Origin: Burkholderia sp. GAS332
GTDB taxonomy: Bacteria; Pseudomonadota; Gammaproteobacteria; Burkholderiales; Burkholderiaceae
Direction: 5' to 3'
Assembly (NCBI GenBank): GCA_900142905.1
Contig: FSRV01000002.1
Coordinates: 124,001-188,000 of the forward strand
Length of the DNA stretch: 64,000 nt
The notes under the pieces were generated by a model. The model had not been told where the DNA came from and did not search any database. It saw nothing but the letters and a program-made list of their open reading frames with translations. This document shows positions 1-64,000 of the stretch, piece by piece; position 1 is the first letter of the stretch; the number at the start of each line of letters is the position of its first letter. Position numbers and translations under genes: made by a program.

Positions 1-209
1 TCCACCAGTCCGCTGGCCAGCAACGATTTGAGCGCTTCCCTGACTGGTGTTCGGGACATGCCGAACTGTTCAGCCAGTTCCGCCTCGTCAAGCTTCGTTC
101 CGGGTACCAGACGACGCTCCAGAATATCCCCCTCCAGGCGGAGCCTGAGACTCTCCGAACGTGTCCGTGCTGCCGGCAATCGCTCGATCTTTCTGACCTT
201 CCGTTCCAT
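1..209 (-). CDS. GntR-family regulator, N-terminal part (cut by window edge)
   Basis: Reading the minus strand from the ATG at 209 gives a protein starting MERKVRKIERLPAARTRSES that runs off the window at base 1. The visible 69 residues form a GntR winged-helix domain: a basic start, then LRLRLEGDILERRLVPGTKL, then DEAELAEQFGMSRTPVREAL, the recognition helix typical of the FCD/VanR branch. The ligand-binding C-terminal domain lies outside the window. The gene is divergent from the MOSC-reductase at 507, so it probably regulates that gene; this is inferred from position only. An ATG at 223 is out of frame, so 209 is the best start. Confidence 0.85.
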   Translation of the reverse strand, partial: MERKVRKIERLPAARTRSESLRLRLEGDILERRLVPGTKLDEAELAEQFGMSRTPVREALKSLLASGLV

Positions 210-336
210 CCGGTGCTCCACATTTGCGGCTTGCGCCTTTGATCCGACGGGGTCGCAACGGCCCACGCCTTGTGATTTGACACCAATCACCGGCTTATCG
301 AACAGGGCCGTCGGCTACACACAACAATTTTCCATC

Positions 337-344
337 AGTATACT
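337..344. promoter_or_regulatory. possible GntR operator in divergent promoter region
   Basis: The 297-base intergenic region between the GntR gene and the MOSC-reductase is strikingly AT-rich from about 325 to 415. It holds the perfect palindrome AGTATACT. FCD-type GntR proteins commonly bind short dyads of the TGTATACA kind, so this is a reasonable operator candidate. No clear -35/-10 pair could be fixed by eye. Confidence 0.25.
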
Positions 345-506
345 AAAACGGTAATTTTGGATAATATAGATTGCAAGATACTAATTTATAACGATATTGT
401 AGAATTAACGCACGTCGAGTTGCTTTGCTTGCAGTCCCCGACAGCGTGATGACGGGGCAGACGCTTACGATCACCCGCACGCCTTTACCATTGAGAGAAT
501 TTCAAA

Positions 507-2012
507 GTGAACGCATCTAAGCTTCCCGTCGTTATCTCGGTACAAAGCAGCAACAATCACGCTTTCAGCAAAGCGCCCAAGGCGACAATCAGGCTGATAG
601 AAAACTTCGGCGTTGAGGGCGACTCGCACGCGGGCGCTATCGATCAGCACGTCTATCACGTTAAGCGGTTTGGCCAGCGTCCGAACCTGCGACAGGTCCA
701 CCTGATCCAGGCTGAGCTGTTCGATCAGGTGCTGGAGAAGGGGCATACGGTGCGCCCCGGCGACCTGGGCGAGAACATCGCAACAAGGAATATTGACCTG
801 CTCAACCTGCCGACGGGTACCCGTCTTCGATTCGGTACGGACGCAATGATCGAGCTAACCGGTCTGCGCAATCCCTGCGTTCAGATTGAGAATTTTCAGC
901 CTGGGCTGCTCCAGCACGTCGTGGAGTCAAAGCCGACGGGGCTGGTGCGGAAGGCCGGCGTGATGAGCATCGTCCTGCAAGGAGGGGAAGTGCGGCCAGG
1001 CGACCCGATAGAAATCGAGCTACCGCCGCTGCCTCATGAACCGCTCATTTATCGTGTCCCTGCGCTCGAAGTGCGGATTGCGGCAATCCGCCGGGAAGCG
1101 GAAGGCATTCATTCATTGGAGTTCCGGGCCTTGGACAACAGTGCCCTTCCTTCTTTCACAGCCGGTGCGCACATTGACCTGATGCTGGCCCCCGGCCTGA
1201 CGCGAAGCTATTCGCTCAGTAACGATCCGCAAGAACGAAATCGCTACGTTGTGTCGGTCAACAAGGACCCCGGCAGCCGTGGCGGTTCGAGGCACGTGCA
1301 TGAGCAGTTACGCGTCAGCGATCGGCTGATCGTCAGCCCGCCGCGCAATAACTTCCAGCTCGACGAGACTGCCGGGCACACGGTCCTGATCGGCGGTGGC
1401 ATCGGTATCACGCCCCTAAAAGCCATGATTGCGAGACTCGATAACATCGGCAGGAACTGGGAACTGTTCTACGCGGCAAGAAATCGCGTGACGACGGCGT
1501 TTCTGGAAGAACTGCAACACCTCGAAGATGCGAATCCAGGGCGTGTCCATTTCCACTTCAGTGCGGAGTCGAAAGGCGCGCGACTCGATCTCAAAGCAAT
1601 CGTGTCGGGTGCGCCCGGTGCGTCGCACTTTTACTGCTGCGGTCCCCAGTCGATGATCGAGGCATTCGAGGAGGCGACGGCAGCGCTACCGAGGTCTCAG
1701 GTACACGCCGAGTATTTCGGGGCCAAGGGCGCAGCAGCCGTCGATGGCGGCTTCAGGATCACGTTGCAACGCGCTCAGCGAGAGCTTGAAGTGCGTCGCG
1801 GCAGCACGATCCTGGAAACGTTGCTGGCTGCCGACGTCACCGTGCCGTATTCCTGCAAAGAAGGCGTATGCGGCTCGTGCAAGGTAAGGGTCATCGAAGG
1901 CCTGCCAGATCATCGAGACTCGGTTCTGAGTCCGGACGAGCACGCCCGGAACGATCAGATGATGGTGTGCTGCTCTGGGTCAAAGACGCCATCGCTTGTG
2001 CTGGATTTATAA
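507..2012 (+). CDS. MOSC domain fused to FAD/NAD ferredoxin reductase with 2Fe-2S domain
   Basis: A 501-residue fusion. Residues 1-170 are a MOSC domain (molybdenum-cofactor sulfurase C-terminal type, YiiM-like) with the conserved Cys124 in RNPCVQIE. Residues 185-410 are a ferredoxin-NADP reductase module of the phthalate dioxygenase reductase/VanB class: flavin-binding RSYSLSNDP at 233-241, a GGGIGITP pyridine-nucleotide loop, and a CCGP motif. Residues 420-501 are a plant-type 2Fe-2S ferredoxin with Cys450, Cys455, Cys458 and Cys488 (CX4CX2CX29C). Known MOSC proteins handle Moco-bound sulfur or N-hydroxylated substrates, so a self-contained electron-transfer partner fits a reductase acting on an N-hydroxylated or oxidised compound; the substrate is unknown. 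It is divergent from the GntR gene at 1-209. Confidence 0.85.
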   Translation: MNASKLPVVISVQSSNNHAFSKAPKATIRLIENFGVEGDSHAGAIDQHVYHVKRFGQRPNLRQVHLIQAELFDQVLEKGHTVRPGDLGENIATRNIDLLNLPTGTRLRFGTDAMIELTGLRNPCVQIENFQPGLLQHVVESKPTGLVRKAGVMSIVLQGGEVRPGDPIEIELPPLPHEPLIYRVPALEVRIAAIRREAEGIHSLEFRALDNSALPSFTAGAHIDLMLAPGLTRSYSLSNDPQERNRYVVSVNKDPGSRGGSRHVHEQLRVSDRLIVSPPRNNFQLDETAGHTVLIGGGIGITPLKAMIARLDNIGRNWELFYAARNRVTTAFLEELQHLEDANPGRVHFHFSAESKGARLDLKAIVSGAPGASHFYCCGPQSMIEAFEEATAALPRSQVHAEYFGAKGAAAVDGGFRITLQRAQRELEVRRGSTILETLLAADVTVPYSCKEGVCGSCKVRVIEGLPDHRDSVLSPDEHARNDQMMVCCSGSKTPSLVLDL

Positions 2013-2142
2013 CCTGGCAGAGTGACCGGCAAGACTGCTAGTCGGTGAAGCCGCAGGGATCATCATTGGCCTGAGTGTCAACAATCTGTCTGTCACTACC
2101 GACTGACTGCTGTTTGTGTTCCTCGTGCTGTCGAGCGCGCCC

Positions 2143-2940
2143 TCACTGCAGCGTCGGCGGCAAAAGCTTCCGGTCGATGAAAGACTGAAGCGCTGCGCAG
2201 AATGCGTCCTGAGTGTCGACCGCAGCGTTGAATCCGGCTTTGCGAAGCTTGATAGTGCTGACAAAAGCGACGGGGCCCGCAGGCGCTCCGTATGCAAACG
2301 CAAAGTCGGCATGTTGATCGCCCTGTCCGACAAACGAACGAAGATCACCACTCGCGAGGTTGTACTTCTCGACGATCTTCGCCCAGACGTCGGCGTTGTC
2401 GCGAATGTACTGCGCCACCCTGGTAGGCTCATCGCCGCCGACTTTTACGCCTAGCGTCTTCGCCATCGCGGGCCACACACTTCGCCATTCGAAGACATCG
2501 CCGTTGGTGACGTTGAAGATCTCGTTCGCCGCTTGCGGAGATTGCGCCGCCCACACCATCACTTCGCCGACGAGATCGGCGTCTGCCATTTCCCAGACGA
2601 ACGACGGGTCGCCGGGAAAGCTGAATGCCTCGCCCTTCTCGCGGCGGATAGCCGCATACACACCGATGGCCGGCAGGACGTTGAGCGCTCCGGGCGTCGT
2701 CCCGGTGACGAGTTGAGGGCGCAGCACGGTGTAAGTGAAACCGTGCTGCGCTGCCGCGTCGCGAACGTAGTCCTGCTGATCGAAGAAGAAGTTCGCGTGA
2801 TTGTCGCGCGGGTCGCTCTCCCGTGCTGGGATAGCGATAGGGTGAAGGTGGACGCCGTATGCCTTCGTTCCCTGCAGGATAGACACATGCTTGAGCGCCG
2901 ATTTCCCTGAAGTGAGGGGCTCGATCACATTGCGCAGCAT
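2143..2940 (-). pseudogene. N-terminally truncated PRISE-type SDR (progesterone 5-beta-reductase-like)
   Basis: The 265-residue frame begins at MLRNVIEPLTSG, which matches the middle of PRISE/VEP1-type iridoid-synthase-like reductases, where the same MLRNV segment sits about 100 residues into a protein of about 355. The Rossmann glycine motif and first third are absent. Reading upstream in frame there is open sequence back to a TGA near 3046 but no recognisable nucleotide-binding sequence. The rest is intact and includes YTVLRPQLVTG, FPGDPSFVWEMADADLVG and EIFNVTNGDVFEWR. Loss of the cofactor-binding end means it is almost certainly inactive. A real gene using a very unusual start is less likely. 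Confidence 0.75.
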
Positions 2941-3218
2941 CGCATTGAAATATCGAATCTGCCTGGGCGCGCTTTCCGACTGGCAGCCGGTCGTGACAAA
3001 TTTAGTCCCGGCGGTAGGTGCGCGGAAGCCGCGGGCGCGGAATCATAGTTATTCCCTGGAGTAATAGTCATCCTCGGCCGTTTCGGCATCACCGCGGTGA
3101 CCTTCAATATCGTCTCGGATTCGACAGAGCGGAGCGACCGGTCATCGGTTGCCTCCCGCTTTGGGGCTTGACTGCGAAATGGTGGAGCGCTTGCGCGCGC
3201 CTAACGGCGTGGGTCAAT

Positions 3219-3250
3219 GCAAGGGTCGCACAAGACTGTGCGACCCTTGC
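3219..3250. terminator. perfect 14-bp hairpin
   Basis: GCAAGGGTCGCACA, a 4-base loop AGAC, then the exact reverse complement TGTGCGACCCTTGC. It begins 2 bases beyond the TGA at 3253-3255 of a minus-strand frame, the position expected of a transcription terminator for the secreted-protein gene. No clear T-run follows on either side. Confidence 0.6.
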
Positions 3251-3340
3251 TATCAGCCGTGGTAGTAGCCGTCGGCCACGGCGTTCTGCAGCACGCCGTC
3301 GACATACACGCCGACGATGTCGCCACCGGCTTCGTCCGTT

Positions 3341-4369
3341 TCATTGATCATCGTCATTTCCATCATGTTGCCGGCCGCCTCTCGACCGGACCGCGATCCC
3401 GCCCAGGGTGACCGGGCCGGCGGTGGAGTCCTCGATGACCTGAGACGGCGCCACATTGCCCCTTGCCCCCGGCGCGAACGCGAGAATGCGCAGGTTCGGC
3501 TCGGCATCAAGGAGCCGCCCGTCCGAGGAGATGGCGATCTTGTTTCCCGGCAAGCCAGAGCCCGTGATTCCCGTGGCTGGACCGCTGATTGTCCGTACCG
3601 GCGGCATGTCGCCGTTCGCCTTGGCGGCGAAAACGCTTACCTGGATCTGCGTCACGTCCGCGGTCTGGTTGTAGACGAATAACTCGTCCGTACGCGGATC
3701 GACAGCGATCGTCATGTTGTTCCTTGCAAAAAGTCCGGCCCCCGGCAGCAGGCCGGTTTTGCTACCCGTGAGGCTGCGCAGCAGCGGCGGCGAGGTCATG
3801 TTCCGACTCGTGCCAAACGTGTCGATAATCGCCGCTCCCCGTATGTCATAACCCGCAATCAGCAGATTGTCGTCGCTGTCAATCGCAATGCTCACGTACT
3901 GGACGATATTCGGATCGGTAATGTGAATCGCATTGGTTATAGGCCCAGAGCTGTTGGCGGGAGCGATCAGCACCCCCGCCTCCGAAGGGCGAACGGTCAG
4001 GACGAAGTCGTTGAGGTGGGAATCCACCGCGATGCTGAGCAGGTCATTTGTTATCGTCAACATGAACGACCGACTAGGCGCCTCATTGCCCTCGGCCTTG
4101 CGCGGAAAGATGTCGACGGTGCTGCTGGTAAGAAACTGCGCGACGTGAAAGGCGTCCTTCTTGTCGATCACCGTCGCGCCAGCGGTCATGAGGGTGGTGA
4201 GCGGCCCTTGCAGCACCTGGCAGGGCTCGGTCGCTCCGTTGGCGCGCAAGGAGTAACCGCGAATCTGATCACCGAGAATGAGGAAGACGGCGTCGCTGGG
4301 GCAGGCGGCGTGCGCCAGTTGGCCCCCGAACAGCATACTGACGACGGCGACACATAGCGCGGGTTTCAT
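3341..4369 (-). CDS. secreted beta-propeller-like protein, unknown function
   Basis: A 342-residue protein with a signal peptide (MKPALCVAVVSMLFGGQLAHA, cleavage likely after AHA). Repeated blades follow, with motifs such as LLSIAVDSHLNDFVLTV, SIAIDSDDNLLIAGYD and MTIAVDPRTDELFVYN, typical of NHL/YncE-like propellers. No catalytic residues were recognised. The end is odd: the last 15 residues (RGGRQHDGNDDDQ) look unlike propeller sequence. The next frame, ending at 3253, reads sensibly (INETDEAGGDIVGVYVDG, then VLQNAVADGYYHG) and stops 2 bases before the hairpin at 3219-3250. A frameshift near 3380-3400, real or from sequencing, would join the two. If so the gene spans 3253-4369. Confidence 0.75.
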   Translation of the reverse strand: MKPALCVAVVSMLFGGQLAHAACPSDAVFLILGDQIRGYSLRANGATEPCQVLQGPLTTLMTAGATVIDKKDAFHVAQFLTSSTVDIFPRKAEGNEAPSRSFMLTITNDLLSIAVDSHLNDFVLTVRPSEAGVLIAPANSSGPITNAIHITDPNIVQYVSIAIDSDDNLLIAGYDIRGAAIIDTFGTSRNMTSPPLLRSLTGSKTGLLPGAGLFARNNMTIAVDPRTDELFVYNQTADVTQIQVSVFAAKANGDMPPVRTISGPATGITGSGLPGNKIAISSDGRLLDAEPNLRILAFAPGARGNVAPSQVIEDSTAGPVTLGGIAVRSRGGRQHDGNDDDQ

Positions 4370-4869
4370 GACACGCCTCCTTGGTCATATAGTGCGAATG
4401 CGCTAATCAAGCATAGACCCCGGGCGAAGGCTTAGCGGAGTTCCGCCAGTTGGAACCTGTGTTTTGGCGGGCGATGCGAAGGAACACCCATCGATATCGA
4501 ACGATAGTCCGGTATGCTAATTTGTTATGGCCCCATGTCGCAGTTGGATGACCGGTTTTTTAACGCATGATGGGCTCGTTCAGGCCAGCAACGAGCGGTC
4601 GGAACGCCTGTCTGAGCGGCTCAAATTAGGCGGCTGGTGCCTGATGACGCTCGCCGGGAGCGCTGACCCACAAGAGCCCTTCGATTCCCCTTGGCAAGGT
4701 GGTAACCGAGGGTTTCACAGGATGAAACTTTCGTTGGTATTCGCCGATAACTCGGTCAGGCACCCCTTGGACGCTAGACAGTCCACCGGCGCCACCCCGC
4801 GCGCCCATTCACGTGCCGCTTCGCACGGCAACCCTGCGCGATTTTCATTTGTTCGCAAGAGGACTCAGG
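4370..4869. other. intergenic, no gene seen
   Basis: Between the secreted protein (minus) and the MCP (plus). An open frame from 4527 has poor codon pattern and no recognisable content. It presumably holds the two divergent promoters; none could be assigned confidently. Confidence 0.4.
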
Positions 4870-6486
4870 ATGCACAAGCTCAGTTTTACGCAAAAACTGT
4901 GGCTGCCACTGATCATCAGCCTCGGAGCGTTGCTCGCCGTCTCGGTGTCGGCAGCGTGGCAATCGCGCGAGACGCGCATCGAGGAACGTAAGCACGACCT
5001 CACGAACGTCGCGCACGTCGGACTCGGCATCGTGGCGGAGTACGGGGCGTTGGCGCAAAGCGGCGCGCTGCCGGAGGCGGATGCCCGCAAGCAGGCGCTC
5101 GAGCGCCTGCGCGGCATCCGCTATGGCGAAGACGGCTATTTCCTCGTGATCGACTCGAAGCCGCGGATGGTGATGCATCCGATCAAACCGGCACTCGAAG
5201 GTAAGGATCTCGCGGACAGCGTCGATGCCGACGGCCGTCACCATTACGCGACGTTCGCGTCGGTCGCACAGGCGCCGGGCGGCGGCTTCGTCGACTACGT
5301 GTTCCCGCATCCGGGCGCGGCGGCGCAGGCGGTCGGCAAGATCGGCTACGTGGTGCGCTATGCGCCGTGGGACTGGATCATCGCGACCGGCGCCTATGTC
5401 GACGACATCGACGCTGCGTTCACGGAGTCGTTGTGGCTGATCGGCGCGATCTTTGTGGCGGTGTCGATGGTGCTCGTGGCATTCGTCGCGGTCACGAACC
5501 GCAGCATCGTGCGCACGGTCGGCGGCGATCCGGCCTACGCGGTGAACGTAGCGGATGCGATCGCATCAGGCGACCTGACGGTGGCGATCCGCACGCGCGA
5601 CGGCGACACGTCGAGCCTGCTGCACGTCATGCAGCGGATGCGCGACGCGCTGACAGGCATCATCAGCCAGATCAAGCACGCGTCCGACAACGTCGCGTGC
5701 GGCGCGAACGAGATCGCGAACGGCAATGCGGACCTGTCGTCGCGCACCGAGAGCCAGGCGGCGTCGCTGCAGGAAACGGCGTCGAGCATGGAGCAGATGA
5801 CGGCGATGATCCGCCAGACTGCGGACAACGCGCGCATCGCGAGCGAGCTTGCGGCCGGCGCCGCGCATATCGCAACCCGCGGCGGCGACATGATCGCGCA
5901 GGCCGTCGCGGCGATGAAAACGATCTCGAGCGAATCGGGCCGCATGGTCGAGATCATCGCCACGATCGAGGGCATTGCGTTCCAGACCAACATCCTCGCA
6001 CTGAATGCGGCGGTCGAAGCGGCACGCGCGGGTGAGCAGGGCCGCGGCTTCGCGGTCGTCGCGAGCGAGGTGCGCAGCCTCGCGCAGCGTAGCGCGACCG
6101 CGGCAAAGGAAATCCGCCAACTGATCAGTCATGCGGTGGACAGCGTCGGCAGCGGCGCGATATTGGTCAAAAACACCGGCTCGACGATCGACGAAGCGCG
6201 CGACGCGATCAGACACGTGACCGGCGTCGTGCAGGAGATCGCGGCGGCGGCAGCGGAGCAGAGTGCCGGCGTCGACCAGGTGAATCTCGCGGTCACGCAG
6301 ATGGACGACATGACGCAGCAGAATGCGGCACTCGTTGAGCAGGCGGCCGCCGCGGCGCAGTCGCTGAACGAGCAGGCAACGAGCCTGCAACGCGCGGCCG
6401 GGGCCTTCCATGTGGACGACGCCGACGCTAGCGGCGGCGCGCCGTTCGTGCCGGCTTCGGCGCAGCGCCGCGCCGTGTTCGCGTAA
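4870..6486 (+). CDS. methyl-accepting chemotaxis protein with single Cache sensor
   Basis: A 538-residue inner-membrane chemoreceptor. The start chosen is the ATG at 4870 ([20 protein letters not shown]), preceded by AGGACTCAGG; the frame is open 19 codons further but without a ribosome site. A transmembrane helix at about 10-30 leads to a periplasmic sCache_2-type domain ([20 protein letters not shown], then [17 protein letters not shown]). A second membrane helix at about 195-215 and a linker follow, then the cytoplasmic signalling coiled coil with the invariant hairpin tip ([40 protein letters not shown]). It should couple through CheW/CheA to flagellar bias. Cache domains of this kind sense small carboxylates or amino acids; the ligand here is unknown. 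It lacks a C-terminal CheR-tether pentapeptide. Confidence 0.92.
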
Positions 6487-6645
6487 GGCCCCGCGCGCAC
6501 TCTTGCTCTGCACCACCGTTCTCACCACAATTGCGCTCGCGTTATTGCAATACCTGTCCGTAACGGGTCTGCCAGGATGGTTCGTAATGTAGTCCTAGCG
6601 GAAGGACTATGCTTTGCGCTATGAACAAGAAATTGATCCGCGATA

Positions 6646-6861
6646 GTGTGTTTGGCACACTTGTATTCTTCGACGCTGTTTCTGATCATCGGTACGCCGC
6701 TTGCGCTTGGCTCATGGTGCACGCTCGCGCTGACGCCTGTTCTTCTGATGGTTCTCTATTTCCGCATAAAGAGCGAAGAAAAAGTGCTCGTTCGCGACTT
6801 CGTCGGTTATGTCGACTATCAGAACAAAGTGAAATATCGCTTGATTCCGTTTGTTTGGTAA
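6646..6861 (+). pseudogene. C-terminal remnant of an isoprenylcysteine carboxyl methyltransferase-like protein
   Basis: About 70 residues (LFLIIGTPLALGSWCTLALT, FRIKSEEKVLVRDFVGYVDY, VKYRLIPFVW) match the C-terminal end of ICMT/PEMT-family membrane methyltransferases, where GTPLALGSW and EE..L...GY..Y are conserved. The preceding two-thirds, including the first helices, is missing. No ribosome site was seen, so this is read as a gene fossil. The rest of the stretch from 6487 to 7018 shows no other gene. Confidence 0.6.
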
Positions 6862-7018
6862 CGATGGCCATGGCGACGCTTAAAAGCGTTCGAGAAGCGG
6901 GGCTGCCGCGACATGACAAGTATTGGATCTATTCGCGGTGACCGCTTTGACGTAAATGGGGGAGGGTGTATCGGATCGCTGCGTCTGGCCGTGGCCGATA
7001 AGACCAAACCGGAGGAAC

Positions 7019-8497
7019 TTAGCCGCGGCTTGCTCCGGTAGAAGTCGCGTTTGCGAGCGCGTGCCGCTGATCGGGCAGGAATAGTGAAAGCACGCCGCCG
7101 ACGGCCAGCAACACCACGTTGCAGCCGAGCGCGACGGCAAATGCGTGACCGAACGCAACGGCTCCGCGACCAGCGCCCAGCTCGGCATAGAACACGCCGC
7201 CGATGATTGCGACACCAAGCGCCGAGGCGATCTGAAACGTCGAAATGACAATTCCAGAAGCAAGCCCTGCATGCTTCGGCGCAACCCCACCGATCACCGC
7301 CTTGATGACCGACGGCATGACCGTGCCAAACCCCAACCCGGCGATCGCGAGACCGACATGAAGACCGCTCGCCAGCGTTCCCGCCACCGCGAGGAGCGCG
7401 ACACCGAAGCCGACCACCTGCAAGGCGAAGCCGACCGTCAGTGCGAACTTGCCAAGCCGCCGCATGACGTGAGCGGAGGCGAGGGACGCCAGGAAATAGG
7501 CGACGGCGTACGGCAACGTCTCCAGGCCTGCTTGAAGTGGCGAGAGGTGCAGCCCTCCTTGCAGGTACACGGAGAATGTCAGATAGAACGACGAGAGCAT
7601 ATACAACGCGAATGCCATAGCGACGCCGACTGCGAAGCCCGCTTCGCGGAACAGCGCGAACTCGACAAGGGGCGAACCACCCCTCGCGGCCAGGCGCGTT
7701 TCGAAGCGTACAAAAAGCGCGAACACAAACGGCGCTGCGACGAGCATCGCGATGATCCACATCGGCCAGCCGCTTTCCCGGCCTTCGACGAGTGGATAAA
7801 CCAGAAGACCTAACGCGACCGACAGCAGCACAACGCCGCCCATGTCGAGACGTTGCGCATGCTCGGCCCGCGAGTCTCGCAGAAACGCAAGACCGCCGAC
7901 GAATGCCACGAGACCGATAGGCACGTTGATCAGGAAGATCGCCTGCCAGGTGAATCCCAACGGATGTAACGATACGAGCGCGCCGCCCAGCACCTGCCCG
8001 CAGATGTTCGCGAGGCCGAAAGTTGCGCCATAGAGCGCGAGTGCGCGCCCCTGTTCTGCGGGGGGAAACAACACGCGAATGGAGGCCAGCACCTGAGGTG
8101 CCATAACGGTCGCGGTCAGGCCCTGCAGGATGCGCGCCGCGACGAGTGCGGCAGCGGACGGCGCGAGTCCGCACAATGCCGACGCGAGTGTGAAGCCAGC
8201 AACGCCAGTCACGAACATGCGCTTGCGGCCAAACAGGTCACCGAGCCGCCCACCCGTGATGAGGAAAACTGCGTAGGTTGCCGCATACGCCGAGATGACG
8301 AATTCGATCTCCCCCGACGTGGCGCCGAGATTCTGCCTGATTGACGGGAGTGCAAGGTTGACAACGTTGAAGTCAAGGATCGGAAGGAACGCCCCCGTCA
8401 ACAGGACGGGTAGCGCGAGCCAGCGCCGTGGGTCAACTGTGTGCGTGTCGGGCGAAGAATGCAGGCGCGCTTTGTCGAGTGTGCTCATGGGTGTCAT
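7019..8497 (-). CDS. MFS transporter, DHA2 family (14 TM drug:proton antiporter)
   Basis: A 492-residue inner-membrane exporter of the EmrB/QacA class. After a short cytoplasmic N-terminus it shows the motif-A-like loop GGRLGDLFGRKRMFVTG, motif B/C-type ARILQGLTATVMAPQ, and about 14 hydrophobic segments. The substrate is not predictable. It is divergent from the LysR gene at 8622 across a 124-base region, the usual arrangement in which the LysR protein controls the exporter. Upstream on the minus strand there is no membrane-fusion partner, so it probably acts alone across the inner membrane. Confidence 0.9.
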   Translation of the reverse strand: MTPMSTLDKARLHSSPDTHTVDPRRWLALPVLLTGAFLPILDFNVVNLALPSIRQNLGATSGEIEFVISAYAATYAVFLITGGRLGDLFGRKRMFVTGVAGFTLASALCGLAPSAAALVAARILQGLTATVMAPQVLASIRVLFPPAEQGRALALYGATFGLANICGQVLGGALVSLHPLGFTWQAIFLINVPIGLVAFVGGLAFLRDSRAEHAQRLDMGGVVLLSVALGLLVYPLVEGRESGWPMWIIAMLVAAPFVFALFVRFETRLAARGGSPLVEFALFREAGFAVGVAMAFALYMLSSFYLTFSVYLQGGLHLSPLQAGLETLPYAVAYFLASLASAHVMRRLGKFALTVGFALQVVGFGVALLAVAGTLASGLHVGLAIAGLGFGTVMPSVIKAVIGGVAPKHAGLASGIVISTFQIASALGVAIIGGVFYAELGAGRGAVAFGHAFAVALGCNVVLLAVGGVLSLFLPDQRHALANATSTGASRG

Positions 8498-8621
8498 CGT
8501 TCGTCGAATGGAGAGGCGGGCGCGAGGATTGACCGGACCGCTGGTCGGTGAAGAGCACTATGCGGCAGCACTTGCCATAACTCAATGGGATGGGTATATA
8601 TATCAGTGATAACATTTTGGG

Positions 8622-9488
8622 ATGGCCAACATGGCAACACTCGATGTCGACGCGGTGCGCGCCTTCACACTCGTCGCGGACTTTCAGAGCTTCACGCGCG
8701 CCGCGGAGGCAATGGACACGACGCAGGCCGCGATCAGCATGAAGCTGAAGCGGCTGGAGGACCGGCTCGGGCACAAGCTCATCGAACGCACGCCGCGGCT
8801 GGTGCGGCTGTCCGCGCGCGGCGCCGCGTTTCTGGATGCTGCGCGCGAGTTCGTCGCGGCGCATGAGCGCGCCCTTGCCGAACTATCGGGTACCACGCGG
8901 CGCCTTGCGCTCGGCATCAGCGACCATGTTGCGGGGCCTGATCTACCGGTCCTGCTCACGCGGCTGCACGCCTACGATCCCACCTTGCTGATCGAAGTAC
9001 AGATCGCATCGTCCCGCGAACTGCTCGACGCGTTCGAGCTCGGCAAGCTCGACGCTGCAATCCTGCGTCGCGAGGACGACCGCCGCAACGGGGAAGTGCT
9101 CGCGCTGGAGCCGCTGGGCTGGTTTGCATCGCCCGGCTTCGTGCATCGGGAAGGGGGGCCGCTGCGGCTCGCGTCGCTCTCGGCATCATGCGGAATACGC
9201 AACGTGGCGACGCGCAGGTTGGACGCAGCGGGGATTGCCTGGGTCGATGTGTTCATCGGTGGGGGGACAGCGGCCGTTACTGCTGCCGTGTCGGCCGGAC
9301 TGGCCGTCGGAGCGTTCGCGCATCGGGTCGCGCCGCTCGGTCTCGTCGAAGTCGGCGCGCTGCTGGGCCTGCCTGCGCTTCCTTCGTCGGAAATTGTGCT
9401 GCATTCGAGTCTCTCGGATACGAAATCGCGCGAGGCCTTGCGTACGGTTGCAGCCGCATTTCGGGAACATCGACCGGCAATCCGATAA
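8622..9488 (+). CDS. LysR-family transcriptional regulator
   Basis: A 288-residue protein with an N-terminal winged helix (VDAVRAFTLVADFQSFTRAA, then EAMDTTQAAISMKLKRLEDR) and a C-terminal periplasmic-binding-like effector domain beginning near residue 90 (RRLALGISDHVAGPDLPVLL). A second ATG at 8631 (MATLDVDAVRAF) has GGGATGG about 8 bases upstream and may be the true start. It is divergent from the DHA2 transporter, which it probably regulates. The co-inducer is unknown. Confidence 0.88.
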   Translation: MANMATLDVDAVRAFTLVADFQSFTRAAEAMDTTQAAISMKLKRLEDRLGHKLIERTPRLVRLSARGAAFLDAAREFVAAHERALAELSGTTRRLALGISDHVAGPDLPVLLTRLHAYDPTLLIEVQIASSRELLDAFELGKLDAAILRREDDRRNGEVLALEPLGWFASPGFVHREGGPLRLASLSASCGIRNVATRRLDAAGIAWVDVFIGGGTAAVTAAVSAGLAVGAFAHRVAPLGLVEVGALLGLPALPSSEIVLHSSLSDTKSREALRTVAAAFREHRPAIR

Positions 9489-9930
9489 ACCGCTCGCCCG
9501 AGAGTCGAATGATGTGCTTTGTGAAACGATGGAGCGGCGGGGCCGCCGCGCGGCCGGTTAGCGTCCCGGGCTCACTCGCCAGGCGGCGAGCAAGCCTCAA
9601 GCGCGGAGCACCACAGTAGCCACAACGAGAGCCGAGAAGAACAGCGCCGGGGCGAGATGCCCAAACGGCTCCCGGTTTCGTAGCAACGTGAAGAGCACGG
9701 TCACCGTTCGGATCGTCTCGTGAGCAATCCTAATTTGCTTATTCGTTCAATGGCAGTCGCTTACCGCAACACACTACCCAGTGGCGTTTTTTGAGGGTTA
9801 TACGACCTTTGCGCCATCCACTTCAGGTTCCATAATTTGCACAGGAAATCAAGCCGGGACGCGCGCGCAGACGTGATCGCGCGTCGAGCTTTCGGCTTGA
9901 TCAATCACGACGCAGAGAAAGGAACAGAAG
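9489..9930. other. intergenic region with a small hairpin and a gene remnant
   Basis: Contains the hairpin CTCGCC-AGGC-GGCGAG (9575-9590), a membrane-protein remnant on the minus strand (separate entry), and the untranslated leader of the SDR gene at 9931. No complete gene was seen. Confidence 0.4.
9597..9746 (-). pseudogene. C-terminal remnant of a membrane protein
   Basis: A 49-codon open segment, bounded upstream by TGA and ending in TGA at 9597, reads ETIRTVTVLFTLLRNREPFG and then HLAPALFFSALVVATVVLRA. This is a charged amphipathic stretch followed by a clean transmembrane helix. No start codon or ribosome site suits a gene of this size, so it looks like the tail of a deleted membrane protein. 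The family was not identified. Confidence 0.3.
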
Positions 9931-10677
9931 ATGAGGCTTAAGAACAAATCAGCTTTGATCACGGGCGGCACGAGTGGCATCGGTCTCGCGACCGCTAAGC
10001 TTTTCATTGCAGAAGGCGCTCGGGTAGCGGTGACGGGTCGCGATGTTGCCGCATTTGAGCGTGTGAAGGCCGAGCTTGGGGAGAACGCGCTTGTTCTCAA
10101 GGGCGACGTACGTTCGATCGAGGACATGCAGGGGATTGCCGCTGAGGTGAAAGAGAAGTTCGGCGGTTTGGATGTCGTGTTTGCCAACGCGGGTCGAGCT
10201 TTCCCGTCCGCACTCAACGACATCGACGAAGATCTCTATCACGAGATTATGGACATCAACGTCAAGGGCGTGGTGGTCACGCTTCAGGCGGTGCTGCCTG
10301 ACTTGCGCGAGGGCTCTTCTGTCATTCTCAATACATCGTTCGTCGCGCAGACCGGCAAGCATGGCATCTCGTTGACTGCGGCGGCGAAGGCTGCCGTACG
10401 ATCACTTGCCCGCAGTTGGTCCTACGAGTTTCTCGACCGAAAAATCCGCTTTAACGCGATCGCGCCCGGCGCGATGGACACGCCCCTGATCAGCAAGTGG
10501 GGTATGTCCGATGAGTGGGTTCGCGACCGCAAGGCCGAGTTCGCCAAAGCTATTCCGGTGGGCTACATGGGCCAGGCCGAGGACATTGCTTACGCGGCGC
10601 TCTATCTCGCCAGCGACGAATCCTCCTACGTAGTCGGCACCGAACTTGTCGTCGATGGCGGTGCCTCGCAACTTTGA
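9931..10677 (+). CDS. short-chain dehydrogenase/reductase (SDR), classical type
   Basis: A 248-residue NAD(P)-dependent oxidoreductase. It shows the TGGTSGIGLATAK cofactor loop at about residue 10-22, NAG at about 88 (FANAGRAFP), and the C-terminal YVVGTELVVDGG. The usual YxxxK active-site tyrosine is not clear: the segment reads TGKHGISLTAAAKAAVRSLA, with Ser/Leu where YSASKAA is normal. The ribosome site is AGAAAGGAACAG just upstream of the ATG. The next genes downstream (DJ-1-like, SnoaL-like) run in the same direction with modest gaps. Substrate unknown; the altered catalytic motif means dehydrogenase activity should not be assumed. Confidence 0.85.
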   Translation: MRLKNKSALITGGTSGIGLATAKLFIAEGARVAVTGRDVAAFERVKAELGENALVLKGDVRSIEDMQGIAAEVKEKFGGLDVVFANAGRAFPSALNDIDEDLYHEIMDINVKGVVVTLQAVLPDLREGSSVILNTSFVAQTGKHGISLTAAAKAAVRSLARSWSYEFLDRKIRFNAIAPGAMDTPLISKWGMSDEWVRDRKAEFAKAIPVGYMGQAEDIAYAALYLASDESSYVVGTELVVDGGASQL

Positions 10678-10830
10678 GGCTTCGGTTCCCGATTCCCGAG
10701 CCCTACACATTTCCGGCTCGTCCCCATCTTGATCACACACCCGCCACGCTTTTCATCGTGGTGGTTCTTTAATCCGGCCTACCCTGGATGCGCTCGCAGA
10801 GGGGAGGCCGAAGTACAAGGACATATTATC

Positions 10831-11685
10831 TTGGCCGACAATAGCGAAAACAACGCCTCCGGCGAGCGACTGGTCAGCGCGGGCCAGTCCCGCCGCGATC
10901 TTCTCAAGTTTGGAAGCTTCACTGCGCTCGGCGCCATCCTGGGTGGTGGAGGCCTGCTTGGCCGCGCCACGCCTGTTCTTGCGCAGACAGGCAGCGAAGG
11001 GGAACTTGCCCCGAATGATCCCCTCAATATTTTGATCGTAAATTACGATGGAGGGACGCTTCTCGATTTCGCCGGCCCCAGCGAGATATTTCACCGGCTA
11101 CCGAATACGAACGTTCGCTATGCGAGCCTCAATGGGGGCAACGTGACCCTCGAGTTTGGGGTCGTGTATGGCAAGACTGAACGACTGGCCGATATCGAGA
11201 AGACAGACTTGATCCTGGTTCCCGGCGGGTCTGATTTGACGGCGCCGATGCGCCCAGAGTATCAAGCGCAGATCCGGCGTCTGGCTGAAAGCGCCAAACA
11301 TATTACGTCGGTTTGCAACGGATCGCTCGTGCTCGCCGCAACGGGCGTTCTCAAGGGTAAGCGAAGCGCCTGCCATTGGGCCTTCGTCAACAAGCTGTCT
11401 GAATATGGCGCCATCCCCGTTCCGGATCGCTTCGTAGAAGACGACAACGGCCGGTTCATGAGCGGCGGCGGCGTGACGGCGGGCATCGACTTCGCCCTTC
11501 GCGTTGCCGCGAAACTGCGCGGTCAACAGGCCGCCGAATTCACGCAACTCGTGATCGAATATGATCCCGCCCCGCCGTTCCATTCCGGTCATCCCAGAGA
11601 CGCGCGGCCAGAAGTCCTTGCGATGGTCGACAAGGAACTGCCGGGCGCATCCAAGGGTCTCGCCCGAATCCCAGGCGTTCGTTGA
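10831..11685 (+). CDS. Tat-exported DJ-1/PfpI-family protein
   Basis: About 284 residues. The start chosen is the TTG at 10831, with AAGG 10 bases upstream; a longer in-frame ATG at 10729 adds improbable sequence. The N-terminus carries a twin-arginine signal (QSRRDLLKFGSFTALGAILG, then an Ala-rich run ending VLAQ), so the mature protein is periplasmic. It is a ThiJ/DJ-1/PfpI fold: NILIVNYDGGTLLDFAGPSE opens the domain, LILVPGG precedes the nucleophile elbow, and ITSVCNGSLVLAATGVL holds the expected Cys. This branch includes isonitrile hydratase-like and GlxA-like proteins. A GlxA-type regulator with the same domain lies at 12384. Exported DJ-1 proteins are uncommon; activity unknown. Confidence 0.85.
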   Translation: MADNSENNASGERLVSAGQSRRDLLKFGSFTALGAILGGGGLLGRATPVLAQTGSEGELAPNDPLNILIVNYDGGTLLDFAGPSEIFHRLPNTNVRYASLNGGNVTLEFGVVYGKTERLADIEKTDLILVPGGSDLTAPMRPEYQAQIRRLAESAKHITSVCNGSLVLAATGVLKGKRSACHWAFVNKLSEYGAIPVPDRFVEDDNGRFMSGGGVTAGIDFALRVAAKLRGQQAAEFTQLVIEYDPAPPFHSGHPRDARPEVLAMVDKELPGASKGLARIPGVR

Positions 11686-11814
11686 AACGCCTGCAGGCAA
11701 TGTGCGCGAGGCCACACCGCTGGCCTCGATGAAGGCCGCAACCGACATGGTCTGCCCCACCTGCCCAATCCGGTGCGGCCCTCTCCAATTCAAGTCAAAA
11801 TCGGAAATCATTCA

Positions 11815-12279
11815 ATGCGACAGACTCGTCTTTATGTTGCTGCCCTTGCAGCCAGCCTTCCCCTTTTCGTTTTTGCGGCACCTGCAACTGCAAGTGGCGC
11901 TCAGCGTCCGCCCGAAGCGGCAATCAAAGCCGAAAACGCACGATGGGCGGAAGCCTTTAGGCGAGGGGACTATGAGGCGATAGGCCGCCTCTATACGAAA
12001 GATGGTGCACTCTTGCCGCCCGGGGGCGACAAAGTCACGGGGGGCGGCGCAATCGCTGAGTACTTCGCCAAGGGGTATGCCGGATCAAAGCCCGATACCG
12101 TATCGTTCAGCAACTACGAGTTCTACGGTAATGATCAGATCGTGACGGAGGTATCGGATGCGGATATCCGTGACCCGAGTGGAGAGCTCAAATTTCGCGG
12201 CAAGCAGATCCTCATCTTCCTGAAGCAGGGCGGCGCCTGGAAGTTGCATCGCGACATCTGGAATAGTTACGCCCCCTGA
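11815..12279 (+). CDS. secreted SnoaL/DUF4440-like protein
   Basis: A 154-residue protein from the ATG at 11815 (MRQTRLYVAALAASLPLFVF, cleavage likely after ATA). The mature part is a cone-shaped NTF2-like domain: AIKAENARWAEAFRRGDYEA, IGRLYTKDGALLPPGG, and a final GGAWKLHRDIWNS, the signature of DUF4440/SnoaL-like folds. These proteins bind small molecules or act as isomerases; no activity can be assigned. It follows the Tat-exported DJ-1 protein by 130 bases on the same strand and, like it, is directed to the periplasm. Confidence 0.8.
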   Translation: MRQTRLYVAALAASLPLFVFAAPATASGAQRPPEAAIKAENARWAEAFRRGDYEAIGRLYTKDGALLPPGGDKVTGGGAIAEYFAKGYAGSKPDTVSFSNYEFYGNDQIVTEVSDADIRDPSGELKFRGKQILIFLKQGGAWKLHRDIWNSYAP

Positions 12280-12383
12280 AACCTGAGGCTCGTTAGGTGT
12301 CCGGCGAAAGTCTTTTTTGCGGCGGGTCTGAAAATGGGCCGTCGGACGAATGCCGACCAAGCAGCGCGCTGATCGGCGGTCGA

Positions 12384-13331
12384 TCAGCGCTCACCGTTCA
12401 ATCTGCTCTCGCGCCGGATCGATTGCGGCGGATGTCCATGCAGTTTGACGAAAGCCCTCCGCATCCGCTCCGGATCGGTGAACCCCACAGCCAGAGCAAT
12501 CTGTTCGATCGGTTCGCTACCATCCTGCAGGCGCAGTCGCGCAGCTTCAACGCGTAAGCGCTCGACCGCCTTAGCAGGCGTTTCACCCGTTTCCCGGCGA
12601 AATGCGCGTCCGAATTGTCGCAGACTTAATCTTGCGGCATCGGCGAGTCGCTCGACAGGTAGCGCTTCAGCCAGATGCTCTCTGGCAAAATTCAGAGCGA
12701 TGCGGATACGATCTGACTCCGGCTCCATTTGCGACATAGCAGAGAATTGGGACTGGCCTCCAGGTCGGCGATACGGAACGACCAAAAGCCTGGCGACAGC
12801 GCGCGCAATTTCCGCGCCCATATCTCTTTCAATCATAGCGAGCGCCAAGTCGATGCCGGCGGCGATGCCAGCCGACGTCCAAATACGGCCGTCCGCTATA
12901 TAGATACTATCGCCCTCGACCCTGGTATGAGGGAAGCGCGACTGCAATAGAGCGGCGTACCGCCAGTGGGTCGTTGCTCTCAGGCCGTCCAACAAGCCGG
13001 TTTCCGCAAGCAAAAACGCCCCTGTACACACGCTTGCCACCCGTGAGGCTTTGGAGGCTAATTTCTTGGCAGCGGCGATGTTCTCCGATGTTTGCATCGG
13101 ATCGATATCACCGCCCACGAATACGACGGTGTCAAACGTGCGCCTCCCGATCGGCTTTGTCTCGATCGGCAGGCACGCATTGCCAAGAATTGGTCCTCCA
13201 GGCTGCGAGATCACATGAAGATCATATGGGGTATGGCCAGCGGCTGTGGCCACCTGATTAAAAGCCGAAAGTGGTCCGGCAAGATCAAGCGCATCGTGGC
13301 CACGGCAAACGAAGAATCCAATTCGATGCAT
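12384..13331 (-). CDS. GlxA-type AraC-family regulator (DJ-1 domain + HTH_18)
   Basis: A 315-residue protein. Residues 1-180 are a DJ-1/PfpI-like sensor domain (GFFVCRGHDALDLAGPLSAF, VASVCTGAFLLAETGLLDG with the elbow Cys). Residues 215-315 are a two-helix-turn-helix AraC DNA-binding domain (LRQFGRAFRRETGETPAKAV, IEQIALAVGFTDPERMRRAF). It faces the SDR/DJ-1/SnoaL genes convergently, and the shared DJ-1 domain makes it a candidate regulator of the group. This is inference from proximity; the inducer is unknown. Confidence 0.9.
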   Translation of the reverse strand: MHRIGFFVCRGHDALDLAGPLSAFNQVATAAGHTPYDLHVISQPGGPILGNACLPIETKPIGRRTFDTVVFVGGDIDPMQTSENIAAAKKLASKASRVASVCTGAFLLAETGLLDGLRATTHWRYAALLQSRFPHTRVEGDSIYIADGRIWTSAGIAAGIDLALAMIERDMGAEIARAVARLLVVPYRRPGGQSQFSAMSQMEPESDRIRIALNFAREHLAEALPVERLADAARLSLRQFGRAFRRETGETPAKAVERLRVEAARLRLQDGSEPIEQIALAVGFTDPERMRRAFVKLHGHPPQSIRRESRLNGER

Positions 13332-13453
13332 GACGAAGTAGTTAAATGGAAACCGTCGAGATGGCGTATTTTATATAAAACCCTTAAATAGCGCCATCTG
13401 AGGTTTTCTTGTTTGGTGTGGCCGGTGGCAGACAGCCGCCTGTGCTAAACATG

Positions 13454-13556
13454 CTTGAATCTATCGCTCACCGGCGTGCATTCTCGGGGACTGTGACGCT
13501 CCGATTCACGGACCGAACCCTTCCTTGGGGACGCCACGAAAGGCATAAACCGACCC
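13454..13556 (+). repeat. interspersed repeat R1 (short copy, 103 bp)
   Basis: Matches R2 at 22421-22549 almost base for base (cttgaatctatcg..., ctgtgacgctccgattcac..., ending cgaccc). R1 lacks a 26-base block present in R2. In R2 that block lies between two copies of ACGCCACGA, and R1 keeps only one, which is the expected product of recombination or slippage between the 9-base repeats. The surrounding stretch 13332-13699 shows no gene. The hairpin CGGGCA...TGCCCG follows at about 13560. Confidence 0.8.
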
Positions 13557-13699
13557 TGAGCGGGCAGTCGAAATTGCCCGGTGTCACTCGCGGCTTTAGC
13601 GCTAGTTGCCGACATTGAACTACTGCTCGACGATTGTCTGCGGCCAAACCGTGCCGAGCGGCGACATTTGATCGTACGTTGGAGCGCTTTGCCTTTTGG

Positions 13700-14641
13700 T
13701 CAGCCTGTCCTTGCTGGATTCGGCAATGCGCTTAACGCAGAAACCATCTGTTCACGCATCCAATGGTGCGCTGGCGACCCGGAATGTCGCGTATGAAAGA
13801 ACACCTTGAGTATGTAGCGAGGGATATCGAACGGCGCAGGGTAAATTGTTAGCGGGATCGCGTCCGCCAGTTGTAGCGCCACCCGTCGAGGCAACGTGAT
13901 CAGGAGCTGAGAATTGGCAACGATGAACGGGGCGGCCATCACACTCGGCAATTGCACGGCTACGTCGCGAACAAGCCCCGACTTTAGCAGCGTCCCGTCG
14001 ACAACGCTGCCCTCTGCGTTCCATGGGGTGACAACGACGTGTCGCTCCGCGAGGTACTGAGCTAGCGACAGCTTTTTTTTGATCCGGGGGTGCCCCTTCC
14101 GGATCGCGACCACGTAATCGTCCGCAAGGCAATCGAGCGACTCGAGTCCGGATTCCTGGTTGTCGTTTTCGTCTGAAAACCCTAGGGCAAACTGAACCCG
14201 CCCAGAGGCGAGGTCATCCAGCGACTCGCGATGGGTCGAATAAATCACGCGGACGCGGATATGTGGGGCGTCGCATTCCAGCGCTGCAACCAGGGGAGGT
14301 AATAGCGCGAACGCGGTGAAGTCAGTCGCGGCGAAGACAAAGGTCTGACTGCTCGCAGACGGAACGAACGGACCAAAATCCCCCAGGCTGCCCGTCAGGC
14401 TTTGCAATGCTTCGCTGACGCCCGATGCTATTTGTTCGGCTCTTGCGGTCGGCTGCATACCATTCCCGAGGCGCACGAAAAGCTCGTCCCCCAATGCACT
14501 ACGTAGGCGCGAGATCGCGTGACTGCACGCCGACGAGCTTAGGCAAAGCTCCTCGGCTGCCGAGACTACGCTTCGATGCCGGTATAGCGCGTCGAAGACC
14601 AACAACAGGTTCAGATCAATACGGCGAAGGCTATCGTGCAT
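13700..14641 (-). CDS. LysR-family transcriptional regulator
   Basis: A 313-residue protein from the ATG at 14641 (MHDSLRRIDLNLLLVFDALY), the standard N-terminus of the NodD/NahR-like LysR branch. A longer start at 14680 adds 13 His-rich residues and is unlikely. Winged helix: HRSVVSAAEELCLSSSACSH. The effector domain begins near residue 90 (QTFVFAATDFTAFALLPPLV). It is divergent from the GNAT gene at 14747, with only about 105 bases between them, and probably regulates it and itself. Confidence 0.87.
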   Translation of the reverse strand: MHDSLRRIDLNLLLVFDALYRHRSVVSAAEELCLSSSACSHAISRLRSALGDELFVRLGNGMQPTARAEQIASGVSEALQSLTGSLGDFGPFVPSASSQTFVFAATDFTAFALLPPLVAALECDAPHIRVRVIYSTHRESLDDLASGRVQFALGFSDENDNQESGLESLDCLADDYVVAIRKGHPRIKKKLSLAQYLAERHVVVTPWNAEGSVVDGTLLKSGLVRDVAVQLPSVMAAPFIVANSQLLITLPRRVALQLADAIPLTIYPAPFDIPRYILKVFFHTRHSGSPAHHWMREQMVSALSALPNPARTG

Positions 14642-14746
14642 GACGTGCAGTATCGGATGAAGAAAATGCAGCGCATGCATTTTGGTTCTTTTTTATCATC
14701 TTGTCTTTTCCACCTCAATGGGCCGGTCCCCGGTCGAATCTTGCAG

Positions 14747-15238
14747 ATGACAACTCCGAGCTTCCGACAAGCGATTCCATCAGATACTGACCGCTGCTTT
14801 GAAATCGAGACTTCGGCCTATGAGGGCGACGAAGCTGCCACGCGGAATAAGATTACCACTCGTATCTTCCAGTACCCGCAAGGGTTCCTTGTGATGGAAC
14901 TCCACGGGAAAGTGATCGGCTTTATCAACAGCGGGTGTGCGTTCGAAGTGGTCATGTCCGACGAAGCGTTTAAGGAACTTGTCGGGCACGACCCTGCCGC
15001 GCCGAACGTCGTAATCATGTCGGTGGTGATCGACCCGGCGCACCAGGGTAAAGGCTACTCGTCGTTGCTGATGCGGACCTTCGTCTCGCAGATGTCTGAG
15101 ATGGGCAAGAAAACCATTCACCTCATGTGCAAGGAGCGTCACGTCGGGCTGTATGAACGCCTTGGCTATAGCTATCTCAAGCCGTCCAGTTCCGATCATG
15201 GCGGCATGTCATGGCATGAGATGGTAATGGCCATTTGA
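14747..15238 (+). CDS. GNAT-family N-acetyltransferase
   Basis: A 163-residue acetyl-CoA-dependent transferase from the ATG at 14747 (MTTPSFRQAIPSDTDRCFEI). The acetyl-CoA loop is VVIDPAHQGKGYSSLLMRTF, with Q-x-x-G-x-G/S/A spacing, and the C-terminal VGLYERLGYSYLKPSSSDHG fits the arylalkylamine N-acetyltransferase-like subgroup. Substrate not determined. It lies immediately divergent from a LysR gene. Confidence 0.85.
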   Translation: MTTPSFRQAIPSDTDRCFEIETSAYEGDEAATRNKITTRIFQYPQGFLVMELHGKVIGFINSGCAFEVVMSDEAFKELVGHDPAAPNVVIMSVVIDPAHQGKGYSSLLMRTFVSQMSEMGKKTIHLMCKERHVGLYERLGYSYLKPSSSDHGGMSWHEMVMAI

Positions 15239-15468
15239 GATCGCGCATCGACTCACCGGAGGTTGGCGTGGATACGCCATAGCCCAGGAGCACGCCACAC
15301 CCCGCAGACGACCGCTTCCCGCTAGCTATCCGCCATTGGACGTACTGTATTGCCCACATGTCGAGTGTCCCTTCATGGCCGTCTCCCGCCTCAAATTCTG
15401 AAGCCCTCAAATCTTCTCCGGCGCGCCGTGTCCAACCCTCATGCATCGCATCGCGCACGAGGTTCGGC

Positions 15469-16017
15469 ATGACACGGCGCAAATCGAAGATCGGCTGTCC
15501 ACTTGAACATCGCTTAGGCGTGTGGCGCTTCACGCTTAGTTTTGCGTTGACACTTACCTTGAGCGCCTGCGTTCAACCATGGGATCGCTTCAAGGCGGGC
15601 GAGCCGGAATCCGCCGTGACTGCCGCGCTAGGCCAGCCTAAGGAAACCTATGACCTTCCGAATGGCGGCAAGCGTCTGATGTGGCCGACGCAACCGATGG
15701 GCGAAACCACCGTCGCCGCGGATATCGACGCGGACGGCAAAGTCGTCGACGTCCGCCAGGTGCTGCAGCCGTTGGAGTTCTATCGCGCGGAGCCGGGAAA
15801 ATGGACTCGCGCGGACGTGCTCGTCAATTTCGGCCGTCCCGAAGAAACAATGTACCTGCCGCTCGTCAAGCGCGAAGTCTGGAGCTACCGGTACCTGGAA
15901 GACAATACGTGGTACCAGCTCTTTCACTTCTATTTCGACGACACAGGCGTGTTGCGCTCGACGCAAAAGAGCCCGGACCCGCTTCACGATCACCTCGACG
16001 ATAGCCCGTCGAAGTGA
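15469..16017 (+). CDS. lipoprotein with BamE-like repeats, unknown function
   Basis: About 182 residues from the ATG at 15469. The signal peptide ends in a lipobox (FALTLTLSAC), so the mature protein is a lipid-anchored envelope protein. Two similar segments follow (AGEPESAVTAALGQPKETYD and WTRADVLVNFGRPEETMYLP), each with the SmpA/BamE-type 'V...LG.P' turn, ending in a Trp/Tyr-rich strand region. This resembles the small beta-alpha folds of BamE/OmlA-like lipoproteins. No partner is suggested by the neighbours. Confidence 0.75.
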   Translation: MTRRKSKIGCPLEHRLGVWRFTLSFALTLTLSACVQPWDRFKAGEPESAVTAALGQPKETYDLPNGGKRLMWPTQPMGETTVAADIDADGKVVDVRQVLQPLEFYRAEPGKWTRADVLVNFGRPEETMYLPLVKREVWSYRYLEDNTWYQLFHFYFDDTGVLRSTQKSPDPLHDHLDDSPSK

Positions 16018-16084
16018 TCGGCATGGACGCTAGGCGCGTTGCCATGCGATCGCGAAGCGGTGGCGGGCGAAAAGCGTTCAATCG

Positions 16085-16789
16085 CTAATGGTTATCCTGC
16101 GGATGATTGCGGTCTTCATTGCCGCCGCGCGTCTCGCCGCCGTGCTCAGCGGACGGACCGCCAGGGTGCGCGGCAGTCTGTCCCTGAGGAGCGCGCGTCA
16201 TTTGTCCGGGCGGCTGCGCAGGCCCGTGCGCATATCCCGGCTGCGGCTGCGCCGGCCCATGAGCGTACCCCGGCTGGGGTTGCGGCTGCGGACCGCCGTG
16301 CATGACCGGCCTCGGGTTCATGGCCGGACCGCCCGCCGCCGGCGGACCACCATGCGGGGGTGGAGCGCCCCGCATCGGCGGCGGATGATTCGCCCACCGG
16401 TTCCGGTCGTTATACCAAGGCTGGCCGCGATAGTAGTGATCCCAGTAAGTGCCGAACGAGAACACCACGACCGGCAGCCCGATCTGCACGCCGTAAGTCA
16501 TGATCGGCACCTCGGTACCCTGGTACGGATAGTCGAGATATCCGCCGTAGACCCAGCCGCGCAGTCCGGGCGCTCCGACGTCGCACCAACTGTAATCGGT
16601 AACGCAGCCGTACACCGCAAGCTGCACGCCCGGCGGCACTTGCGCAACCACCGGGTAATCCCCGGACGGACCCGCATAAACGTCCACGGGCTGATTCGTA
16701 TACGCCAGCGATTGAGCGAACGCCGCGCCGGACAGCGCCATCAGGCAAACGCCTCCCGTAATGGCTCGAATGACGATTTTCTTTTGCAC
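16085..16789 (-). CDS. secreted SH3-domain protein with Pro/Gly/His-rich tail
   Basis: A 234-residue protein. The start chosen is the GTG at 16789, preceded by GAGGGAGGAATC, a near-perfect ribosome site; longer in-frame starts up to 16954 lack one. A signal peptide ends AAFAQS. A bacterial SH3-like domain follows (TNQPVDVYAGPSGDYPVVAQ, LRGWVYGGYLDYPYQG), the type that binds cell-wall peptides. Then comes a Tyr/Trp-rich stretch and a low-complexity tail with two copies of GYAHGPAQP. It is probably a periplasmic or surface protein. Confidence 0.8.
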   Translation of the reverse strand: MQKKIVIRAITGGVCLMALSGAAFAQSLAYTNQPVDVYAGPSGDYPVVAQVPPGVQLAVYGCVTDYSWCDVGAPGLRGWVYGGYLDYPYQGTEVPIMTYGVQIGLPVVVFSFGTYWDHYYRGQPWYNDRNRWANHPPPMRGAPPPHGGPPAAGGPAMNPRPVMHGGPQPQPQPGYAHGPAQPQPGYAHGPAQPPGQMTRAPQGQTAAHPGGPSAEHGGETRGGNEDRNHPQDNH

Positions 16790-17128
16790 GATTCCTCCCT
16801 CGGAAAGAGCGGCCCATGCATGAGGTGAGCTATTCGTTTCGTCCCGGCCATAACGACGCCGCGATAGCAGGGCCACATTGCTTGGACAAGCCTGGTGGCG
16901 TTTGAATTGCATCCGACTGTCTGTGCAATTACGTTTTGTCAGCGTTCTTACCATTCAGCAATTTTCATGCTTTGCCGCTCATGCAAAGAGCTGAGCAAAG
17001 AGCCAGTCCTGGAAGCTGCGCACTTTGAGGCAGATCTGCGCGCGATTTGGGGGGCTTTCTGCCCGACGGTTAGCGGCGAACGCGTGCTATCGACCCATTC
17101 CACCCCGTCGTCGCCGCCTGGAATATCC

Positions 17129-18013
17129 TCAAGCTGTATAGCTGGCCTTGGCCTCTTCCAGATAATCCGCAAGCCGCTTCGGCGTGCGGGCGATGAGCGA
17201 TTCGAGATGGTCCGTGACGATAGAAAGATTGCCAGCCCGAACCTCCGCCTCAATTGACACCAATAGAGCAATAAATACGTCAGGAACACCGGCCGCTTTC
17301 ATTCCCGTGACGAATTGCTCGTCAGTCACATGGACGACGGCAAGAGGCTTGCCTGTAGCACCGCGAGCGAGGTCAGCGATTTCTTCGTTGGAGAGCGCCT
17401 CAGTGCCTGTGAGCGTGTAGGTCCGGCTATCGGAGGTTGACGTAGTCAGCGCTGCGGCAATCGCTTCAGCGATCTCCTCCCGTCCGGCGTACGACGTTCT
17501 CCCACCTTCAGTTGCCGAATGCCATTGCCCGCTTTTCAGCGCATTAGGGAGCGACCTGAGCAGATTTTCGTGATACCAGCCGTTTCGGAAAATCACGTGC
17601 GGCAAACCGGTGGCCTTGATGGTCCGCTCAGTTTCCAAATGGTCCGGTGCGAAGGTCAGAAGCGAGCTGCCCGGATTGGGCATCGACGTATAGGCGAGTC
17701 GCTTGACACCTGCCGCGGCGGCTGACAATACCGCATTGCGATGCTGCTTCAATCGTCTGTCGGCCCCGTCTAGGGCATCGGTTGAAATGATGAGGGCAGT
17801 ACCGACGCCTTTGAAAGTCTCGGTCAGGCGTTCCGGGTCTTCGAAGTCCGCCTTGCGAACCTGAATGCCCGCTGCCGCAAGGCCAGCCAGCTTTTCGGGG
17901 CTGCGGGTGCCGGCGATGATACGGTTGTGCGTCACGCCTCGCGCAAGCAGATGCTTGATAACAAGCTGACCGAGTTGACCGGATGCACCGGTGACGAAAA
18001 TGGTGTCGCTCAT
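17129..18013 (-). CDS. qorB: NmrA-like SDR, NAD(P)H:quinone oxidoreductase 2-like
   Basis: A 294-residue atypical SDR. The N-terminal Rossmann loop VTGASGQLGQLVIKHLLARG and the pattern VRKADFEDPERLTETFKGVG, AYTSMPNPGS and FRNGWYHENLL match QOR2 (E. coli YtfG/QorB), which reduces quinones with NADPH. It is divergent from an HxlR regulator at 18119, just as ytfG and ytfH are in E. coli, which strengthens the call. Confidence 0.85.
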   Translation of the reverse strand: MSDTIFVTGASGQLGQLVIKHLLARGVTHNRIIAGTRSPEKLAGLAAAGIQVRKADFEDPERLTETFKGVGTALIISTDALDGADRRLKQHRNAVLSAAAAGVKRLAYTSMPNPGSSLLTFAPDHLETERTIKATGLPHVIFRNGWYHENLLRSLPNALKSGQWHSATEGGRTSYAGREEIAEAIAAALTTSTSDSRTYTLTGTEALSNEEIADLARGATGKPLAVVHVTDEQFVTGMKAAGVPDVFIALLVSIEAEVRAGNLSIVTDHLESLIARTPKRLADYLEEAKASYTA

Positions 18014-18037
18014 GGACTGGCCTCATTCTGAGTGTTA

Positions 18038-18052
18038 CTCTCGTTTTGAGAG
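18038..18052. promoter_or_regulatory. candidate HxlR operator dyad
   Basis: CTCTC-GTTTT-GAGAG in the 105-base region between the qorB-like gene and its divergent HxlR regulator. HxlR proteins usually autoregulate from such shared intergenic dyads. Position and symmetry are the only support. Confidence 0.35.
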
Positions 18053-18118
18053 CGACTCGATAATCACGTGTCGGCGCTCTTTCGTAAAGAAGGCAGTTTT
18101 TCAGGAGATAGTTACCAA

Positions 18119-18538
18119 ATGGGAACCACCAAGGCGTTGACGAGCGCTCTCAAAACGAGGCTGGACGAGGCCCGAACACAATACGGTGCGTTTGCGAATT
18201 GCCCGGTGCGCGACGTCATGGATGTCATCAGCGGGCGGTGGAGTTCGTTGCTGATGATGGCGCTGGCCGAGCACCCACATCGGTTCGGTGAACTTCGCCG
18301 GTTGGTACCGGACATTTCGCAGCGAATGCTCACGCAGACACTTCATGAGTTACAACGCGACGGCTACGTCCATCGCGAAGTCTTTCCTACGAAGCCACCG
18401 GGCGTCGAATACAGCCTGACCGACCTCGGTCGTTCGATGTTCGAGGCGTTGAACGTCTTGATTCAGTGGGCCGACGAGAATCATGCCGCGGTCACAGCGG
18501 CTCGCCTGCACTTTGATGGCGAGAAGGAATCTGCGTAA
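18119..18538 (+). CDS. HxlR-family transcriptional regulator (QorR/YtfH-like)
   Basis: A 139-residue winged-helix regulator from the ATG at 18119, with CAGGAGA upstream; an open extension to 18068 lacks a ribosome site. The family signature is clear: CPVRDVMDVISGRWSSLLMM with the conserved redox-type Cys at residue 27, then FGELRRLVPDISQRMLTQTL and GYVHREVFPTKPPGVEYSLT. HxlR/QorR proteins sense electrophiles or quinones through that Cys, which fits the divergent quinone reductase. Confidence 0.9.
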   Translation: MGTTKALTSALKTRLDEARTQYGAFANCPVRDVMDVISGRWSSLLMMALAEHPHRFGELRRLVPDISQRMLTQTLHELQRDGYVHREVFPTKPPGVEYSLTDLGRSMFEALNVLIQWADENHAAVTAARLHFDGEKESA

Positions 18539-18812
18539 GCGGCGTCGCACTCCGTCTATTGTGAACAAGATGACTTGTCGGAACACATGAGCTGAGCTGG
18601 ATGACGGTGTTGCCCGCCCGCTGTCCCGTCCTCGCTGATCGCATACCATTCAACCGATTACGCTCTGAGTCCCACGCCGCAGCCCGATCTCCTCGCGTCA
18701 CTCGGTGTCCGCAAAACAAGGGGACGCCGATCTCTGCAACAACGCGGCATCGTTCATACTCTGCATTTGCATCAGAACCCGAAATGAACAGGTCTTTTTG
18801 CAGGAGACTTTG

Positions 18813-20066
18813 ATGCGAATTCTGATTCTTGGAGCAGGCGTGGTCGGTGTGACGAGCGCCTGGTATCTGGCGCGCGCCGGCCATGAGGTGGTGGTGCTTG
18901 ATCGCCAACCCGCTGCGGCGCTCGAAACCAGCTTCGGCAACGCCGGCCAGATTTCACCGGGCTACGCGTCGCCGTGGGCCGGGCCGGGCGTACCCGCCAA
19001 GGCCGTCAAATGGCTACTGCAGAAGCATCCGCCACTGTCCCTCCAACCGGACGGCACCTTGTTTCAGGTGCAATGGCTCACCCAGATGCTGGCTAACTGT
19101 ACGAAAAAGCGCTATGCCGTCAACAAGGCGCGCATGGTGCGGCTTGCCGAATATAGCCGCGACTGCTTCATGGCGCTGCGCAGCGAGACCCATATCACCT
19201 ATGAAGGTCGCCAGCAGGGCACGCTGCAAGTCTTTCGCACGCAAAAGCAGATGGACGGATCCGCCAAGGACATTGACGTTCTGAAGGAAATGGGCGTGCC
19301 TTATGAGTTGCTGTCGCGCGACGAACTGGCTCGCGCCGAACCGGCGCTAGAAGGCTCAAAGAATAAACTGGTCGGTGGCTTGCGTTTGCCAGGCGATGAA
19401 ACCGGTGACTGCCATGTGTTCACCACCAAACTGGCCGAGATGGCGCAAGCACGGCACGTGCAGTTCCTGTTCAACCGCAGCATCGATGGCCTGGTCGTAG
19501 AAGGCGACACGCTAAAGGGTGTCCATTCCGACGGCGAAACGTTGACTGCGGACGCGTGTGTCGTAGCTCTGGGCAGCTATTCCACCGCACTGCTGCGCGG
19601 CCTGGTTAGCATTCCGGTCTATCCCGTCAAGGGTTATTCAATCACTGTGCCGATTACCGATGCGGCGCTGGCACCCGTTTCGACCATCCTCGATGAAACC
19701 TACAAAGTTGCGGTCACCCGCTTTGAGGATCGAATTCGCGTGGGCGGCATGGCCAATCTGGTGGGCTTCGACAAGGAACTGCACGGCACCCGGCGCGACA
19801 CGCTGGAATATGTTGTCACCGACCTGTTCCCGCAGGCTGGCGACGTGGCGCAAGCCAGCTTCTGGACTGGCCTACGGCCTATGACCCCAGACGGCACGCC
19901 GATTATCGGCCCGACCGCCATCAAGGGCCTATGGCTGAATACCGGCCACGGCACGCTGGGCTGGACCATGTCCTGCGGTTCGGGGCAAGTGCTGGCGGAT
20001 TTGATGTCGGGGACTGAGCCGGCGATTATCGCCGACGATTTTGCGGTTAGTCGCTACACGAACTAA
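18813..20066 (+). CDS. dadA: D-amino acid dehydrogenase, FAD-dependent
   Basis: A 417-residue DadA-type flavoprotein from the ATG at 18813, with CAGGAGA 6 bases upstream; the frame is open to 18705 without a signal. It opens with the dinucleotide-binding [20 protein letters not shown] and carries the family motifs [33 protein letters not shown] and the C-terminal [15 protein letters not shown] plus [17 protein letters not shown]. It oxidises D-amino acids (D-Ala best) to oxo-acids and passes electrons to the respiratory chain at the inner membrane. No alanine racemase (dadX) or Lrp-type regulator is adjacent, so this may be a stand-alone paralogue. Confidence 0.9.
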
Positions 20067-20070
20067 TCGG

Positions 20071-20133
20071 ACAGGCGAGTGGGTGAGCACCCTTGGTAGT
20101 AGGCGTTGCTTGGTGGTATCGCCTGTTTTTGTT
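20071..20133 (+). terminator. rho-independent terminator of dadA
   Basis: Starts 4 bases after the dadA stop. ACAGGCGA (20071-20078) pairs with TCGCCTGT (20119-20126), which is followed by TTTTGTTT. Inside the loop a second small hairpin GGGTG-AG-CACCC can form. Confidence 0.7.
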
Positions 20134-20164
20134 TATGCACTCCCCTTAAACGGCTGGCTGGGTT

Positions 20165-20252
20165 CGTTAAGGGTTATTCGATGCCTGCCCTCACTCCGGT
20201 GGCTATGTGCGTGCCGCGGCGCGTGTGGGCAGGCGTCGAATAAGCCTTAACG
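20165..20252 (+). repeat. hairpin repeat element, copy A
   Basis: An 88-base imperfect palindrome: CGTTAAGGGTTATTCGATGC at the left and its near complement at the right (GGCAGGCGTCGAATAAGC, then CTTAACG). The 57-base core from ATGCCTGCC to GGCAGGCGTC has the same length as copy B (21050) and is one base shorter than copy C (24726). It lies 99 bases past dadA, same orientation, beyond the terminator. The rest of the gap 20067-20389 shows no gene. Confidence 0.75.
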
Positions 20253-20389
20253 CCTGCTGCCTGTCGTCGACCGACGGCACTCCCTCTGGACGGCCGGCCA
20301 TATCGCCGGGCAACAGACATTCAACTGGCGCACGCGACGTCCCCATAACAACATGGCTTCAGGTCGTCATCCAAGATGACGCATGATCG

Positions 20390-20851
20390 TCAAGAATCGG
20401 AATACGGTGTGCCGTCTTTATGCAAGAACCGGCCGTCGACGCTGGGGCTCATCATGTCGACGTCGGAGCAGGTAATGACATCCGCAGGCGACCGCGAGCC
20501 GACTTCGAGATAAACGGCCATCACGTTCGACTTGTTAATCATGTGATGGCCGTTACCGGTGTTTTTTGGAAAGGCAGCGCAGTCGCCGGCCCGGAGCACC
20601 GTTTCGCCCTCGTCTTCGATCAACGTAAGTTCGCCTTCAAGGACGTAGACAAATTCGTCTTCGGCAGAGTGCCAATGGCGTTGACTAGACCAATTGCCCG
20701 GTGGCAACCGCATAACATTGACCCCAATATCACTGAGTCCCCCGGCGTTGCCCAGTCGCTGGCGTAGGCGATCGGCGCAGGGGGCATCGAACGGTGGCGG
20801 ATAACTCGTACCTTGACGCTCTGGTACGTCGACGATGTTGATCTTGGGCAT
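20390..20851 (-). CDS. cupin-domain protein
   Basis: A 153-residue single-domain cupin from the ATG at 20851 (MPKINIVDVPERQGTSYPPP). Metal ligands are visible: RHWHSAEDEFVYVLEGELTL gives the HxH and Glu of cupin motif 1, and GDCAAFPKNTGNGHHMINKS gives the His of motif 2. Such small cupins (transcriptional-regulator-like cupins, EutQ/ManC-like) bind sugars or act as isomerases and dioxygenases. The neighbours do not indicate a pathway. Confidence 0.85.
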   Translation of the reverse strand: MPKINIVDVPERQGTSYPPPFDAPCADRLRQRLGNAGGLSDIGVNVMRLPPGNWSSQRHWHSAEDEFVYVLEGELTLIEDEGETVLRAGDCAAFPKNTGNGHHMINKSNVMAVYLEVGSRSPADVITCSDVDMMSPSVDGRFLHKDGTPYSDS

Positions 20852-21049
20852 TTTGAGGCTCCGCATTCCACGCTGACAAATCGATTCAGCAAAGTTCGGC
20901 GGCCATGTGCCAGGGCAGGAATAGCCTTCAACTGTCCGAGCTACGGGAACCTGCTGGAACAGCCAGACGAGTATTCCTCGAAGTACCGCCGCGAACCGAT
21001 TGTCGTCGATTTAACCGCAACGGTCGAATGTCGCTTCCTGGCCGGTCGA

Positions 21050-21131
21050 GGCTTGTTCGACGCCTGCCAGCACGCGCAGAGGCACCGTCACATTCCTGTG
21101 GTCGATGGCAGGCATCGAATAACCCTTAACG
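21050..21131 (-). repeat. hairpin repeat element, copy B
   Basis: The minus-strand reading gives CGTTAAGGGTTATTCGATGC at one end and GGCAGGCGTCGAACAAGCC at the other, the same ends as copy A at 20165 but in opposite orientation, with a 57-base core of equal length and diverged middle. It starts 9 bases after the stop codon of the CPT-like kinase gene, in the same orientation as that gene. The gap 20852-21139 holds nothing else recognisable. Confidence 0.75.
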
Positions 21132-21139
21132 ACATCTGC

Positions 21140-21727
21140 CTAATTTACGTTACCGAAAAATTGCTGATGCATCTTCGAGAATGCAGCAGGGGTCGGTCGG
21201 CTCCGTAACCACTCCAGAACCAACTGCGCACAATCAGACGCGCTCGAAGACGACGTGTCCACGACATGATCGTAGTGCCGGTTAGCATGAATCGAGTCGA
21301 ATTGAGATTTGGCCGTTCCGATCTTACGGTCGCCACGGGTAAGCTCACGTTCGGTCAAAATTTCGAGCGAACAAAAGACACCGACGATGAGGACCGGGAG
21401 ACCGATCAAGTCTTCGAGCATGTAGTGCCACGCATCGGATGAAAGGACATGATCGACGATCACTGCCTGACCGTGCCTGGAAAAGGTCGCGGCAGTGGCA
21501 TTTATTGCTCTACATAGCGCGGCCACGCGAACTTGTATCACCTGCTTCTCGACATCCCAATAGTTTGCAGGTTCCATGTTTCGGAACGCGTCCAGCTCGA
21601 TGTGCAAATGATGCTCAACCAAGTTCTCGCACAAATACCTGGACAGCGTACTTTTGCCGGCACTGCTCGGACCGTTGAGCACGACGATGGTCCCGTATGG
21701 CAGCTGCGGCATTTCTGTGATTGGCAT
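21140..21727 (-). CDS. chloramphenicol phosphotransferase-like P-loop kinase
   Basis: A 195-residue P-loop protein. Walker A is LNGPSSAGKSTLSRYL (about residues 18-33), the catalytic Asp region is HIELDAFRN, and the family motif FCSLEILTERELTRGDRKIG with IVDHVLSS is typical of CPT (Streptomyces chloramphenicol 3-O-phosphotransferase) and its many uncharacterised homologues. It probably phosphorylates a small hydroxylated compound; real chloramphenicol resistance is not implied. Repeat copy B follows its stop. Confidence 0.85.
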   Translation of the reverse strand: MPITEMPQLPYGTIVVLNGPSSAGKSTLSRYLCENLVEHHLHIELDAFRNMEPANYWDVEKQVIQVRVAALCRAINATAATFSRHGQAVIVDHVLSSDAWHYMLEDLIGLPVLIVGVFCSLEILTERELTRGDRKIGTAKSQFDSIHANRHYDHVVDTSSSSASDCAQLVLEWLRSRPTPAAFSKMHQQFFGNVN

Positions 21728-21904
21728 TGAGGTACCCTTCGATGGCCTGCGAGTGCAGGAGGCGGCTCAATTGTCGACGAACTGGGCCTCGGTGTCGAAC
21801 GGCTGCTTGTGGCTGAATGTTGTCCCATGTGGTCGCCAGCAGCGGACCCAACACCGCCGGCGCGCTGGCTATGCGCGCGGTCCTTTCCTGACAGAAGCGT
21901 CGTC

Positions 21905-22330
21905 CTACAACACCTTGCTTAAGAAAACTCGATGCGTTCCCGGAGGATCACACGGAACCTCTCCGAAGACAGTCCATCCGTGATTAATGTAAAACTTTGG
22001 CGCCTGGAAGCTGATCGTATAGACGACCGCCGATCGGCAGCCTCGGCGACGCCCTTCATCCTCAAACGCGCGCAGAATCAGCGTGCCGATGCTGCGGCCA
22101 CGTAACGATTCAGGAAGGAAAAACAGATCGAGAAAAAGCAAGCCAAGCGACGTCCTTCCTGTTGCGCCGCCAAGAATTTTCCCGCTGCCTGGATCGCGGA
22201 CTAACACAGCTAACGGTTTGCGATCTGAATACCCGGTATGTTCATCATTGAATTGGCTTAAGCCTTCGCTAATGATCTCCATTGCGGTGTCGCTAATAAC
22301 GTCTGTGACCAGGACTTCAGGATCCAGCAT
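21905..22330 (-). CDS. GNAT-family N-acetyltransferase
   Basis: A 141-residue acetyltransferase. The acetyl-CoA loop reads FLPESLRGRSIGTLILRAFE (R-x-x-x-I/L-G-T/S) and the C-terminal YTISFQAPKFYINHGWTVFG, PGTHRVFLSK matches small aminoglycoside/streptothricin-like GNATs, where Q-A-P/R-x-F/L-Y is conserved. Substrate unknown. It is transcribed in the same direction as the CPT-like kinase 180 bases downstream. Confidence 0.85.
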   Translation of the reverse strand: MLDPEVLVTDVISDTAMEIISEGLSQFNDEHTGYSDRKPLAVLVRDPGSGKILGGATGRTSLGLLFLDLFFLPESLRGRSIGTLILRAFEDEGRRRGCRSAVVYTISFQAPKFYINHGWTVFGEVPCDPPGTHRVFLSKVL

Positions 22331-22420
22331 GAATTCTCCTCAGTTGCACTGCAGGAAATGTGCAGGATACTGAAGTTTTGTACCGTGTCAAAGCCGTGTT
22401 TGGGTGGGCACGGTATCCCG

Positions 22421-22549
22421 CTTGAATCTATCGTTAACCGGCGTTCACTCTCGGGGACTGTGACGCTCCGATTCACGGACCGAACCCTTCCTTGGGGACG
22501 CCACGAGATCGTGCGGGCGAAGAACGCCACGAAAGGCATAAACCGACCC
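22421..22549 (+). repeat. interspersed repeat R2 (long copy, 129 bp)
   Basis: The longer relative of R1 (13454-13556). It has a 26-base block flanked by two ACGCCACGA copies. The minus strand is open through the element, but no protein family was recognised. The gap 22331-22660 around it shows no other gene. Confidence 0.8.
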
Positions 22550-22660
22550 ACACGCGACAATCAGCTTTCCGCGAAGCGGACACCCAAGCTTTACGCTGCG
22601 CGCGCCCATATCGACCACTCGCCCGGCCGATCAGTCTCAACACTTGCTGTGGCTGGCGGT

Positions 22661-23398
22661 CTATTTGAAAACGCGCTCCTTAACCAGTAAATCCACGATC
22701 TGCTCGCTGACGAGTTCAGCCCAACGACGATATTGCCGAGCTCCGGGGTGAAATCGATCACGGGCCATCTCGAGCGGCTTTGCTGCCCAATCAAGCGATA
22801 CATAGCGCGCGGCAGCGTCCTGGCTGATCCACCGCTGCAGCATGCGGTCCAAACGTGCTGCATATCGGCCCAGATACCAGCGTAACGGGTGCTGGGCCGC
22901 CGGCAGAATTCGCAATGGCGGTAACCCTGTTGCCACCAGACCGACTATGCCGGTGCGACGGCGGACTTCTTCCACCAGTCGCCGATAGTCTTGCAGGAAT
23001 TGGCGTGGCGCGCGTTGCGACGTTACATCGTTAGTGCCCAATGCGATCACGAGAAAGTCCGCCGACCCTAATTCGCTCTGCCTTAGCAACGCTAGCGACT
23101 CCTCGGTGTTGACACCCGACTTTGCTACCAACTGCCATGTAATTGGTCTGCCCAGTTTGATGGCGAGCAGTTTGGCGACGGGTTGTGCTAATGCCTGCGC
23201 CTGATCGTCTACCCCCACTCCTGCCGCCGAGGAGTCCCCGACGACCAGAATTCGCAAGGCTGGTTGCAGGGCGTCTTGCAAGCCCTCACTCCCGCAACGA
23301 GGTCCTGCTGCTTCGGGTAGGCGTAGCGCGGTTTGCCTTAGCCTGCGAGCCTGTATCAACAGAACGGGACCAAGGACAAGCTTATAGAGTGGCAACAT
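22661..23398 (-). CDS. SGNH/GDSL hydrolase
   Basis: A 245-residue esterase-like protein. All four SGNH blocks are visible: LRILVVGDSSAAGVGVDDQA (block I, nucleophile Ser), VAKSGVNTEE (Gly block), LVIALGTNDVTS (Asn block) and ARDRFHPGARQYRRWAE (Asp-x-x-His). A hydrophobic Arg-rich N-terminus (YKLVLGPVLLIQARRLRQTA) may be a signal anchor, putting it at the inner membrane facing the periplasm. Substrate unknown; lipids or acylated sugars are usual. Confidence 0.88.
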   Translation of the reverse strand: MLPLYKLVLGPVLLIQARRLRQTALRLPEAAGPRCGSEGLQDALQPALRILVVGDSSAAGVGVDDQAQALAQPVAKLLAIKLGRPITWQLVAKSGVNTEESLALLRQSELGSADFLVIALGTNDVTSQRAPRQFLQDYRRLVEEVRRRTGIVGLVATGLPPLRILPAAQHPLRWYLGRYAARLDRMLQRWISQDAAARYVSLDWAAKPLEMARDRFHPGARQYRRWAELVSEQIVDLLVKERVFK

Positions 23399-23469
23399 TT
23401 TCAGTTCAGATCAGAGTAGGAATAACGGTAGCCATGCGCGTTTTGACGCGGCCTGTTGCGATCCCTGCC

Positions 23470-23898
23470 TTACAGAGACAGGAACGCGGCGATGACCATT
23501 GCAGCAGCGCCGACGATGGATGCCACAGCGCCGACCCAGTTTCCGAAATAGACAAGCTTACCCAGGCCGGCACCGCCTGAGGACAAGCCTCGCTCGCCAG
23601 TCAGTGCGGCTAGCGGAGTCGAGACGCAAAACCCGTACGCCGACACAATGAACGCGATGGCGATCACCCAAGCCAGCGCCGTCGGGACCGTCATTGAGGG
23701 CAGCAAGGCGGCCACAGCCAGCATCAACGTTGCGCCGATCGGCAGGCTCAGGTGAGCCACGCGCCAAGAGTTCACAATATTTGCCGGCGCACCGCGCTTG
23801 ATTGCCTTAGCGTAAGGGCCGCCAAGCAGTAAGCCGAAGAGAAGGACTATCGATCCGTGGAGTACAAGATGACGCGCGGCGGTGTGCATGAGGTTCAA
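23470..23898 (-). CDS. small four-helix integral membrane protein
   Basis: A 142-residue protein with about four transmembrane segments (HGSIVLLFGLLLGGPYAKAI, ATLMLAVAALLPSM, LAWVIAIAFIVSAYGF, VGAVASIVGAAAMVIAAFLS). An N-terminal His-Gly and the NSWRVAHLSLPIGATLM segment recall styrene-oxide-isomerase-like (StyC) membrane proteins; this match is by eye and weak. It lies 71 bases upstream of the SGNH hydrolase on the same strand and may be co-transcribed. Confidence 0.65.
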   Translation of the reverse strand: MNLMHTAARHLVLHGSIVLLFGLLLGGPYAKAIKRGAPANIVNSWRVAHLSLPIGATLMLAVAALLPSMTVPTALAWVIAIAFIVSAYGFCVSTPLAALTGERGLSSGGAGLGKLVYFGNWVGAVASIVGAAAMVIAAFLSL

Positions 23899-24250
23899 GA
23901 TGGCGTGTAGCGGGCCGGTGGCCGCACAAGAATTTAGGGAAGTCGTATTTTGGTGCGACTTGTCTCAGTCTTTTGCGACTGCGCCGGCAGATCCTTTGTT
24001 CTCGACATCGAAAACATTCGATATCAATCGTTCCTCGATTATGTACGCAACAACGCGCATGCTTGTCGACAAATCTGGGCGTCGCGTCGACTGATCGTTC
24101 ATGGCTGGGTCCAGCCTCATGCGATTGGCATACCTGCGTCGGCCTTGCACGGCCGCGATCGGCAGCGCGCCACCCAGTTCGGATAGACGCGATTCGCGGA
24201 ACCAGGCGTTGGGCCGGTGCTTGACTGCCGAGCAAACGCATTCGCTTTAG
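23899..24250. other. intergenic, nothing recognised
   Basis: 352 bases without a convincing gene on either strand. Short open frames here lack ribosome sites and family features. Confidence 0.4.
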
Positions 24251-24616
24251 CTAACTTGCGCCGTCGCCACGCTGCCATCGGATGTACGCGGCGGTACTCA
24301 TCGCATCGATGTTCGGCAGCTCGGCGACGCGAATGTGCTGAAAAAAACTCAAGCAGTGGCCCCAAGGGGATGTTTCTGGTGTGGATTCAATCCAGCACGA
24401 ATAGCCCAAGCGTTTCCAATCCAACGATCTGTCATCGTTGACGCGCCGAAGAAGCTCCTGTGCGATTACCTCGCACCAGATCAAGGCCTCTTCCGCCGAC
24501 CCTGCTTCGATAAATGCGCCAGTTGACGATGCGTAGTCTTCGATCAGTCCGCGCTCAAATAGCTCGCGGGGCTCAGGCTCGTGGTATTGGAAAATGATGA
24601 GATATTCGTGCGCCAT
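24251..24616 (-). CDS. uncharacterised 121-residue protein
   Basis: A soluble, acidic, Trp-containing protein (MAHEYLIIFQYHEPEPRELF; AEEALIWCEVIAQELLRRVN; SPWGHCLSFFQHIRVAELPN). No signal peptide, membrane segment or known motif. The size and composition recall immunity-type or cytoplasmic accessory proteins, but no toxin is adjacent. Codon use is consistent with a real gene. Function unknown. Confidence 0.6.
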   Translation of the reverse strand: MAHEYLIIFQYHEPEPRELFERGLIEDYASSTGAFIEAGSAEEALIWCEVIAQELLRRVNDDRSLDWKRLGYSCWIESTPETSPWGHCLSFFQHIRVAELPNIDAMSTAAYIRWQRGDGAS

Positions 24617-24725
24617 GCCGTAAGGGGAGGGTTGATGGTTTTCCCGGATGCAGTTTGTGCCAACGTCGTCGAGACCTGCTGACGATTGTCGATGATCTGC
24701 GCATCGGTGTCGAATTTCTGAAAGT

Positions 24726-24813
24726 GTTTGGGTTTATAAGACGCCTGCCCACATGTGCCTGTGGCGCTCGCCCATGCTCGTGGTTGAGGGCAGGCATCCT
24801 ACAAACCTAAACA
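24726..24813 (-). repeat. hairpin repeat element, copy C
   Basis: Minus-strand ends are GTTTAGGTTTGTAGGATGCC and GGCAGGCGTCTTATAAACCC. Over the 20 terminal pairs on the minus strand only one is unpaired and three are G-U; read on the plus strand three would be unpaired. That bias suggests the minus-strand RNA is the folded form. It starts 27 bases after the DUF6124-like gene, same orientation. The core (58 bases) matches copies A and B at both ends. Confidence 0.75.
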
Positions 24814-24839
24814 ACTGAAGCCGCTCGTCTTCTCGAGGG

Positions 24840-25310
24840 TTAGTGCCGCGCGGGAATCGGCTGTTGGGCAGCGTCTGTTTCTTCGCGCGTTGTGGCTTTC
24901 TCTGACGTTGATTTGCTCGGGCTGGCCTTCGTGGTTGTCGGCGTTTCCGTCGCTATCTGTGATGCCTCTGCTAGAAGGCGCGCAGCGCGGCTCGCAGTGA
25001 TGCGGCTTTGAGGGATGCCCTTCGCATCGAGCGCGATGACCTGGTATAGCTCACGGTCACACTCAAGCTCCTGCTGATATTGCTCCGCCGTGTCGACAAG
25101 CAATTCAAGCATCGTCTGTTGACGTCGTCTTTCCTCACTCGTGAGGGCAGGATTCCTACATATTGAGGACGCAAGTGTGACTAGCGTGTTGAGTTGGCTC
25201 AACTGCCGGTTGCATAGATCGAAGGTGGAAAGCGCTAGCTTTTCGTACTGGAGCGCGTCGACAGGCGGGCGTGAAGCGGGTTGAGATTGTTTTGTAGGTT
25301 TGCTGCTCAT
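24840..25310 (-). CDS. DUF6124/DUF3077-like small protein
   Basis: A 156-residue protein from the ATG at 25310, set by a strong ribosome site (AGGGAGGTCGCACC before ATG); the open extension to 25664 runs through a structured leader and is not coding. The sequence has an N-terminal Lys/Gln/Pro stretch, an alpha-helical core (YEKLALSTFDLCNRQLSQLN, TLVTLASSICRNPALTSEER), and a low-complexity Thr/Ser/Glu tail. The core resembles small proteins of pseudomonads and burkholderias annotated DUF6124/DUF3077, function unknown. It is preceded by an inverted-repeat leader and followed by repeat copy C. Confidence 0.65.
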   Translation of the reverse strand: MSSKPTKQSQPASRPPVDALQYEKLALSTFDLCNRQLSQLNTLVTLASSICRNPALTSEERRRQQTMLELLVDTAEQYQQELECDRELYQVIALDAKGIPQSRITASRAARLLAEASQIATETPTTTKASPSKSTSEKATTREETDAAQQPIPARH

Positions 25311-25380
25311 GGTGCGACCTCCCTGATACATCTCGGATCGCCCGACACTCGTTTGGGTAGGGGTGAGCGGGCACGTAGAA

Positions 25381-25524
25381 GGGTTAGCAGACCGGGATTT
25401 CACCAAAACCGGCGAGCCTTGCGGCTCCCCCCCTACGACCCGCCCATTGAAATATAGACGTGCAGGGATAGACGCACGACCCGCCTGAGCGGGTGTGCGG
25501 GTGAAATCGCAGGCTGCTAAACCC
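25381..25524 (-). promoter_or_regulatory. structured leader with long inverted repeat upstream of the DUF6124-like gene
   Basis: GGGTTAGCAG...ATTTCACC (25381-25404) is inverted-repeated by GGTGAAATC...CTGCTAAACCC (25500-25524), with 20 or so of about 24 positions complementary. The 95 bases between hold further hairpins: GAGCC-TTGC-GGCTC and CCCGC-CTGA-GCGGG. Just outside lies CATCGGG-TGTTT-CCCGATG. The gene's ribosome site is about 60 bases downstream of the folded unit. This suggests a structured 5' leader RNA or a small RNA; the rest of 25311-25672 shows no gene. Confidence 0.55.
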
Positions 25525-25672
25525 GGCCATCGGGTGTTTCCCGATGACTTGGTGATTATAAAGCAGGGAGAGGGGGAGCGATCAACTGAGCGAGCTAAAT
25601 GGTCGCGTTTGGCCGATTGGATAAGGCATGGATTGACCGGCAGGTCGACCGTAACCGCCGGCATTAGATGGT

Positions 25673-26125
25673 CTATTGGTAGTCGAGCGTGTCATCGACT
25701 TTGGTGATTTTCCAGCCGTCGCCTTGCTTGCGCAGAAACACCAACACGCTGATCTTGTCTTTCGAGCCGAACGTCACTGGAACAACCGCAACATCGCCGA
25801 GCATGATCGCCTGGTGTGTTGCGATGTTGTTAGACCAGTCCTGTTCGTCGTAGTCCTGCACCTTCGTGAAATAGTCGCTGTCGCCAGGCAGCCTGTTATG
25901 GCGGTAAGCGCTCCGAAGTCCGTCGACCGTCCCCTTGGTCACGTAGACATAAATGCCCTTGTCCAACAACGGATAGGTATCTTTAGATTCCAACTTGATA
26001 TACCAGGTGTAAAACGCTTTCGTGCTTGCGTCAGGAGTCGCGGTGTCCGCGAACGCCCCTTGCTGGAAAAGCAATCCGCCAACCAGCAGCAGTACCGACA
26101 CGGCGAGGGTCAATAGCTTCTTCAT
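25673..26125 (-). CDS. periplasmic DUF3828-type protein, probable immunity protein
   Basis: A 150-residue protein with a signal peptide (MKKLLTLAVSVLLLVGGLLF, cleavage after AFA). The mature domain (STKAFYTWYIKLESKDTYPL, DSDYFTKVQDYDEQDWSNNI, GWKITKVDDTLDY) has the NTF2-like pattern of DUF3828, found in immunity proteins of peptidoglycan-amidase effectors. It begins 8 bases after the stop of the amidase-like gene at 26134. Its periplasmic address is where a wall-degrading effector would have to be neutralised. Confidence 0.75.
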   Translation of the reverse strand: MKKLLTLAVSVLLLVGGLLFQQGAFADTATPDASTKAFYTWYIKLESKDTYPLLDKGIYVYVTKGTVDGLRSAYRHNRLPGDSDYFTKVQDYDEQDWSNNIATHQAIMLGDVAVVPVTFGSKDKISVLVFLRKQGDGWKITKVDDTLDYQ

Positions 26126-26133
26126 CTTTCGTC

Positions 26134-26508
26134 TCAGTTGTATCGATAAATTTTGTATGCCGGCTGCGATTGTCGATAAGACGCACCCGGATAGAAGCCT
26201 TGCGAGCCAGGGTGCGTTTGCTTGAAATCAGATACCCATATTGAGCCGTCAAAGATCGCCATGTGCCCTGCAGGATTTCCCGGGGCTGGCTGTATCACGA
26301 TCACATCGCCTGTGTGCGGATCGCCGATCGCTTGACGAAAGCCGACCGCCTCAAGTAGTGGGCCGTAGTCTTTGGCATAGTGTGCGTGGTGCAAGGAGAT
26401 TCCTCCCGATTCGATCGCCCTGCGCACGTACTTTGCACAGTTGCCAGTGCTGTGTGATTCCGCATGGTTATCCGCATAGGTCGCTGCGGAAGATTTATCG
26501 AACGGCAT
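26134..26508 (-). CDS. NlpC/P60- or CHAP-like amidase, probable T6SS effector
   Basis: A 124-residue protein with no signal peptide. The papain-like amidase signature is clear: Cys24 at the start of a helix (HSTGNCAKYVRRAIESGG) and His82 in PAGHMAIFDG, with the GDVIVIQP strand between. This is the fold used by small T6SS amidase effectors (Tae type) and phage CHAP endolysins. The lack of a signal peptide and the exported DUF3828 partner 8 bases downstream argue for delivery by a type VI system. A phage-derived hydrolase is the alternative. A VgrG gene lies 33 kb away in this window. Confidence 0.78.
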   Translation of the reverse strand: MPFDKSSAATYADNHAESHSTGNCAKYVRRAIESGGISLHHAHYAKDYGPLLEAVGFRQAIGDPHTGDVIVIQPAPGNPAGHMAIFDGSIWVSDFKQTHPGSQGFYPGASYRQSQPAYKIYRYN

Positions 26509-26846
26509 TTTTATCTCCCTTAAAGATTTAGTTGGCGCTCGCGCTGGAACGCTAACACATGGGATTCGTCGTTGTTGTTAAATTCGGGCTAGAGAGGCAA
26601 TGTTATGCCATTTGCATTGCGCCTCGGACTGTTAATGGCCGGCGTCGCCGAGGGGGTTCGTTATCAGCTTCAGAAGCCGCGAAGTTTCAGTGAATCCGGT
26701 GTGAGACCGACGACGGGCAAACGCTACAAGGTGCATGTTTGTCCAAGTCAGAGGGTTGCCACTACTCGTAGGCAATGGTCGATGAAGGGCGGTGCGGGCC
26801 GCTTAGTCCGCGGCCGGTCATCGGTCTTATGGAAAGCTTCACATAA

Positions 26847-27228
26847 GGCCGATTATGCATAGTTCGCAATTATGGAAACAACTCGACCATCCGCTGCGGA
26901 AAATCTGCGTCTCGGGTGGGTTCCATGGCGTTCATGCTTGAGCGCGCTTGACATAATTTCCGCTTCGCCTGAACCGTGTGGTTTCGTCGACGTGACGTTC
27001 CGAGGGCTTCGAGTTAAGGCTCGTATCACCAGGCCCCTCAGAAAAGGGCACATCCTTGTGCATCCGCGCAAACCTCGGGGGCTTGATCGTACGCTTCGAT
27101 TGCCGCCCCCATCGCGATCAACAGCGCGATTATGCGAAGCACGCAAACCGTGTCGTGCAGGCCGTTTCAGCAGATCGATCGTTTTTCCCAGACCGCTTTG
27201 CATAATCACGAGCTTTGCATAATCGGCC
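26847..27228. mobile_element. MITE-like element, 382 bp, with 28-bp terminal inverted repeats
   Basis: The left end 26847-26874 and the reverse complement of the right end 27201-27228 agree at 24 of 28 positions, both beginning GGCCGATTATGCA and ending ATTATG. An internal copy of the motif CGATTATGCNAAGCNCG lies at 27128-27144. No transposase frame was recognised inside. Such ends with repeated subterminal motifs suggest a non-autonomous transposon or a remnant of a recombinase-mobilised element. The rest of the gap 26509-27442 holds no gene that can be supported. Confidence 0.6.
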
Positions 27229-27442
27229 TGAGCCGACATTGAGGTGACGACGTCAGTTAGGGGCCTACAGGTCGCTTTCCTGCCGTTAGCACGCCGATGG
27301 CCGCGAATGTCGGGGCTCTCTGTCCGCGAAGCGTGCTCCCGCCCCTGAGCGGTCGTCGCGATTCCTGCAAACCGGACGACCGTTAACAAGATGCAACAGC
27401 CATTCAACTACCGTACCCTTCGACCAGGGAGTTACTGTTAAT

Positions 27443-28171
27443 TTATTCGAGTCTACCGAGATCCGCCAGTCGATTGTAGAATTCTTTCAGGTCCTTCCTG
27501 GTGGATATGCTGCGCTTTAGGATAATGATGGTTCCATTTTCTCGAAGAGTAGCGGATTTCAAGTGGGCTGGCACATCTTGGTTCGAAACCAAATAGGCCC
27601 AATGGAAACCACCAAAGATAAAGCTATACACGATTTGACCGAGTGCCCGCTGACGAATTGGTTGGAAAATTTCGTCCAATACCAAGCCAGATTCGTGCTG
27701 GATTGCGAACATGAAACAGGCGTAACGATCCGGTGAGCTAGGGTCGCCGTTAATGAGTAACGTACGTAGCCGCTCCTCATGCGGACCGAGCATAATATGC
27801 TCAAAGAACTGCAGCTTCGAGACTCCAGCCCGCCATATGATGGAGAGCTGAAAGAGCCTGAATTTTCTATAGTCCACGCCCTCCATATAGATGAGACTGC
27901 CTTGGCCAGTAATAGTAAGAGGTAATTCCCCTCGAATGAATTGGCGTGCATAACCTTCCCATATAGAAAATCTTTGCTCGCAGGCATTACACAGCAGCCG
28001 CTCCTTTAGCCCTTTTTGTTTAAGCACGTTAGGCAGGTCTGGATCTGCGGATAAAATTTGTAGCCGGTGTTTCTGGTCGTAAAGCGGTTCGTACAAAAAC
28101 TCAGGAAAAATATGGGATTCCTGAAGCTGTACGTCTCTGAGGCAAAGTGCGCAGCGACACATATATCTCAA
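27443..28171 (-). CDS. HNH-like zinc-binding protein, unknown function
   Basis: A 242-residue protein. The N-terminus has two zinc-finger pairs, CALC at about residues 7-10 and CNAC at about 61-64, with SHIFPEFLYEPLYD between them. This is the arrangement of HNH-endonuclease-like treble clefs (CxxC ... SHIxP ... CxxC). The remaining 170 residues are alpha/beta without a recognised domain. AT-rich codon use sets it apart from the 40-60 kb genes and suggests transfer. Proteins of this type are frequent in defence islands, but nuclease activity is not shown: no clear catalytic His-Asn-His set was seen. Confidence 0.65.
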   Translation of the reverse strand: MRYMCRCALCLRDVQLQESHIFPEFLYEPLYDQKHRLQILSADPDLPNVLKQKGLKERLLCNACEQRFSIWEGYARQFIRGELPLTITGQGSLIYMEGVDYRKFRLFQLSIIWRAGVSKLQFFEHIMLGPHEERLRTLLINGDPSSPDRYACFMFAIQHESGLVLDEIFQPIRQRALGQIVYSFIFGGFHWAYLVSNQDVPAHLKSATLRENGTIIILKRSISTRKDLKEFYNRLADLGRLE

Positions 28172-28750
28172 AAATTAAGTAACAGGTAAGTTCGACAGCA
28201 TATGGCTGACGATACGGCAAAGCAAGAGGTTCGACAAACGTCTGTTGCGTAAGAGAAGCTGTCGTTTGCTCGTCCTTATGAACACTAGACCGAATGACAG
28301 CAACTGGCCAGTTGCACCCGCTCACCTATCGTGCAAAAAAGCTGTCGTTGGAGCAGGACGAACGTTTGCGAACCACGGCTTACGGTGAGCGAGGCTGAAC
28401 GTGTACAGTCGGCCACGAACAGCCATTCGCTAGTGCAAAAAATCGAAGCTTCGGCTGTCAGCTAAGCGTCAATTAGCAGCCATTTCGTTAGCGACGGTTG
28501 AACGTTGCTTCGCCAGCTCTCAGGTCTTTTGACATTCAGCGCGTTTGAGGGACGGCAAATATTCGCACCCTCTGGATTGATGCAGTCTGTCGGGTCTGAT
28601 GTTGGATGGTTACCAGACGGTCTGTGCCACTGGTCGCCCAAATTGCCCCCAAATTGCTAAGGTTATGTCTGCGCGAGGTAGCGGTTCGGTTTGCCTCGTC
28701 GATCAATACAACTTACTTCAATGCCGTTCGACCGTTATGGGGCACTCAAT
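28172..28750. other. intergenic with perfect 16-bp palindrome
   Basis: No gene supported. Contains the perfect palindrome GCAACTGGCCAGTTGC at 28300-28315. AT content rises toward the gene at 28751. Function unknown; it could be an operator shared by the divergent genes at 27443 and 28751. Confidence 0.4.
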
Positions 28751-29473
28751 ATGGAGAATTCTTTGCTATCCGGCCATTCGTCCGATTGGTGGAACAGCGC
28801 CATGCTTCTGTCTCTTGCTTTGGCAGCTTTTGTCGCGCTTCTTGTTGCGGGAGCAACAACCGGAGCAGTTATGTCAGCAAGGCGCGAAGCGGCTGCAGCA
28901 CAGCACGATTTAGAACGATATAAGTCAACTGTTGCTGGGCAAGTCGCCGATGCAAAAAAAGCAGGAATCGAAGCTGGCGAGAAAGCGGGTAATGCTGACC
29001 TAAAGGCCGCCCAGGCAAATGAAAGAGCGGCTGCTTTTGAAAAAGAAGCGCAAGAACTGAAAGCATCCAACCTGGCATTGGAAGTACAAATACAGCCTCG
29101 ACGTCTTAGTGGGGAGAATTCAAAGAAACTGGCAGAAGTTCTATCTAAAATGGGATCGTTCCCTATCGGGATCGTATCAAGAATATTTGACCCGGAAGGA
29201 TCAGATTTTGCGGATGACTTGGATAGCGCATTCGGTGCCGCGAAGTGGCATCCGGTTAGACAGCGCGATTGGACGATGTCCAATCGGGGCGTTGCCATTG
29301 CCGCTTTCGAAGGCACAACTCTTCCTCCGGACTTCACAAATGCTCTTATCTCGGCACTTGCCGGGGCCGGCATCAAAGCAACAGTGATCACGATCAGTAA
29401 AGACAACCAAAACACAACGTCCGCGCATTTCCAACCTAACGAGCTATATCTCCTTGTGGGAGCGAAACCATAA
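28751..29473 (+). CDS. membrane-anchored coiled-coil protein
   Basis: A 240-residue protein from the ATG at 28751 (MENSLLSGHSSDWWNSAMLL). One transmembrane helix (SLALAAFVALLVAGATTGAV) is followed by about 80 residues of Ala/Lys/Glu-rich coiled coil (DAKKAGIEAGEKAGNADLKA, AQANERAAAFEKEAQELKAS). The globular C-terminal domain of about 110 residues (KLAEVLSKMGSFPIGIVSRI; AGIKATVITISKDNQ; NELYLLVGAKP) resembles receptor-like or small-molecule-binding domains found after coiled coils in accessory genes. No family recognised. The DUF2971 gene follows after 218 bases. Confidence 0.7.
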   Translation: MENSLLSGHSSDWWNSAMLLSLALAAFVALLVAGATTGAVMSARREAAAAQHDLERYKSTVAGQVADAKKAGIEAGEKAGNADLKAAQANERAAAFEKEAQELKASNLALEVQIQPRRLSGENSKKLAEVLSKMGSFPIGIVSRIFDPEGSDFADDLDSAFGAAKWHPVRQRDWTMSNRGVAIAAFEGTTLPPDFTNALISALAGAGIKATVITISKDNQNTTSAHFQPNELYLLVGAKP

Positions 29474-29690
29474 AGAAGTGCGGTCCATGTGGAGGAAAGC
29501 GTCCTTCCGCACCCGTTTCAGTTTGCCAATTGTGTTAGCCAAGCGACCTGCACAACTCGCGCGATTTCCAAGGGGGCGGTCAGAGCCCATCAGAAAAAGA
29601 AGGCGAGCGCCCGGATCACTAGGAGTGACCTCTCGCGGTGCTACCATGGATCGGAAGCTAACCGCCGTCGATGCTGAGAAAGGTGGATCA

Positions 29691-30572
29691 ATGAAACAGA
29701 GATATCGGCATAAGAACAGACCGAAAGCAATGAAACAGGCACATCACATAACGTACAAACCGGAATATCTATACAAGTACACGCCTCTGCGTGCACCGCC
29801 AGATAAGCCAGGAAGACAACAGCAACTTGATGCGCTACTTACAACACCGCAACTGTGGCTGGCTGCGCCTTCGTCATTTAATGACCCCATGGATTGCAAG
29901 CCGGGATTTCGATTCAGCGGTGGAACTCCAGAGGCACGCGAAAAATTCCGTCGGGTCACGATTATCCGCATGGTCAAACGCGATCATCCGCAGGCGAAAG
30001 GCGATGAATTAATAAGTTTGGTAGCGGACTATTCGCGAAAGCGGCAAGACATTGATTCTCGTTTCGAAGAAGAGGCTGATCTGGCACTTTCAGCGGCGCT
30101 ACAAAGTATTGGTGTCTTGTGCCTGTCTGAACGTCACCGCGATCCCGTCATGTTCTATCACTACGGCGACAGGCATTCTGGCATGTGTCTGAAGTTCAGA
30201 ATTGGCGATTTCCTTGCTGGTGTCGAGCGAGTGAAGTACGGCGAAAATTATCCCGTGGTTGAATTTTTTGACGACTTGGACCATGAAGAACAGTTCGAAA
30301 AAATATTTCTGACGAAGTACAAAAGCTGGGAATACGAACATGAGTGGCGATACGTCGCAGCCAACCTTGATCTGGAGAACCCGCAGCGTCTCCGCGATTA
30401 CCCGGCTGAGCTACTGAGCGGTGTAACCTTTGGCTACAAGATGCCTCAAGACGATCGAGACTACGCCGTCGATCTATTGTGCAAACGCGGTTCGAAAGTG
30501 GAACTGTTTGAAGCCAAACTGGATCGCAACCACTACCTGCTGGACATCGTGCCTTACGAGCCCGGAAAATAA
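29691..30572 (+). CDS. DUF2971-family protein
   Basis: A 293-residue protein from the ATG at 29691, preceded by GAGAAAGGTGG; the frame is open to 29454 but the earlier part is basic, low-complexity and overlaps the preceding gene. The family pattern is clear: LYKYTPL, LWLAAPSSFNDPMDCKPGFR, VLCLSERHRDPVMFYHYGDR, HSGMCLKFRIG and KYKSWEYEHEWRYV. DUF2971 proteins are cytoplasmic, of unknown activity, and common in variable islands. A second in-frame ATG at 29730 is possible. Confidence 0.82.
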   Translation: MKQRYRHKNRPKAMKQAHHITYKPEYLYKYTPLRAPPDKPGRQQQLDALLTTPQLWLAAPSSFNDPMDCKPGFRFSGGTPEAREKFRRVTIIRMVKRDHPQAKGDELISLVADYSRKRQDIDSRFEEEADLALSAALQSIGVLCLSERHRDPVMFYHYGDRHSGMCLKFRIGDFLAGVERVKYGENYPVVEFFDDLDHEEQFEKIFLTKYKSWEYEHEWRYVAANLDLENPQRLRDYPAELLSGVTFGYKMPQDDRDYAVDLLCKRGSKVELFEAKLDRNHYLLDIVPYEPGK

Positions 30573-30926
30573 CCCGCTGCTTCGAGCCCTTCACCGTGTG
30601 GACGCGTCCTCTTTCGCGAGTTCGGCGCCAAACACGCGATCGAGGTTCGCCAGCAATCCCGCAATTTGCCGAAGCGGCGGGGAAGTCCCTTGCGAGCGCA
30701 ACCGCTCGTCCCGGAAAATCCCACTTGTTTGACTTTCTCGCTTCAGCCGGAACCGGCCATCTGCGGACCTCCATCACGGCCTCACACGGACGTTCGAGCG
30801 TCAGCTACGCTCCGCGACAGCAGACTGTCGTCCAACCTCATCACTGGCGCGTCATTCGGCCGAAGCAGGGCCTTCGCAGCGAAAAGACGGATGTCGATTA
30901 TTCAGCGATAATCAATTCGTCGTATC
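30573..30926. other. intergenic between DUF2971 gene and retron, nothing recognised
   Basis: Convergent gene ends. No gene is supported on either strand. A short hairpin by the retron end is listed separately. Confidence 0.4.
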
Positions 30927-30944
30927 TCGATAGTAATCTATCGA
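30927..30944 (-). terminator. hairpin after the retron RT gene
   Basis: TCGATAG-TAAT-CTATCGA, a perfect 7-bp stem beginning 4 bases beyond the RT stop codon (30949). AT-rich and without a long T-run, so at best a weak terminator. Confidence 0.35.
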
Positions 30945-30948
30945 ATCG

Positions 30949-32697
30949 TTAGGGCTTCGCAAGCTTGGCCTGATAGTCGTCTGTCACTTTTATTATTCTA
31001 TCCAAGATGGCCTTAAATCCACTGAAATCGATAGTCCCTGCTTTTTTTGCCACGATGTCCCGAGCGAAATGCCCTTTTCCGTAGAAGCCAGGCTTGTCAT
31101 CAGTCTTGTTGCTTCGGTCAAATTTTCTGCCATTAAGCTCCTCTTTCAACGTCGCATCATCGAAAAAATCTTCAATCGCGGTCTCCCCATTGTTGGGCCC
31201 GCGCGGCGTTGGAACAACGTATAAATTGCCCGTGACATGTATAAAATCGGCTAGTCCCTGAGGCTTTTTCTTTTTAGTAATTCCCGCAATCGCTTCATAG
31301 ACGCTATGCGCGCCCTTGTCATTGTCTATTAAGACAATCACAGGGAAGCGCGGTGCAGGAGCCTTAAAACTATGTTGCACATCTGCATGATAGTGTTTTA
31401 GGAGCTTGCATATTCCCCCGACGCCACCAGTGAGCTCTGTGATTTCCCCAGTACGCGTCTCAGCATACTTATAAAAGCGAACTTTTAACTTTGACGGCGC
31501 ACCTGACTCAACCAAGCTTGGATACATGGCTGATAATGCTTTTATTGCACAACGTAGATACACGTTATCGGTCTTACCTTCGCAAACGATGATAGGCTCA
31601 CGGAGACCGTAGAACAGGTCAAAATACAAAAAGCGTCTGAACAACTCCACTCGACCGGCGGTGCTCTCAAATTCACGACCGTTGTCTATGGCTAACTTGT
31701 GATTGAATCGGTCCACATGGTCGATGTAGGAGAGCATGCCAAGCAGTTGCTTGTTCTCTCCCGCCTTGCGATTTTCCAGAATGATGGTCCCGTTGGCGTC
31801 TCTCTTCTTGTAGACGAATTCAAATGCTCCCGTTGTAAAGAGGCTGTGCGCCATCGCACGTACGGTGTATCGATAGGTCGCAGGCACATTTACTTTCTGA
31901 TTGACCGTAAGACCAGTCACCTCTTGTCGTGAATCACGATATTGCAACCGCGTTTTGGACGGATTGAACGCAAACCCGCTTCTGCTAACCAACCGGTCAA
32001 GCTCTGCTCCCGGAACCCACGTATGGTCGCCGCCAAGGGTTGCTATCTCAGGAGGGAACGTCGGATTGTTCGTGCTGAATGTGAGGTCATCGGCATATCT
32101 CGTATAACTCGCGCTGTGCTTTGCCGCCAAGCTGGAAAGCTGGATATCCATCGGATGGGCGAGGAGGTTAGAGATTACCGGCGAGCATGGGCTACCCTGT
32201 GGTAGCTTGTTCTCGAAGCACGCTATCTGAGCAATGACCGTGGCAACGTCGGGGTGCAAAGCAAAGTTGCGGTCTTTGATAAAAAATCCGCGTACACGTC
32301 CGAAGTTAATCGTGCCAAAGAAATCGTGTAAATCTGCGTTGAAGACAAACCGACGAGTGACATGTACTCGTCCATTCGTCATGATTGTGTGATGCCTCTT
32401 GAATCCGTGAGCAATTCCGTGCCGCCGTCCATTTCCAGGCTTAACGTGGGATAGGGCGATTTCGTCACTGCAGTCTTGCAGAACAGATGCTAGCTTTTGC
32501 TGAACGAGTTTAAGCCCTAAAGATGGAGCCAAAATTTCTCGTTGTCCGCCATGCCGTTTGGGAATGCCGAAGCGCGTATATTTGGTAGCTGGTGCGGTCT
32601 TATACAGAATGTACGCGAGATTTCGTGGCGAGACATCCAGAATAATAGCGAGGTCACGCCGAGCAGTAGCAGCCTTAAGCTTTTGAAGACTTGACAT
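30949..32697 (-). CDS. retron reverse transcriptase fused to TOPRIM domain (Ec67/Eco2 type)
   Basis: A 582-residue protein from the ATG at 32697 (MSSLQKLKAATARRDLAIIL); the frame is open to 33114 only by chance, because the retron ncRNA lies there. Residues 1-320 are a retron RT: LHDFFGTINFGRVRGFF (first catalytic Asp region), LPQGSPCSPVISNL, the active site YTRYADDLTFS and the retron hallmark EVTGLTVN. The second half is an OLD-like TOPRIM nuclease fold: IIVCEGKTDNVYL supplies the catalytic Glu, VIVLIDNDKGAHSV the Asp-x-Asp, and TAIEDFFDD a further acidic cluster. Length, order and motifs match the E. coli Ec67 protein (about 586 residues) throughout, as recalled. Ec67 retrons protect against phage: msDNA-RT senses infection and the TOPRIM part acts as the toxic effector. 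Confidence 0.95.
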   Translation of the reverse strand: MSSLQKLKAATARRDLAIILDVSPRNLAYILYKTAPATKYTRFGIPKRHGGQREILAPSLGLKLVQQKLASVLQDCSDEIALSHVKPGNGRRHGIAHGFKRHHTIMTNGRVHVTRRFVFNADLHDFFGTINFGRVRGFFIKDRNFALHPDVATVIAQIACFENKLPQGSPCSPVISNLLAHPMDIQLSSLAAKHSASYTRYADDLTFSTNNPTFPPEIATLGGDHTWVPGAELDRLVSRSGFAFNPSKTRLQYRDSRQEVTGLTVNQKVNVPATYRYTVRAMAHSLFTTGAFEFVYKKRDANGTIILENRKAGENKQLLGMLSYIDHVDRFNHKLAIDNGREFESTAGRVELFRRFLYFDLFYGLREPIIVCEGKTDNVYLRCAIKALSAMYPSLVESGAPSKLKVRFYKYAETRTGEITELTGGVGGICKLLKHYHADVQHSFKAPAPRFPVIVLIDNDKGAHSVYEAIAGITKKKKPQGLADFIHVTGNLYVVPTPRGPNNGETAIEDFFDDATLKEELNGRKFDRSNKTDDKPGFYGKGHFARDIVAKKAGTIDFSGFKAILDRIIKVTDDYQAKLAKP

Positions 32698-32713
32698 ATG
32701 TCTCAGAGGAAGT

Positions 32714-32835
32714 GGCCCGCGGATACTCTTACGCAAACGGCGCAATTCGGATAATGCAGAGGAAATCCGAGGAGCAAATCCCGGAACTTTTATTTCACAT
32801 GCCATGATGCATGGCAAAAAATCTATCCGCGAGCC
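32714..32835 (-). ncRNA. retron msr-msd RNA (predicted)
   Basis: On the minus strand GGCTCGCGGATA (a1, 32835-32824) and TATCCGCGGGCC (a2, 32725-32714) pair over all 12 positions with one G-U, enclosing 98 bases. Directly after a1 comes GATTTTTT, matching the position and sequence of the branching G in Ec67 (a1 then GATTTG). Next is the msr stem GCCATG-CAT-CATGGC (32815-32801). The msd part can form TCGGAT-12-ATCCGA (32747-32770). Predicted cDNA starts at 32726 and reads CTCTTACGCAAACGG. The RT start codon lies 17 bases beyond a2, as is usual for retrons. Cut sites and final msDNA length cannot be fixed from sequence. Confidence 0.8.
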
Positions 32836-32842
32836 GGGTGGG

Positions 32843-32871
32843 ACTGTAACAGGATGTTTCGCAGCAGACAA
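32843..32871 (-). promoter_or_regulatory. candidate sigma-70 promoter of the retron
   Basis: Minus strand: TTGTCT (32871-32866), 17 bases, TACAGT (32848-32843). Seven bases later is the first base of arm a1, so the predicted transcription start coincides with the 5' end of the ncRNA. Each box matches consensus at 4 of 6 positions. Confidence 0.5.
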
Positions 32872-33123
32872 TCTCTCGAAGTGACTTACTTCGCCGATTC
32901 GACACGGTTTGGCGCCAATTTTCAAGTCAGCGATTTCGATTCGCCAATGGCCGCTATCAGCGCGAAACGCATCATAGTCGGCGCAGGGGCGTGACCGGCA
33001 ACATCGGGTCGGTCTGAGCCACTCCGAGCGGGCCCGTCGGAATGAAGGGCGTGGCTCGGCTTCAGGATTCGTGCGGTCGTGCCGATAGAACAGACTGGCC
33101 GACAAGCAATTCACGGAGCTTCT

Positions 33124-33669
33124 GTGCCCAGAAACAGTGACAAGCCGAAACGCGCTTTCAGGATATTCAACGCTGACCAGGACGTATTGGACTTCAAGTT
33201 CTCATACAACGACCAGGAGACTGCCGAGCTTCACGCGCGGTTGAACGGATCCACGACGATCACTGAACACGATCTTCGTCGGGTGTCGCTATGGAAGTCG
33301 GACAGAGTGCTATGTGTGTCTGACGAGACTCTAGCCAATCTCAACGAACTCTCGACGGTTGAGGGTTTGACGCTGACGGACAACCGGGTCAAGGACGTGA
33401 TTGATGATCTCGTGCTTTCGCAGGGCATCGGTTTCCCAATGGCAAGCGCAATTCTGAAGTTCATCAAGCCGACCCTCTTCCCGATCATTGACGTGCGAGC
33501 GTATCGAGCGCTCACCGGTGTTCAACCGAGCTACTCGACCTATAGCTACGATAAATACATCAGCTATGCGGAGAAAGTGACCGACGTTGCCAGGAAGCTG
33601 AATCGGCCACTTCGCGAGATCGATGAACAGTTGTATTGCTACGACAAGCAGCACAACGGCAAGATTTGA
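33124..33669 (+). CDS. HhH-like protein, unknown function
   Basis: A 181-residue protein; the start chosen is the GTG at 33124 (GTG CCC AGA AAC) with CGGAG upstream. The middle (LSQGIGFPMASAILKFIKPT, LFPIIDVRAYRALTGVQPS) has the helix-hairpin-helix plus catalytic-Asp arrangement seen in HhH-GPD DNA glycosylases (G-x-G...A...D-x-R-x-x-R-A-L). No iron-sulfur Cys are present. It is divergent from the retron with about 290 bases to the ncRNA, and may be a DNA-lesion or defence-related protein; activity is not established. Confidence 0.65.
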   Translation: MPRNSDKPKRAFRIFNADQDVLDFKFSYNDQETAELHARLNGSTTITEHDLRRVSLWKSDRVLCVSDETLANLNELSTVEGLTLTDNRVKDVIDDLVLSQGIGFPMASAILKFIKPTLFPIIDVRAYRALTGVQPSYSTYSYDKYISYAEKVTDVARKLNRPLREIDEQLYCYDKQHNGKI

Positions 33670-34045
33670 ACCGCGTCTAGATGGCGGTTCGCTGGTCAAC
33701 ACCGTGGACGAGAGCCATGAGCGCGGGCTGGAGATCCGTGCCGCCGAGGGAAACCGCGTTGGTCGGGGCCTGCCATGGCCTCCAGTTTCTCACGACCTGT
33801 TTGACAAGCTTTGGCAGGCCGCAGCGGGTCGCAAGCACGAATCCGATTGCGGTGAGACCTGTCATTCGCATCCGCCGACATGCAAATGACCGGAAAGTGA
33901 TCCGTGGCCGCCTGACGAACGCCGGTACTCGAATGGCAGCTCAGGCCGACAACCTGCCGACGGTCGAGCTCTAGCGGATCATTGGTAGAACCTGCGTGCC
34001 ACCGATCACCGGCAGGCAAAGACCCTGACGGTGAGGCTCGAAAGT
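33670..34045. other. intergenic, nothing recognised
   Basis: 376 bases between the HhH-like gene and the end of mcrC. Overlapping frames on both strands are open but show no family features or ribosome sites. Confidence 0.4.
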
Positions 34046-35341
34046 CTAAAGAGCCACGGGTACTTCAGAGTCCACCGTAAACCAATTCAGACCATGCAAT
34101 TTCGCTGCATTCAGGTCAAACGGCAACACTTGAAGATGCAACCCTGTCGAAAAGGCGAATGGTTTAAGCATTGTCATAAACCGCTTGGTACACGGATAGA
34201 CTAAAATCAGTTTGCCGGCGCTGCCCATATAGTTTTGCCCGTATGCATAGAGCTGGTAGAAGTCAGCTTGACTGAGCCCGTAATTGTTGATGCGGTCAGC
34301 TCCGTCAAGCAGCTTCCACTTGGCGTCGAAGATCATCGCAACATTTGGCCCCTCAATCAAAAAGTCGGGCTTGAGCCTGAAGATGCCAGCATTGTCGTGC
34401 TCGCAGAGCCAGTGGCGCGAAGCCTGCTCGGTCAGCCTGTAGCCGGCTGGCAGGCTTGCGCGCAAGGCGTGACCTACGTAACGTTCAAAGAGTTTCTCCA
34501 TCGGAAACAGCAAGCTGATACCCCGCGCCTCCCCGGTCAGCGCCAGCGGTATCTGATGGTCGAGTACCATTTGGCACCAGGGTTTGGCCCGCAGGTAATG
34601 TGTCATCAGGCGGTCCGTGCGCCACGCTCGGAAGTCGGTCTGTATGTTCTGACTAGCCGGCACCTCGTTAAGGATGTGTAGCAGTTCGTTGGCGAGGCGC
34701 CAGTTATCGGGATCCCGGGAGCCTTTGCTCACGCGTTGCAATCCGGACTTGAGCAGACGGTTCTCGGCACGGTCTATCGAGAACACGTCGTGGCGAATAT
34801 TGAAAAGGTCTGCGCGCGCAGGTGATGTGCGTATCTGCTTTGTCAGATCCAACTGGCCGCGCAAATACCGCTGTTCTTCTTCAACGCGAAGATAGTCACG
34901 CCTCATACCGCGCTTGACCACATACTCCAGAGTCTGCAGGAACCGTCGTATTACCCACTCGGTTAGCGGATGATCAAACTGCTGAAGCGCTGCCTCGTTA
35001 CCTTCGCGCGGCGTCAGTTCCATTGCAACTTCAAGCATGCGGCGCAGTAAGGCCCGGGCTTCTTTCACAGTTTGGCCATCGGCGCGGTCCACGTGTTTAG
35101 GCAGGATCTCTAGGCGCAGCCCGTTAGGCGACTCAAGGACACCAACGTAGTTGTCCAGGCGGAGCCACCGTCGGCTTTCGATATGCAGGACCTGCGCACC
35201 TGCTTGGCCTCTCATGCACGCTGAGACCTCGCACAGCCATTCAAAGTCCGCGTTCGTTACCTGCGCCTGATCTAACGTCGCAGGCACCGCGCTGGTCGTC
35301 AAGCGAGCGAATTCACGGACGGTCAGCGTACGAGAGCTCAT
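34046..35341 (-). CDS. mcrC: McrC nuclease subunit of McrBC modification-dependent restriction system
   Basis: A 431-residue protein. The N-terminal half carries the LEILPKHVDRADGQTVKEAR motif shared by McrC proteins and binds the McrB ring. The C-terminal half is a PD-(D/E)XK nuclease: RLKPDFLIEGPNVAMIFDAK gives the Asp and the Asp-Ala-Lys catalytic set, followed by QADFYQLYAYGQNY. It cuts DNA near modified cytosines when McrB loads and translocates. It overlaps mcrB by 4 bases (ATGA), so the two are translationally coupled. Confidence 0.92.
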   Translation of the reverse strand: MSSRTLTVREFARLTTSAVPATLDQAQVTNADFEWLCEVSACMRGQAGAQVLHIESRRWLRLDNYVGVLESPNGLRLEILPKHVDRADGQTVKEARALLRRMLEVAMELTPREGNEAALQQFDHPLTEWVIRRFLQTLEYVVKRGMRRDYLRVEEEQRYLRGQLDLTKQIRTSPARADLFNIRHDVFSIDRAENRLLKSGLQRVSKGSRDPDNWRLANELLHILNEVPASQNIQTDFRAWRTDRLMTHYLRAKPWCQMVLDHQIPLALTGEARGISLLFPMEKLFERYVGHALRASLPAGYRLTEQASRHWLCEHDNAGIFRLKPDFLIEGPNVAMIFDAKWKLLDGADRINNYGLSQADFYQLYAYGQNYMGSAGKLILVYPCTKRFMTMLKPFAFSTGLHLQVLPFDLNAAKLHGLNWFTVDSEVPVAL

Positions 35342-37407
35342 GCTTCGACGGCCAGGATGCCCGCGTAGCTCTCAACCTTTGAGAAGGCTTTGTCGTTCAC
35401 CTCCCAGCGTTTATCGCGCAGCATACCTGCCTGTTCTGCGCCAAAGAGCTGCGCTAGTGGTGCGCCACGCTGCCGGACGAAGCACAAATCGTCCGGTTTT
35501 CGGTGATCGTTCAACACCCAAACTATCCGCTCCCAGTCCTCGAAAAAATATTCCTGGAGCAGTGGCAGCACCTGATTCTTGAAGATTCCGGCCAGCGTCT
35601 CCATCGTGTTGCCGCCTTCCATTGCTAGTGGCATGAAGTACGCGTGGCCCAGCAAGTGGTCACGGTCAAGCAACAACTCAATGCGCTCATTCATTATCGC
35701 CAGCATCTGGCCAATGTTGACGCCGGCCACATCGACTTCATTCAGAAGATCTGGCCGAGGCGGCATCTCCTTGAAACAGAAGCGCCGACGCAATGCGATA
35801 TCCAAGCCTGCCAGCGAGCGGTCTGCAGTGTTCATCGTGCCAAGCAGATGCACATTGCCAGGCACAGTGAACGGTTCTTGGGAATACGGCAACGTGACCG
35901 TCAACGCTTCCAGATTGCCGGATCGCTTGCTAGACTCGATCAGTGTGATCAACTCGCCGAAGATGCGCGATACATTGCCCCGGTTGATCTCGTCAACGAT
36001 TAACACGAATGGCGTAGCCTTGGCCTCAGGGAGCTGCGATGCAGGTGCCAGCAAGGCGTCGAGTTTTGTCATGTTGATGGAGCCGTCGCGCAGCTGATAA
36101 AGGGTCATCTGGCTGAACCGGTTGTTCATCAATTCGCCGAATCCCAGCGACGGGTCATAGGACCGCAACCAACGCACAGGACGGCTTTGCCTGTAATGGT
36201 CGCCAGTCTCGCGTTCAATGTGGAGATAAGGCCCCGTGATCTCGCCAATCGCCCGAAACTTCAGATTCCCGTCCGTGACAACGATCAGGTCGCCCGTCTT
36301 CATGACGTTTATAAACGTATTTACCGCAGTTGCCGCATAATCGTTGGCGTCGGATTGTCGTCCATGCTCACGCATCCTGACAGACACGTCGGTGCGCGAA
36401 TTGCAGCCGGTGTAGTCGAGCGCATAACCGTAGCCCAATAGCGCCACCGCTTGCTTCATGCAGTCATCGTAGACATATGCATCAACGCCGTCAGCTGCAC
36501 CTAGCGACATCTTCCAAATCTTCCGCCCGGAGAGCTTGATGGGCATCCCTGCCTCTGAGGACGAGCTGGTTGCGGTTGGCACGGATGCACGATTACACAG
36601 TTCTTTGAAAACGCCATCAACGACCTGATAGCTGAGTTGTCCGTCGTCACTAGTTACAGCACGTATTCCCTCGACGAAATCCTCGTAGCTGAAGCTCTGG
36701 TGAAAGGTGACGAAGCGGACGCGCCCGGCTTGGGCCAGTTCATCGAACCTTGTTTTCAATGTCGAACGCCTGTTTAAACGCTCGGCCGCGGATTCTTCGG
36801 GCCGCTCTGGATACCGCAACAGCAAATTCGGATCTAGGATTCGTAGCGCTTCGTCAATGGTGGCGTAAGTCTTGCCCGTTCCCGGTGGGCCATAAAGGAT
36901 AGTGTTCAGCGCACTGGAATTCGGGAGCGCACTGCGCGGCGTTCGCTCAATCGGATCGGACTCGTCCGGGTCGACGGTGGGAGGCGCTGAGGCGCCATAG
37001 TCCGAAGGCCGGTAGCCTTCTCCAATCAGATCGTTCGCGTGGGGCGTGATCTGCAGGTCGCACTCGTCCAACCAGCGGGCGACGGCGCGCAAATCAGGGT
37101 GCGACATGGGCGACATCACCGGTCGGTCCTCCACCCCTTTGCAGAGCCATTTGGCCAGCACACAGGCGGGCCGCCCGCCCACAATATGGATTCGAAAGCT
37201 GACACGCCACGCTGAGTGACCGAGCTTGCGCCGCCCGAAACGCAGGTCTGTATATTTGTAGTTTGGCCCTCCCGTCGTCCACTGATCGGTCTCGGGGTAG
37301 CGCTTGCGTATGCTTTCAATTACCTGCCAGGTCCACTCACGATCCGCATCCGATTTAAATGAACCCAAAAGGTCCTCGCCATCCTTGTTCAGGTAGTTGT
37401 CGAGCAA
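35338..37407 (-). CDS. mcrB: McrB AAA+ motor of McrBC, with an inserted EVE-like domain
   Basis: About 689 residues. The start chosen is the TTG at 37407, 6 bases after GGGGAGG; a TTG at 37422 overlaps that site. Residues 1-130 are a separate N-terminal domain. The AAA+ module shows Walker A LYGPPGTGKTYATIDEAL (about residue 173), FVTFHQSFSYEDFVEGI, Walker B VLIVDEINRGNVSRIFGELI and the McrB signature GTMNTADRSLAGLDIALRRRF. Between HQSFSYEDF and Walker B sits an insertion of about 160 residues (KIWKMSLGAADGV ... GDLIVVTDG ... AIGEITGPYLHIE) resembling EVE/PUA-like domains that read modified bases. It powers translocation with GTP or ATP for McrC. Confidence 0.92.
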   Translation of the reverse strand: MLDNYLNKDGEDLLGSFKSDADREWTWQVIESIRKRYPETDQWTTGGPNYKYTDLRFGRRKLGHSAWRVSFRIHIVGGRPACVLAKWLCKGVEDRPVMSPMSHPDLRAVARWLDECDLQITPHANDLIGEGYRPSDYGASAPPTVDPDESDPIERTPRSALPNSSALNTILYGPPGTGKTYATIDEALRILDPNLLLRYPERPEESAAERLNRRSTLKTRFDELAQAGRVRFVTFHQSFSYEDFVEGIRAVTSDDGQLSYQVVDGVFKELCNRASVPTATSSSSEAGMPIKLSGRKIWKMSLGAADGVDAYVYDDCMKQAVALLGYGYALDYTGCNSRTDVSVRMREHGRQSDANDYAATAVNTFINVMKTGDLIVVTDGNLKFRAIGEITGPYLHIERETGDHYRQSRPVRWLRSYDPSLGFGELMNNRFSQMTLYQLRDGSINMTKLDALLAPASQLPEAKATPFVLIVDEINRGNVSRIFGELITLIESSKRSGNLEALTVTLPYSQEPFTVPGNVHLLGTMNTADRSLAGLDIALRRRFCFKEMPPRPDLLNEVDVAGVNIGQMLAIMNERIELLLDRDHLLGHAYFMPLAMEGGNTMETLAGIFKNQVLPLLQEYFFEDWERIVWVLNDHRKPDDLCFVRQRGAPLAQLFGAEQAGMLRDKRWEVNDKAFSKVESYAGILAVEA

Positions 37408-37422
37408 TTCTCGCCTCCCCAA

Positions 37423-38076
37423 TGGAAACCTGCTTCCCCGTTACGCAGCAAATCATAGCGCTTGACTTAGCGTTCACGTAACGCTTGTTTGAGAAAGCAT
37501 ACTTGCGATGGCCAGTGGTCGCTCACACATACCACGGGTGCCACGACTCGAATGACGACTTTGGGTTGCGAATTCAATCGGCGGAAACATACGACTTTCT
37601 CCATAGAAGTCGTTCGCGACAACGTTCAGCCAGCTCCGACGAACGTTGGCTTCGGGCGATAAACCGTCTGTCGCTTCGCTTCAGTGCTCGGTAGGTCATC
37701 GGTCGTAGCGGTTGCTCAATCAATGAGTGTCCGGATAGGTCGTCTCCCGGCTTGTCCTTTGTTCGTACGCTAGAGCCCGCCGCACCTAAGGGACAAAGGA
37801 AGATCGATTTGGCAGCTTCATTCCGACCGAAGAGTCAATCAAAGGGGCAAGTGCGGCTGCGACGTTCTACATGGTTCAGGAATTTCTGATGCAAATTAAT
37901 TCAGTCCGCATAGATACCTCTTCTTTTCGGTGTCACGCGTGGACGTTTTGCTAAGCATCAGGAACGGGCTTACGTCTAGCGCTCCTAGGGCGATAAAAAT
38001 ATCCGCGTTCTGCGACAATGTTCGTGCTACGGGAACGTAGAGAAAAACTTATTTTCATTAAACGATCGGAGACCTC
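37423..38076. other. intergenic, no gene; one inverted repeat
   Basis: About 650 bases upstream of mcrB. Holds CAACGTTC (37620-37627) and its inverted copy GAACGTTG (37641-37648). No coding frame is supported. Confidence 0.4.
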
Positions 38077-38304
38077 ATGGAACGCTACAAAAATCTTGGT
38101 GGAGACTCGAACGTGGTCGCCTACGAAGTTGAACAAGGGTCTATTACAGTTCAATTTGGTGATGGTTCGGTTTATCTCTATTCAACGCAAAGTACAAGTG
38201 TAGAAAACATTGCTCAAATGCAACGTTTGGCAAACGTTGGTCAGGGCTTAAATAGCTTTATTGGACGTGTTGTTAAGAAGGGATATGCCCGGAAACTTCG
38301 CTAA
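38077..38304 (+). CDS. KTSC-domain-like small protein
   Basis: A 75-residue protein (MERYKNLGGDSNVVAYEVEQ, ITVQFGDGSVYLYS, GLNSFIGRVVKKGYARKL). The order of an SN-V-Y start, an 'I.V.F..G..Y.Y' strand pair, and a C-terminal 'G..LN.FI' helix matches the KTSC domain, a small module often tied to lysyl-tRNA synthetase or phage genes. ATG with GGAGA upstream. Cytoplasmic; role unknown. Confidence 0.7.
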   Translation: MERYKNLGGDSNVVAYEVEQGSITVQFGDGSVYLYSTQSTSVENIAQMQRLANVGQGLNSFIGRVVKKGYARKLR

Positions 38305-38370
38305 ATCCTCGTCCCTAGAAGTTAAACAACCTCAACGGATCGAAAGTCCGCGCTTACGAAATCTCGGAGC

Positions 38371-38411
38371 AGACGTTCACGATCGACTGCTAACAAGACA
38401 TGTGAACGTCT
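38371..38411. repeat. 10-bp perfect inverted repeat
   Basis: AGACGTTCAC (38371-38380) and GTGAACGTCT (38402-38411) separated by 21 bases, downstream of the KTSC-like gene. Could be a weak terminator or a binding site. Confidence 0.5.
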
Positions 38412-38614
38412 ATCAAGTCTAACCAACCGCCTGTCACTTCTCTTTGAAGGGCGGGTCTGCGGGGCGGATTCAGCCGGTGGATGCAATACACTAAAGACTG
38501 TGCAAGCAGTGGGAGTGTTGCAGATGAAACAGCGACGCCGCCATATATTGAATCGCGTGCCCCTTTAGGCCGGCCAACCTTCGAATCAAGCCGCGATGCG
38601 ACCATCAACGACTC

Positions 38615-38637
38615 GCTGACCAATTCAATTGGTCAGC
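38615..38637. repeat. 23-bp palindrome in gene-poor stretch
   Basis: GCTGACCAATT, one centre base, AATTGGTCAGC: an exact dyad with 11-base arms. It sits in the 38305-39025 gap, where no gene is supported on either strand. It has the form of a strong protein-binding dyad, but nothing nearby shows what it would control. Confidence 0.5.
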
Positions 38638-39025
38638 CGATTGTCGGAAGCCTAGGCACATAGGCATCGGCCAAAACATGACGAGGGACTGAATTCGAAC
38701 CCGCATGCCAAGCTAGGGGGCGAAGACACGAAATGTCGGTTGTCTGAGCAACGAGCGTAGTGAAAAGGTAACTCCGACTGCGGCAGCGCAGATAAGGCGC
38801 AGATTAATGGCGCTTCGGCTGAGACATTGCAACGGTTGACTTGCCCTCATCGCATGCCGATTGCTCGGTACATCATTGGCAAGTGCAAATCGGTTGACGA
38901 ATCCATGTCGAGGCCAAGAGTTAGTCAAATATCTGGGCCAAACCTAAATCAACCGATGCATCTGTTCTCGCAAAGATGCCTAACTGGCCTTGGACAAGGG
39001 GTCCCGGTGCCCCGGAGAAGCCTGA

Positions 39026-39051
39026 GTGCGGCAGGGTAGGACCTACCGCAC
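39026..39051 (-). terminator. hairpin after the ABC permease operon
   Basis: GTGCGG...CCGCAC with an inner GGTAG-GTC-CTACC (minus strand), beginning 12 bases past the permease stop. No T-run, so only a candidate terminator. Confidence 0.4.
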
Positions 39052-39063
39052 ATGGCACAACCT

Positions 39064-39915
39064 CTACTTCACCGCCCCCAACGCCAACCCCTTCACCAAG
39101 AACCGCTGCAACCAAGCAAACACAATCGAAACCGGCAACGTTGCGCAGAGGGTAGCGGCCATCACCAGATGCCACTCGACGACGTACTTCCCGGCGACCA
39201 TGTCAGTCACTTGAACGGTCAGAGTCTTATTCTCCGGCGACCGAATCAACGTATAGACGACCGCAAACTCATTCCACGCATTGATGAAGGTGAAAATCGC
39301 CGTCACAACAATCGCAGGCACAGCCAGCGGCAAGAACACCTTAAAAACAGCCCTCGTCCTCCCACACCCCTCCAGCCAAGCCGCCTCTTCCAGATCCCGC
39401 GGCACCGTCTGAAAGTAAGAAGACAACATCCAAACCGCAAACGCGATATTAAAAGCCGCATAAGAAACGATGACCCCAATCTTGGAGTCAACCAGATTCC
39501 CATCACCATAAGGAATCATCGCTGCGAGCCGGAACAAACCAACAACCAGCAAGATCGGCGACAACATCTGCGTCACCAGCAGAAACTGCGAATACAACCC
39601 TTTCCCACGAAACGGAAACCTAGCCAACGCATAAGCCGCCGGCAAGCTCACCGCCAACGCCAACGCCGTCGACAGAAAGCTGATCACACAACTATTCCTC
39701 AGCGCGACCCCGAAATTCGCCGCAACCCACATATCCGAAAAATTGCTCCACTGCCAATGCACTGGCAACCACCGTGCCGGATAAACAAAGATCTCCGTAG
39801 CCGGCTTCAAAGCAGTAAACAACATCACAGCAAACGGAAACAGCACCGCCACAATAAGAGGCGACAACGCCAACCAACACCACAACGAGCGCTTCATCTT
39901 GACGCTAAGACTCAT
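39064..39915 (-). CDS. carbohydrate ABC transporter permease (MalG type)
   Basis: A 283-residue inner-membrane protein with about six transmembrane segments. The ATPase-coupling EAA loop is EEAAWLEGCGRTRAVFKVFL. It forms the transmembrane pore with the MalF-type permease just upstream, which it overlaps by 4 bases. The arrangement belongs to the CUT1 family for sugars, glycerol-phosphate or oligosaccharides. Confidence 0.92.
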   Translation of the reverse strand: MSLSVKMKRSLWCWLALSPLIVAVLFPFAVMLFTALKPATEIFVYPARWLPVHWQWSNFSDMWVAANFGVALRNSCVISFLSTALALAVSLPAAYALARFPFRGKGLYSQFLLVTQMLSPILLVVGLFRLAAMIPYGDGNLVDSKIGVIVSYAAFNIAFAVWMLSSYFQTVPRDLEEAAWLEGCGRTRAVFKVFLPLAVPAIVVTAIFTFINAWNEFAVVYTLIRSPENKTLTVQVTDMVAGKYVVEWHLVMAATLCATLPVSIVFAWLQRFLVKGLALGAVK

Positions 39916-40802
39916 GACGCCTCTCCTTCTTTCGCAGGCTGCAGGCGCAGATAGATCATCGAGAAAACGAACAGCATGACAAGCATGATCAGCGACACCG
40001 CTGCAGCCTGCCCAGGACGTCCTAACCTGAACCCAAGCTCATACAGATACGTGACGAGAATATGCGTCCCGTTATCCGGCCCGCCTTGCGTCATCACCCA
40101 AATGATCGGAAAAGAATTGAATACATAAATCACATTCAACAGAATCGTCATATTGATAAACGGCCGCAACAGCGGCATCGTCAGCTTACGAAACTGCTGC
40201 CACGCGCTGGCACCATCCATCCGCGCCGCCTCATAAATATCCCCCGGCACCGACGACAACCCACCCAGCAGAATCGTCACCGTAAACGGAATCGACACCA
40301 GAATCCCAACCGCGATCTCCACAGGAAACGCAAGCTCCGGCGTCGCCAGCCAATGGATCTGACCGTGGATCAACCCAAGCCGCTCCAACGTGACGTTGAC
40401 CATACCGTAGTCATCGTTGAAGGCCCAGCGCCACACCACGGCGGTCATCGTCAGCGAGACGGACCACGGCAGCATCACAATCGTGCGCGCCACGCCGCGT
40501 CCATAGAAATCCTGATTCAGTATCAGCGCAACCGGCACCGAAATCAGCACCGTGCCGCCCACCACGCACACGGTCCAGATAACCGTTCGTCTGGCCGCAG
40601 CAAGAAAGTTGGGGTCGGTGAAAACCGTAATGAAATTCTGCAGACCGGTGAAATCGCGGATCGCACCGAAGCGCGAGACCTCGTGCAGCGATTGCCACAC
40701 GATGTTGAAAATCGGATAGCTGATGATAAAAAGCGCCAACACCAGACTCGGCGCAATCAGCAACCAGGGCGCCTGGAGGCGCGAAGAAGCGGAACGGCTC
40801 AT
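39912..40802 (-). CDS. sugar ABC transporter permease (MalF type)
   Basis: About 296 residues from the ATG at 40802 (MSRSASSRLQAPWLLIAPSL); an in-frame GTG at 40829 is the alternative. Six transmembrane segments and the EAA loop YEAARMDGASAWQQFRKLTM. It pairs with the MalG-type permease. It lies downstream of the binding-protein gene after a 164-base gap with a strong hairpin, consistent with lower expression than the binding protein. Confidence 0.92.
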   Translation of the reverse strand: MSRSASSRLQAPWLLIAPSLVLALFIISYPIFNIVWQSLHEVSRFGAIRDFTGLQNFITVFTDPNFLAAARRTVIWTVCVVGGTVLISVPVALILNQDFYGRGVARTIVMLPWSVSLTMTAVVWRWAFNDDYGMVNVTLERLGLIHGQIHWLATPELAFPVEIAVGILVSIPFTVTILLGGLSSVPGDIYEAARMDGASAWQQFRKLTMPLLRPFINMTILLNVIYVFNSFPIIWVMTQGGPDNGTHILVTYLYELGFRLGRPGQAAAVSLIMLVMLFVFSMIYLRLQPAKEGEAS

Positions 40803-40899
40803 GCGTGCTCGATCGTAAGACGCGTCCACATTAAAAGAAAGCGGGCGCGACGGGATGGGCCGGATACTGCATTACGTGCGTAACGGGTAAGACGACCGA

Positions 40900-40933
40900 A
40901 ACGCGCGCTGCCTTCGCAGCGGCGGCGCGCGTT
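40900..40933 (-). promoter_or_regulatory. intercistronic hairpin between binding protein and permeases
   Basis: AACGCGCGC (40900-40908) and GCGCGCGTT (40925-40933) form a perfect 9-bp GC stem 34 bases after the binding-protein stop. Hairpins at this place protect or terminate the abundant binding-protein message, as in malE-malF. Confidence 0.55.
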
Positions 40934-40966
40934 CCGTGTTCAGCAAATCACTATGAGACTACGCAA

Positions 40967-42199
40967 TCACTTACCGAGCGACTTGTTCGCCTGATCCGCC
41001 GCGGCATTCAACGCGTCAGCCGGTTTCGCCTTGCCTAGGTAGATCGATTGCATTGCATCGGTCACCGCCTTCGCGGTGTCTTCCCAACCGGTCACGGTCG
41101 GCGCAAAGTGGGCGGTCGGCAGCAGCGCGACGAAGGCCTTGGTGTCCGGATCGTTGAACGCCGGATCGGTCGCCTCAGCCTTGGTGGTCGGCAGGAAGCC
41201 TTCGGTCGTCGTGAACTCGACGCGCGGTCCCTTCGTGAACAGATAGTCGAGGAACTTCCAGGCCGACTGCTTCACCTTCGAGTTCTTGAACATCACGATC
41301 GAGTCGGTCACCGCATAGGTGGCGTGCGTCGTGCCCATCGGGATCGGATCGATGCCGTACTTCAGATTCGGCGCTTCCTTCTTGATCTGCTTGGACAGGA
41401 ACGGCGCCGAAATCACCATCGCAACGCGGCCTTGCTTGAAGAGGTTCTGCACGTCTTCACGGCTATAGCCGGTCACGCCAGGTTGCGTCAGACCCTGGTC
41501 GATCATCGTCTTGTACAGCGTGGCCGCCTTGATGCCGGCCGGTGAGTTGAACGCCGCTTTGCCGTCCTTGCCGACCACGTCGCCGCCGTTGGTCCACAGG
41601 GCGTAGTAATAGTAGACGTCCGTTTCGATTTCCTTGCCTTGCAGACCGAAGCCGGCAATGCCCTGCGCCTTCAGTTTCTTCGAGGCGTCGATCACGTCAT
41701 TCCACGTTTTCGGGCCGTCGGGATAACCCACCTTCGCGAGCAGATCCTTGTTGTAGTAGAGCGCGCGTGCCGAAGCCGCGATCGGCAGGCCGTACACCTT
41801 GCCGTTGATTTCACCCGGGGCGAGGAACGGGCCGATGAAGCGGGCCTTGAAACTCGCGTCCATGTAGCCGTCGAGCGGCTCAGCCACGTCGTCCTTCACG
41901 AAGTCGAGCAGCCAGCGCGTGCCGACGATCGCGAGGTCGGCGTTGGCGTTACCCGTAATGTCCGTCTGCAGCTTCTGTTGCAGCGTGTCCCAGCTCACGT
42001 CTTCGATCTTGATCGTCGTGCCGGGATTGGCCTTCTCGAAGTTACGGGCCATCTTTTCGAAGTACGGCGCGGTCGCATCGCTGTAATGCGCGACCGTCAC
42101 GCGGACCGTGTCGGCGTGAGCCGCGACGGCAATACCTGCAAACGCGAGCGCCACGGCAACTTTGCCGAGCGCGAGGGAAGCACGGGCATGCAACGACAT
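40967..42199 (-). CDS. ABC transporter sugar substrate-binding protein
   Basis: A 410-residue exported protein. The ATG at 42199 follows AGGAGAGAGAG; an upstream open extension to 42259 is not needed. The signal peptide ends AAHADT. The mature protein is a cluster B (MalE-like) binding protein: YFEKMARNFEKANPGTTIKI, LPIAASARALYYNKDLL, FLTKGPRVEFTTTEGFLPTT. It captures the substrate in the periplasm for the two permeases. The ATPase is encoded apart, at 43406. Substrate identity is not evident; a divergent SDR hints at a polyol or sugar oxidised after uptake. Confidence 0.93.
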   Translation of the reverse strand: MSLHARASLALGKVAVALAFAGIAVAAHADTVRVTVAHYSDATAPYFEKMARNFEKANPGTTIKIEDVSWDTLQQKLQTDITGNANADLAIVGTRWLLDFVKDDVAEPLDGYMDASFKARFIGPFLAPGEINGKVYGLPIAASARALYYNKDLLAKVGYPDGPKTWNDVIDASKKLKAQGIAGFGLQGKEIETDVYYYYALWTNGGDVVGKDGKAAFNSPAGIKAATLYKTMIDQGLTQPGVTGYSREDVQNLFKQGRVAMVISAPFLSKQIKKEAPNLKYGIDPIPMGTTHATYAVTDSIVMFKNSKVKQSAWKFLDYLFTKGPRVEFTTTEGFLPTTKAEATDPAFNDPDTKAFVALLPTAHFAPTVTGWEDTAKAVTDAMQSIYLGKAKPADALNAAADQANKSLGK

Positions 42200-42321
42200 T
42201 TCTCTCTCTCCTGTGTCGATCGGAGTTAGCGCTTGAGCGCTGACTCCGGTCCCATCCAAGGATGGTGGGGGGTGGTCTGCTGCCGTCGCCGGCCGCTTTG
42301 GGTTAAATTGTTTGAAAAAAT

Positions 42322-42353
42322 CCTACATGACGCAAAATAGCTTGTCACGTAGG
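42322..42353. promoter_or_regulatory. candidate RpiR operator in the divergent ABC/SDR promoter region
   Basis: CCTACATGAC (42322-42331), 12 bases, GTCACGTAGG (42344-42353): 10-base arms with one mismatch, in the 336-base region between the binding-protein gene and the SDR gene. A looser outer pair of A-run and T-run flanks it. The RpiR regulator at 44572 is the natural binding partner. Confidence 0.45.
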
Positions 42354-42535
42354 GTCTGCCATATTTTTTCTCAACCAGTTTTGTGCATAAGATGCTGTAA
42401 AGCAGGGGTATTCTGCATAACGCGAAGTCACGGATACCCAATCTTCGGGATGACTAGACAACTGCGCGGCGTCAGGTTTGTAGGAAATTTACACGCTAAA
42501 CGGCGCTGTAACGAGGTTCAGGAGCGAGGGTAGAC

Positions 42536-43309
42536 ATGAATCGTGTGGTGTTGGTGACGGGCGCTTGCGGCGGGATCGGCAGCGTGTTGTGCAAGCGCTT
42601 CGTGGAGCAGGGCGATACCGTGCTGGCGCTCGATATCGACGCGGTCGCGCTTCACGGATTGGTGACGCAACTCGGCGCGACGCATGTCACGCCGATCGCG
42701 GTCGATCTCGGTGACGCTGCCGCAGTGCAGCAAGCGGTGGCGGAAGCGGTCAAGACGCGCGGTCCGGTGGACGTGCTGGTCGCCAATGCGGGTGCCGCTA
42801 AAGGTCTGACGCTTGCCACGACCGACGCCGCCAGCTGGCAGCGCGACATCCATCTGAATCTGAACGGCACGTATCACACGGTGGAAGCGGTGCGCGCGTC
42901 GATGATCGAACGGCAGAAGGGCGTGCTAGTGCTGATCGGGTCGGTGAATGGTATGGCCGCGCTCGGGCATCCGGCGTACAGCGCGGCGAAGGCGGGTCTG
43001 ATCAGCTACACGAAAGCGCTGGCGATCGAACTCGGCCGCTATGGGATTCGCGCGAACATCGTGTGTCCTGGCACGGTGAAGACGCAGGCCTGGCAGGCGC
43101 GCGTCGACAAGAACCCGCAGGTGTTCGAAGATCTGAAGAAGTGGTACCCGTTGCGCGACTTCGCGACGCCCGACGACATCGCCGATGCGGTGCTGTTCCT
43201 CGCGTCGCCGATGGCGCGCGTGATTACCGGCGTCGCGTTGCCTGTCGACGGCGGGCTAATGGCCGGCAACCGGTTGATGGCGGAAGAACTGACGCTTGAA
43301 ACACTTTGA
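42536..43309 (+). CDS. short-chain dehydrogenase of the sugar/polyol ABC operon
   Basis: A 257-residue classical SDR with GAGGGTAG upstream of the ATG. Cofactor loop VTGACGGIGSVLCKRF, NAG at VANAGAAKG, active site Ser plus YSAAKAGLISYTKALA (YxxxK), and C-terminal ITGVALPVDGGLMAG. Probably oxidises the transported sugar or polyol with NAD(P). It leads a plus-strand operon with the ATPase and regulator, divergent from the transporter genes. Confidence 0.9.
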   Translation: MNRVVLVTGACGGIGSVLCKRFVEQGDTVLALDIDAVALHGLVTQLGATHVTPIAVDLGDAAAVQQAVAEAVKTRGPVDVLVANAGAAKGLTLATTDAASWQRDIHLNLNGTYHTVEAVRASMIERQKGVLVLIGSVNGMAALGHPAYSAAKAGLISYTKALAIELGRYGIRANIVCPGTVKTQAWQARVDKNPQVFEDLKKWYPLRDFATPDDIADAVLFLASPMARVITGVALPVDGGLMAGNRLMAEELTLETL

Positions 43310-43405
43310 TTCGCTTTGAACTGCTTTGACCCGATAGCGCGGCGTGTTCTTGGCTCGATGAAGCAAGGCAGCACGTCCGCATGACAGCACGACGATGAGG
43401 ACAGC

Positions 43406-44488
43406 ATGGCAGCAGTGCAACTGAGCGGCATCTTCAAACGCTATGGCGACACGCAAGTGGTGCACGGCATCGATCTCCACATCGACGACGGCGAGTTCGT
43501 CGTGCTGGTCGGCCCGTCGGGTTGCGGCAAGAGCACGCTGATGCGCATGGTGGCGGGTCTTGAAGAAATCAGCGGCGGCGATCTGATGATAGGCGGCACG
43601 CGCGCGAATACGCTGGCGCCGCAGCAGCGCAATATCTCGATGGTGTTCCAGAGCTACGCGCTCTATCCGCATCTGTCGGTCTACGAGAACATCGCGTTCG
43701 GACCGCGGATTCGCAAGGAATCGTCGGAGAGTTTCAAGCCGCGAATCGAAGCCGCCGCGAAGATGCTGAACCTCAGCGGCTATCTGGATCGCTTGCCGCG
43801 CGCGTTGTCGGGTGGTCAACGCCAGCGGGTGGCGATGGGCCGCGCGGTGGTGCGCGAACCGTCGTTGTTTCTGTTCGACGAACCGCTGTCCAATCTCGAC
43901 GCCAAATTGCGCGTGCAGATGCGCACCGAAATCAAGGCACTGCATCAGCGTCTGAAGAATACGGTGATCTACGTCACGCACGATCAGATCGAAGCGATGA
44001 CGATGGCGGACCGCATCGTCGTGATGAACGCAGGGCGGATCGAGCAGGTCGGCCGTCCGCTCGATCTGTACGACCATCCGGCCAATCTGTTCGTCGCCAG
44101 CTTCCTGGGTTCGCCGTCGATGAATTTTGCGGCAGGCGTGTTGGTCAATCGGGCGCAAGGGCAGGGCCTCGCGTTGAAACTCGATGACGGTGGCGAGATC
44201 GTGCTGGAAGGCACGCCGGCGTCGGCGGTGGTCGGCGCCAAGGTCACGCTTGGGGTGCGCCCGGAGCACATCGAGACCATGGCGCCCACGCCGGACGTCA
44301 CCATGGAAGTCGAAGTGGTCGAGCCGACTGGCGCTGAGACCCACTTGTACGGGAAAATAGGCGGCAGCACGTGGTGCGTGACGACTCGCCAGCGCTCGAA
44401 GATCGAGCCCGGTCAGCGCGTCACGCTGCGCCTGCCGGCCGAGCATATTCATCTGTTCGATACGGAGAGTGGACGCAGGCTCGTCTGA
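43406..44488 (+). CDS. ABC transporter ATP-binding protein, MalK/UgpC family
   Basis: A 360-residue ATPase: Walker A GPSGCGKSTLMRMVAGLEEI, Q-loop VFQSYALYPHLSVYENIAFG, signature LSGGQRQRVAMGRAVVREPS, Walker B LFLFDEPLSNLDAKLR, H-loop YVTHDQIEAMTMADR, and a C-terminal OB-fold regulatory domain (GVRPEHIETM) typical of MalK/UgpC. It drives the permease pair at 39064-40802. Its position 96 bases after the SDR gene supports one transcript. Confidence 0.95.
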   Translation: MAAVQLSGIFKRYGDTQVVHGIDLHIDDGEFVVLVGPSGCGKSTLMRMVAGLEEISGGDLMIGGTRANTLAPQQRNISMVFQSYALYPHLSVYENIAFGPRIRKESSESFKPRIEAAAKMLNLSGYLDRLPRALSGGQRQRVAMGRAVVREPSLFLFDEPLSNLDAKLRVQMRTEIKALHQRLKNTVIYVTHDQIEAMTMADRIVVMNAGRIEQVGRPLDLYDHPANLFVASFLGSPSMNFAAGVLVNRAQGQGLALKLDDGGEIVLEGTPASAVVGAKVTLGVRPEHIETMAPTPDVTMEVEVVEPTGAETHLYGKIGGSTWCVTTRQRSKIEPGQRVTLRLPAEHIHLFDTESGRRLV

Positions 44489-44571
44489 ACCGCGTGTTGC
44501 CGCTTGATCCTGCTCGCGCTAATTGAAGCGGCGACGCAACGCGGATTCATTTAACCCTTAAGGAACACCGG

Positions 44572-45435
44572 GTGTCCGCACCGAACTTGATTCCCCACAT
44601 CCGCGGCGCGCTGGCTAGTCTGCGGCCCGCCGAGCGCAAAGTTGCCGAGATGGTGCTGAGCGACGTCGACTTTGCGATGCGCGCGAGCATCACCGAACTC
44701 GCGCAGCGCGCGGAGGTGTCCGAGCCTTCCGTCACGCGCTTTTGCCGCGCGATCGGTGCGCATGGTCTGCGCGACTTCAAAATGCAACTGGCGCAGAGCG
44801 TGGCGGGCGGGGTGCCGTATGCGTCGACGGCGGTGGCGCGTGATGATGACGTGCAGACGTTGATGGGCAAGGTGGGTGAGGCTGCTGTCGAGGGGATCAC
44901 GCATGCGTGTGGTGCGTTGGATCCGGCCGTGTTTGAGAGCGCGATTGCGGCCTTGTCGAGCGCGGGGCGGGTTTTCTTCTTTGGCGTGGGCTCGGGGTCG
45001 GGACTCGTTGCGCAAGATGCGGCTTTGAGGTTTTTGCGGCTGGATATCGCGGCTACGGCGTTTACCGATGGTCATTTGCAACGGCTTTACGCTGGGCTGA
45101 TGGAGCCGGGTGATGTGGCGTTTGCGATTTCACACTCGGGACGCAGCGTCGAAGTGAATGAAAGCATTCAGATCGCCAAGGAGCGTGGTGCTACTACGAT
45201 TGCGCTGACTAATGTCGGCTCGCGGCTGGCGTGGTTGGTCGATATTCCACTGCTGCTGCGTGTGCCGAGTCCAATTGATCCGAATACGCCAGGCGTGTCG
45301 CGGCTCGTGCACCTGTGCATCATGGATGCGCTGGCGATCGGCGTCGCGTTGAAGGCGGGTCCGAAGACGCTTGAAAAGATGCGGCACGCGAAAGCGCGGT
45401 TGTCGTCGCATGAGCCGGAGGCGGCGGGGGATTGA
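44572..45435 (+). CDS. MurR/RpiR-family regulator
   Basis: A 287-residue regulator. Start GTG at 44572 with AAGGAAC upstream. N-terminal helix-turn-helix (SITELAQRAEVSEPSVTRFC, RAIGAHGLRDFKMQLAQ) and C-terminal SIS sugar-phosphate-binding domain (RVFFFGVGSGSGLVAQDAAL, VAFAISHSGRSVEVNESIQI). It is the probable local repressor of the ABC operon, responding to a phosphorylated sugar. Confidence 0.93.
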   Translation: MSAPNLIPHIRGALASLRPAERKVAEMVLSDVDFAMRASITELAQRAEVSEPSVTRFCRAIGAHGLRDFKMQLAQSVAGGVPYASTAVARDDDVQTLMGKVGEAAVEGITHACGALDPAVFESAIAALSSAGRVFFFGVGSGSGLVAQDAALRFLRLDIAATAFTDGHLQRLYAGLMEPGDVAFAISHSGRSVEVNESIQIAKERGATTIALTNVGSRLAWLVDIPLLLRVPSPIDPNTPGVSRLVHLCIMDALAIGVALKAGPKTLEKMRHAKARLSSHEPEAAGD

Positions 45436-45502
45436 CCCGGATGGTCCGCTTCAGGAACCCTGCGACGAACGCGTGAAACGTGTGTGACGCGTGCCCGAGG
45501 CG

Positions 45503-46534
45503 TCAGGCTGCTTGAGGCCGCCAGGCGATCATCCCCGCCGTGCGTGCTCGAACTTCCGGCGAAGCCAAACAGGTCGCAACGGCCTCGTATCCCGGCGTGC
45601 CTGGATAAGGGGCGACGAGCGTGGGAGGGCTGTGATTGGCCGGGCACAGAATAATGGATTCATCCGGGCCGATTGCAGCCAGATCCAGAATCGCTGAAGA
45701 GCGCGTCATCAGAAATAGCGGGCGCGCGCCTACTTTGGCGCGTTGGCGCAGATGGATGATCAATGCTTCTTGCGTGGTCTGATCCAGCCCTTGCTCTACC
45801 ATGTCGACGACTAGGACGGCTGGCCCTTCAGCCTCCAAACCGATCAGAAGTGCGGTTAGCGCTTCCGATTCTGCGGCACCTTCATCAATGAGCCACGCCA
45901 GCGCCTGATCAACACGCGATTTGAGAACCGCATCGGCTTCGAGGCGGGCTGCGGTATTTCCATCTTTTATCCGATCAAGACCCAGGAAGGCGGCATTCGG
46001 TAGTTTCTCAGCCAGACATAGCGCCAGCCGCGTCTTTCCGCTTCCCAACGGACCAATGATGTAGTTCAGCGGCCGGATTTCGCGAAGTTCGAACCGTTCG
46101 CCGCCCCAAGGCCACGGGAGTTCAAACGCTGTGCTGAATTCGGCCGAAGGGTTGAGCAGGCGTGCGAGTTCGCCGTCGGCAGGCGCCTGACCTCGGGCAA
46201 GATCAGCCCGGAGCCCCTTGACCTTGGCAATCGTATCCACGAGCTGGCGAATGCCAGCTTCAAGCGTTGCCTCGTGCGCGGCCAAGGCGGGTTCCAGACT
46301 CTGAGGGTCGCCTTCCAGCACTTGTTCCACTTGCGCGAGGCTAAGGCCGAGTGCGCGCAAGGCCACAATTTCTGCCGCACGAGCCATTTCGGTAGGACCA
46401 TAGCTCCGATACCTGGCCGCCGTGCGTTCCGGCGTCACCAGGCCGCGTTGCTCATAGAGCCGCAGAGCCTTGACCGAGACGCCGAGCTGCTTCGCTGCTT
46501 CGGACGCACTTAAAAATGCGGTGGAACAACGCAT
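45503..46534 (-). CDS. MerR-type regulator fused to a P-loop ATPase domain
   Basis: A 343-residue protein. Residues 1-75 are a MerR winged helix (AAKQLGVSVKALRLYEQRGL, RAAEIVALRALGLSLAQVEQ). A coiled linker of about 60 residues follows, then from about residue 150 an ATPase: Walker A YIIGPLGSGKTRLALCLAEK, Walker B-like AVLVVDMVEQGLDQTTQEA, and a sensor-like RPLFLMTRSSAI. The ATPase half resembles ABC/SMC-like or RecF-like AAA-type proteins that hold Q and hydrophobic-Asp motifs. MerR proteins usually carry small effector domains, so an ATP-binding effector is uncommon. Regulated target unknown; no adjacent divergent operon is obvious besides the gene at 46726. Confidence 0.8.
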   Translation of the reverse strand: MRCSTAFLSASEAAKQLGVSVKALRLYEQRGLVTPERTAARYRSYGPTEMARAAEIVALRALGLSLAQVEQVLEGDPQSLEPALAAHEATLEAGIRQLVDTIAKVKGLRADLARGQAPADGELARLLNPSAEFSTAFELPWPWGGERFELREIRPLNYIIGPLGSGKTRLALCLAEKLPNAAFLGLDRIKDGNTAARLEADAVLKSRVDQALAWLIDEGAAESEALTALLIGLEAEGPAVLVVDMVEQGLDQTTQEALIIHLRQRAKVGARPLFLMTRSSAILDLAAIGPDESIILCPANHSPPTLVAPYPGTPGYEAVATCLASPEVRARTAGMIAWRPQAA

Positions 46535-46725
46535 GAGTCACCTCTTCGTTTGCTGACCACGCACATCATGGAGTCGACCCTTGGGGCCAAGTCAATAGGA
46601 TTTTTACAGTGCGGCATCTCTTTCACGTCATCGTTTTACAACGAACAGCGCGCACCATAAAATCCGCCGGATCAGCTGAACCCGAAAATGCACCACGCAT
46701 GGACAAAAAACCCCTCGAAGGGCAA

Positions 46726-47478
46726 ATGAAAAAACTACTCGCTTCAGTTGTACTCTGTCTGCCCCTGTTCGCCCACGCCGATACCGACGCCACCGCCGAC
46801 TGCCAGTCCCATCTTTCCACGTGGATGAAAATCCTGCACCCCGGCCGTCAACTCGACACCGAGCATGCAGCGTGCAAAGTCTGGCCCGCCGACCCTTCAC
46901 TGACGCTGGCCGTGCAGGCCTTGCCGAAAGCCGGCAACACAGATGACGAAGGCGAGTACGACGTCGAAGTGCTGGTCGCCGACAGCAAGTCGGGTGCAAT
47001 CATCGCGCATGAATATGAACCGGCCGCTATCAGTTCAGACGCGATCCGATTCAGTCAAATCGATCTGGATACGGCTCGCTATCAACTCACGCCGCAATTG
47101 CGTGCATTCGGTGTTCGCGTAACTTATGAAGGCGCGTCGCGCGTCAATCCGTATGAAGGCCAGGCGCTGAGCCTGTATGTGCTGGACGGTCGTACGCTGC
47201 GGCGCGTGGTCGACAATCTGACCGTCGAGAACAACTCTGGCGAATGGGACGGCAATTGCGCCGGCACGTTCTCGGCCACGACGCGCACGCTCGCCGTCGG
47301 TCCGGCCAACAGCGCAGGCTACGCGACGCTGCGCGTCGGCGAAACGTCGAAGGAAAGCGTCAGTAAGCAGACGAGCAGCGACTGCGTATCGACTGATCAT
47401 CCGTCGAAGCGCACCACTACGACGCTCGAATACGACGGCACCGCTTACCGCGTACCCAAAGCACTGCATTATGAATGA
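46726..47478 (+). CDS. exported protein of a three-gene envelope operon
   Basis: A 250-residue protein from the ATG at 46726 (MKKLLASVVLCLPLFAHADT) with AAGGG upstream; earlier in-frame ATGs at 46699 and 46609 lack this. The signal peptide is cleaved after AHA. The mature protein is a beta-rich, Cys-containing periplasmic protein without a recognised family. It overlaps the DUF3142 gene by 8 bases, so the two are co-translated. Confidence 0.75.
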   Translation: MKKLLASVVLCLPLFAHADTDATADCQSHLSTWMKILHPGRQLDTEHAACKVWPADPSLTLAVQALPKAGNTDDEGEYDVEVLVADSKSGAIIAHEYEPAAISSDAIRFSQIDLDTARYQLTPQLRAFGVRVTYEGASRVNPYEGQALSLYVLDGRTLRRVVDNLTVENNSGEWDGNCAGTFSATTRTLAVGPANSAGYATLRVGETSKESVSKQTSSDCVSTDHPSKRTTTTLEYDGTAYRVPKALHYE

Positions 47479-48736
47479 CGGCGGTTCAGCACCGGCGCAG
47501 CGGCGAGTGCATGGCGGGCTCGCTGCTTTTGCCGTGTCGCTGCTCGTGTTGTTGCTGACGCTCGTCGGCGCTTGCGGCAAGCCGCCCGCACCGTTGTCGA
47601 ACGACGCCTATATCTGGCAACGCAAATGGACACCTTCCGTCACGTCCGCGACTGAATACAGCAGCGGCTTCGTTCAAACGTGGCATGTGCTCGCCGCAGA
47701 GAAAGACACCCAAGACGACTGGACCATCGTCTCGCCCGATTGGGCGACGCTCACCGCAGCGCATACGCCCGTAACAGCGGTTATCCGGATCGACGGCCAG
47801 CTCGACGATCTGAATACGCTGCCGGTCGCGCGCATCGTCAAGCTCGCCGCCGATTGGAAGCAACACGGCGTCACGCTCGCGGCCATCGAAATCGATCACG
47901 ACTGCGCGACCTCCAGGCTCGCCGCGTACACGCACTTCCTCGCCGCGCTACGTGCGCAACTCGATCCCACCGTCAAACTGACGATCACCGCTTTGCCTAC
48001 CTGGCTCGACAGCCCGGCGCTCGACGCGCTGCTGGCCCAAGCCGATGAATCCATCCTTCAGGTGCACGCGGTCGTGAATCCGGCGCAAGGCCTGTTCGAC
48101 CCGACGCAAGCGCGCGCATGGCTGGGCGCATTTGCGCAACGAACCAAGCATCCGTGGCGTGTCGCGTTGCCGACCTACGGCTCGCGCGTGACATGGGGCG
48201 ACGACGGACGCGTGGCCGGCATCGAAAGCGAGCGGCCGATGTTGCTTGCCAACGGCTTCACGCAAGGGGTATCGCATGAACTCGTCGCGCAACCGGAGCA
48301 GATCAGCGCTTTCGTCACGCGGATTGAACGCGACGCGTTGCCGGGACTCAAGGGCATCGTCTGGTTCCGTCTACCCACCGACGCCGATGAACGCGCCTGG
48401 AGCCTCGTCACCTGGCGTGCAGTGCTGACGCGCGCGCCGTTAGCTGCCGCGATTGCCGCCGACGTGCGCACAAGCGCTCAGCAACCGGGGCTCTACGACG
48501 TGTCGCTCGTCAGCGGCGGCAATACCGACGCGCCATTACCCGCTGTCGTGCGCACCAATTCCTCATGCGAAGCCGCCGACGGCATCAACGGCTACGCACT
48601 CGACTATGACGCGCGCGGCATGCTGCTGCGCCGTGTTCAACCCGGTTTGCTGCGCGCAGGCATGCGCCGCGACATCGGTTGGCTTCGCTGCGGCGAAGTC
48701 GATAACAAAAAGGTCTCTGTTCATGTTGAACCGTAA
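47471..48736 (+). CDS. DUF3142-domain lipoprotein/anchored protein
   Basis: A 421-residue protein. A hydrophobic N-terminal segment ending LVGACGKPP looks like a lipobox. Residues 45-260 have the DUF3142 pattern of TIM-barrel-like proteins (VTAVIRIDGQLDDLNTLPVA, TLAAIEIDHDCATSRLAAYT, LKLTITALPTWL-type strand, KHPWRVALPTYG, LKGIVWFRLPTD). It may act on surface polysaccharide, but no catalytic pair is proved. It overlaps its neighbours at both ends (8 and 14 bases). Confidence 0.8.
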   Translation: MNDGGSAPAQRRVHGGLAAFAVSLLVLLLTLVGACGKPPAPLSNDAYIWQRKWTPSVTSATEYSSGFVQTWHVLAAEKDTQDDWTIVSPDWATLTAAHTPVTAVIRIDGQLDDLNTLPVARIVKLAADWKQHGVTLAAIEIDHDCATSRLAAYTHFLAALRAQLDPTVKLTITALPTWLDSPALDALLAQADESILQVHAVVNPAQGLFDPTQARAWLGAFAQRTKHPWRVALPTYGSRVTWGDDGRVAGIESERPMLLANGFTQGVSHELVAQPEQISAFVTRIERDALPGLKGIVWFRLPTDADERAWSLVTWRAVLTRAPLAAAIAADVRTSAQQPGLYDVSLVSGGNTDAPLPAVVRTNSSCEAADGINGYALDYDARGMLLRRVQPGLLRAGMRRDIGWLRCGEVDNKKVSVHVEP

Positions 48737-51380
48737 AACTATTGCGCTCGGCGGCGGGGTCGCGTTGTTGGCCGGCGCGGTCATCGTCCGCGCCTGCGGA
48801 CCGTTCTTCCCGCTGCAATTGCTCGACAATCGCGCGGGCACGCTGTCCGGTACGCCGAACAATTCGTTTGCGTACGAGGCGTCGCATCTCGTGACGCCGG
48901 CTGACCATCTGCAGGCGCCTGAAGCCGCGAGCGTGCCGGCGGGGCAACAGCCTGTCGATCCCGCACAGGCGGTGTTGGCCGGTCTCTCGCCGGAACAGAT
49001 CGCCACGCTGGCAGCGATGGCCAAGGCCGCCGATGGCGATGCGGCCTATGCAATGGGCGCGGGCGTGCCGGAAGCACAACGGCTCTATGCTGCCGCTGAC
49101 GTGGATTTCGGACACGCGTTGGCGGTCTGCACAAGTACCGCAAGTGCAGCGTCGGATGCGCCTGCGTCAGAGGCGAACGCAACCGCTGCGAATGCGGCAG
49201 CGTCCAGTTCTCCGCCAGCTATCGACGCGGCGAGCACCGCTGACACGCTGCGATCCGCCTGCGCCCCACGCGAACCGCTACTCAGCCGCGCAGCTACACG
49301 ACTCGACGCGATCCTTGCATTGCCCGGCTCAACCGGCGCTCCACGTGCGGTAGCCGCAGCAACTGAACTCGCGGCCATCGCCCAGGCCCGAGCGGACAAC
49401 TGCACAGGTGACGCCTGCGCCGCCCTCACCGCAGCATTGCCGGCAGCCTACGCAAAACCGCGCACGCTCGCGGCGAACGGCGCGCCCGATCCCGAAGGCC
49501 TCGCGGTGGCCAGCTTCGGCGACGAAGCGCTCACCTTTCTGCACAACAAGGAGAGCGGCAAACAATGCGACTACCGCAGCTTCCTGAATAGCACGCCGTG
49601 CGCGGCGGCGATTGTGCCGGCGAATCTCAAGCAGGCCATCAACCTTTACGCGCAGCAGGCGGCGCGCGGTGGCAACAGCGGCTTGCAATCCATGCGCTTC
49701 ATCGCAGCGTGGACGCTCGCCGACAAGGCGCGTGTCGCGTCACTGATCGACGACCCGGTCGCGCAACGTCTGCTGGTCGCGTATGCGCTCGCGCGGGAAG
49801 GCGACATCGTCAAGGACCAACCGGCGAGTGCGTTCGAGTACTACGGTGGTTACGACAACAGTTATGGCACGACCGGCTATGCCGATGCAGCCCGCGGCGA
49901 CAAGGGCATCAAATCCAACCCGGCGTTAGTGTCGCTAGTCGAGGCGATTCAGCAACGCGGCATCGATCACGTAGCGGGCGCCGATCGCCTCGCCGCGCTC
50001 GCGTATCGCGTCGGCCGCTACGATTTCGCCAGTGCGCTGGTGGCGCGTGAACACAGCGCACTCGCAAGCTGGGTGACCGCAAAGCTAGCCTTGCGCCGTG
50101 GCGATACGGCGGCGGCTTTGCAGGCGTATGCGCAAGCATCCAAAGGTTTTCCGGTCAGCGATTCGAGTGTCGAGCCTGCAGGTGCGCAGTTGATCAAGGG
50201 CGAGCAGGCGGTGTTGACACTGTCGCGCGGCCAGTATGTTGAGGCGCTCGGCTACCTGTTTGACGCGGCGTCGCGACGGGATAATGCCGGCGGGTACGAC
50301 GACTCGGTGTCTGATGTCGCGTATGGCAGCGATATGGCCTATATCGCGGAACGCGTGCTTACCACCGACGAACTGAAGCACTTCGTCGACTCGCGCGTAC
50401 CTGCATCGGCACTCCCGCCGACCCCATCGCCCGATGCCGGTGCGGACGCCTACTACGCCCTGCACCAGACCACCGCCGATACCTTGCGTTATCTGCTGGC
50501 GCGCCGCCTCGTGCGCGATGGCCGGATCGACGAAGCTCTGCCATATTTCCCCGCCGACAACGATCCGCGTTACAGCACCTTCAGTTGGGAAGGCGGCCAG
50601 ACGGCCCGCAAGCAACTGCAGCTTCGTAAGCTCGCGCGCGACTATGCGGCCGCGCTGGATGAGGCGCAGCATGCGTGGACGCGCACGAACCGCGCGCGCG
50701 GCTGGTTCGACGCGGCGACGCTCGCGAAGCAGTCCGGCATGGAGTTGATGGGCTACGAGCAGGGACCGGATTTTCACGACATCGACGGTGCGTTCGCCGG
50801 CGGATCGGGGCGCTCAGGCGTCATCAGCGCCCGCGTGGATCGCGCTTCCGATGCTGGCGCAGCCAGTGCGGCTGCGGTACCGGACACGCCGGCGGCGCGC
50901 GCGCAGGTGGATCTGGCTGGATCGTTTGTTACCGCCGACGAGAAGCACCGCTATGCGGCCAGCGAGAGCAAACCGCTGACGCGTTTTCACTACCGCGAAA
51001 TCGCCGCCGACTACATCGTCAAAGCGGCGGATGGGCTGCCGCCGCGCTCGCAGGCATTCGCCGCCGTGCTGTGTCGCGGGACGGACTGGATGCACAACGA
51101 CGATCCGGCGCGTGCGCGGGGGTTTTACCAGCGGTATGTCAAGGAGGGGGCTTACGTCGACTTCGGTGGCCCGTTCGGCACGCTGTGCCCGGAACCGGAT
51201 TTCCAGTCGGCGGCGACGTTTACTTACACGCAGGCGTGGCAAAACGTGAAGCGCGATGCAGGGCGCAATAAGAAGCGCGTGGCGCTGATCGGGTTGCTGA
51301 TCGCTGCAGGTGTGATCGGTGTGGGCGTGTGGCGCTATCGGAGGGGGAAAGCGCCGCGCACTGACGTCAATGGCAAGTGA
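48723..51380 (+). CDS. large periplasmic protein with TPR-like repeats, membrane-anchored
   Basis: An 885-residue protein from the ATG at 48723 (MLNRKTIALGGGVALLAGAV), overlapping the DUF3142 gene by 14 bases; the frame is open to 48453 but that region belongs to the previous gene. An N-terminal signal anchor precedes ACGPFFPLQLLDNR; a C-terminal transmembrane helix (VALIGLLIAAGVIGVGVW) ends it. The middle is helical repeat sequence of TPR/Sel1 character (LAYRVGRYDFASALVAREHS, AKLALRRGDTAAALQAYAQA, LARDYAAALDEAQHAWTRTN). It is probably a scaffold working with the two upstream gene products in the envelope. Function unknown. Confidence 0.8.
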   Translation: MLNRKTIALGGGVALLAGAVIVRACGPFFPLQLLDNRAGTLSGTPNNSFAYEASHLVTPADHLQAPEAASVPAGQQPVDPAQAVLAGLSPEQIATLAAMAKAADGDAAYAMGAGVPEAQRLYAAADVDFGHALAVCTSTASAASDAPASEANATAANAAASSSPPAIDAASTADTLRSACAPREPLLSRAATRLDAILALPGSTGAPRAVAAATELAAIAQARADNCTGDACAALTAALPAAYAKPRTLAANGAPDPEGLAVASFGDEALTFLHNKESGKQCDYRSFLNSTPCAAAIVPANLKQAINLYAQQAARGGNSGLQSMRFIAAWTLADKARVASLIDDPVAQRLLVAYALAREGDIVKDQPASAFEYYGGYDNSYGTTGYADAARGDKGIKSNPALVSLVEAIQQRGIDHVAGADRLAALAYRVGRYDFASALVAREHSALASWVTAKLALRRGDTAAALQAYAQASKGFPVSDSSVEPAGAQLIKGEQAVLTLSRGQYVEALGYLFDAASRRDNAGGYDDSVSDVAYGSDMAYIAERVLTTDELKHFVDSRVPASALPPTPSPDAGADAYYALHQTTADTLRYLLARRLVRDGRIDEALPYFPADNDPRYSTFSWEGGQTARKQLQLRKLARDYAAALDEAQHAWTRTNRARGWFDAATLAKQSGMELMGYEQGPDFHDIDGAFAGGSGRSGVISARVDRASDAGAASAAAVPDTPAARAQVDLAGSFVTADEKHRYAASESKPLTRFHYREIAADYIVKAADGLPPRSQAFAAVLCRGTDWMHNDDPARARGFYQRYVKEGAYVDFGGPFGTLCPEPDFQSAATFTYTQAWQNVKRDAGRNKKRVALIGLLIAAGVIGVGVWRYRRGKAPRTDVNGK

Positions 51381-51397
51381 TCGTGCTTCGGCAGGGC

Positions 51398-52936
51398 CTA
51401 GCGGTTGTTCTCGTCTGAAAATGCTTCGGTAACAGCCTGCACGATTTGCGCACTCAACTCTGGCCGCTCGTCAAACAGCGGATAGCGCTTGCGCAGGTTG
51501 TTCGACACGCTGTTGCCGTTCTGCCGGACGCTGCGGATGATGCCGTCCAGATCATTGTCTGGCGCTTCGAGAAATTCCTTGATGGCGCGCCGTGCTGAGT
51601 CGTTGGCGTGCAGAAAGCGCGCTTCGGTGCGCATTTCATGCGTTAGCGTCATGTCGATCACGTTAGCCAGATAGACGACGTGTGCGGTCAGATCGGGATA
51701 GCGCCAGGCGGGCAGCGCGTCGTCATAGGCGCGAAAGTGCAGGTTGTATTCGACACCGTCTTCTGCGATCTCGGTCTTGCCGAACGTGTACTGCTCCGCA
51801 TAGTGTTTCATCAACGGGCGCGAAAAGCGTTCGAGCACTTTGTCGTAGGCGGCACGATCACGCGTGCTGTGGGTGATCGTGGCGGATACCGGCAAGATGA
51901 TTGGCGCAGGCACCGCGCCGTCGCGACGCAGAATGTCGTTGATCAGGAAGCGCGAAATTCGGCCGTTACCGTCGGCCATAGGGTGCACATAGACGAAACC
52001 GAACGACGCCGCGGCAGCACGCACGATAGACGCCCCCCCTTCGGTGCGTTCCAGAAAGCGGCTAAGCCCTGCTAGCACCGTTCCGATGTGTTCCCAATGC
52101 GGCGCGATGTAGTCGACCACCGGTTGATAGCGTGCGATGTGTCCCACATACACCGGGGAGCGGCGGATGCCGTAACGCAGGGCCGACTGCCCCAGGATGC
52201 CGCGTTGCAAGACGTCGAGCGTTTCCGCGTCGAACGGATTCGCATGCTGTCCGCATTCGCTTTCCATGACCGCGGCAAAGCGGCGGATTCGATCCTCTTT
52301 GTCCTGCTCGTGTTCGATCAGAAAGCTCGCGCGGCTCTCTTTGACCGTCAGCCAGACGGCGCTGCGTAAGATCAGATCGATGCCATAGGCCGCTTCCAGT
52401 TCGGCAAGCGGTGCGGCAAGGTCGTAGGCTTCGGCGCGCTGAACCGCTTCGACACGTCGAATCACCGGGCAAAAATCCCGATTACCCGGCAGGTTGTCGC
52501 GCACCCGCCAACGCGCGTTATTGACCGGCGTGCCGACGACGAAGTCCTCGGGATTCAATGCATCGACATAGTTTCCCCGGGAGACGCCCGGCGCGTTTAG
52601 CGGCTCCGGCATCAGCCACTCATAGAAGAAGCAGGCGCGGCGGGCATACGCGCCCGTGGGTTCGCGGGCGATCCATGCCTCCAGTTCGTGGCGCACCGGT
52701 TGCAGCGCATAGAGTCGCGCGAGAAATTCCAGGTGAATGCCCTCGTGCCGGAAGGCGAAAGTCAGGTTGTCGGTCAGGCTGGCAGCCGGACGATAGCGTT
52801 CGGGGTAAACCTCGCGGCGGATGTCACCGTCGGTGGACATTGAGCGAACCCGGCCGATTTCACTTTGAACGGCGAACGGGTGGACCGGTACGACGCCGTA
52901 CGTGTTGGATAGCCATTGATAACCGATCTGCGGCAT
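51398..52936 (-). CDS. Fic-family adenylyltransferase-like protein
   Basis: A 512-residue Fic protein. The catalytic loop is HPMADGNGRISRF at residues 318-330, matching HPFx(D/E)GNGRxxR with Met for Phe. A candidate inhibitory helix, SRASFLIEHEQDKE (201-214), carries S204xxxE208, close to (S/T)xxxE(G/N), which would place it in the self-inhibited class. N-terminal and C-terminal helical domains flank the Fic core. Fic proteins transfer AMP or other nucleotides to hydroxyl groups of target proteins. The upstream region is an unusual 77-bp tandem repeat. Confidence 0.9.
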   Translation of the reverse strand: MPQIGYQWLSNTYGVVPVHPFAVQSEIGRVRSMSTDGDIRREVYPERYRPAASLTDNLTFAFRHEGIHLEFLARLYALQPVRHELEAWIAREPTGAYARRACFFYEWLMPEPLNAPGVSRGNYVDALNPEDFVVGTPVNNARWRVRDNLPGNRDFCPVIRRVEAVQRAEAYDLAAPLAELEAAYGIDLILRSAVWLTVKESRASFLIEHEQDKEDRIRRFAAVMESECGQHANPFDAETLDVLQRGILGQSALRYGIRRSPVYVGHIARYQPVVDYIAPHWEHIGTVLAGLSRFLERTEGGASIVRAAAASFGFVYVHPMADGNGRISRFLINDILRRDGAVPAPIILPVSATITHSTRDRAAYDKVLERFSRPLMKHYAEQYTFGKTEIAEDGVEYNLHFRAYDDALPAWRYPDLTAHVVYLANVIDMTLTHEMRTEARFLHANDSARRAIKEFLEAPDNDLDGIIRSVRQNGNSVSNNLRKRYPLFDERPELSAQIVQAVTEAFSDENNR

Positions 52937-53000
52937 GATTTTCGATCCGGGGGGGCGAGGACGCGCGCGAGGACACGTTGTTTCGCTCAGTTTTGCGTAG

Positions 53001-53141
53001 TTTCGATTACTCGGCTCGCAAAACGATTACAAAACGCATGTCTTCTGGAAAAACGATTATACGGCGTCTGCGCTTCATTTCGATTACTGGGCGCGTAAAA
53101 CGATTACAAAGTGGCATTTTTCTGGAAAAACGATTACTCTC
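53001..53141 (-). repeat. 77-bp tandem repeat with six CGATTA motifs upstream of the fic gene
   Basis: Two copies begin at 53001 and 53078. Each has CGATTA at offsets 4, 24 and 54 (53004, 53024, 53054, then 53081, 53101, 53131), usually as AAACGATTAC; on the minus strand GTAATCGTTT. Copies diverge in between but keep spacing exactly. The block ends 65 bases upstream of the Fic start codon, and lies just after the stop of the IclR gene, so it is in the fic promoter region. Confidence 0.75.
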
Positions 53142-53160
53142 CCCCTGCTGTGGCAGCTTT

Positions 53161-53997
53161 TCAGGCCCCGCCTGCCACCGCCATCCACCCAAACCGCCGC
53201 GATAACCTCAGGGTGGCGGCGCGCAAAGTCTGCGCTGGGCCGCCCGCGAGCTCGCTGTCGAAGCTGCCGCTCGGCCCCATCAATGCGAGCACCAGACAGA
53301 TGCTGCCGGTATGGTCCAGCACCGGCGCGGCCAGGGTGTCGATGCCTGGCACCGGCCGGCTCAGTGCGCTATCGATGCCGTCCGCGCGGATTTGCGCGAG
53401 GCGTTGTGTGTAGGCCTTCGTCTCCTCCGCCTCGGCCCCCGCCAGCCGCAAATGATCCTGCGCCAGCAGACCATGACGCACATCGTCCGCGACATACGCA
53501 GCAAACACCCGCCCGATCGCCGTATTCACCAGCGACATTACCGTCCCGACCCGCAAGCTCACGTGCAGCGGCCGCGCTGATTCTTCGAGCCGCACAACGG
53601 TCGGCCCGAGCGGCCCGAGCACCGCCATCGCGACGCTCATTCCCGTCGACGTCGCCAGTTCGACCACTTCCGGCTCAGCCTCCCGCGTCGGCGACAAACG
53701 TTGCAAGCCAATCAAGCCAAGCTCCAGCGCTAAAGGCCCGGCTTCGAAACAACCCGCGGCATCGCGATTCAGCAAGCCGATCTTAAGCAGGCTCACCAGA
53801 TGCGGAAACGCTTTGGCCGGCGGCATGCCCGCAGCCGCCGCAAGATCGCGCAAACTCAACGGCCGCGCGGCCGCCACCAGTGCGCCGAGCAACTCGCCGG
53901 TGCTATCGAGCGACTGGATGCCGCGCTGCGGTTTCGCATCGGCGGAAGCGGTGGAAGCGCCGGGGGCAGCGTAAGACGTGTCGAGAGAATCAGTCAC
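53161..53997 (-). CDS. IclR-family regulator (second of a tandem pair)
   Basis: A 278-residue IclR protein. N-terminal winged helix (GIQSLDSTGELLGALVAAAR, LSLRDLAAAAGMPPAKAFPH) and C-terminal effector domain (VGTVMSLVNTAIGRVFAAYV, IDTLAAPVLDHTGSICLVLA). It overlaps the first IclR gene by 4 bases (ATGA) and shares much of its sequence, so the pair looks like a tandem duplication. It should regulate the aromatic operon at 55136. Confidence 0.92.
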   Translation of the reverse strand: MTDSLDTSYAAPGASTASADAKPQRGIQSLDSTGELLGALVAAARPLSLRDLAAAAGMPPAKAFPHLVSLLKIGLLNRDAAGCFEAGPLALELGLIGLQRLSPTREAEPEVVELATSTGMSVAMAVLGPLGPTVVRLEESARPLHVSLRVGTVMSLVNTAIGRVFAAYVADDVRHGLLAQDHLRLAGAEAEETKAYTQRLAQIRADGIDSALSRPVPGIDTLAAPVLDHTGSICLVLALMGPSGSFDSELAGGPAQTLRAATLRLSRRFGWMAVAGGA

Positions 53998-54851
53998 GAT
54001 GCGGAAGAAGCTAACAAGGAGGGCGCTGCCGCCAGTTCGGCGCTGATGTCATGGGCCGTTGCAAGCAGCGCGCGAGCTGTCGGGCCATCGGCGGCGACGT
54101 CGATCGCGCCGGTCGAGCCGATCACGGTCAGCGCGAGGCACAAGTGGCCGTTCGCATCGAGCACCGGCGCGCTCAAACTGCTGATACCCGGACTCGGCGC
54201 ATCGACGCTGCATTCCAACCGGCGTGCGCGGATGGCGACTAAAGCCGCTTCGAACGCGGCGCTTTCTTCAGGCGGCGTCATGGCGCGACCGGTTGAGCCA
54301 GACTGATTCGCCCACATCCCCTCCAGCGCCTCACGTGGCAGATAAGCGCAAAACACGCGACCCGTCGATGTGGCCGGCAGCGACATCACCGTGCCCACAT
54401 GCAGATTCACATGCAACGGAAAGCCCGCATGCTCATAGCGGACGATGGTCGGCCCTTGCGGCCCGGCAATACAGATCGCGACACTGAACCCGATCGCCTC
54501 GGCCAACGCCGCCACGCGTGGCACGGCGGCGCGAAACGCCGGCTGGTTCTCCAGATGCATCAATCCCAGCCGCAACGACAGTGGACCCGGTTCATAGCGG
54601 CCCGACAGCTCGTCACGTTTGATCAGACCTAAGCGGCTCAGGCTCACCAGATAAGCATGAGCCTGCCCCGGCGCGATCTGCGCGGCAGTGGCGAGATCGG
54701 ACAAAGCCAGCGGGCTGCGCGCCTGAGCGAGCGCCAGCAACACGCGACCGCCCACCTCGACGCTCTGAATCCCGCGCTGCGTCTTGCCGCCATCCGCCGT
54801 CTCGCTGCCGCCCGTGCCTTTGCCGGTGGCCGGTTTCGCTGCTTTGCTCAC
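53994..54851 (-). CDS. IclR-family regulator (first of a tandem pair)
   Basis: A 285-residue IclR protein; helix-turn-helix LALSDLATAAQIAPGQAHAY, effector-domain HVGTVMSLPATSTGRVFCAY and SPGISSLSAPVLDANGHLCL. It is divergent from the MBL-monooxygenase operon. Its effector is probably the aromatic substrate or an intermediate. Two overlapping IclR genes suggest hetero-oligomers or two inducers. Confidence 0.92.
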   Translation of the reverse strand: MSKAAKPATGKGTGGSETADGGKTQRGIQSVEVGGRVLLALAQARSPLALSDLATAAQIAPGQAHAYLVSLSRLGLIKRDELSGRYEPGPLSLRLGLMHLENQPAFRAAVPRVAALAEAIGFSVAICIAGPQGPTIVRYEHAGFPLHVNLHVGTVMSLPATSTGRVFCAYLPREALEGMWANQSGSTGRAMTPPEESAAFEAALVAIRARRLECSVDAPSPGISSLSAPVLDANGHLCLALTVIGSTGAIDVAADGPTARALLATAHDISAELAAAPSLLASSAS

Positions 54852-54948
54852 ACCCGCGCTCGTCCGTAAAAAGGGTCCATGTTAGCCGAAGCCCTGCGCG
54901 AAAGCCCGCGCCATCCTGTCCTCATCTTAGGCGTTCTGAGATTTGCGT

Positions 54949-54968
54949 ATAGCGATGCATTTCGCTAT
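54949..54968. promoter_or_regulatory. candidate IclR operator overlapping the -35 box
   Basis: ATAGCGA-TGCATT-TCGCTAT, a perfect 7-base dyad, in the 284-base region between the IclR genes and the MBL gene. Its last base is the first base of the TTGACA box at 54968, so a bound regulator would block or recruit polymerase directly. Confidence 0.5.
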
Positions 54969-54997
54969 TGACAAATAAACTCGCCCGGCCATAAGAT
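54968..54997 (+). promoter_or_regulatory. sigma-70 promoter of the aromatic operon
   Basis: TTGACA at 54968-54973, an 18-base spacer, TAAGAT at 54992-54997. It lies 139 bases upstream of the MBL start codon, leaving a long 5' leader. Confidence 0.55.
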
Positions 54998-55135
54998 GCA
55001 TTCACCCCGACATACCGGTGCAGTCACAGAGTCAAAACGGGGCGAGACAACCCCCAATACCGCCAGCCCGTGCATCTGAATTTGAACGCGCAGCCGGCCG
55101 TCTCGCCTCACGTCCAACTTTTGAGGGAGACAAGC

Positions 55136-56095
55136 ATGGCAAAGGCATTCGCATCCCAGGCAGACCTGGAAGTCAAGAAAGTCACGTGGACCAAGCTGTC
55201 CGAGAACGCCTACGCGTACACCGCTGAAGGCGATCCGAACTCGGGCGTGATCATCGGCGACGACGGCGTGCTGATCGTCGATACCACCGCCACGCCGGCC
55301 ATGGCGCAAGACCTCATCGCAAAGATCCGCAGCGTTACCGACAAACCGATCAAATACGTCGTGCTGTCGCACTACCACGCCGTGCGCGTGCTCGGCGCAT
55401 CGGCGTATTTCGAAGAAGGCGCGCAAGAGGTGATCGCGAGCCGTGGCACGTACGAGATGATCGTCGAGCGCGGCGAAGCGGACATGAAGTCGGAAATCGA
55501 ACGTTTCCCGCGTCTCTTCGCCGGCGTCGAAACGGTGCCGGGCCTGACGTGGCCGACGCTCGTCTTCGAAAAGGAAATGACCCTGTTCCTCGGCAAGCTC
55601 GAAGTGCGGATCGCGCATCTGGGCGCGGGTCACACGAAGGGCGATACGGTGGTGTGGCTGCCGTCGCAGAAGGTGCTGTTCTCCGGCGACCTGGTCGAAT
55701 ACGACGCGGCCTGCTATTGCGGCGATGCTCAACTCGGACAGTGGCCGGCCACGCTTGAAGCGCTGCGCGCGCTGAAGGCCGACAAGCTAGTGCCGGGCCG
55801 CGGTCCTGCGTTGACCACGCCGGAAGACGTCAACAAGGGCCTCGATTACACGAAAGACTTCGTCACCACGCTGCTGCAGCAAGGTCGCGAAGCGGTCGAA
55901 CAGAAGCTCGATCTGAAGGCTGCCATGGCGCACACGCGCAAGGCAATGGACCCGAAGTTCGGTCACGTGTTCATCTACGAGCACTGCCTGCCGTTCGATG
56001 TTTCGCGTGCCTTCGACGAAGCGAGCGGCATCACGCATCCGCGTATCTGGACCGCGCAGCGCGACAAGGACATGTGGGACGCGCTGCAAGCCTGA
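55136..56095 (+). CDS. MBL-fold hydrolase of an aromatic operon, metal motif altered
   Basis: A 319-residue metallo-beta-lactamase-fold protein from the ATG at 55136, with GAGGGAGACAAG upstream. Fold landmarks: GVIIGDDGVLIVDTTATPAM, VVLSHYHAVRVLGASAYFEE, GHTKGDTVVWLPSQKVLFSG DLVEYD. The usual HxHxDH reads HYHAVRV here: the Asp and third His are missing, so at most one metal site can be complete. It leads the operon of FAD monooxygenase, DUF2783 protein and MFS transporter, and probably handles a ring-opened or activated aromatic intermediate. Confidence 0.85.
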   Translation: MAKAFASQADLEVKKVTWTKLSENAYAYTAEGDPNSGVIIGDDGVLIVDTTATPAMAQDLIAKIRSVTDKPIKYVVLSHYHAVRVLGASAYFEEGAQEVIASRGTYEMIVERGEADMKSEIERFPRLFAGVETVPGLTWPTLVFEKEMTLFLGKLEVRIAHLGAGHTKGDTVVWLPSQKVLFSGDLVEYDAACYCGDAQLGQWPATLEALRALKADKLVPGRGPALTTPEDVNKGLDYTKDFVTTLLQQGREAVEQKLDLKAAMAHTRKAMDPKFGHVFIYEHCLPFDVSRAFDEASGITHPRIWTAQRDKDMWDALQA

Positions 56096-56165
56096 TTGCT
56101 ACCCTGATCACCGCATAGAAACGCCGGAAAGCGTCAAGCAGAGCAGAGAAGGACGGAGACACAAG

Positions 56166-57875
56166 ATGAGCATCAACTACCAGACGCTGTCGTTCGAGTA
56201 TCAACCGTGCCGTGAACAAAGCGGGCAAGGTGGTGCGGAGCAGACGGTCTATCCCGTGATCGTGGTCGGCGGGGGGCCCGTGGGCCTTGCCACTGCGATC
56301 GATATCGCGCAGCAGGGCGTGCCGGTCGTGCTGGTCGACGACGATTGTTCGTTGTCCACCGGTTCGCGGGCGATCTGCTTCTCGAAGCGCTCGCTCGATA
56401 TCTTCGACCGGCTCGGCTGTGGGCAGCGCATGGTGGACAAGGGCATCAGCTGGAATGTCGGCAAGGTGTTCCTGAAAGATGAACTGGTGTACACGTTCAA
56501 TCTGCAGCCGGAGGCGGGCCACAACCGGCCCGCGTTCATCAACCTGCAGCAGTACTACGTCGAAGGCTTTCTGCTCGAACGCGCGCAGGAACTGCCGAAC
56601 CTCGAGATCCGCTGGAAGAGCAAAGTGGTCGGCGCGCAGCAGAACGGCACGGCTGGCACTGCTCAAGCCAGTGTGACGCTGACGATCGATACGCCCAACG
56701 GGCAGTACCCGTTATGCGGCCGCTATGTGGTGGCCGCCGACGGCTCGCGCAGTCCGATGCGCAATTTTCTGGGACTCGACAGCCACGGTGTCACGTTCAA
56801 AGACCGCTTCCTGATTGCCGACGTCAAGATGGAAGCGGAGTTTCCGACCGAGCGTTGGTTCTGGTTCGATCCGCCGTTCCATCCCAATCAATCGGTGCTG
56901 TTGCATCGTCAGCCGGATAACGTGTGGCGGATCGATTTCCAGTTGGGCTGGGACGCCGATCCGGTGCTGGAAAAGACGCCGGAACGTGTGATCCCACGCG
57001 TGCGTGCGTTGCTCGGACCGGATGCGAAGTTTGAGCTGGAATGGGTCAGCGTCTATACGTTTTCGTGTTTGCGCATGGACCGATTCCGGCACGGCAACGT
57101 ATTGTTCGCGGGCGATTCCGCGCATGGTGTGTCGCCGTTCGGCGCGCGTGGCGCGAATAGCGGCGTGCAGGACGCGGAAAACCTCGCCTGGAAACTGGCG
57201 ATGGTGCTCGAAGGCAAAGCAACCGATGCTTTGCTCGATACCTATGCGAGCGAGCGCGAATTCGCCGCTGACGAAAACATCCGCAACTCCACACGTTCGA
57301 CCGATTTCATCACACCGAAGAGCCCGGTTAGCCGCGTGTTTCGCGACGCGGTGCTGAAGCTCGCACGGCATCACCCGTTTGCGCGGCAGTTGACGAATAG
57401 CGGCCGCCTGTCAGTGCCAGCAGTGTTGCGTGATTCCCCGTTGAACACAGCGGACAGCGACAGCTTCGACGGTCCGATGGTGCCGGGGGCATCGTGCGTC
57501 GATGCACCGGTTCATGCTGCCGGACAACCGGCCTGGCTGCTACAGCAACTCGGCCAGCAATTCACGGGCGTGTTGTTCTGCGGCGAGCAAGGTATCGATC
57601 AGACGACGCAAGCTGCGTTGGATGCGTTGCGTAGCAGCCCGATTCCGCTGAAGCTCGTCGTGGTGACGCGTGGCGATGCGCAGGTCGCTGCGGCTTCGGG
57701 TGCCAATGTGTTGCACGACATCGACGGTCTTGCCGCCGCGCGTTACGACGCCAAGCCCGGCACGTTCTACCTGATCCGCCCGGACCAGCATGTCTGCGCG
57801 CGTCAGCGGCAACTCGACGTGAGCTTGGTGGCCAGTGCATTGAAGCGAGCGTTGTGCGTGGAAGGCACGGCCTGA
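56166..57875 (+). CDS. FAD-dependent aromatic hydroxylase, MhpA/PheA class
   Basis: A 569-residue class A flavin monooxygenase from the ATG at 56166 with GAAGGACGGAGACAC upstream. FAD loop IVVGGGPVGLATAIDIAQQG, substrate/FAD DG-type motif VVAADGSRSPMRNFLGLDSH, and GD motif GNVLFAGDSAHGVSPFGARG. A C-terminal thioredoxin-like domain (about 430-569) ends the protein, as in MhpA and phenol hydroxylase. It inserts one oxygen ortho to an aromatic hydroxyl using NAD(P)H. The exact substrate is unknown. Confidence 0.9.
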   Translation: MSINYQTLSFEYQPCREQSGQGGAEQTVYPVIVVGGGPVGLATAIDIAQQGVPVVLVDDDCSLSTGSRAICFSKRSLDIFDRLGCGQRMVDKGISWNVGKVFLKDELVYTFNLQPEAGHNRPAFINLQQYYVEGFLLERAQELPNLEIRWKSKVVGAQQNGTAGTAQASVTLTIDTPNGQYPLCGRYVVAADGSRSPMRNFLGLDSHGVTFKDRFLIADVKMEAEFPTERWFWFDPPFHPNQSVLLHRQPDNVWRIDFQLGWDADPVLEKTPERVIPRVRALLGPDAKFELEWVSVYTFSCLRMDRFRHGNVLFAGDSAHGVSPFGARGANSGVQDAENLAWKLAMVLEGKATDALLDTYASEREFAADENIRNSTRSTDFITPKSPVSRVFRDAVLKLARHHPFARQLTNSGRLSVPAVLRDSPLNTADSDSFDGPMVPGASCVDAPVHAAGQPAWLLQQLGQQFTGVLFCGEQGIDQTTQAALDALRSSPIPLKLVVVTRGDAQVAAASGANVLHDIDGLAAARYDAKPGTFYLIRPDQHVCARQRQLDVSLVASALKRALCVEGTA

Positions 57876-58006
57876 GGGCAGGGCAAACGCAGCGAAGAAG
57901 GCACAGGGCCAAAACGTGGCGAACGCGGCAAGCGCGCACTATGCGGTGCACGCAGCCTGGTCGACAAACGCAGCACATCGGCAAAAGAAAATAGCAGGAG
58001 ACAGTC

Positions 58007-58243
58007 ATGGCATTGAATACGCAACCCAATCTCGCTCGCCCCGATGATTTCTACGAGGCGTTGATCGACATGCATCGCGATCTGGACGATGCACAGAGTC
58101 AGTCGGCCAATGCGCAACTGATCCTGTTGCTCGCCAACCATATCGGCGATCACGCGACGCTGCTCGAAGCGATGCGGCACACACGTGAAGGCGTGACCGA
58201 CGTGTCGGCGCAAGGCGCACAGGCGCATCCGCTGGCCGCCTGA
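58007..58243 (+). CDS. DUF2783 small protein
   Basis: A 78-residue protein (LARPDDFYEALIDMHRDLDD, AQSQSANAQLILLLANHIGD) matching DUF2783, which is repeatedly found beside FAD monooxygenases of this type. ATG with AGGAGACAG upstream. It is all-helical and cytoplasmic, probably a partner or chaperone of the hydroxylase. Confidence 0.85.
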   Translation: MALNTQPNLARPDDFYEALIDMHRDLDDAQSQSANAQLILLLANHIGDHATLLEAMRHTREGVTDVSAQGAQAHPLAA

Positions 58244-58430
58244 ACACGCGGAACGGCGAGCGGTAACGATAAAACGCTGCACGCGCTGGGCCGTTCGAGC
58301 CACGCGCAATCCACCACGGCGCGCGGCGCACCTACACCGCCGCATGCCGTTCCAGTAGAAAACCGAAAATCGGCGCATCAAGACGCCGGACCTAGCGGGT
58401 CCGCTGGACCCTCACGTTTGGAGAGAACCG

Positions 58431-59753
58431 TTGAGCCAATCCCTCGCCCCCGCGCTGGGCGCATCCGCAGTTGCGCACGACGATCTGTTATATCGCAAGG
58501 TTTCGAAGCGGATTATTCCGTTTCTATTCCTCTGTTATGTGGTGTCGTTTCTCGACCGCATTAATATCGGCTTCGCGCAATTGCAGATGAAGCACGACCT
58601 CGGATTCAGCGACGCCATGTACGGTTTGGGTGCCGCGGTCTTCTATATCGGCTACGTGTTGTGTGAAGTGCCGAGCAACATGCTGTTGGCGCGTTTCGGT
58701 GCGCGCCGCACGTTCACGCGGATCATGCTGCTGTGGGGCATCGCATCGGTCGGCATGATGCTGGTGTCGAAGCCCACGCATTTCTACGTGCTGCGTTTCA
58801 TGCTCGGCGTGTTCGAAGCGGGGTTTTTTCCGGGCATCGTGCTATATCTGACCTACTGGTATCCGGCGCGGCGGCGCGCGGCCGTGCTGTCGATTTTCTT
58901 CGCGGGCGTCGCCGTAGCGGGTGTGCTTGGTGGTCTGGTGTCCGGCTGGATCATGCGCGATATGGGCGGCGTGATGGGTCTGTTCGGCTGGCAGTGGATG
59001 TTCGTGATCGAAGGTGCGCCAGCCATCGTGCTTGGCTTGCTCGCCGCGTTTTATCTGGTCGACGGGCCGCAGCATGCAACCTGGCTCAACGCCGCGGAGA
59101 AGGCGCAACTGATCGCGCAGCGCGATGAAGACCGCCGCGTTTCATCGGACGCGCATTCATCGCGTTCCGTCATGCAAGCGCTGCGCAATCCGCGGGTTTA
59201 TCTCTTCGCGTTCATCTATTTCTCGCTCACCTGCGCGTCGTTGACGCTGAACTTCTGGATGCCGCTGATGATTCGCGACTTCGGTGTTCACGATGTGCTG
59301 GCGATCAGCCTGTACACCGTGATTCCGAATGCGGTCGGCGCGGTGGGCCTGATTTTGATCGCGCGGCACTCGGATCGTCGTGGTGAACGGCGTCGGCACT
59401 TTGCGGTTTGCACGATCGGCGGTGGCATCGCGCTGTCTCTGCTGACGCTGCATCTGAGCAGCTTCCCGGCGATGCTCGCGATCCTCTCGCTGGCGGCTGT
59501 GCTGATCTTCGCTGCGTTGCCGATTTTCTGGACTGTGCCGTCGGGTTATCTGTCCGGTGCCGCGGCGGCGGCCGGTATTGCGCTGATCAGCAGCATCGGT
59601 ATTACCAGCGGGATTGTCAGCCCGTGGGTGATCGGTCTGATCAAGACACACACCGGTAGTATGGACAATGCGTTGTATCTGCTGACCGCGCTGCTGTTCG
59701 TCAGCGGTGTGGCGTTGCTGATTGGTGTGCCGAAGGAAGTGAAGCACCTATAA
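58431..59753 (+). CDS. MFS transporter, anion:cation symporter (ACS) family
   Basis: A 440-residue 12-helix permease. Start TTG at 58431 with TTGGAGAGAACC upstream. It shows RIIPFLFLCYVVSFLDRINI, GFAQLQMKHDLGFSDAMYGL and EVPSNMLLARFGARRTFTRI, the ACS signature of aromatic-acid and glucarate/phthalate importers. As the last gene of the aromatic operon it should bring in the substrate. Confidence 0.92.
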   Translation: MSQSLAPALGASAVAHDDLLYRKVSKRIIPFLFLCYVVSFLDRINIGFAQLQMKHDLGFSDAMYGLGAAVFYIGYVLCEVPSNMLLARFGARRTFTRIMLLWGIASVGMMLVSKPTHFYVLRFMLGVFEAGFFPGIVLYLTYWYPARRRAAVLSIFFAGVAVAGVLGGLVSGWIMRDMGGVMGLFGWQWMFVIEGAPAIVLGLLAAFYLVDGPQHATWLNAAEKAQLIAQRDEDRRVSSDAHSSRSVMQALRNPRVYLFAFIYFSLTCASLTLNFWMPLMIRDFGVHDVLAISLYTVIPNAVGAVGLILIARHSDRRGERRRHFAVCTIGGGIALSLLTLHLSSFPAMLAILSLAAVLIFAALPIFWTVPSGYLSGAAAAAGIALISSIGITSGIVSPWVIGLIKTHTGSMDNALYLLTALLFVSGVALLIGVPKEVKHL

Positions 59754-60089
59754 GACGTGTACGGGCCGCCGACAAGACGTACCCGGCCGACTGGCGGCCA
59801 GGCAGATTCGGCAGCAGCGGTGCGGCGGTGCGCTCGGCGGTGATCATGAACGGATTGTCCGCCGCCTTCCGCCAGGAGGATGAAGGATAGATGGAGGCCA
59901 GTTAGTTGGGGACGTCCACGACGACGCTGCAATAGTATGCGATTTAGTTATCTCTTTAACGATTTGCAATACTAAGTGAATGGCGTTGACAAAAAATGAC
60001 ATCATTCTAAGACTGTCCTATTTGATTCGATCCCAAAGTCCACTAGAGTTTTTGCCGGGGTATCCCGTGAATCTCTAACAGGAGTGGGC
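59754..60089. other. intergenic upstream of vgrG
   Basis: 336 bases, AT-rich from 59935. TTGACA at 59985-59990 could be a -35 box; the -10 is not clear. No gene seen. Confidence 0.4.
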
Positions 60090-63000
60090 TTGAGTCAAAA
60101 AACGGGTTCTACGCACCGGCGCTACCGTCTCGACATGCCACAGGCCAGTAGCGCCGAGTCGGCCGATATCTTCGCCTTTGAGGGTGAGCGGGCCATCGGG
60201 GAGCCCACCCGGTATCAGATCCGGTTCACGCATCCGCAGCCGGACTTGTCGCGCACCGACTACCTCAACAAGCCTGCGGCGTTCGTCATCCAGCCGCCAT
60301 TCAATCCGCTCGCAACACTCAAGCCGGAACCCGAACGGCGCGTGCAGGGAGTCATCACGGGCTTCAGCCAGCGGGGCGGCAGCCAGGACGAAACCACCTA
60401 CGAGGTTGTGTTGGCGTCGCGCCTGGCACTGTTGCGCAACGTACCGAAGTGCCGGTTCTTCCTTGAGAAGAGTTTTCCGGAAATCATTGAGCAGATCCTG
60501 CGCGAACACGGCTTCGACAAGATCCACGGAAGCTTCGAGTTCAACCTGTACCGCCAATATGGCCGACGCGCATTCGTGATGCAGTGGCAGGAAGACGACC
60601 TGACTTTTATCACGCGGCTATGCCGTCGCTCGGGTATCTGGTTTGTCTGCGAAGAGGGCAAGCATTGCGAAAACGTGCGATTCGGTGACGACTTCACGCA
60701 CTACTGCCGCGACCCGGACCTGACCGTGCCGTATCGCCAGTACAGCGGCCTGGAAAGCTCCGGGGCGGAATCGGTTGATTCGCTTGAAATGGACGCGGCG
60801 ACTTTGCCGACGAGCTACAGGGTACGTACGTTCAGCACCGAGCGTCCGGTATCCGAACCGATCGAAGCGGCCAGCCGGATCAAGGAGGACCGTACCACTT
60901 ATGGCGAGGCTTATACGTGGGGCACGCCGGACCTGAGCGAGGATGAGGCGAAGACAGAAGCCCTGCTGCGGCGCGAGGCGGCCGTAGCAGCGCAGGTGGT
61001 GTATCGCGGTACATGCAACATGCTGGATCTCGCGCCCAGTTGCATCCTCAAGTTCTCGAACCGGAAACTGCCCGATGCCGAGTGCGGGTTGGTCACTGTA
61101 CGGGTGAAATGTAGCGCATCGCGCAAACAGCCTTACCGCGTCGAGTTCACCGCGATTCCTTCCGACCGGCAGTACCGACTGCCGCTGCTGGAACATATGT
61201 GGCCCAGAATCGAGGGGGTCATTACGGGCACCATTGCCTCGCCGGGCGGGTACAAGGACCCGTATCTGGACGCGCAGGGCTCCTACATCGTGCGCATCCA
61301 CGCGGATCAGGATAGGCGCAAACCTGGACTGGAAAGCTGCCCGATGCGACTGGCCAAGCCGTTCGCGGGCGCAGGACAGACCGGTTTCCATTTTGGTCTG
61401 GTCGAAGGGACGATCGTGACCGTGGGCTTCCTGTGGGGCTGCCCGGACCTTCCCTTCATCAGTCAGGTACTGCACACGGCGCAGGATACTGACCCGATCA
61501 ATTCAGCTTACCCTTGGGCCACGCGTAACACGCTGCGCACGCGCTCGAACAACACGTTCCAGTTGGAGGACCGCGCGGGCCGGGAGCACATCAAGGTTGC
61601 GACGGAACAGGGAAAGTCACAACTGAACCTTGGGCATACCGTCGATCGTGACCAGAACGAGCGCGGTATCGGTGCTGAGCTTCGCACAGATAAGACAGCG
61701 GTTATGCGGGGCGGCGCGGGCGCGATGATGACGGCCTATAGCCGTCCGGGTGGTCGCGGGCATCAGATTGACATGCAGGAAACGGTTGCGCAGCTCAAGG
61801 AAATGCTTGCGCTTGCTGAATCGCTGGCGCAATCCGCCGCAGCGTCGAAGGCGTCGCCAGCCGACACCAGCGCGCAGAAAGCGATTAACGCTGCCCTCAG
61901 CGAACTTCGTCAGCCCGGTGCGCTTGTCACTGCACCTGGCCCGGTTGGCATCGTGTCAGGTGATGGCGTACAGCTCGCAGCCGACGGCTCGATCATCGCG
62001 ACGGCGAAGAAGGGCATGCATTTCAGCGCGCTCAAGCGATTCACCGTGGCCGCGCGCGACCTGGTGTCGGTCTTCACGCAGAAGGGCATGAGCCTGATCG
62101 CGGCGGCGGGCGCAGTTGTCGTGCAGGCCCAGCGTGGTCGCATGCAGCTCGCGTCACAGGAGGACATGACCATCGAGACGGTTGGCGGCGTGTTGCATGT
62201 GAAGTCGCCGAAGGAAATCGTGCTGAACGTGGGTGGTTCGTATTTCCGCATGACGCCTGATGGGATCGAGATGGGTACACGCGGCGGCATCCTGTTCAGG
62301 ACAAGTCGCCTGAAAAAGACTGGCCCTGCTCAGATGGACCTGGGCGGTGCGGCCTTCGCACCGAAGTTTGTGCCGTTCACGACGGACTGTGAGGTATGGC
62401 GCACCAATCCGAAGTTCACGGAACTGACCGCGTGTGCATCAGTGCCGGGCCCGGCGCAGCGGGAGGAGTCGGGCAACGCGGGAGCTGTGCCGCTACTAGC
62501 GCCCTCACCCGGGACGGCTTCACTGATAAACAACCAGTCTGACGCTGCCCCGCTGATATCGGCGCGGGCCGGAAATGCGCAGATACCCAGTCCGCCGCTG
62601 CAGATGAGGGCGAGCCCCGCTGGTAATGGTGGGCTGGTGTTGAACGATTCCGCTAATGCTCCGGACGATACTGTGCTGCCGCCGGACAGTGACGGTCGCG
62701 ACGGTGATAATTACGTTACCGATCCCCTTCTGCTCAGTAACCCTGCACCTTGCAATTGGACCATGCCCAATTTCGAGGATACGTACGCGCACAGAATGGA
62801 AATTGCTTCATATTATCCTTGGACGGATGAGCAGACGCATTACGCGCCAGGCGGGAACTGGCGGTTATCGAGCGGCAATGGTGGCATAACAAAATTCAAG
62901 GTCAGCTTCGATGGTAGGTTCAAGACTTTGACTGCATCTGTCAAAGTTGGAGTGATCTTAATGGATATCGTTGAGGTTGATCCGGCAACCGAAGCATACG

Positions 63001-63737
63001 TGAGATTAAGCAATGGCCTGGTGAAAAGCGTGCCGTACGATAGTTTCGGGAATGGTGAGAATGCGCCGAGAGGTTCTGTTCCGGATAACCTGAAGTTTAT
63101 TCATCGCGATACGTCGACGTACGATTTTTCATCAAAAGCGCAAATGATTCGAAACACGTTGAATCAGAATTCTTACAAATTAATTCTCGACGGATGTTCA
63201 AAGGCGGGCGCGTGCGGGTGCCGGATTTCGATAAAGTTTGACGTGGAATTTGTTGTGGTTGAATCGCGGCTCGAGCCACATGCTTTGGAATGTGGCAAGG
63301 TGATAAGGCTCTTTCCATATGCATTTAGAGACGACTCGGCAAACTGGGGGGAAGTTGTTGCTGAATTAAAGCGAACAACCAATGAATATAAAAAATACAA
63401 CGAAGATTACACAGCGGCGCATGAGTGCGGGCACCTTTTTAATTATCCAGATGAATATTTTCAGGAAGGTGGGGCTGTGCACGAGCAGTACGTTGCCAAC
63501 CAACAACTGCAATTTTCTAAAGGGCATCAACTGGCAGGAACGCCCACGTGGCAGTTGATCTCAGAAAATAATCTGATGGGGAACGGTGCTCGAAAAAAGA
63601 TTTCGGGTGGCGCTGCGCCTGATATCCCACCGTATTACATGGAGTATCTGCGGCGCTGGATGACGAAACATACCAAGAAGAAATGGCGAATTGGGGCGAA
63701 CGTAGCGTGTTGGCAAAATGATGAGAATTTGTTATGA
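60090..63737 (+). CDS. vgrG: T6SS VgrG spike with C-terminal zinc-metallopeptidase effector domain
   Basis: About 1215 residues. Start TTG at 60090, with AGGAG 5 bases upstream; a GTG at 60084 overlaps that site. Residues 1-370 are the gp27-like VgrG part (TDYLNKPAAFVIQPPFNPL, FVMQWQEDDLTFITRLCRRS). Residues 375-500 are the gp5 OB fold, and DUF2345 lies at about 640-780 (MHFSALKRFTVAARDLVSVF, VKSPKEIVLNVGGSYFRMTP). After a low-complexity linker (about 790-890) a different C-terminal domain appears: TAAHECGHLFNYPDEY carries the HExxH zinc motif at His1111. Base composition turns AT-rich near 62,750, where the effector part starts. The family is that of evolved VgrGs with periplasmic metallopeptidase toxins (VgrG2b-like). 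Confidence 0.93.
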   Translation: MSQKTGSTHRRYRLDMPQASSAESADIFAFEGERAIGEPTRYQIRFTHPQPDLSRTDYLNKPAAFVIQPPFNPLATLKPEPERRVQGVITGFSQRGGSQDETTYEVVLASRLALLRNVPKCRFFLEKSFPEIIEQILREHGFDKIHGSFEFNLYRQYGRRAFVMQWQEDDLTFITRLCRRSGIWFVCEEGKHCENVRFGDDFTHYCRDPDLTVPYRQYSGLESSGAESVDSLEMDAATLPTSYRVRTFSTERPVSEPIEAASRIKEDRTTYGEAYTWGTPDLSEDEAKTEALLRREAAVAAQVVYRGTCNMLDLAPSCILKFSNRKLPDAECGLVTVRVKCSASRKQPYRVEFTAIPSDRQYRLPLLEHMWPRIEGVITGTIASPGGYKDPYLDAQGSYIVRIHADQDRRKPGLESCPMRLAKPFAGAGQTGFHFGLVEGTIVTVGFLWGCPDLPFISQVLHTAQDTDPINSAYPWATRNTLRTRSNNTFQLEDRAGREHIKVATEQGKSQLNLGHTVDRDQNERGIGAELRTDKTAVMRGGAGAMMTAYSRPGGRGHQIDMQETVAQLKEMLALAESLAQSAAASKASPADTSAQKAINAALSELRQPGALVTAPGPVGIVSGDGVQLAADGSIIATAKKGMHFSALKRFTVAARDLVSVFTQKGMSLIAAAGAVVVQAQRGRMQLASQEDMTIETVGGVLHVKSPKEIVLNVGGSYFRMTPDGIEMGTRGGILFRTSRLKKTGPAQMDLGGAAFAPKFVPFTTDCEVWRTNPKFTELTACASVPGPAQREESGNAGAVPLLAPSPGTASLINNQSDAAPLISARAGNAQIPSPPLQMRASPAGNGGLVLNDSANAPDDTVLPPDSDGRDGDNYVTDPLLLSNPAPCNWTMPNFEDTYAHRMEIASYYPWTDEQTHYAPGGNWRLSSGNGGITKFKVSFDGRFKTLTASVKVGVILMDIVEVDPATEAYVRLSNGLVKSVPYDSFGNGENAPRGSVPDNLKFIHRDTSTYDFSSKAQMIRNTLNQNSYKLILDGCSKAGACGCRISIKFDVEFVVVESRLEPHALECGKVIRLFPYAFRDDSANWGEVVAELKRTTNEYKKYNEDYTAAHECGHLFNYPDEYFQEGGAVHEQYVANQQLQFSKGHQLAGTPTWQLISENNLMGNGARKKISGGAAPDIPPYYMEYLRRWMTKHTKKKWRIGANVACWQNDENLL

Positions 63738-64000
63738 ATCGGGTAATTTTAGTTATTACATTTTTGGTATATCAGGCTGTGGGGATTAATGTTATGGCTT
63801 TCGAAAAGTCTATTTCCGGGCAGCAGTTAAAGCAGTGGTCACTTGTCTGGGGCGGCGATTGGCGATTTGGCGACTATGGAGTATCTGTCGATAACTCTGG
63901 TAAGGCTAGATTGATGCTATTTAATACTGTGAACAATGAAAATGCGAGTGGCGCCGGCATTGTCGAGTCCCAGGAGGGTTTGTACGATCGGAACGCTGCT
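63734..64000 (+). CDS. exported protein, probable immunity partner of the VgrG effector (cut by window edge)
   Basis: Starts at the ATG at 63734, which overlaps the vgrG stop (ATGA), and runs off the window after 89 codons. Signal peptide MNRVILVITFLVYQAVGINV, then a Trp/Tyr/Gly-rich beta-type sequence (GQQLKQWSLVWGGDWRFGDY; GVSVDNSGKARLMLFN). AT-rich like the effector domain. Translational coupling and periplasmic export are what an immunity protein to a periplasmic VgrG toxin needs. No family recognised. Confidence 0.7.
   Translation, partial: MNRVILVITFLVYQAVGINVMAFEKSISGQQLKQWSLVWGGDWRFGDYGVSVDNSGKARLMLFNTVNNENASGAGIVESQEGLYDRNAA

Follow-up and report, generated by a model that had tools for sequence, protein, structure and literature searches.

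The minus strand between positions 30806 and 32875 of the window (the whole 64,000-nucleotide stretch of Burkholderia sp. GAS332 DNA that was analysed) very probably carries a complete and intact type I-C retron of the Ec67/Eco2 family, with its own non-coding RNA (ncRNA) and promoter. The original prediction of an intact Ec67-type retron is thus borne out by four lines of evidence: matches to family models, a relative (Eco2) whose structure is solved, covarying RNA arms and a conserved -10 element. The retron is an ordinary type I-C representative, added to an already known antiphage system, and its role in phage defence would be carried over from Eco2. It provides a complete, strongly supported Ec67-type example from a soil bacterium. 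The main interest, a modest one, is in what appears to be a family-wide rule for the msDNA ends.

The protein is encoded by a single open reading frame that fuses a reverse transcriptase (RT) to a TOPRIM effector.

30949..32697, minus strand: RT-TOPRIM fusion gene (retron Ec67 family), 582 aa, ATG at 32697 and stop at 30949, from the reading frame and family models
30952..31596, minus strand: C-terminal part with the TOPRIM effector, roughly residues 368-582, from alignment to Eco2, with E373, D377, D458, D460 and E509

Curated family models recognised the protein, at 712 bits for NCBIfam NF038237 (cutoff 450) and E 8.5e-221 for PDLC02966. The expected YADD and VTG motifs occupy residues 201-204 and 260-262. 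A Pfam search found an RVT_1 domain and did not report a Toprim domain. The alignment to Ec67 that had been proposed as a check placed E373, D377, D458, D460 and E509 opposite Eco2 E374, D378, D460, D462 and E515. In an alignment of 107 rows (98 distinct sequences, the window protein entered twice), four of these acids (Eco2 E374, D378, D460 and E515) are invariant in 107/107 rows, and the D462 column holds D in 96 and E in 11. The predicted structure of the protein was of middling quality (pLDDT 77.4, pTM 0.51).

Upstream of the gene lies the msr-msd ncRNA, framed by two complementary arms.

32824..32835, minus strand: a1 arm GGCTCGCGGATA, covarying with a2
32823, minus strand: putative branching G, counterpart of Eco2 rG15 (numbering from PMC12405507); G in 85/85 model-aligned relatives
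32800..32816, minus strand: msr stem-loop TGCCATG-CAT-CATGGCA, from folding and covariation
32714..32725, minus strand: a2 arm TATCCGCGGGCC, covarying with a1

As originally described, the arms upstream of the RT pair over 12 bp, one of them G-U, GATTTT follows directly 3' of a1, and the msr forms a single stem-loop, here of 7 bp with a CAU loop. The RNA fold of 32714-32835 has a z of -3.38, and 2 of 200 shuffles fold as well. Relatives were collected by tblastn; 95 of 141 rows were kept, the other 46 being redundant, short of upstream DNA, low in score or late in start. From these, 18 were aligned over 210 nt upstream of the RT without regard to pairing (alignment A2), and 17 were counted for cognate arms, L054 being misaligned. 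In A2, 99.4% of the cells of the arms and the msr stem are paired. Of the 19 pairs, 15 show changes on both sides, as do 11 of 12 when the arms are taken alone; shifting the partners by 1-3 columns lowers pairing to 27-41%. Four of five covariation measures were reached by 0/500 shuffles. The count of further standard pair types gave no support for the structure (25 vs 25.3 in shuffles, matched by 361/500). In a further alignment, A6, which was fitted to the structure and is hence biased towards it, the number of two-sided pairs was reached by 9/500 shuffles. A species' own arms pair at 11 or 12 of 12 positions in each of the 17 rows, and arms swapped between species average 9.7. The original prediction had named a loss of the arms in relatives with the same RT as evidence against it; in these relatives the arms still pair, with covariation. 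Since the arms covary, the msr-msd at 32714-32835 is, by this comparison, real and beyond chance.

A covariance model seeded by 17 relatives was run on 85 chosen sources and found exactly one match in each, also in Eco2, a sequence absent from the model. Eighty of these sources are neither model members nor near-copies of them; 14 of the 17 seeds were excluded, as were redundant and low-scoring loci. In the 83 sources measured, the matches are on the RT strand, and their ends range from 1 nt inside the aligned RT start to 116 nt upstream of it; in the remaining two, Eco2 (locus L195) and an E. coli plasmid (L182), they lie upstream of the RT too. The match at Eco2 has E 2.7e-10 and the weakest, at L113, E 0.0022. 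When the GAS332 genome was searched, the retron locus alone appeared with an E of 1 or less, among the 150 candidates scored out of 999 from the first look. Rfam 15 gave no match at the locus with gathering or permissive thresholds; its silence is uninformative, as the Eco2 locus is equally unmatched. The model, by comparison, picks up type I-C ncRNAs at loci that range from proteobacterial to Gram-positive. These results bear on the idea of an RT-TOPRIM defence enzyme that acts without a retron RNA and has an incidental inverted repeat upstream. The msDNA is so far predicted, which leaves room for such an enzyme, but covarying arms and msr stem and the single model match upstream of the RT in each of the 85 sources make it extremely improbable.

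The plasmid locus is an Ec67-family retron in its own right (L182, 3824-5740). It is matched in 525 of 5,426 complete E. coli genomes, and in 512 of them the match spans 80% of the query or more, all on chromosomes; 3 of the 5 listed rows span an IS1 insertion.

The promoter was originally proposed as TTGTCT-17-TACAGT.

32866..32871, minus strand: -35-like hexamer TTGTCT, 4/6; the pair falls below the consensus-scan threshold
32843..32851, minus strand: extended -10 TGTTACAGT, ending 7 nt before a1, from the sequence and the conservation of TANNNT

Both hexamers are present, but the pair is weak, with 8 of 12 consensus matches, and a consensus scan did not list it. That scan was set aside (3 sites found vs 2.4 in shuffles) and relatives were compared instead. 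Of 97 upstream regions, 78 have a TANNNT whose end is 4-12 nt before a1; when the search window is moved 15-40 nt further upstream, in six steps, 11-18 of 97 do, and the extended form TGNTANNNT is at the same place in 46 of 97. The promoter is therefore better supported, on this conservation, in its extended -10 than in its -35. Because the -10 is conserved in this range before a1, transcription likely starts at the first base of a1.

A weak promoter could also point to a retron that is decayed or silent and has lost msDNA production or defence, as could three changes in the protein. Eco2 R184, which is said to touch the priming base, is Q186 in GAS332. Eco2 S513, listed in PMC12405507 among residues whose change to alanine abolished activity, is A507. 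The trimer loop bearing Eco2 R332 is shorter, with a gap in 93/107 rows, but a seven-sequence alignment puts R341 opposite R332. R184 and S513, however, both vary across the 107-row family alignment and are thus not general requirements. The frame is intact and under purifying selection (dN/dS 0.08-0.09, with dN about 0.02 and dS about 0.26, vs L008, Paraburkholderia fynbosensis, and L009, P. susongensis), the catalytic acids are invariant and the arms still fully pair. Decay is accordingly very unlikely. Residue 562 of Eco2 is lysine according to PMC12405507, yet aspartate in the Eco2 protein of L195.

The msd ends were projected from Eco2.

32727..32787, minus strand: predicted reverse-transcribed template, 61 nt, with predicted msDNA 5'-TCTTACGC...GGAAC-3', projected from Eco2 dT1 and dC67; termini conserved
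32777..32787, minus strand: predicted retained RNA-DNA hybrid, putative counterpart of Eco2 rG52-rA62 (projected from PMC12405507)
32774..32775, minus strand: conserved GC of the msd, just past the predicted hybrid; G in 72/85, C in 72/85
32726..32728, minus strand: GAG before a2, its last G (32726) predicted uncopied; GAG in 85/85 model-aligned relatives

The Eco2 ncRNA in L195 agrees with the published positions (branching G15, loop A30-A31-U32, U51, dT1 and last bases CTGCC), so that the copied part of Eco2 can be placed at 52-118, with the G beside a2 uncopied. By this homology the 5' end first proposed for the GAS332 msDNA, CTCTTACGC, is probably one base too long, and the msDNA probably starts TCTTACGC. 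A start one base earlier, with CTCTTACGC, could appeal to the G beside a2, which is as conserved as the preceding A; it is nonetheless improbable, as dT1 and the last five nucleotides of Eco2 set the start opposite the A and leave the G uncopied.

Both ends appear to be marked across the family. GAG before a2 is found without model fitting in 87 of 95 loci whose arms were located without a GAG rule. When arms are located without either rule, 86 of 95 loci combine A|G after a1 with GAG before a2. At the stop site, 80 of 85 relatives have G in the model-fitted alignment, and the stop site lies 13 nt past the last msr-stem base in 75 and 12 nt in 8; with a simple hairpin search as the anchor the distance rule is blurred, the best column being G in 51 of 86. 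The GC stands at the aligned columns in 68 of 85; in 60 of 85 its distance from the stop G is 12 or 13 nt. Since the retained hybrid of Eco2 is G52-A62 (PMC12405507), this GC would lie just beyond the hybrid. The msd itself ranges from 60 to 90 nt among the 85 relatives. The ends of type I-C msds look hard-wired: a2 is preceded by GAG, the stop G usually follows the msr stem by 13 nt, and the GC comes 12-13 nt after that. This detail is possibly new; in the openly licensed literature nothing was found on conserved type I-C msd ends or on retrons of this clade. A tentative proposal, held at somewhat under even chances, is that RNA signals fix both msDNA ends in type I-C (start at the A of GAG, stop G 13 nt past the hairpin) and leave the middle free, the GC being kept because it sets the end of the hybrid or is read by RT-TOPRIM. 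Loss of RNase H1 leaves Eco2 unaffected and costs four other retrons their sharp stop, according to PMC8989520. If true, fixed-end signals would account for the correct stop of Eco2 without RNase H1, unlike several other retrons; a built-in stop signal would fit this indifference. A start and stop rule for type I-C msDNAs would be useful for predicting ends and for picking retrons as DNA-writing tools.

The middle of the msd is less defined. An msd stem had been part of the original prediction; it was not upheld, the 85-sequence consensus fold having no msd stem beyond one isolated pair. Folded as DNA, the predicted msDNA does no better than shuffles (z about -1), nor does that of Eco2 in the same test (z -0.02), and over 96 loci the mean z is -0.59, with 9 below -2. 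A seven-sequence consensus fold had suggested a closing stem (CUCU/GGAG) and a small stem within the msd. Both were rejected; their pairs hardly vary and are gone in the 85-sequence fold. The Eco2 msd is described as one long DNA hairpin (PMC12405507). The GAS332 retron might have the same parts as Eco2 but a different sensing logic, its msd middle being without a long hairpin and unlike Eco2 in sequence. In the 85 relatives conservation is limited to the msd ends and the middle varies in both length and sequence, and the stemless consensus fold points the same way. But the Eco2 msDNA is equally weak in the folding test, and its distal msd is unresolved in the cryo-EM structure (PMC12405507). 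A different sensing logic is on balance rather unlikely, and an Eco2-like logic would be expected in GAS332, the trimer being left aside as the R332 loop differs.

The gene, the arms, the msr hairpin, the conserved -10, the catalytic residues and the family membership are features of the locus itself; the priming and stop positions, inhibition, trigger and RNase activity in the following scheme are taken from Eco2. RNA polymerase would initiate on the first base of a1, or close to it, and transcribe the msr-msd and then the RT-TOPRIM gene. The arms a1 and a2 would pair, and the 2'-OH of G32823 would prime the RT domain. Copying would begin at A32727, leaving G32726 uncopied, and end at G32787; the product would be a msDNA of 61 nt with a 2'-5' link to the msr RNA. 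Together, msDNA and msr would keep RT-TOPRIM in an inactive complex until phage infection damages or changes the msDNA, whereupon the TOPRIM RNase would be freed and translation and phage growth would stop. According to PMC12405507, the Eco2 msDNA is bound with RT-TOPRIM in a 3:3 complex that is inactive, TOPRIM acts as an RNase once freed, phage defence through it is shown for Eco2 only, and phages escaping Eco2 carry denB mutations. Activated TOPRIM is reported to cleave tRNA (PMC12956279).

The locus is delimited by comparison with close relatives.

30806..32875, minus strand: whole retron cassette, 92% match to L008 and L009 by blastn, outside DNA unmatched

Homology begins shortly ahead of the -35, reaches 143 bp beyond the stop codon and is flanked by unrelated DNA; on this evidence the retron behaves as a cassette. 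In 58 genus genomes (own included), the matches listed to window 21500-41400 leave the stretch at about 26.7-39.0 kb uncovered, except, among those matches, for the related retron itself in two genomes and for 332 bp in one other. The best of the 58 genomes, among the matches listed, match on one or both sides of the gap, and the region thus resembles a variable site that lies upstream of an ABC transporter. Within the family, 12 of the 398 genomes have a match to the retron at E <= 1e-100; within the order, 4 of the 399 do. Both counts include the own genome.

The neighbourhood holds other genes of interest. A McrBC-type restriction pair adjoins the cassette at 34046-37422 on the minus strand (McrBC PF10117, 330 bits, and an AAA protein). 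On the other side, 377 bp past the retron stop, a DUF2971 gene at 29454-30572 on the plus strand matches the PADLOC candidate PDC-S31 (E 4.8e-44). A C4 antisense RNA, the P4-type immunity RNA, lies 5.5 kb from the retron at 25359-25451 on the minus strand (61.6 bits, gathering 45). No integrase or phage structural gene was found among 18 neighbouring proteins with Pfam or 10 with PHROGs, and no P4 genes were recognised among these. A chloramphenicol phosphotransferase-like protein at 21140-21727 on the minus strand (PF07931, 123.5 bits) may equally be a general kinase. The same genome has a second retron on contig C1 (L003, 449-2430), in which an NDT_II-A effector (E 2.1e-83) directly precedes RT_II-A (E 1.9e-120) in an Eco1-like type II-A layout. 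A third, retron-like RT on that contig (L002, 658-2025) is 455 aa long and matches PADLOC RT_other/RT_outgroup (E 1.2e-147); no effector was recognised for it.

Among known systems, RT-TIR (type XII) and RT-protease (type XI) retrons have an RT half related to that of GAS332, with another C-terminal effector; scores drop to about 320 bits and cover the RT half only. Retron-Eco2 (Ec67, E. coli, type I-C) has in common with GAS332 the RT-TOPRIM fusion, YADD, the TOPRIM acids, the a1/a2 arms, the branching G in [CT]AGA, a single msr stem-loop with a 3-nt loop, GAG before a2 and AA-N-G at the stop site. The ncRNA, as had been predicted, keeps the Eco2 architecture in arms, branching G and msr stem-loop while its msd differs in sequence, with 67 nt in Eco2 and a predicted 61 nt in GAS332. 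The proteins are 40% identical, and R184, S513 and the R332 loop of Eco2 are not retained. Eco2 occupies a P2-like prophage site (PMC6868368), whereas the GAS332 retron is in a chromosomal island. Ec67-family proteins of Paraburkholderia fynbosensis, P. susongensis and P. terricola are 96% identical to the GAS332 protein; in the first two the whole cassette is 92% identical, with different flanks outside it. The ncRNAs of the Paraburkholderia relatives differ from that of GAS332 by a few base changes, some of them compensated.
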